Shown piece by piece: positions 1 through 20,260 of a stretch of 20,260 bases of DNA; positions within the stretch are counted from its first letter, which is position 1; each line of letters starts with the position of its first letter. The stretch is from Candidatus Sumerlaeota bacterium (GTDB lineage: Bacteria > Sumerlaeota > Sumerlaeia > JAFGJS01), in assembly GCA_016928995.1 (NCBI GenBank), contig JAFGJS010000133.1, positions 1 through 20,260 on the forward strand, read 5' to 3'. Under the pieces are notes generated by a model, which saw nothing but the letters and a program-made list of their open reading frames with translations, made no database searches and was not told the origin of the DNA. The translations under genes were made by a program, and so were the position numbers.

Positions 1-114
1 CTCGGCGAGCAGGCGGTTGAGTTTCTGGTAGAACGGGCTTCCCGTCGCTTGCGGCAATTCGTCCGCCGCGATCCACAGCTCCAACTGTTGATCATCCGCC
101 TGACCCAGTGACAT
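1..114 (-). CDS. Transposase, N-terminal fragment (runs off left edge)
   Basis: This is the first 38 codons of a minus-strand gene that continues beyond the left edge. The protein starts MSLGQADDQQLELWIAADEL and continues with a G-S-P-F-Y-x-K-L-N-x-L-L-A-E stretch. That arrangement (a polar start, then a PFY..LN.LL segment) is what I recognise from the N-terminus of IS4/IS5/IS1182-like DDE transposases, just before the DUF772-type domain. The ATG at 112-114 is preceded on its own strand by AAGGAG about 9 bases upstream, a good ribosome binding site. The DNA just upstream (about 180-205) resembles the terminal repeat of such elements, which supports the call. The exact IS family cannot be settled from 38 residues. 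The catalytic part is outside the window, so it is not known whether the element is intact. Confidence 0.65.
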   Translation of the reverse strand, partial: MSLGQADDQQLELWIAADELPQATGSPFYQKLNRLLAE

Positions 115-179
115 TGCTCACGCTCCTTGACTCGTTTGCCTGAATAGATCTGAAAACCAGCATCAAGGTTTGCTCCGAA

Positions 180-215
180 AAGAGACTTTTTCAACGGGCT
201 GTTAAGAGACTTTTT
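180..215. repeat. Probable IS end with 12-bp direct repeat
   Basis: The sequence AAGAGACTTTTT occurs at 180-191 and again at 204-215, flanking TCAACGGGCTGTTA. The string CTTTTTCAACGGGCTGTTA closely resembles the terminal inverted repeat that I know from many IS4/IS5/IS1182-type elements. It lies upstream of the transposase start, where the element's right end should be. The outer edge and any target-site duplication cannot be fixed because the other end lies outside the window. The direct repeat may be an accident of insertion or a small duplication at the junction. Confidence 0.4.
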
Positions 216-226
216 AGCTCTTTTAA

Positions 227-316
227 AACCACAACGACACGACGGCACAACGTGATTTTTTTTCAGCACCTGAGCCGATGGAAATAATATCGTCGTGTCT
301 TCGTGTCGTTGTGGTT
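227..316. repeat. 15-bp perfect inverted repeat beside the osmC stop
   Basis: AACCACAACGACACG at 227-241 is the exact reverse complement of CGTGTCGTTGTGGTT at 302-316, with a 60-base spacer. The spacer edges carry related ACGACGG/CGTCGTG strings, so the unit looks like a short run of CACAACGACACGACG-type words and its mirror image. The right arm ends 5 bases before the stop codon of the osmC-like gene, so in that transcript it would form a 3' stem. Similar CAC-GACAC intergenic words occur in many environmental genomes as dispersed repeats; that is recollection, not a search result. No T-tract typical of a terminator is present on the minus strand. Confidence 0.55.
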
Positions 317-321
317 GTAAT

Positions 322-738
322 TTAGAGATTCTTATATCGATATTCTACGATGAACTCGCAGTCGGGATGCAGGCTTTTTTTCACGGGACAGCCGTTGCCC
401 GCTGCTTCCAGTTTCTGGCGATCCGCTTCGCTCAAATGCGCGGGCAGGTTGATCGTCATGATGAGTTTGGCGATCCGCCGCACGGGATCGGCGACCATTT
501 CCTTCTCCACTTCGGCGGTCATGCCCGCAACGTCGAGTCCGTTGTTCTTCGCCGCGATGCCGATGATCGTCATCGCGCAAGTCGCGGCGGAGACTCCGAC
601 CAGATCCGTCGGCGAAAAGTAGCGACCCTGGCCGCCATTGTCCACCGGCGCCTCGGTGATGATCGACTGTCCCGAAGGTCCATGCGTTGATTTGCAGATT
701 AAATCTCCTTGATACTCCACGGTCGCCTTGACGCCCAT
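322..738 (-). CDS. OsmC/Ohr-family peroxiredoxin
   Basis: The 138-residue protein belongs to the OsmC/Ohr family of cytoplasmic thiol peroxidases, which reduce organic hydroperoxides. Both conserved cysteines are visible: Cys54 in SAATCAMTIIG (peroxidatic) and Cys117 in GNGCPVKKSL (resolving). The family hallmark YFSPTDLVG precedes the first cysteine, and the C-terminus ends in the usual EYRY strand. The length is typical. I chose the ATG at 736-738 because GGAGAA lies just upstream and the protein then begins directly with the first beta-strand (MGVKATVEYQGDL); the longer frame to 864 adds a non-conserved, arginine-rich 42-residue extension. It resembles the YhfA-like OsmC subgroup rather than classical Ohr, but I cannot separate them firmly. 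The gene stands alone and is divergent from the pseudopilin gene at 1064. Confidence 0.85.
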   Translation of the reverse strand: MGVKATVEYQGDLICKSTHGPSGQSIITEAPVDNGGQGRYFSPTDLVGVSAATCAMTIIGIAAKNNGLDVAGMTAEVEKEMVADPVRRIAKLIMTINLPAHLSEADRQKLEAAGNGCPVKKSLHPDCEFIVEYRYKNL

Positions 739-770
739 CGCTGTTTCTCCATTTCGATTTGAATGCCCGC

Positions 771-799
771 ATGCTATTCCGCTGGTTCTCTCTCTGCAA
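771..799 (-). promoter_or_regulatory. Candidate sigma-70 promoter for the osmC-like gene
   Basis: On the minus strand, TTGCAG (794-799) and TAGCAT (771-776) are separated by 17 bases and match the -35/-10 consensus at four positions each. The predicted start would give a 5' leader of about 25 bases before the ATG at 738. The rest of the 739-1063 spacer is AT-rich and contains no convincing gene. Confidence 0.3.
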
Positions 800-993
800 C
801 CGAAAGATTGACTGAATAGCCTCAGGCGCAGTGGGTATTGATTGGTCAAAGCACAGCACCGCAAGCAATTCTTTGGTTCAAAATTTACGCCGCATTAAGA
901 TTGCTAAACTACTGTAATACGGTGAAATAGCCGTTTTTGGATTATTAGAGGAGTTTGACGGATATTTTTTAAAATAAACCATTAAGTTTTATA

Positions 994-1023
994 TTGACAG
1001 CGGACGATAAAATTGGTGAGAAT
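994..1023 (+). promoter_or_regulatory. Candidate sigma-70 promoter for the pseudopilin gene
   Basis: A perfect -35 box TTGACA (994-999) is followed after 18 bases by GAGAAT (1018-1023), which matches TATAAT at four positions and has a TG just before it. Transcription would start near 1030, about 34 bases before the ATG at 1064. This argues against the in-frame TTG at 1013 as the start codon, because it would lie upstream of the transcript. Confidence 0.4.
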
Positions 1024-1063
1024 AAGATTGCATATAAGCAAGATCTGCGAGAGAATTAACCGT

Positions 1064-1720
1064 ATGAAAAATGCGGAAGATAGCGCGGACATAATGAATC
1101 GTACGCGAAGCCAAAGAGCATACCTAGAACGCGGCAATCGAGGCTCATCGCTCATTGAGATTGTGGTGGTGGTTTCGATATTGATCGTGATCACCTCGCT
1201 GTTTGCGTTTGCGTCTCAGCACATGATCGTTCGAGCGAAATACGCCAAGGTTCAGGAAGACCAGCGGCAGATCGCCCGGGCGCTGAATGGCTTTGGCATG
1301 GATCATGGCTGTTATCCGAGCAATGAGGACGGACTGGCGGAGCTTTCCGGCCCCCAGAAATATATCAGCTTTGTGCCGTCCGATCCTTTCGCAGTGAAAA
1401 ATGAAAACAAGAAATACTACTATTTCTATCATCCCTTCAGCAACAGCGAGAATATGATCTACATCGTGGCCAGCGTCGGACCGGACGGCAAACTGGACCT
1501 GATCGAACGATTGCAACGAAGGAACATTCAGCTCGGGGACGACATACGGCTAGCGTCGAGAATCGCCAACCGGGAGTCGGCGCCATGGGACACGCCGCAG
1601 ACCTCGAAGGAAACTCCTCCCGTGGATCGGGCTACGGTGGAGCGCTTCCTCACAACCCTGATGTACGATCCGACCAACGGCGTGATGAGCGAAGGCGACA
1701 TTATTTTCTTCTCCCGGTGA
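1064..1720 (+). CDS. Orphan GspG-like pseudopilin
   Basis: The 218-residue protein has a class III prepilin signal: a positively charged leader ending RGNRG, cleaved before SSLIE, with the essential Glu at mature position 5 and a hydrophobic helix (SLIEIVVVVSILIVITSLFAF). Mature position 1 is Ser rather than the usual Phe or Met. The body has the GspG-type layout, with YPSNEDGLAEL, a DPF motif and VASVGPDGKLD. It then carries an extra tail of about 70 residues ending YDPTNGVMSEGDIIFFS; YDPTNG..S.GDI endings are familiar from pseudopilin-like proteins of PVC and related phyla. The start at 1064 is chosen from the upstream GAGAG and the promoter position; M11 (1094) is the alternative. It is separate from the main Gsp operon and lies 81 bases before an esterase gene, with which it may be co-transcribed. 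Its role as an extra or substrate-specific pseudopilin is inference. Confidence 0.75.
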   Translation: MKNAEDSADIMNRTRSQRAYLERGNRGSSLIEIVVVVSILIVITSLFAFASQHMIVRAKYAKVQEDQRQIARALNGFGMDHGCYPSNEDGLAELSGPQKYISFVPSDPFAVKNENKKYYYFYHPFSNSENMIYIVASVGPDGKLDLIERLQRRNIQLGDDIRLASRIANRESAPWDTPQTSKETPPVDRATVERFLTTLMYDPTNGVMSEGDIIFFSR

Positions 1721-1801
1721 GTCCAGGGAGCGCTTTTTTGCGCATTCTTTCTTTTCCCTTGAAAATCGCGTGAAACCCAAAAACACTAGCTCTGTTTTTT
1801 C

Positions 1802-2737
1802 ATGAGAGAGGATATTCTTTTGTTTTCTGAAAAGAGGATATGCGGCGCCTTGCTAATCACGTTGATGTTGATGGCCGAGATGCTATGCATCACACAGCTC
1901 TGCGCTCAGGAATCTCAAATAGCAATCCCGGAGGATACGCCAGTGCAAGAGAACGAGAAACCCACGTTGTATTTAATCGGAGACTCGACGATCAAAAACG
2001 GAGCAGGAGACGGTCAGGACGGCATGTGGGGATGGGGGAATTACTTCCACGAATATTTCGACGAATCCAAAATCAAGGTGGCAAACCACGCATTAGGCGG
2101 ACGCAGCAGCCGTTCCTTCCGCCGCGAAGGACTATGGGAGCAGGTGCGCTCCGCGCTCAAGCCCGGCGACTTTGTCATCATGCAATTCGGTCATAACGAC
2201 GGCGGACCGCTGGACACGGGCCGGGCGCGCGCATCGCTCAAGGGAACCGGCGAAGAAACCAAAGAGGTGACGCTGGAAGCCACCGGCGAGCAGGAAGTCG
2301 TCTATACCTATGGCTGGTACATGCGTCAATACATCGCGGAAACCAAAGCTCAGGGCGCCATTCCCATCGTCTGCTCGCTGGTTCCGCGCAACATCTGGGA
2401 TGATGAAGGCAAGGTCTGCCGCGCCGCGGACGACTACGGCAAATGGGCGAAGGAATCGGCCGAGACCGGAGGAGCGTACTTCATCGATCTGAATGAAATC
2501 GTGGCGCTCAAATACGACCTTTTCAGCGGCGCCGGGGAACTTAAGGCCAAATATTTCGTCGAAGACCACACGCACACCAATGAAGCCGGAGCGCGCTTGA
2601 ACGCCGCGTCGGTCATTAGCGGACTCAAGACGCTGACGGACTGCTCATTGAATGAGATGTATTCGCCCAAAGGGGATGAAATCGAACCAGCCAGCGTCGT
2701 CAGCGATGAACAAAACGAAACGGAAATGGTTCCATAA
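1802..2737 (+). CDS. Secreted SGNH esterase, rhamnogalacturonan acetylesterase type (CE12-like)
   Basis: The 311-residue protein starts with a signal peptide (charged start, hydrophobic core around residues 13-33, likely cleavage after LCA at 33-35). The SGNH blocks are all present: GDST with nucleophile Ser62, the GGRSSRSF block with oxyanion Gly100, FGHND with Asn132, and DHTH giving Asp255 and His258. The combination GDST, GRSSRSF, GHND, DHTH is characteristic of CE12 enzymes (RGAE, YesT), which remove acetyl groups from rhamnogalacturonan or related acetylated polysaccharides. A C-terminal extension from about residue 285 is acidic and lacks known motifs. No strong ribosome binding site precedes the ATG at 1802; it is chosen because it gives a complete signal peptide. 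The protein should act in the periplasm or outside the cell. The gene is followed by a clear terminator. Confidence 0.85.
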   Translation: MREDILLFSEKRICGALLITLMLMAEMLCITQLCAQESQIAIPEDTPVQENEKPTLYLIGDSTIKNGAGDGQDGMWGWGNYFHEYFDESKIKVANHALGGRSSRSFRREGLWEQVRSALKPGDFVIMQFGHNDGGPLDTGRARASLKGTGEETKEVTLEATGEQEVVYTYGWYMRQYIAETKAQGAIPIVCSLVPRNIWDDEGKVCRAADDYGKWAKESAETGGAYFIDLNEIVALKYDLFSGAGELKAKYFVEDHTHTNEAGARLNAASVISGLKTLTDCSLNEMYSPKGDEIEPASVVSDEQNETEMVP

Positions 2738-2746
2738 CCGGAGAAC

Positions 2747-2770
2747 TGCCGATTACGGCATTCTTTTTTT
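2747..2770 (+). terminator. Rho-independent terminator after the esterase gene
   Basis: The stem TGCCG (2747-2751) and CGGCA (2756-2760) with an ATTA loop is followed directly by TTCTTTTTTT. It starts 9 bases after the esterase stop codon, where a terminator is expected, and separates this transcription unit from the secretion operon. Confidence 0.75.
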
Positions 2771-2876
2771 CTCCATTGCCGGGCCAGTATCGACAATAAC
2801 AACGGCATATATCCCGGCATATGCCATAATCCGCGTAAAATCAACCTTCCAGCAAGAATATCGTCGTTCTAACCGG

Positions 2877-2972
2877 AAGCAGGCGCACCGATTGTACTAA
2901 ATGGTGCGCCTTGCTTCTTAGGTGCGCAATTTTTTCACGGTCAGAATCCTCTATTTGAGTAAATGATGCGCA
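2877..2972. repeat. Four copies of a GGTGCGC(C/A) motif: candidate enhancer or switchable hairpin
   Basis: GGCGCACC at 2882-2889 is inverted relative to GGTGCGCC at 2903-2910, GGTGCGCA at 2921-2928 and the near-copy GATGCGCA at 2965-2972. The first two form a strong stem extended by flanking AAGC/GCTT (2877-2916). The first and third could pair instead, with ATTTTTT directly behind, which has the shape of a terminator. The cluster lies about 40-130 bases upstream of the sigma-54 -24 element, where enhancer sites of NtrC-type activators usually sit. I favour a protein-binding enhancer. The rest of the 2738-3101 spacer holds the esterase terminator and the sigma-54 promoter; I see no gene in it. 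Confidence 0.4.
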
Positions 2973-3011
2973 GATCGAACCACAAACACCCATGTGGAGC
3001 GGAGCCGTTAA

Positions 3012-3027
3012 TGGCGCCTAAATTGCA
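3012..3027 (+). promoter_or_regulatory. Sigma-54 (-24/-12) promoter for the secretion operon
   Basis: TGGCGCCTAAATTGCA matches the sigma-54 consensus TGGCACGNNNNTTGCW at all defined positions except two (G for A and C for G). It keeps the invariant GG and GC exactly 10 bases apart. Transcription would start near 3038, giving a leader of about 64 bases before the ATG at 3102. A short inverted repeat CCACA/TGTGG (2980-2984 and 2993-2997) lies just upstream. The operon's own last gene encodes a sigma-54 activator, which makes the assignment coherent. Confidence 0.65.
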
Positions 3028-3101
3028 TGGATTTTATCGCATAAGAGGGCGAAAGAGGCAAAGCCCCTAGTGACACAATACTTTTTAAGAGGAGAATCAC
3101 T

Positions 3102-3629
3102 ATGTCTCGTAAGTATCTCACAGTTACGGGTGTGATGGTCTTATTGTTGGCTGCGGTTGCTTATCTGCCGGCCCAGGATACCGGCGGACGTCAGCGTGGC
3201 GGTCCGGAAGGCGGCGGCCCTGGCGGCGGTGGACGTGGCGGCGATTTTCGCGCTAGAATGATGGAACGGCAGAAAGAAGAGCTGAACGTCACCGATGAGG
3301 AATGGCAGGTAATCGAGCCATTGCTGACCAAAGTATCGGAAAAGCAGCAATCACTGCGCATGGCTCAGTTCCGGGGCATGATGGGACGTCGCGGCGGTCA
3401 GGGCGGCGGACCTTGGGATGATCAGGAGATGCCGGCGGCGGTGACCGAACTGCAAACTCTTCTGGAGCAAGAGAATCCGAGCGCGGATGAGATCAAGGCA
3501 AAACTCGCGGCCTATCGGGAATGGCGCACTCAACTGGAAGACGATCTGAATGCGGCCCGCGAAGAGCTGAAGAAAGTTCTCACCCTGAAGCAGGAAGCCC
3601 AGATGGTGATGATGGGCGTCTTGGAATAA
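3102..3629 (+). CDS. Small secreted Gly-rich, Spy/CpxP-like helical protein
   Basis: The 175-residue protein has a signal peptide (MSRKYLTVTG start, hydrophobic core to about residue 22, cleavage near PAQ-D). It continues with a Gly/Arg/Pro-rich stretch (27-50) and then a mostly helical, charged region. A second glycine-rich patch lies at 92-103. The two helical parts, ELNVTDEEWQVIEPLL (60-75) and EELKKVLTLKQEAQMVMMG (154-172), recall the LTxxQ signature of the periplasmic Spy/CpxP family of chaperone or stress-sensor proteins. The similarity is weak and at the motif level only. A strong AGGAG precedes the ATG. It is the first gene after the sigma-54 promoter and lies upstream of gspE. A role as periplasmic partner of the secretion machinery or of the sensor kinase encoded at the operon end is inference. 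Confidence 0.6.
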   Translation: MSRKYLTVTGVMVLLLAAVAYLPAQDTGGRQRGGPEGGGPGGGGRGGDFRARMMERQKEELNVTDEEWQVIEPLLTKVSEKQQSLRMAQFRGMMGRRGGQGGGPWDDQEMPAAVTELQTLLEQENPSADEIKAKLAAYREWRTQLEDDLNAAREELKKVLTLKQEAQMVMMGVLE

Positions 3630-3651
3630 ATCCAACTTGAATTGGGACGGC

Positions 3652-3691
3652 CGGCAGGCGCATTGACCGGCATGGAACAATGCGTCTGCCG
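3652..3691 (+). promoter_or_regulatory. 14-bp stem-loop between the Spy-like gene and gspE
   Basis: Positions 3652-3665 pair with 3678-3691 along 14 bases with a single G-U pair, closing a 12-base loop (ACCGGCATGGAA). No T-run follows, so it is not a standard terminator. Such intercistronic stems often act as mRNA-stabilising or processing elements that let the first gene be expressed more strongly than the rest. The function here is inferred. Confidence 0.55.
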
Positions 3692-3754
3692 TTCGCCATC
3701 CCGGCGGCGCGAGCGAAACAGCCGCCGTTTAATTTCCGGAAAGTGTGAACAGCG

Positions 3755-5458
3755 ATGACCGCTTTGCTTGAAAACATGGTGAACGCCCGGCAAGTGTCGC
3801 CGATGGACCTTGAGACGCTGCGGCAGGAGTTCCCCGACGACAGCGCGGCGACCGAAGAGCGCGTGTTGCGCTGGGTAGCCCGGGAGTATCAAGTCTCGTA
3901 CAGCGATCTGTCGGACATCGCGCCGGATCCGCGCTTGCTCACGCTGTTCCCCGCCCGCGTTTTGTTAAACAAGGAAATGCTGCCGCTACGGCGCGACGGC
4001 GACACCGTGGAAATGGCGGTGAGCCGCCTGTTCGACACGCAAGGATTGGATTTTTTGCAGGCGCAGACGCACCTGAAAATCATCCCGGTGCTGGCGCCCA
4101 GCAAAGCCGTCACCAAAGCGATCAAGACTCACCTCGGAGTCGGCGCGGACACCATCGATCAGCTGGAGGAAACCACTGCGATCCAGGTGATCCAGGACGA
4201 CGATGACGAGGACATGGACCTGAGCGCATCGGCGGACGATGCATCAATCATCAAGTTTGTGAACCAGGTGTTGACTGACGCGATTTCACTGCGCGCGACA
4301 GACGTGCACTTCGAGCCGTTCGAGGACGAACTGCGCATCCGCTACCGCATCGACGGCGTGCTGCAGGACGTGCCGATGCCGTCCCAGCTGAAGCGCTTCC
4401 AGCCTGCTATCGTCTCGCGCGTGAAAATCCTGAGCCACCTGGACATCGCGGAGAAACGCCTGCCGCAAGACGGCCGCATCAAGGTGCGGCTGGAGGGCAA
4501 CGACGTGGACATTCGCGTGTCGCTGATCCCCATGCTGCACGGCGAAGCGGTCGTGATGCGCCTCCTGCGGCAGAACATGACGCTGTTGGGCATCAAGCAA
4601 CTCGGAATGGATCAACGCGACAAGGATCTGTTCGAATCCATGCTGCGCCTGCCGCACGGCATCGTGCTGGTGACCGGTCCGACCGGCAGCGGCAAGACGA
4701 CGACGCTCTATTCCGCGATCAGCCAGATCAACGACTCCGTGCGGAAAATCATCACCATTGAAGATCCCGTGGAATATTACATGAAGGGCGCGAACCAGAT
4801 TCAGGTGTCGCAGAAAACCGGCCTGACTTTCGCGCGCGGACTGCGTTCGATTCTGCGTCACGATCCTGACGTCGTGCTCGTCGGCGAGATTCGCGATTCG
4901 GAAACCGCGGAAATCGCCGTGCAAGCGTCGCTCACCGGCCATCTGGTTTTCTCCACGCTGCACACCAACGACGCCCCGAGCGCCGTCACGCGGCTGGTGG
5001 ACATGGGCATCGAGCCCTTCCTCGTGTCGTCCGCGCTGGAAGGCTGCCTGGCGCAACGCCTGGTGCGTCTGCTTTGCGAGGAATGCAAACGCGAAGACGA
5101 CTCGGAGCTCGTCCGGCAATTCAAGCGCGAAGTCGATTTGCCCGAGGATCTGCCGTTGTATCAGCCGGCCGGCTGCGAGGCATGCCGGAACATCGGCTAT
5201 CTCGGCCGCCATGCTGTGTTTGAAATCATGGCGATGAATGAAGAAATACAATCGCTGACGCTTAAACGATCCTCGACGGCGGAGATTCGCGCGGCGGCGC
5301 GGCGCAACGGCATGCGTTCGCTTGCGGAAGACGGCTGGCGGTTGATTCGCGAGGGCGTCACTACGGTCGATGAAGTTCTGCGCGTGACAAAAGATGAGCG
5401 GTTGAATGGACGCTTGATGAACATGAATGGCAACGGCAACGGGAAAGCGAATGTGTGA
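3755..5458 (+). CDS. gspE: Type II secretion ATPase GspE
   Basis: This 567-residue cytoplasmic hexameric ATPase powers pseudopilus assembly. An N-terminal GspE domain (about 1-140) binds GspL. After an acidic linker (148-155) comes the ATPase core, with Walker A GPTGSGKTTT (308-317), the Asp box IEDPVEY, Walker B LVGEIRD (375-381) and the His box STLHTND. Two CxxC pairs (Cys441/444 and Cys474/477) form the tetracysteine zinc site typical of GspE/PilB. The length is slightly above the usual 500-ish because of the linker and an Asn/Gly-rich tail. ATG 3755 is chosen as the first in-frame start with a purine-rich GGAAAG upstream; M8 (3776) is possible. Its stop overlaps the gspF start. PilB is the alternative name, but the neighbouring gspG-M genes favour T2SS. 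Confidence 0.95.
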   Translation: MTALLENMVNARQVSPMDLETLRQEFPDDSAATEERVLRWVAREYQVSYSDLSDIAPDPRLLTLFPARVLLNKEMLPLRRDGDTVEMAVSRLFDTQGLDFLQAQTHLKIIPVLAPSKAVTKAIKTHLGVGADTIDQLEETTAIQVIQDDDDEDMDLSASADDASIIKFVNQVLTDAISLRATDVHFEPFEDELRIRYRIDGVLQDVPMPSQLKRFQPAIVSRVKILSHLDIAEKRLPQDGRIKVRLEGNDVDIRVSLIPMLHGEAVVMRLLRQNMTLLGIKQLGMDQRDKDLFESMLRLPHGIVLVTGPTGSGKTTTLYSAISQINDSVRKIITIEDPVEYYMKGANQIQVSQKTGLTFARGLRSILRHDPDVVLVGEIRDSETAEIAVQASLTGHLVFSTLHTNDAPSAVTRLVDMGIEPFLVSSALEGCLAQRLVRLLCEECKREDDSELVRQFKREVDLPEDLPLYQPAGCEACRNIGYLGRHAVFEIMAMNEEIQSLTLKRSSTAEIRAAARRNGMRSLAEDGWRLIREGVTTVDEVLRVTKDERLNGRLMNMNGNGNGKANV

Positions 5459-6684
5459 TGGCGACCTTCACGTACAAGGCCCTGGGCGCCAACGGCGAGA
5501 TCAGCGAGGGCAGCATCGAAGCCGCCAAGCGGCAGGATGCGCTGCAGCAATTGGAGCGCCTTGGCCTTTCGCCCATCGGCCTGAAGGAGCGCGAAGCGGA
5601 AACGCCGAAGAAGGCGAAGCATCTTTCCGAAGTCTCCATCATCAAAAAGGCGCCTTTCAAAGCCGTGGAAAATTTCACGCGGCAGTTGGCCAGCCTGCTG
5701 GCCAGCGGCGTTCCGCTCAGCCGCGCTCTGCACCTGGTGCAGCGTGAAGCCGCAAATCCCGTGGCGCAGGCGCAATGGAAAAAAATCCATGATCTCGTCA
5801 TTGACGGATCATCGCTGGCCGACGCGATGGCTCAGCTGCCGCAGACCTTCCCGCGAGTGTATGTGGCGATGGTGCGCGCCGGAGAGACTGGCGGATTCCT
5901 CGATCTCGTGCTGCGGCAAATCGCTGAATTCCAGACCAATGAAAAAGAGCTGCGTTCGAGAGTCGTCGCGGCGCTGATCTATCCCGCCGTGCTGCTGGTG
6001 CTCGCGCTCGGAGTGCTCACGTTCCTGCTCATCTATTTCATCCCCAAGTTCCAGGTGATTTTTCAAGGCTTCGGCGGCGAGCTTCCCCTGCTGACGCAAA
6101 TGATCGTTGGCGCCAGCGCGTTGGCGAAAAAATACGGCATCTTTCTCATCGGCGGCGGCATCGCGCTATATATCGTCAGCCGTCAGTGGATCGAAAGCGA
6201 AGCCGGACGGCGCCAATGGCAGCGCTGGATTTTGCGCGCGCCGCTGTTCGGACTGCTTGTGTCGCGTTTTGCGCTCACGCGCTTCAGCCGCATGCTGGGC
6301 ACGCTGTTCGAGGCCGGCGTGCCGCTGATCCAGGCTTTGCGCGTGGCGCGCGAATCGCTGGGCAATCAAACGCTGATCGACGCCATCGACGACGCGATCC
6401 TGCGCGTGCAGCAAGGCGATCCGCTGGCGGCCAGCCTGCGCGATTGTCCGCAGCTATTCACCGGCTCCATCGTTGAGATGATCTTCGTCGCGGAAGAATC
6501 CGGACGGCTTGGCGAAGAACTGATCCGTATTTCCGGGGAAATGGAAAAGGAACTGGACCGGCAGCTGAAGATTGCTGTTTCGCTTGCGGAGCCGCTGATG
6601 CTGTTCTGCATGGCCGCGTTCATCGGCACGATTTTCATCGGCATGGTGATTCCGATTTTCACGATACAAGACTACATCAAATAA
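5458..6684 (+). CDS. gspF: Type II secretion inner-membrane platform protein GspF
   Basis: This 408-residue polytopic inner-membrane protein links the GspE ATPase to the growing pseudopilus. The N-terminus MATFTYKALGANGEISEG is characteristic of GspF. Two T2SSF domains follow: the first (about 67-195) has FTRQLASLLASGVPLSRAL, and the second (about 270-400) has the parallel FSRMLGTLFEAGVPLIQAL. Three membrane segments are visible, at about 173-195, 226-242 and 379-402. The length is standard. ATG 5458 shares its A with the gspE stop codon (TGATG), implying translational coupling; a GTG one codon upstream is also possible. There are no odd features. Confidence 0.95.
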   Translation: MATFTYKALGANGEISEGSIEAAKRQDALQQLERLGLSPIGLKEREAETPKKAKHLSEVSIIKKAPFKAVENFTRQLASLLASGVPLSRALHLVQREAANPVAQAQWKKIHDLVIDGSSLADAMAQLPQTFPRVYVAMVRAGETGGFLDLVLRQIAEFQTNEKELRSRVVAALIYPAVLLVLALGVLTFLLIYFIPKFQVIFQGFGGELPLLTQMIVGASALAKKYGIFLIGGGIALYIVSRQWIESEAGRRQWQRWILRAPLFGLLVSRFALTRFSRMLGTLFEAGVPLIQALRVARESLGNQTLIDAIDDAILRVQQGDPLAASLRDCPQLFTGSIVEMIFVAEESGRLGEELIRISGEMEKELDRQLKIAVSLAEPLMLFCMAAFIGTIFIGMVIPIFTIQDYIK

Positions 6685-6701
6685 CGGCAGGAGATAAAAC
6701 A

Positions 6702-7124
6702 ATGAACACACATCGGCGCAACCGCAATAACGTCCGTCGAGGCTTCACGCTGGTCGAAATTCTACTGGTGCTGGTGATTCTCGGCATCCTGGCGGCGGTG
6801 GTGGTTCCGAAGTTCGCCGGCCGCTCCAAGCAAGCCAAAGTCACAGCCGCAGTCACGCAAATCACCAATTTCAAAACGTCGATCGACGCCTTTGAAATCG
6901 ACAACAGCTACTACCCCGAAGCGCTGAATGATTTAGTGGAGCAGCCCTCGGACGCGACGAACTGGCATAAGTACATGGATTCCATCCCCAAGGATCCCTG
7001 GGGCAATGAGTACACCTATGAACAGCCAGGCAAGCACAACGATGATGGCTACGACCTGATGTCCATGGGGCCGGACGGCAAAAAAGGCAATGATGATGAC
7101 ATCACGAATTGGACGACAGACTGA
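6702..7124 (+). CDS. gspG: Major pseudopilin GspG
   Basis: This 140-residue protein is the main subunit of the T2SS pseudopilus. The prepilin leader of 14 residues ends RRG and is cut before FTLVE; Glu at mature position 5 is present, followed by the hydrophobic assembly helix LLVLVILGILAAVVVPKF. The C-terminal half has the GspG layout (DNSYYPEALNDLV, a PKDPWGNEY box, then the calcium-site region SMGPDGKKGNDDDITNW). The length matches the family (about 140-150). A clear AGGAG lies upstream of ATG 6702. It follows gspF after 17 bases. Its 3' end overlaps the predicted gspH start by 35 bases. Confidence 0.96.
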   Translation: MNTHRRNRNNVRRGFTLVEILLVLVILGILAAVVVPKFAGRSKQAKVTAAVTQITNFKTSIDAFEIDNSYYPEALNDLVEQPSDATNWHKYMDSIPKDPWGNEYTYEQPGKHNDDGYDLMSMGPDGKKGNDDDITNWTTD

Positions 7125-7599
7125 TCTGGCTCGCGCGCGCCGCGCCATGACGCTGGTTGAACTGATCATCGTCATGGGCCTGCTGGCGCTGCTGATGGGC
7201 ATCGCCGCGCCAAGGCTCAGCGGATTCATCGGCGGGCGCGGTCTGCGGGACGAAGCGCGGCGCTTTCAGGGACTGACGCGCTACGCCGCGAACTCGGCCG
7301 TCTCGCGCTCAGCGCCGATGATCTTGTGGTTGAATTCCGAAAGCGGCGCCTACGGACTCGACATCGCAACGGGATTCGAGCAGGACGACTGGGGGCCGTT
7401 GCAATTTCAACTTTCGGACGGCTGCCGGTTTGAAGTGGATCCTTCCGCAGCCGACGATAAAGGCCAGGTGGAAATCCGATACGAACCCGACGGCAACGTG
7501 GACGCGGACAGTTTGACGGAAGTGCGCATTTGGCGCCTGGACAAGGAATTCATCACGATTCGGCGCGAGACAAATGGAAACGAATTTGAAAACCAGTGA
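7090..7599 (+). CDS. gspH: Minor pseudopilin GspH
   Basis: This 169-residue protein carries a class III signal RARRA cut before MTLVE, with Ala rather than Gly at -1 and Glu at mature position 5. The hydrophobic helix LIIVMGLLALLMGIAAPRL follows. The soluble part contains EARRFQGLTRYAANSAVSRSAPM, the typical GspH/FimT pattern (helix and first strand), and then beta-rich sequence. GspH is a minor component of the pseudopilus tip region. Three in-frame ATG codons (7090, 7093, 7096) all lie inside the end of gspG; I use the first, with AAAAAGG just upstream. A non-ATG start (CTG at 7126) right after the gspG stop is conceivable. The 35-base overlap is unusually long for this operon. Confidence 0.88.
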   Translation: MMMTSRIGRQTDLARARRAMTLVELIIVMGLLALLMGIAAPRLSGFIGGRGLRDEARRFQGLTRYAANSAVSRSAPMILWLNSESGAYGLDIATGFEQDDWGPLQFQLSDGCRFEVDPSAADDKGQVEIRYEPDGNVDADSLTEVRIWRLDKEFITIRRETNGNEFENQ

Positions 7600-8005
7600 A
7601 CGCGGGAGGATGCAGTGCGATAAGCGGCGCCGGGCCTTCACCCTGATCGAAATCCTGGCCGTAATGGTGTTCATGGCCATCGTGATTCCGGCGGCGGTGC
7701 AAGGCGTCCGCATCGCCGGGCAGTCCGGAAAACTGGCGAATCAAAAACGAATCGCCGCCGAACTCGCGGAAAACCAGCTGGTCCAAACCGTCGTCACGGA
7801 AGAATGGATCAACGGCGAACGCGAGGGGGATTTCGGAGAGGATTGGCCTGGATTTCGCTGGGAGTTGGAAGTGAATGATTGGGAAAGCGATTCGGCGATG
7901 CAGGAATTGACCATCAGCGTTTTTTACACATCGCAAAACAAGGAACACAGCGTGCAGCTTACAACGCTGGCGCAGGAAGAAGACGAGGAGAGCGATTCAG
8001 AATGA
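7574..8005 (+). CDS. gspI: Minor pseudopilin GspI
   Basis: This 143-residue minor pseudopilin is a component of the GspI-J-K tip complex. Its leader ends KRRRA and is cut before FTLIE, again with Ala at -1, followed by the helix ILAVMVFMAIVIPAAVQG. The stretch NQKRIAAELAENQL matches the family's second half of the N-terminal helix (A..lAe.ql). The tail is acidic (EEDEESDSE). ATG 7574 overlaps gspH by 26 bases; the ATG at 7610 has GGGAGG directly adjacent, too close to serve it well, so the upstream start is preferred. The length agrees with GspI (about 125-145). Confidence 0.88.
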   Translation: METNLKTSERGRMQCDKRRRAFTLIEILAVMVFMAIVIPAAVQGVRIAGQSGKLANQKRIAAELAENQLVQTVVTEEWINGEREGDFGEDWPGFRWELEVNDWESDSAMQELTISVFYTSQNKEHSVQLTTLAQEEDEESDSE

Positions 8006-8727
8006 AACGGCGCGCGCCACATACAGGATTCACCCTGATGGAACTGCTGCTGGCGGCGCTGGTTTTCAGCGTTCTGCTTGGCGCGCTGTACTCCGTGTTT
8101 CTTGGCGCGTTTAAACTACGCAACCAGGTCAATGCGCAACTGGATCAAACGACTCCGCGCAACCGCATCATGGAAATTCTCAAGCGCGATTTGAAAGCAA
8201 TGGTTCCTCCCGGCGGCAAATACGCGGACTCGATGCTCGGTGAAAACATCGAATCTTCTTCGGTCCATCAGGACCGCCTTGAGTTTTACACCTCATCCGG
8301 ACGCGTCGTGGAAGACGAGGATGAACCGTGGTGCGACATTCAATACGTCGAATACGAATTGGCGGAAGACGAAACAAAAAGCAGCTCGCGGGAAAAGAGC
8401 TATCAACTGATGCGGAACGTGCGGCGGAATCTGCTTGCGGCCGTGGAGGAAGATCCTGCTGAAACGCCGGTCCTGAGCGGCGTCGCCTCGCTCGAATTCC
8501 GCTTTTACGACGGCGAATCCTGGGTGGATTCATGGGACAGCACAACGAACGATGATGAGTTGCCCTTGGCGATCATGGCGCAGATCGACTTCGCGCAAAA
8601 CGAGCAAGAAGACCTTGCGCCGCAGCCGCCGCTGGTGGTCATCTGCGAACTTGCCGTGCAGACGCAGAACAGCCTCGAAGATTCAGGAAACAGCGAAGAA
8701 GGCAATGGGAACAATGCGACGGAATAA
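8002..8727 (+). CDS. gspJ: Minor pseudopilin GspJ
   Basis: This 241-residue minor pseudopilin has the short leader MKRRAPHTG, cut before FTLMELLLAALVFSVLLGALY with Glu at mature position 5. The region RNRIMEILKRDLKAMVPPGGKY fits the GspJ pattern of a helix ending in RDL....PPGG. Next come beta-strand-rich sequence with YVEYEL and a C-terminal LEFRFYDGESWVDSWDS, the conserved GspJ motif (f.yydg..W...W). ATG 8002 overlaps the gspI stop as ATGA, with GAGGAG about 12 bases upstream. The frame stays open upstream to 7879, but that extension lacks pilin features. The Glu-, Asn- and Gly-rich C-terminal tail (SGNSEEGNGNN) is unremarkable. Confidence 0.9.
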   Translation: MKRRAPHTGFTLMELLLAALVFSVLLGALYSVFLGAFKLRNQVNAQLDQTTPRNRIMEILKRDLKAMVPPGGKYADSMLGENIESSSVHQDRLEFYTSSGRVVEDEDEPWCDIQYVEYELAEDETKSSSREKSYQLMRNVRRNLLAAVEEDPAETPVLSGVASLEFRFYDGESWVDSWDSTTNDDELPLAIMAQIDFAQNEQEDLAPQPPLVVICELAVQTQNSLEDSGNSEEGNGNNATE

Positions 8728-10054
8728 CAGCGACATCAAAGGTTCGGCGCTGATCGTGGTCATGTGGGTCTCCCTCGGACTGGTCGCGCTCGCGTTGCTC
8801 TTCGGGCACTCCATGATGCTGGAATATCGCGCGGCGGAGAACCTGACTGCCGGGAAGCAATCCGAGCAGGCCATTGACGGCGCGCGCCGCTACATCGTCA
8901 ATCTGCTGAGCAATCTGGACCCTCCGGGATACATGCCGGACGAAGAGGAGTATCCGCTGGATGATCTGGAAATCGGCGACGCGCGAGCCTGTGTCATCGG
9001 CCGTAGCGAGAATGAAGACAATCCCGACGATGCAGTGGAATTCCGGCTTGTGGACGAGGCGTCGAAACTGAATTTGAACACCGCCACGCAAGAGATGTTG
9101 CTGGGGCTGCCGGAAATGACCAATGAACTGGCCGCGGCGATCGTTGACTGGCGCGACGAGGACGACGAAGTCACCGACAACGGCGCTGAATCGGATTACT
9201 ACCTGGCCGGCAGCGAGGGCTACTACGCCAAGAACGCGAGATTCGAGTCCATCGATGAACTGCGGCTGCTCAATGGCGGCGACTACGATCTGCTCGTGGG
9301 CGAGGATTACAATCTTAACGGCGTGCTGGATGAAAATGAAAACGACGGCGACGTTTCGCCGCCCGATGACAACGCCGACGGCGTGCTCAATCCGGGCATT
9401 CTGGAATACGTGACGGTCTTCAGCCGCGAATGGAACGTGCAGGACGACGGCTCCGAGCGCATCAACGTGAAAAACGGCGGCAATGAATTGCAGGAGTACC
9501 TCGCTGGCGAACTCGGCGAATCGCGCGCGCAGGCAATCATCAATGCGACGCGGACGTCGGCGAGGAACGTCAACAGCGTGCTGGAGTACTACCTGATCAG
9601 CGGCATGACCGAGGATGAGTTTAAATCGGTGCACGACGGTCTGACCGTATCGGACGAGACCTACACTGAAGGCTTGGTCAATGTGAACACCGCGCCGCAA
9701 TCCGTGCTGACCTGCGTCCCCGGCATCGGCGAGGAGTACGCCGGAACGCTCGTGGCGCAGCGGCTGACGCTGGACACCGAAGCGCTGCATAGCATCGCCT
9801 GGATCGCGTCGGTGCTGCCGCGAGAGAACGCCATTGAAGCCGGACCTTATCTTACGACGCGCTCCCGCCAATTCCGGGCGGATCTCGCGGCCGTTGGGAA
9901 ATACGGGCGAGGCTATCGCCGGGAGGCGTTCGTGATCGACACGGCCGGCGATGACGCCATGGTGGTATATCGCAAGGATTTGTCGCGCCTGGGATGGGCG
10001 CTGGGGCGCGATATGCGCAACGACTTGCTGGAAGAAATGACAGGAGAAGAATAA
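8714..10054 (+). CDS. gspK: Pseudopilus tip protein GspK with EF-hand-like insert
   Basis: This 446-residue tip pseudopilin caps the GspI-J-K complex. The leader MRRNNSDIKG is cut before SALIVVMW; Glu5 is replaced by Val, the known GspK hallmark. The helical domain has SKLNLNTATQEMLLGLP (118-133) and later NVNTAPQSVLTCVPGIG (323-339), the paired helix-hairpin-helix-like repeats of GspK. Between them is a full EF-hand loop, DYNLNGVLDENE (198-209), followed by DDNADGVLN (218-226), a second D-x-N-x-D-G loop. This makes the protein about 100 residues longer than classical GspK (about 330). ATG 8714 overlaps gspJ by 14 bases, with AAGAAGG 11 bases upstream; ATG 8705 is the alternative start. The calcium-binding role of the insert is inferred from the motif. 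Confidence 0.9.
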   Translation: MRRNNSDIKGSALIVVMWVSLGLVALALLFGHSMMLEYRAAENLTAGKQSEQAIDGARRYIVNLLSNLDPPGYMPDEEEYPLDDLEIGDARACVIGRSENEDNPDDAVEFRLVDEASKLNLNTATQEMLLGLPEMTNELAAAIVDWRDEDDEVTDNGAESDYYLAGSEGYYAKNARFESIDELRLLNGGDYDLLVGEDYNLNGVLDENENDGDVSPPDDNADGVLNPGILEYVTVFSREWNVQDDGSERINVKNGGNELQEYLAGELGESRAQAIINATRTSARNVNSVLEYYLISGMTEDEFKSVHDGLTVSDETYTEGLVNVNTAPQSVLTCVPGIGEEYAGTLVAQRLTLDTEALHSIAWIASVLPRENAIEAGPYLTTRSRQFRADLAAVGKYGRGYRREAFVIDTAGDDAMVVYRKDLSRLGWALGRDMRNDLLEEMTGEE

Positions 10055-10056
10055 TC

Positions 10057-11466
10057 ATGTTGGGACTGAAGCAAACTTCATTGCTCTTTGGATGCGCGCT
10101 CGCCGGAAAGCGGCTGTCGCTGGTGGAGCTGCGGCGCGGCGCCGAAGCCATTCATGGACGCAAATCGTTGCAAGCGACGCTTTCCGTGGATCCGCTGAGC
10201 GATGACACCGCGCTGATCGGACGCGACATTCGGAACCGGATGGAGGAAGCCGGCATGCGCGGCGGGCGATGCGTCCTGTGCGCGCCGATGAGCCTGTTTT
10301 ATTCCTGCCTGATCGAAACGCCGCCGATCTCTGGCGAAGACCTGGAGAGTTTTCTCGCGCTGCAAGCGGAACGCAACTTTCCATGGCCGGCGCAGGACTT
10401 GATCTGGCGGAGTATCTTTCATGAAAGCGAGGAGAGGAAACGTTATGCGCTGCTGATCGGCCTGCCGCTGAGCAAAGTCAATCACTTGCGCGAAGCGTTC
10501 GCCGCGGCGGGATTGGAACTCGTTTCCATCCATACGAACATTTCCGCGTTTTCCGGCGCGCAGCCGGCCTCGCGCATCCATTTGCATCTCTCGCCGGAAG
10601 GCGTGGAGATCGGCCTGCTGCGCGAAGACAAACCCGTGGCGCTGCGGATGCTCGCCGGGTGCGATCCATCCAGCCTTGACGCGCGGACGCTGGCGCGAGA
10701 AATGCGCGTCACGCTCGGACAAATTCCGCCTGCGTTGAGCGACACCATTCACGAAGTTCAGATTTCACACGCCACGGACGCGCAGGCGAGGGACGAGGAG
10801 CGCATCCAGCAGTCGCTCGAAGGCATCGGGCTGCGGATGAAGCGTTTTGCTCCTGCCGTCAGGATCGACTGGGATGATCCGGCTGCGGCATTGGCGGCGC
10901 CTTCAGCGCCGATGCTGATCGCCGCGAGAACGCTGTCGGGCGGCTCCGTGGCGCCGAACTTTTTGCCGCCGAAAATCAATCGCTTCCAGCAGTGGCAGTC
11001 CAGCATCGCCTCGCGCCGGATGCTCTGGATCGGCGGGACCGCGGCGATGATCGTCGTTATCGTCGCCCTGATGTTCTTCTGGCAGCAACAGCGGCTGACG
11101 CATCTGGAGCGGGAATTAACTTCGTTGTCTGAAGACGCCCGGCAAGCCGAAACGCTGCAAACCAAGATCCGCGCATATCGTTCTTGGTTCGACCGGTCGG
11201 CGCGCGTCTTGACCATCGCCAACCAACTGACCGGCGCATTTCCCGAAACAGGCTCCGTGTGGGCGCGCGATTTGGAAATCCGAGAGAACGGACAGGTGAT
11301 TTGCAGCGGTTCGGCCCGCAGCAACGCCGACTGGCTGAAGATGCGCGACGCCCTGAGTCAATCGCCCGGTGTGACGAACCTGCAAGTCAATCAAGTGCGC
11401 GGAGATTCGCCGTTGCAGTTTTCATTCAGCTATCAGTGGGATGGGAGGCCGAGTCATGGCATTTAA
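10057..11466 (+). CDS. gspL: T2SS inner-membrane protein GspL (PilM/PilN-like architecture)
   Basis: This 469-residue protein has a cytoplasmic actin-like part (about 8-290), one membrane helix (RMLWIGGTAAMIVVIVALMFFW, about 321-342) and a periplasmic ferredoxin-like part (about 385-463). The cytoplasmic part includes ESFLALQAERNFPWP, reminiscent of PilM/GspL. The periplasmic part has the PilN/GspL pattern SGSARSNADWLKMRDALSQSPGV..L. This corresponds to GspL, a PilM-PilN fusion that recruits GspE to the membrane and pairs with GspM. ATG 10057 is 2 bases after the gspK stop, with AGGAG about 10 bases upstream. It overlaps gspM by 11 bases. Sequence conservation is low, so the call rests on architecture and gene order. 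Confidence 0.8.
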   Translation: MLGLKQTSLLFGCALAGKRLSLVELRRGAEAIHGRKSLQATLSVDPLSDDTALIGRDIRNRMEEAGMRGGRCVLCAPMSLFYSCLIETPPISGEDLESFLALQAERNFPWPAQDLIWRSIFHESEERKRYALLIGLPLSKVNHLREAFAAAGLELVSIHTNISAFSGAQPASRIHLHLSPEGVEIGLLREDKPVALRMLAGCDPSSLDARTLAREMRVTLGQIPPALSDTIHEVQISHATDAQARDEERIQQSLEGIGLRMKRFAPAVRIDWDDPAAALAAPSAPMLIAARTLSGGSVAPNFLPPKINRFQQWQSSIASRRMLWIGGTAAMIVVIVALMFFWQQQRLTHLERELTSLSEDARQAETLQTKIRAYRSWFDRSARVLTIANQLTGAFPETGSVWARDLEIRENGQVICSGSARSNADWLKMRDALSQSPGVTNLQVNQVRGDSPLQFSFSYQWDGRPSHGI

Positions 11467-11995
11467 TAAACGAGAACGCAGCCTCCTGATCATCGTGATG
11501 CTCTGCATCGGCATCCTGGCGGGCGACCGGCTGATTCTGACGCCGCTTTGGAACGCCTGGAGCGAGCGCGCGGAACGCATCTCGGCGTTGGAGGAGCAAC
11601 TCACTGAGGATCGCTCCCTGGCTCAACGCAAAGACAGTCTCGCCGCAACCTGGCAGGACATGCTGGACGCCGATCTGCCGGACGGCACTTCCGCCGCGGA
11701 AGACGCCGTGCTGAAGGCCGTCAGCAACTGGTCGCGCGAAAGCCGCCTGGCCGTCGATTCGCTAAGGCCGTCATGGAGCACGCAGGACAAGGTTGAACTT
11801 CCCCGTCTGGACTGCCGTCTGTCGGCTGACGGCGGCATGAGCGCCATCGCTAAATTCGTTTATGCGCTGGAACAGGATCCGCTGGGAATCCGGGTGGAGA
11901 AAATCGAGTTAACGTCGCTGGACGGCGCCGGACAAAACATATCGTTGGATCTGCACTTCTCGTGCTTGATGTTGGAGGGCGGCAATGAACTGTAA
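11456..11995 (+). CDS. gspM: T2SS inner-membrane protein GspM (PilO-like)
   Basis: This 179-residue bitopic protein has a short basic cytoplasmic start (MAFNKRERS), a membrane helix (about 9-23), a charged coiled-coil stretch (about 36-62) and a periplasmic ferredoxin-like domain that includes MSAIAKFVYALEQDPLGIRVEKIELTS in two parts (128-154). The pattern 'keFvyaLe.dp..irv..iel' is the GspM/PilO signature. GspM pairs with GspL to form the assembly platform. ATG 11456 is favoured over the frame start at 11441 because GGAGG sits 8 bases upstream and the protein then starts with the usual basic residues. It overlaps gspL by 11 bases and the next gene by 11 bases. Confidence 0.78.
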   Translation: MAFNKRERSLLIIVMLCIGILAGDRLILTPLWNAWSERAERISALEEQLTEDRSLAQRKDSLAATWQDMLDADLPDGTSAAEDAVLKAVSNWSRESRLAVDSLRPSWSTQDKVELPRLDCRLSADGGMSAIAKFVYALEQDPLGIRVEKIELTSLDGAGQNISLDLHFSCLMLEGGNEL

Positions 11996-12641
11996 ACGAA
12001 CAAGCGTATGCCTGTGGCTTTTGATCACAATGGCGATGATGCCGCCGGTCATCTCGCACTGCGCGGAAAGTGATTCATTCCCGTCCTTTGATCAGTTCGA
12101 ACGGATCGTGAAGCGCAACATTTTCGATCCCAACCGGCAGGCCGATACGCCGCCCGCCGCGCCCGTCGAGCGTCCCGATCCGCCGCCGACTGTGGAATCC
12201 AAGGAGCGGATTTATCTGATTGGAACATTATTGACGGACCGCAAACAAGTGGCGCTGTTTGAAGGCGATAAAAATGAATATAACAAGGACGTGCAGCAAG
12301 GCGGCCAATTGGAAAAATTCACCGTGGAAGCCATCTCCATCTCCAGCGTGAGCCTGGTCAATGGAGAGAGCAAACTTGATCTGCCTGTGGGATCGGCGCT
12401 TGAAAGAAGCGATGCTGCGGCGGAATGGCGCATCGTCGACGCATCGCCGGCAGGATCATCGTCATCGTCGTCCGATCACTTTGATCGTTCCCGCGACCGA
12501 AGGCCGCCGCCCGATGATTGGAATCGCAGAGATCAATCACCGGGAACAGAAAGATCATCCGCGTCTTCAGGATCGACGGAAGCGCCGGACTCAATTATGC
12601 AACGCTTGATCGAGCGGAGAAAGAGAGAAATGGGAGAATGA
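11985..12641 (+). CDS. gspC: GspC-like periplasmic linker protein
   Basis: This 218-residue protein has an N-terminal hydrophobic segment (about 8-24; signal peptide or anchor). Next is FDQFERIVKRNIFDPNRQ (35-51), which matches the RN(I/L)F motif starting the GspC HR domain. A proline-rich linker (56-70) and the strand pattern IYLIGTLLTDRKQVALFEG (76-94) follow, as in HR domains. GspC bridges the inner-membrane platform to the N0 domain of the secretin. It lacks a PDZ or coiled-coil domain; the C-terminus (155-200) is instead Ser/Asp/Arg-rich and apparently disordered. It is shorter than classical GspC (about 270-300). The gene sits directly before the secretin genes with GGAGG upstream, and this context supports the call. 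A PilP-like protein is the alternative name. Confidence 0.65.
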   Translation: MNCKRTSVCLWLLITMAMMPPVISHCAESDSFPSFDQFERIVKRNIFDPNRQADTPPAAPVERPDPPPTVESKERIYLIGTLLTDRKQVALFEGDKNEYNKDVQQGGQLEKFTVEAISISSVSLVNGESKLDLPVGSALERSDAAAEWRIVDASPAGSSSSSSDHFDRSRDRRPPPDDWNRRDQSPGTERSSASSGSTEAPDSIMQRLIERRKREMGE

Positions 12642-12643
12642 AA

Positions 12644-14086
12644 ATGAAACTGCTATCCATCACATTGGCTTGTTGCGCCGCGCTGATCGGGGGAATCACA
12701 GCTTCCGCTCAGGAAGAGGCGACCAGCGGAACGGTCGGAGTGGAGGCCGTGGCGAACGATGAGTTCACAAGCGATGGCATCCGGTTGAATTTCCGCAACG
12801 CATCGCTGGATTCCGTGCTGGATTACCTGAGCAAGGAAGCCGGATTCGCCGTTGTGCGCATGACGGATGTCAGCGGACGCATCGACCTGCAGAGTCAGCA
12901 GCCGCTGACAGCGGACGAAACGGTGAATCTGCTGAACACCGCGCTCTATGCCAAGGGGTATGCGGCGATCCGCAGCGATCGCATCCTGATGATCGTCCCG
13001 CTCTCCGATGCCCGCAAGCGCGCCATCCCCGTGCGCATCGGCAATGATCCGGAAAAAATTCCGCGCACGGACACAGTCGTCACGCACATCATTCCCGTGC
13101 GCTACGTCGATGCGACAAAGCTGGTTGATAATTTGAACGGCCTGTTGAGTGAAAACGCCACGCTGTCATCCAACGAAAGCAGCAACGCGCTCGTGCTGAC
13201 CGACACGCAGAATAATATCCGTCGAATCACGGAGATCGTGCGGGCGCTGGACACTTCTATTTCGCAGATCACGGCCATCCGAGTTTTTCCATTGCAGTAT
13301 TCCGATTCCAAGGAGATGGCTGATTTGATCAATCAGGTTTTTGAAGTATCGGAAACCACCAACCGGGACAACAACAATAATAGATTTCCTGGGCCGTGGG
13401 GAGGGCGCCGAGGCGGCGGTGATGATAACAATAACAGCAGCGACAGCGTCGCACGCACAGCCTCCATGCGCGTGCTGGCGGCCGCCGATGAACGCACGAA
13501 CGCGGTCGTGGTCAGCGCGCCGGAAGACCTGATGCCGACCATCGAAAAACTGATTACAGACACCGACACAAGCAACGAATTGGTCACGGTGTACCGCGTC
13601 TTCCTGTTGAAACGCGCCGACGCCGAAGACATGGCGAAACTGATTAACGATCTATTCGAGGAGACTTCCGCTTCCAGCAGCGAGGATTCAGGGCCTGGCG
13701 GTCCAGATGGACCGCGTGGATTTTTCCGGCGGATGATGGAACGCTCACAGCAGCAGAGCGCCGACAGCGACGCAAGCCAGCGCAGCCAACAGGAAAGCGC
13801 TGTGCTGGCCGTGGCTGACACTCGCACGAACGCCGTTGTCGTCAGCGCCGTGGAGAGCCAGATGACTCAAATCGAACGGATCATTGAGAATCTGGACGCT
13901 GAAGCAGGCAAAAACAAGGAAGTCTTCGTTTACTCGCTCCAAAACGCGGACGCTGTGACCGTCAAGGAAATTCTAGGGGCAATGTTCAATGATGAGACCA
14001 GAAGCTCGTCCTCCAGCAGTTCGACTTCGAGCAACAGCAGCAGCAGCCGGTCTTCATCATCGACCAATAATTTCGGAAGGAACTAA
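12644..14086 (+). CDS. Secretin N-terminal half (N0-N1-N2-N3 and half of a further N-domain)
   Basis: This 480-residue secreted protein has a signal peptide (MKLLSITLACCAALIG..ASA-QEE). It carries N0 (LNFRNASLDSVLDYLSKEAGF, about 48-120), N1 (145-205), N2 (212-308) and N3 (316-418). Both N2 and N3 contain the secretin motif (AD.RTNAVVVSA at 281-292 and 391-402) and a long low-complexity loop (237-272 and 340-384). A further N-domain begins at FVYSLQNADAVTVKEILGAMF (428-448) but stops in a Ser/Asn tail. There is no secretin barrel domain. ATG 12644 has GGGAG 7 bases upstream; ATG 12638 (ATGA overlap with the previous stop) is equally possible. The barrel is encoded by the next gene, so this is the periplasmic half of GspD. 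The split is not a sequencing frameshift: the next gene has its own ribosome binding site and signal peptide. Confidence 0.85.
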   Translation: MKLLSITLACCAALIGGITASAQEEATSGTVGVEAVANDEFTSDGIRLNFRNASLDSVLDYLSKEAGFAVVRMTDVSGRIDLQSQQPLTADETVNLLNTALYAKGYAAIRSDRILMIVPLSDARKRAIPVRIGNDPEKIPRTDTVVTHIIPVRYVDATKLVDNLNGLLSENATLSSNESSNALVLTDTQNNIRRITEIVRALDTSISQITAIRVFPLQYSDSKEMADLINQVFEVSETTNRDNNNNRFPGPWGGRRGGGDDNNNSSDSVARTASMRVLAAADERTNAVVVSAPEDLMPTIEKLITDTDTSNELVTVYRVFLLKRADAEDMAKLINDLFEETSASSSEDSGPGGPDGPRGFFRRMMERSQQQSADSDASQRSQQESAVLAVADTRTNAVVVSAVESQMTQIERIIENLDAEAGKNKEVFVYSLQNADAVTVKEILGAMFNDETRSSSSSSSTSSNSSSSRSSSSTNNFGRN

Positions 14087-14090
14087 AAAA

Positions 14091-15236
14091 ATGAAACGCA
14101 CAATGCAAATCACTTTTTTGACGTCTTGCCTGACGTTGTTTCTGCTCGGGGTGGGAACGCCTGCATTCGCCCAGGGTCCGGGCGGTATGGGAGGAATGAG
14201 GGGGGGAAGCTCTAACGGAAACTCCTCCAGTTCCACGGAAGAGGTCAATGAAGCGGTCATCGAATATGACGATGAGACCGGACAGGTGATTGTCATCGCG
14301 GACGAGGCTACGAATGCGAAAATCTCGCGTATCATTCAAAGTCTGGACCGGCCTGTGCCGCAAGTCCTCATCAAGGTGCTCTTCCTCGAAGTGACGCACA
14401 CCAATGATCTGGACCTGGGCATCGAAGGATCCATCAGCTTCGACACGGTGGAGGATGCACGCACGGCGTATTCCAATTTCGATCTGCTGGATCAAACGCG
14501 CGGTGGATTCCTCACGATCATTGACGACGATGTGGAAGTCACCCTGCGCGCCATCGCCGAACAATCGAAACTGGAGGTGCTTTCGCGCCCCTCGGTGCTG
14601 ACGCGCAACAATTGCGAAGCGACGATCACCGTGGGCCAGGAGGTGCCGTTTATCACCAACAGCCGCATCACGGACGACGGCCAGACGATCAACACTGTTG
14701 AATACGAAGACGTCGGCATCATTTTGACCGTCACGCCGCGGATCGGCCAGAACGGGCTGGTGGAAATGGAAGTCATTCCGGAAATCTCCACAATCAGCGG
14801 CGAAACGATCGCCATCAGCGACACGGTGAATGCGCCCGTGATCGCCAAGCGCTCGGCCGAAACGCGCGTCGTCGTGGAGAACGGCCACACCGTCGTCATC
14901 GGCGGCATGATGGAAGATCACGACACTGAAACCGTGCAAAAGATCCCGCTATTAGGCAGCATCCCGTTGATCGGCGCGCTTTTCCGCCGCACGGTCACGG
15001 AAAAAAGCAAGACGGAACTGCTGATTTTCCTCACCCCGCACGTGGTGGAGAGCGCGGAAGACTTGCGTCAAGTTTCGCAATCCGAGTATAAGAAGGCGCA
15101 GAAAGCGGATATTGTTTTTACGGAAGAGCAGAAAGATAAATACATTGATAATCTGCCGCGTGATGAAACAAAAAGAACAGTGCCGCAATTGATTTATCGC
15201 GCGGAATCATGGCTCTACGATCTGCTTGCATTCTGA
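14091..15236 (+). CDS. gspD: Secretin C-terminal half (outer-membrane barrel domain)
   Basis: This 381-residue protein has its own signal peptide (MKRTMQITFLTSCLTLFLLG, cleavage after AFA at 27), a Gly/Met and Ser/Asn-rich stretch (29-48) and the second half of an N-domain (GQVIVIADEATNAKISRIIQ, 64-83). The secretin core (about 88-318) follows, with QVLIKVLFLEVT, LSRPSVLTRNNCEATITVGQ with EVPFIT, the signature IPLLGSIPLIGALFR (285-299) and LLIFLTPHVV. It forms the outer-membrane channel of the T2SS. A short C-terminal tail (320-381), rich in charged residues, could act as an S-domain or pilotin-binding region. ATG 14091 comes 4 bases after the stop of the N-half gene, in another frame, with GGAAGG upstream. 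Classical GspD is one chain of about 650 residues; together the two halves make about 860 residues. Confidence 0.9.
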   Translation: MKRTMQITFLTSCLTLFLLGVGTPAFAQGPGGMGGMRGGSSNGNSSSSTEEVNEAVIEYDDETGQVIVIADEATNAKISRIIQSLDRPVPQVLIKVLFLEVTHTNDLDLGIEGSISFDTVEDARTAYSNFDLLDQTRGGFLTIIDDDVEVTLRAIAEQSKLEVLSRPSVLTRNNCEATITVGQEVPFITNSRITDDGQTINTVEYEDVGIILTVTPRIGQNGLVEMEVIPEISTISGETIAISDTVNAPVIAKRSAETRVVVENGHTVVIGGMMEDHDTETVQKIPLLGSIPLIGALFRRTVTEKSKTELLIFLTPHVVESAEDLRQVSQSEYKKAQKADIVFTEEQKDKYIDNLPRDETKRTVPQLIYRAESWLYDLLAF

Positions 15237-15263
15237 TGATCCAGGCATCAGCAGGCGCCAAAT

Positions 15264-16832
15264 ATGAAAGTCGAGGCAAATAAAGTGAGCACACGGTCCA
15301 TCGGTTTATACATCGCCCTTTTTGCGCTCTGGGTGCTGATCTGCGGCTGGATGTTCGCGGAGCATCAACGTCTGGATCACGACGAACGCGAAAAACTCCT
15401 CACGCGGGCGCACGACATCTCGTCCACCGTCGGTGTCGTGATCCGCTCGCAGGGGCGTTTCGGCATTATTCCGCAGCCGCATCTGGACGCCATCCTGCAG
15501 GAGCTCAACACGCTCAGCGAGCTGAAAACCGTCGCCCTGATCAACTCTGCCGGCGAGGTGGTCTCCGAACTGGGCGAACCGATGGAGATCGATATCAACA
15601 GCGACATTCTTTCTCGCGACGGCTCATACTGGCAGGAGGACGGCGTGCTGGTGGTCAACGTGGTGGATTTCGGTCCCAATACGCGCGATGATGGAACCAC
15701 GCGTCCCGCGACGATTCTGATCCGCGAGGAAGACATTGCCACATCCGATACGGCGTCCGCCGAGGAGGACGACGAGGGGCGGGATTGGGGGCGTCGCGGA
15801 CCGCCGCCGCCTCAGGATGAGAGCGGGCAGAACACGGAGACGCGCAATAATAATTTCCCGCCGCCGCCTCCGCCGGACGATGACAGCAATCCGGAAAGAC
15901 GGCGCGGACGGAAGTTCTGGCATGACTTCCGGCGTTTCGTGCGAAACGCCAGCGGCGAGGATTGGGATCGTCTGCGCCAAAAGCGCGGTTTGTACGGATT
16001 GGCGCTCCGCATCTCGACGGAATCGCTGGAACAGACATTGCGATCAGATGGACTGATGCGTTTCGGTCTCAGCGCATTCTCGCTGGCAGCCATGCTCGGA
16101 TTGGGCGTCGCCTGGCGTAATTTCGAGAAGACCAATCAATTGCAATTGCGGCTGGTGCGCCTGGATGAACTGAACAATCACCTACAGGAAATGAATATCG
16201 CCTCGGCCGGACTGGCCCATGAGACGCGCAATCCGCTCAACATCATCCGCGGCATCGCTCAGACGGTCTCCAAGGAACTGGAGCCTGACGCTGAAGCGCG
16301 CATAAAGCTGCAACAGATTGTGGCCGAGGCGGATCGCGTCGCCGGGCGGTTGAATGAGTTCATCAACTATTCCAAACCCCTGGAGCCCAAACTCAGCCCC
16401 GTGCGTCTGTCGCAGATCGTCGAGGACGTACGGCGCACGCTGGAAGCCGATCTGGAGGAAAAATCCATCGTCCTGTCGATCGACGGAGCGGATTTTACCG
16501 TCGAAGCCGACGAAATGCACTTGCGTCAGGCGCTGTTTAACCTCATGCTGAACGCAATTCAGGCGACGCCGGAAAATGGTGAGGTTCGTGTGGCGTGGCA
16601 GTCGGCTGGCGGACGCGCGCAAGTCGAAGTAGCCGACAATGGCTCCGGAGTGGATCCTTCGATTGTTTCGACGCTCTTCAAGCCATACGTCACCACGCGC
16701 GAAGACGGCACGGGCCTGGGCCTGGCCATCGTGCGGCAGATCGCTCTGGCGCATCACTGGGACGCGGTCCATCAGGCCAACCAGCCCAATGGCGCGATTT
16801 TCCGGCTGCAAGGCATGAAAATCATCGGCTGA
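15264..16832 (+). CDS. Membrane sensor histidine kinase with Pro-rich sensor insert
   Basis: This 522-residue sensor has two membrane helices (about 13-32 and 265-283) flanking a periplasmic region of about 230 residues. That region has a PAS/Cache-like start (LSELKTVALINSAGEVVSEL, 84-103) and then an acidic, Pro/Arg/Asn-rich insert (about 165-215) with runs of four and six prolines. The cytoplasmic kinase part has the H-box GLAHETRNPLNIIRG (His319), the N-box LFNLMLNAIQATP, G1 VADNGSG and G2 DGTGLGLAIV. It resembles the NtrB/ZraS/PilS group, which partners NtrC-type regulators, and such a regulator follows 13 bases later. ATG 15264 has only a weak GCAGG upstream; the in-frame GTG at 15285 has GAGG 8 bases upstream and may be the true start. 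Placement right after the secretin suggests that it monitors the secretion apparatus or envelope (inference). Confidence 0.88.
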   Translation: MKVEANKVSTRSIGLYIALFALWVLICGWMFAEHQRLDHDEREKLLTRAHDISSTVGVVIRSQGRFGIIPQPHLDAILQELNTLSELKTVALINSAGEVVSELGEPMEIDINSDILSRDGSYWQEDGVLVVNVVDFGPNTRDDGTTRPATILIREEDIATSDTASAEEDDEGRDWGRRGPPPPQDESGQNTETRNNNFPPPPPPDDDSNPERRRGRKFWHDFRRFVRNASGEDWDRLRQKRGLYGLALRISTESLEQTLRSDGLMRFGLSAFSLAAMLGLGVAWRNFEKTNQLQLRLVRLDELNNHLQEMNIASAGLAHETRNPLNIIRGIAQTVSKELEPDAEARIKLQQIVAEADRVAGRLNEFINYSKPLEPKLSPVRLSQIVEDVRRTLEADLEEKSIVLSIDGADFTVEADEMHLRQALFNLMLNAIQATPENGEVRVAWQSAGGRAQVEVADNGSGVDPSIVSTLFKPYVTTREDGTGLGLAIVRQIALAHHWDAVHQANQPNGAIFRLQGMKIIG

Positions 16833-16845
16833 CGCTAAGGCTAGC

Positions 16846-18198
16846 ATGGGCGAACATCATCGCAACATCCTGATCGTGGACGACGATCCGGGGCAGCGCA
16901 GTCTGCTGGCGGCGCTGCTGGAGCGGCGTGGTTATCACATTCTCATGGCGGACAATGCCCAAGTCGCCCTCGAGATCTTCCGTTCCAAGCCGGTCCATAT
17001 GATCATCTCTGACGTGCGCATGCCCGGCATGAGCGGACTCGATATGTTGCGCGAAATCCGCGACCAGTCGCCGGACGTCCCCGTGCTGATGGTCACCGCT
17101 TATCCCGAAATCCGCGACGCGGTCAACTCCATCCGCGACGGCGCCGTCAACTACCTCGAAAAGCCGATCGACCTGGAGGAATTACAGCGTCTGATTGAGC
17201 AGACGCTCATCAGCGGGCAAACGCCGGATGACGAGTCCGGGCCGGACGCCGAAGAGAAATTGCCTTCTGGCGTCGTAGCGATGAGCGCCGCGATGCGCAG
17301 CGTTTTCCGTGACGCGGCCGTTGTCGCGCCCACCGACACGCGCATCCTGATCACCGGCGAAAGCGGAACGGGCAAGGAGGTTATCGCGGATTTTATTCAC
17401 GCCCACAGCGCCCGCGCGGAGGGTCCGCTGGTCAAGATCAACTGCGCCGCTTTTCCCGAGACGCTGCTGGAGAGCGAGCTCTTCGGTCATGAGAAAGGCG
17501 CCTTCACCGGCGCCGCTCAGCAGCGCATCGGCCGCTTTGAGGAAGCCAGCGGCGGCGCCATGTTTCTCGATGAGATCGGCGAGATGCCCTTGCCGTTGCA
17601 AGCCAAACTGCTGCGCGTGATTCAGGACGGCGCCTTTCAGCGGCTGGGATCGAACCGGACGATCATGACCAACGCCCGTATCCTGGCCGCCACAAACCGC
17701 AATCTGGAGCAGGAAGTGAAGGAGAAGCGCTTCCGCGAGGATCTGCTCTTTCGTCTTAACGTCTTCGAGATTTACGTCCCGCCCCTGCGCGAACGCGCCG
17801 ATGACATCGTGCCGCTGGCCAACGCCTTCGCCGCGAAATATTCCAACGGCCGCTTTCGTTTCTCCGCGGAAACCATCAGCTGCCTCACGCTTTACGATTG
17901 GCCGGGCAACGTGCGCGAGCTGGCCAACGCAATGGAACGCGCCTGCCTGATCTCGCGCGGCGGCATCATCCTGCCCGAACACCTGCCCAAGCGCGTCAAC
18001 GCCGCCGTGATGGAACTGAAACACGAGGCAGACGGCGTCAAGCGCAGCCGCATGGAGGACGTCGAACGCAGCGTGATTCTGCAAACGTTGCAGCAAAACA
18101 ACCACAACCGGTCCGAAACCGCCCGTCAACTCGGCATCAGCCGCCGCACACTGCAATATAAACTGCAGCACTACAAAGAACAAGGCTTTGACGTTTGA
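16846..18198 (+). CDS. NtrC-family sigma-54-dependent response regulator
   Basis: This 450-residue activator has three domains. The receiver (about 7-120) has VDDDPGQ, phospho-acceptor Asp56 in ISDVRMPGMSG, Thr84 and Lys106 in YLEKPI. The AAA+ sigma-54 activation domain (about 140-370) has Walker A GESGTGKE (171-178), the sigma-54 contact loop GAFTGA (218-223), Walker B GGAMFLDEIGEM, and then RFREDLLFRLNVFEI and WPGNVREL. The Fis-type helix-turn-helix (about 405-450) ends RSETARQLGISRRTLQYKL. All catalytic residues are present, so it should be active. An AAGG precedes ATG 16846, 13 bases after the kinase stop. Its probable target is the sigma-54 promoter at 3012-3027; this is inference. No convincing terminator is visible directly after it. 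Confidence 0.95.
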   Translation: MGEHHRNILIVDDDPGQRSLLAALLERRGYHILMADNAQVALEIFRSKPVHMIISDVRMPGMSGLDMLREIRDQSPDVPVLMVTAYPEIRDAVNSIRDGAVNYLEKPIDLEELQRLIEQTLISGQTPDDESGPDAEEKLPSGVVAMSAAMRSVFRDAAVVAPTDTRILITGESGTGKEVIADFIHAHSARAEGPLVKINCAAFPETLLESELFGHEKGAFTGAAQQRIGRFEEASGGAMFLDEIGEMPLPLQAKLLRVIQDGAFQRLGSNRTIMTNARILAATNRNLEQEVKEKRFREDLLFRLNVFEIYVPPLRERADDIVPLANAFAAKYSNGRFRFSAETISCLTLYDWPGNVRELANAMERACLISRGGIILPEHLPKRVNAAVMELKHEADGVKRSRMEDVERSVILQTLQQNNHNRSETARQLGISRRTLQYKLQHYKEQGFDV

Positions 18199-18622
18199 GC
18201 AATTTTACGCCCCTCTATCTCGATTAAATATCTTTTCAGCCTTCCCAATACTCCTAATCAGAATCAGAGGCGCATTCCGTCTGTTCGCAAATGGTATATA
18301 AACCGTTGCGTTTAGTTCGATTACGTACATAAAGTAAAATTTGGCATGCATTCAACGCCAATCATCTCTGCATCGATGCCATCCTGTTTGGTTAGGCATC
18401 CGCTGTCTTCATCAGCGCCCTGATATAACTGATGGGAATTTTTTATCGAGTTATTGAATTCTGGAAATTTTCCTTCACCTCTTTTTTTTTCCAGGTAGCA
18501 AACGAACATTAATAATGAAATTTACAGGCATAAATAAATGAAAATCAATAAAATATAGTGATTATGCGTGATTTATTCAAGAAAAGTACTGAAATGTCAA
18601 AATAAATATACTGTAAAATGAC

Positions 18623-18650
18623 TTGACGTAATTGATGCATATAGTATAAG
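18623..18650 (+). promoter_or_regulatory. Candidate sigma-70 promoter in the AT-rich spacer
   Basis: TTGACG (18623-18628) and TATAAG (18645-18650) are 16 bases apart and each matches consensus at five of six positions. Transcription would begin near 18657, about 40 bases upstream of the small ORF at 18699 and about 580 bases upstream of the beta-helix gene. It could therefore drive either one. Confidence 0.4.
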
Positions 18651-18698
18651 ACTATATCAAATTTGGGGAAGGCTTTATTTTTTTTACACGAGTCGGTA

Positions 18699-18806
18699 AT
18701 GCCTTTAATGCGATCGTCGAAGTATGAAAATGTGTGTTCATCCTGTGGTAATGCATATTACGTCTTAGAAATAATCGGTAAAAGTTTGAAATGTATTCGT
18801 GTTTAG
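18699..18806 (+). CDS. Tiny zinc-ribbon-like ORF, possibly a remnant
   Basis: ATG 18699 opens a 35-codon frame ending at TAG 18804-18806. Residues 10-33 contain N-V-C-S-S-C-G-N-A-Y-Y-V and then I-I-G-K-S-L-K-C. This spacing (CxxCG, aromatic, then GK..KC) is the pattern of small MJ0042-type zinc ribbons, where a final CxxC would complete the site. Here the fourth cysteine is replaced by Val directly before the stop. No good ribosome binding site is present. It could be the decayed start of a longer zinc-ribbon protein, a real micro-protein, or chance. A promoter-like sequence lies about 50 bases upstream. Confidence 0.3.
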   Translation: MPLMRSSKYENVCSSCGNAYYVLEIIGKSLKCIRV

Positions 18807-18846
18807 CGCTGTAGTGATTGTGTTCGTGTATAAAAGTAGTTGAATT

Positions 18847-18926
18847 TCAAGGCGTTCTATAACGAACGGGGATTCTTGTAAAGAGTATCGGGATGAGGCA
18901 GATGTATGCCGTATTCGTTGCCTTGA
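18847..18926 (+). other. Multi-stem foldable segment, possible leader RNA structure
   Basis: TCAAGGC (18847-18853) pairs with GCCTTGA (18920-18926), enclosing a short hairpin GTTC/GAAC (18854-18857 with 18864-18867), a weaker GATTCTT-type hairpin (about 18871-18889) and GGCA/TGCC (18897-18900 with 18907-18910). The arrangement is a closed stem with a multi-branch junction. I do not recognise it as a known riboswitch class, and the stems are short enough to be chance in AT-rich DNA. Confidence 0.2.
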
Positions 18927-19152
18927 TATCATGAAGTAATCTTATGGCGAGGGTTGGGGAAATGCAGCGAATTTTCAAGACCATCAGCGAGATCGCTTGT
19001 CCGGTTGTTTTATATGCTTCCCCTCGGCCACCGTAGAATCCTCACTGACTTCTCGCCATCACTCAGAATGGTTGTTTTTACTGATTAAGACTTTTCGGCT
19101 TGTTTTTTTTTAATGCCCTTTGGATCAGAAGGTTTGAAATGATGATCAGTTG

Positions 19153-19166
19153 GGAAATCGATTTCC
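19153..19166. promoter_or_regulatory. Perfect 14-bp palindrome, candidate operator
   Basis: GGAAATCGATTTCC is exactly self-complementary and lies 73 bases upstream of the beta-helix gene start. Perfect palindromes of this size typically bind dimeric helix-turn-helix regulators. No regulator can be assigned from the window. Confidence 0.35.
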
Positions 19167-19238
19167 AGCGTTGATGTTGCTGAAGTGTAGAGGTGGTTGA
19201 TGAAGTGCTTTCAGAACAACAAAAAAAGGGAGAGGAAA

Positions 19239-20260
19239 ATGAAAAAAATTACAGCATTGCTAAGTCTTATCGCCATATTCATGATGGGCGCCGGCATCGC
19301 GCAGGCAGAGCAGGTGTATTATTCCAGTGGCAGGTATTACTGGGATGCGGGCAATTCAACGGATCTGGCGACGGCGATTACCGGCGCCATCGGCTCCGGC
19401 AACCGCACAGTTGATATCTGGTGCGGTGGAACATTGTACTCGACAATCTATCTTCAACCCGGTCTGACATTGAAGTGTCATAACAATACGTTTATCAAGG
19501 GACACGGCGGCGATGGATTTTACCGTGATGGATCGGGCCCCTATGCATTTTACGATATGACATTGACGCGGAGCGACAAATCGGGCATGGGGATTCGGAC
19601 CAGCAGGGCTAGCGATGCGACCTTTGTGAATGTTAAAATCACTGGCGGCAGCATCGGCATCCGGGTCGACAGTCATCCGAGCCGTCCCTATGAAGATGGC
19701 CGCTGGGTTTATAATCTCTATGTGCAGGATTGCACTTTTGAGAATACCGGCAGTCACGGGCTCGAGACGTACGGCGTAGACGGCTGTGGAGTCTATGGGA
19801 TCACCGCCAATAACTGCGGCGAGTGCGGAGTGCTGTTCAACAAAACCCTCAACGCCTCTACCGGCACGGTGAATGCCTATCGTTGCTGTTACGGCGGCGG
19901 CTATGCAGGATTGCGTTATGCCAATACCTGCGGCAACAGCACAGCGAATATGCTCTATGCCGATGAGTGCGGACGTGGCTACTTCGTGCTCACGGGCAGT
20001 TATAACATCACATTGAAGAACTGCCAGATCACAGATTGCAGCGATGTCGGCATCTGGCTGGAAAACGTCACGAATTGCTCCGTCCAATCCGGATGCTGCA
20101 ATTGCGGCGTCGCGGTCTCCGGCTCCGGCAGTTATGCCAACGTCAGTAGCACCTGCGGCTCCAGCAGCAGCTCCAGCAGCGGCATCACAGGCACCAAGAA
20201 AATCATCAACCGCGCCAGCGGCAAAGGGATGGACGCAGGCGGCAACAGCAACGGTTCGAA
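19239..20260 (+). CDS. Secreted Cys-rich parallel beta-helix protein with start of a ricin-type lectin domain (3'-truncated by window)
   Basis: The first 340 codons of a gene open at the right edge are present. A signal peptide (MKKITALLSL, core to about 20, cleavage after AQA at 23) leads into a right-handed parallel beta-helix region (about 35-300). Visible features include LQPGLTLKCHNNTFIKG, WVYNLYVQDCTFENTG and the repeated N-C or D-C turns typical of stacked coils, as in pectate-lyase-like folds. Seventeen cysteines are present, mostly one per predicted coil. A serine linker (308-314) precedes KKIINRASGKGMDAGGN, which matches the opening of a RicinB_lectin_2 / CBM13 repeat (x-I-x-N-x-x-S-G-K-x-x-D). 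It is probably an extracellular polysaccharide-active or -binding protein and a candidate T2SS substrate. No lyase catalytic residues can be assigned. GGGAGAGG just upstream is a strong ribosome binding site. Confidence 0.75.
   Translation, partial: MKKITALLSLIAIFMMGAGIAQAEQVYYSSGRYYWDAGNSTDLATAITGAIGSGNRTVDIWCGGTLYSTIYLQPGLTLKCHNNTFIKGHGGDGFYRDGSGPYAFYDMTLTRSDKSGMGIRTSRASDATFVNVKITGGSIGIRVDSHPSRPYEDGRWVYNLYVQDCTFENTGSHGLETYGVDGCGVYGITANNCGECGVLFNKTLNASTGTVNAYRCCYGGGYAGLRYANTCGNSTANMLYADECGRGYFVLTGSYNITLKNCQITDCSDVGIWLENVTNCSVQSGCCNCGVAVSGSGSYANVSSTCGSSSSSSSGITGTKKIINRASGKGMDAGGNSNGS

What the first reader, a model, noticed from the sequence alone, without database searches (positions are those of the whole stretch)
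12644..15236. Type II secretin encoded as two separately exported polypeptides, cut inside an N-domain
The N-terminal gene ends with the first half of a KH-like N-domain (FVYSLQNADAVTVKEILGAMF) followed by a Ser/Asn tail. The next gene starts with its own signal peptide and a Gly/Ser/Asn stretch, then supplies the second half of that domain (GQVIVIADEATNAKISRIIQ) before the secretin barrel. The two halves meet exactly where the intact N2 and N3 domains carry long low-complexity loops. The likely picture is that the split domain reassembles in the periplasm by strand complementation, joining the periplasmic ring to the barrel non-covalently. Classical GspD is a single chain. I know of no described secretin divided this way, but I could not search.
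Basis: partly seen in the sequence, partly recalled or inferred. Interest (0 to 1): 0.87.

Follow-up and report, generated by a model that had tools for sequence, protein, structure and literature searches.

The report
Outer-membrane secretin split inside one domain
The outer-membrane gate of a bacterial protein-export machine is made here as two separately exported proteins that were cut through the middle of one small domain; the same cut is kept across several bacterial phyla and further cuts at the same spot arose again and again, so the gate is probably rebuilt from matching half-domains after export.

Summary
In a complete T2SS operon (gspE-F-G-H-I-J-K-L-M-C-like) of a Sumerlaeota genome, GspD is two adjacent genes, each with a signal peptide. 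The cut lies inside the last ring-building motif (RBM): β1-α1 end the first protein, β2-β3-α2 start the second. It is not an assembly error or recoding. I found 126 non-identical split pairs in records titled Sumerlaeota, Hydrogenedentota, Omnitrophota, Lentisphaerota and Verrucomicrobiota (two on one-contig genomes), all cut in the same α1/β2 loop. Planctomycete relatives keep one chain with a 34-97 residue low-complexity loop there. A barrel tree needs one change between the forms. Three-part secretins arose in four separate clusters, always by a second cut at the equivalent loop of N2, with a new signal peptide. AlphaFold2 models of tethered read-through pairs put both halves into one RBM (1.0 Å over 59 residues to ExeD). 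Reassembly in the periplasm is well supported but not shown: covariation tests gave no signal, and no true co-fold or experiment was possible. Split secretins as such are known (rhizobial T3SS, mitochondrial T2SS); a bacterial T2SS secretin cut within a domain was not found in the papers searched.

The parts
12644..14086 (+). GspD-N: signal peptide, N0, three complete RBMs, first half of a fourth RBM, Ser/Asn tail (start could also be the in-frame ATG at 12638)
   Evidence: Pfam PF21305 and PF03958 x3; NCBIfam TIGR02517 positions 1-332, 213.6 bits, below the 351.35 cut-off alone
13916..13987 (+). first half (beta1-alpha1) of the split RBM, KEVFVYSLQNADAVTVKEILGAMF
   Evidence: alignment with 125 other split pairs; beta1 and alpha1 in relatives' models at pLDDT 85-92
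13988..14083 (+). low-complexity C-terminal tail of GspD-N (32 aa)
   Evidence: disordered in the models of relatives
14091..15236 (+). GspD-C: own signal peptide, Gly/Ser/Asn linker, second half of the split RBM, secretin barrel
   Evidence: Pfam PF00263 171.9 bits and PF03958 positions 26-69; TIGR02517 positions 273-600, 252.6 bits
14091..14171 (+). signal peptide of GspD-C
   Evidence: sequence MKRTMQITFLTSCLTLFLLGVGTPAFA; SP-like start in 125 of 126 pairs
14247..14348 (+). second half (beta2-beta3-alpha2) of the split RBM, NEAVIEYDDETGQVIVIADEATNAKISRIIQSLD
   Evidence: pLDDT 83-93 in relatives
14553..15050 (+). secretin barrel domain
   Evidence: PF00263, E 4.5e-51 in the genome search
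11985..12641 (+). GspC-like protein (putative HR domain, the usual partner of GspD N0)
   Evidence: NCBIfam GspC_delta E 1.6e-5, far below cut-off; position directly upstream
3755..5458 (+). GspE ATPase
   Evidence: PF00437, E 1.3e-136
5455..6684 (+). GspF
   Evidence: PF00482
6702..7124 (+). GspG major pseudopilin
   Evidence: PF08334
7090..8727 (+). GspH, GspI, GspJ pseudopilins (ORFs 7090-7599, 7574-8005, 7879-8727)
   Evidence: GspH E 0.0069 (weak), T2SSI E 9e-6, T2SSJ E 1.1e-14, each with N_methyl
8552..10054 (+). GspK
   Evidence: PF21687, PF03934
9994..11995 (+). GspL-like (9994-11466) and GspM (11441-11995)
   Evidence: weak PilM-like match for the first; T2SS_GspM E 1e-8 for the second

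Best explanation
A T2SS outer-membrane secretin made of two chains, the product of an old gene fission. Both chains are exported through their own signal peptides (read from sequence). GspD-N carries the periplasmic rings N0 and the RBMs plus beta1-alpha1 of the RBM next to the barrel; GspD-C carries beta2-beta3-alpha2 of that RBM and the barrel (shown). In the periplasm the two halves most likely associate into one complete RBM, so that the periplasmic vestibule is joined to the barrel non-covalently (inferred). Because N3 is reported to be needed for pore assembly, the N chain would then also license barrel assembly (inferred). Fission works at this point because the RBM already carries a long disordered alpha1/beta2 loop that can become two free tails.
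For: Both halves kept in 126 of 126 non-identical split pairs, tails of 32-70 aa, none lacking a half. Both halves about as conserved as the neighbouring intact domain. Fused relatives have a 34-97 aa Gly/Ser/Thr/Ala-rich loop exactly there. Barrel tree: one change between split and fused, SH-aLRT 99, also with an outgroup. Four separate clusters have a second cut, in the same loop of N2 with a new signal peptide. AlphaFold2 with rows from split loci only: both halves pLDDT about 83-93, tail and signal region disordered; the halves superpose as one domain on ExeD (Z 8.9, 1.0 A over 59 residues, model 6..202), V. cholerae GspD 264-340 (1.4 A over 59), and HofQ (2.4 A over 63, model 388..552). 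In the isolated-domain search the 33 top rows are all secretins.
Against: No true two-chain or 15+15 co-fold: the models are of relatives, with the halves tethered by reading through the stop, and pTM of the long model is only 0.40. Foldseek alone gave no E below 0.001 for the isolated domain, aligning mostly one half. Covariation between the halves was not above shuffled partners, though effective numbers were tiny. Conservation of each half could reflect other contacts.
Confidence: 0.82

Rival explanations
1. The fission is real but the half-domains do not reassemble: the N chain is held only by GspC and ring-ring contacts, and the halves are remnants or bind something else.
For: No covariation between the halves; no experiment.
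Against: Remnants would be lost in some lineages; all 126 pairs keep both halves at full conservation, and the models pack them.
Confidence: 0.11
2. The halves pair across neighbouring subunits or in unequal number (strand exchange around the ring, or fewer N chains than barrels), so the split changes stoichiometry rather than just replacing a peptide bond.
For: A 15:12 mismatch between secretin and inner-membrane partners, and a C15:N12 arrangement, are discussed for T2SS (PMC10550240); a split chain would permit it.
Against: An N3 ring with complete RBMs needs one N half per C half; nothing here measures number.
Confidence: 0.05
3. A single protein is in fact made, by frameshifting, stop read-through or an undetected sequencing error.
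For: The genes are only a few to tens of bases apart.
Against: Relative frames of the pairs are 45:47:34 over the three phases; the C part has its own signal peptide in 125 of 126 and SD-like bases in 11 of 11 inspected relatives; two pairs lie on one-contig genomes of 4.9 and 4.2 Mb. One locus, L103, does look like a frameshift within the N part and was set aside for the second-cut count.
Confidence: 0.02

Closest known systems
Classical T2SS secretin GspD (PulD, XcpD, ExeD, EpsD)
   Same: N0, RBMs, barrel, position in a gsp operon next to a gspC-like gene; models match solved GspD chains
   Different: two or three chains instead of one, an additional RBM, cut inside an RBM; neither chain alone reaches the NCBIfam GspD cut-off (213.6 and 252.6 against 351.35), whereas the fused Sumerlaeota relative does (421.4)
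Rhizobial T3SS secretin RhcC1/RhcC2 (PMC3973906, PMC3574062, PMC3459982)
   Same: secretin function spread over two genes, N-terminal domains on one and barrel on the other; a three-gene version is reported in B. elkanii
   Different: in NGR234 RhcC1 is N0 plus one near-complete RBM and RhcC2 is a Tad-type secretin with its own N-terminal domains; no domain is cut; PMC3459982 explains it as partial gene replacement. Different secretion system, genes not adjacent
Mitochondrial T2SS GspD with GspDN1-GspDN3 (PMC8134430)
   Different: eukaryotic, N0 lost, GspD itself lacks N0-N3, correspondence of the halves unknown; here N0 is kept and the matching halves are in adjacent genes
One-chain GspD of Planctomycetota/Phycisphaerae (e.g. 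L082-L125) and of Sumerlaeota G003 (L047)
   Same: nearest fused relatives, same domain order, long low-complexity loop at the cut
   Different: single chain, one signal peptide; the G003 copy groups with the planctomycete copies, which suggests transfer

Membership tests
T2SS secretin GspD | GspD-type N0 domain | tested here: met
   PF21305, 40.9 bits against cut-off 27
T2SS secretin GspD | several ring-building motifs | tested here: met
   three whole PF03958 stretches plus two halves
T2SS secretin GspD | secretin barrel | tested here: met
   PF00263, 171.9 bits
T2SS secretin GspD | encoded in a T2SS operon | tested here: met
   gspE, F, G, H, I, J, K, L-like, M, C-like upstream
T2SS secretin GspD | one polypeptide that reaches the NCBIfam GspD cut-off (TIGR02517) | tested here: not met
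   213.6 and 252.6 bits for the two chains against 351.35
T2SS secretin GspD | oligomeric pore in the outer membrane that secretes proteins | not testable with these tools
   needs experiment
Rhizobial split secretin RhcC1/RhcC2 | C-part is a Tad-type secretin with its own N-terminal domains | tested here: not met
   GspD-C has only half an RBM before the barrel and scores best with the GspD model; RhcC2 has pil_N and BON
Rhizobial split secretin RhcC1/RhcC2 | part of a type III secretion system | tested here: not met
   T2SS operon
Mitochondrial multi-chain GspD | N0 missing from the system | tested here: not met
   N0 present in GspD-N

The most novel reading that the evidence does not exclude
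The split frees the periplasmic rings from the barrel: N chains need not match barrel chains one to one, or join only after the barrel reaches the outer membrane, so these bacteria use split-domain complementation as an assembly licence and as a solution to the symmetry mismatch between the fifteen-fold secretin and its inner-membrane partners. Recurrent extra cuts at N2 would then make each ring exchangeable.
Probability: 0.15. Interest if true: 0.88.

Novelty: new variant of a known kind. Interest (0 to 1): 0.73.

Why it matters
It shows evolution repeatedly doing what protein engineers do with split proteins: cutting a domain at a loop and letting the halves meet again, here inside one of the largest outer-membrane machines. 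It gives a natural, separable N-module and C-module with which the disputed stoichiometry and assembly order of T2SS secretins can be tested. It also shows why annotation misses these systems: neither chain alone passes the curated GspD threshold, in groups where this split form is the common one.

Tried and rejected
Covariation between the halves: mean-field DCA on 126 pairs and comparison of inter-half mutual information with intact RBMs against shuffled partners gave no support; effective numbers of 10-14 in the second test make it uninformative rather than negative. Recoding and assembly error: rejected. Another full-length GspD in the genome: five further secretins found, one next to pilM and pilO (PilQ), one Tad-type, three of other architectures, none with GspD N0 plus several RBMs and barrel; the genome is 92.5% complete, so absence is not proven. 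Independent rhizobial precedent for a cut domain: rejected for NGR234. L103 as a further split: looks like a frameshift. Several wrong stretches of pNGR234a were read before the T3SS cluster was found. Literature searches for a split GspD found only the T3SS and mitochondrial cases; only open-licence papers are held.

Full report
What is in the sequence. The window carries a T2SS operon: gspE, F, G, H, I, J, K, a GspL-like gene, gspM, a GspC-like gene, then two secretin genes, followed by a sensor kinase and a sigma-54 response regulator. The first secretin gene (12644-14086) encodes a signal peptide, N0, three whole Secretin_N motifs, the first 24 residues of a fourth and a 32-residue Ser/Asn tail. 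The second (14091-15236) encodes its own signal peptide, a Gly/Ser/Asn linker, the second part of that motif (profile positions 26-69 only) and the barrel. The NCBIfam GspD model is covered from 1-332 by one and 273-600 by the other, at 213.6 and 252.6 bits; neither reaches the cut-off of 351.35, while the one-chain relative L047 scores 421.4.

Not an artefact. The genome is a Sumerlaeota draft (the class was named through named relatives). Among 39 genomes of the class, 15 have this T2SS; of the 14 in which the arrangement can be read, window included, 13 are split and one (G003/L047) is fused. All 67 loci fetched from the order of the record titled Limisphaerales are split, counting L175, where the N gene was missed by the script for a technical reason. 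Two pairs lie on one-contig genomes (L138, L215). Gaps between the genes have a median of 39 bases, the relative frames are spread 45:47:34, the C part has a signal-peptide-like start in 125 of 126 by a simple hydrophobicity rule, and SD-like bases precede all 11 inspected C starts besides the window's. This excludes sequencing error and a conserved recoding signal.

Where the cut lies. In all 126 non-identical pairs the N chain ends with beta1-alpha1 of an RBM followed by 32-70 residues rich in Gly, Ser, Thr and Asn, and the C chain begins, after signal peptide and linker, with beta2-beta3-alpha2. Both halves are about as conserved as the intact neighbour. In 25 fused relatives, mostly Planctomycetota, the same position holds a loop of 34-97 residues of similar composition.

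History. A barrel tree separates split and fused forms with one change, at 99 SH-aLRT, and remains so with one-chain secretins of other phyla as outgroup; the outgroup branches are long, so the polarity (fission of a one-chain ancestor) is inferred from one-chain GspD being general elsewhere. The fused Sumerlaeota copy L047 falls among planctomycete copies, which suggests transfer. In four separate clusters (L045/L046; L111 and L167; L140; L160, L161 and L183) a second cut made three chains. Each time it lies in the alpha1/beta2 loop of N2 and the middle chain has a signal peptide. The tree needs four changes; they could in principle include losses, but four gains are the simpler reading because each is nested among two-chain relatives. 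So five fissions used the same kind of site.

Structure. I could not co-fold two chains. Instead I used relatives in which both genes are in one frame and read through the stop, so that the pair is a tethered chain, and gave only rows from split loci. For an Omnitrophota-titled pair (L062, 864 residues) beta1-alpha1 and beta2-beta3-alpha2 are predicted at pLDDT about 83-88, with about 100 disordered residues between; overall pLDDT is 65.4 and pTM 0.40. The split domain (388..552) superposes on the HofQ RBM at 2.4 A over 63 residues, and the stretch 389..818 on GspD and PilQ chains beginning at N3. For the isolated domain of a Sumerlaeota pair (L059, 209 residues, halves mostly 85-93) the halves together superpose on ExeD at 1.0 A over 59 residues and on residues 264-340 of V. 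cholerae GspD at 1.4 A over 59; the 33 best rows are all secretins at Z 7.5-9.3, the next unrelated ones 7.0 and below. Foldseek alone gave weak E-values and aligned mostly one half. Caveats: homologues not the window's own chains, a tether, and a fold that the network has seen often.

Mechanism. Most likely the two chains are exported separately and the half-domains complete one RBM at the base of the barrel, joining the vestibule to the pore without a peptide bond. Shown: two chains with export signals, cut site, conservation, recurrence, modelled compatibility. Inferred: association in the periplasm, one-to-one pairing, dependence of barrel assembly on the N chain (N3 is reported as required for pore assembly, PMC8134430). 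Covariation did not help.

What is known. Secretins in two genes are described for rhizobial T3SS and P. syringae T3SS-2 (PMC3973906, PMC3574062). In NGR234 I found RhcC1 to be N0 plus one near-complete RBM and RhcC2 a Tad-type secretin with its own N-terminal domains, as PMC3459982 concluded: a composite, not a cut domain. In mitochondria GspD is distributed over several proteins, two of which match half Secretin_N domains (PMC8134430); this is the nearest conceptual precedent. I found no description of a bacterial T2SS secretin cut within an RBM, nor of its spread over these phyla, in the open-licence library; subscription papers were not searched.

Open question made testable. T2SS secretins are described as a C-module (N3 plus barrel, fifteen-fold) and an N-module (N0-N2), with an unsolved mismatch to twelve-fold inner-membrane partners (PMC10550240). 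Here nature has separated the two modules, though through N3 rather than between N2 and N3.

Noticed in passing
N-chain tails of split pairs, e.g. L070, L076, L138-L216 (not conserved in the window): A short motif L-[STN]-[STNQ]-R sits in the low-complexity tail of GspD-N in 69 of 126 pairs against 2-8 in shuffled tails, mainly in Verrucomicrobiota and Omnitrophota records; many C parts carry RxYxNxT just before beta2. They may be docking motifs.
   Followed up: partly
L217 (G431) and G491, G492, G524: Open frames of about 4,100-4,270 residues hold a GspD-like barrel: very large secretin proteins in Verrucomicrobiota.
   Followed up: no
L222:9342-14441 (-), own genome: A 1,700-residue protein with TPRs, Secretin_N and a secretin barrel at its end.
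   Followed up: no
L048 (G005), 1-2301: A GspD-N with N0 and five Secretin_N stretches plus a half: the number of rings varies between species.
   Followed up: partly
window 15264-18198: A sensor kinase and a sigma-54-dependent response regulator follow the secretin genes directly and may regulate the T2SS.
   Followed up: no
window 1013-1720 and 1802-2737: A GspG-like protein with a prepilin-type N-terminus (read by eye) and a GDSL esterase upstream of the operon; the esterase could be a secreted substrate.
   Followed up: no
L135:35170-36597 (-): RhcC2 of pNGR234a has pil_N and BON domains, so the rhizobial 'split secretin' is a Tad-type secretin plus a T3SS N-terminal piece.
   Followed up: yes
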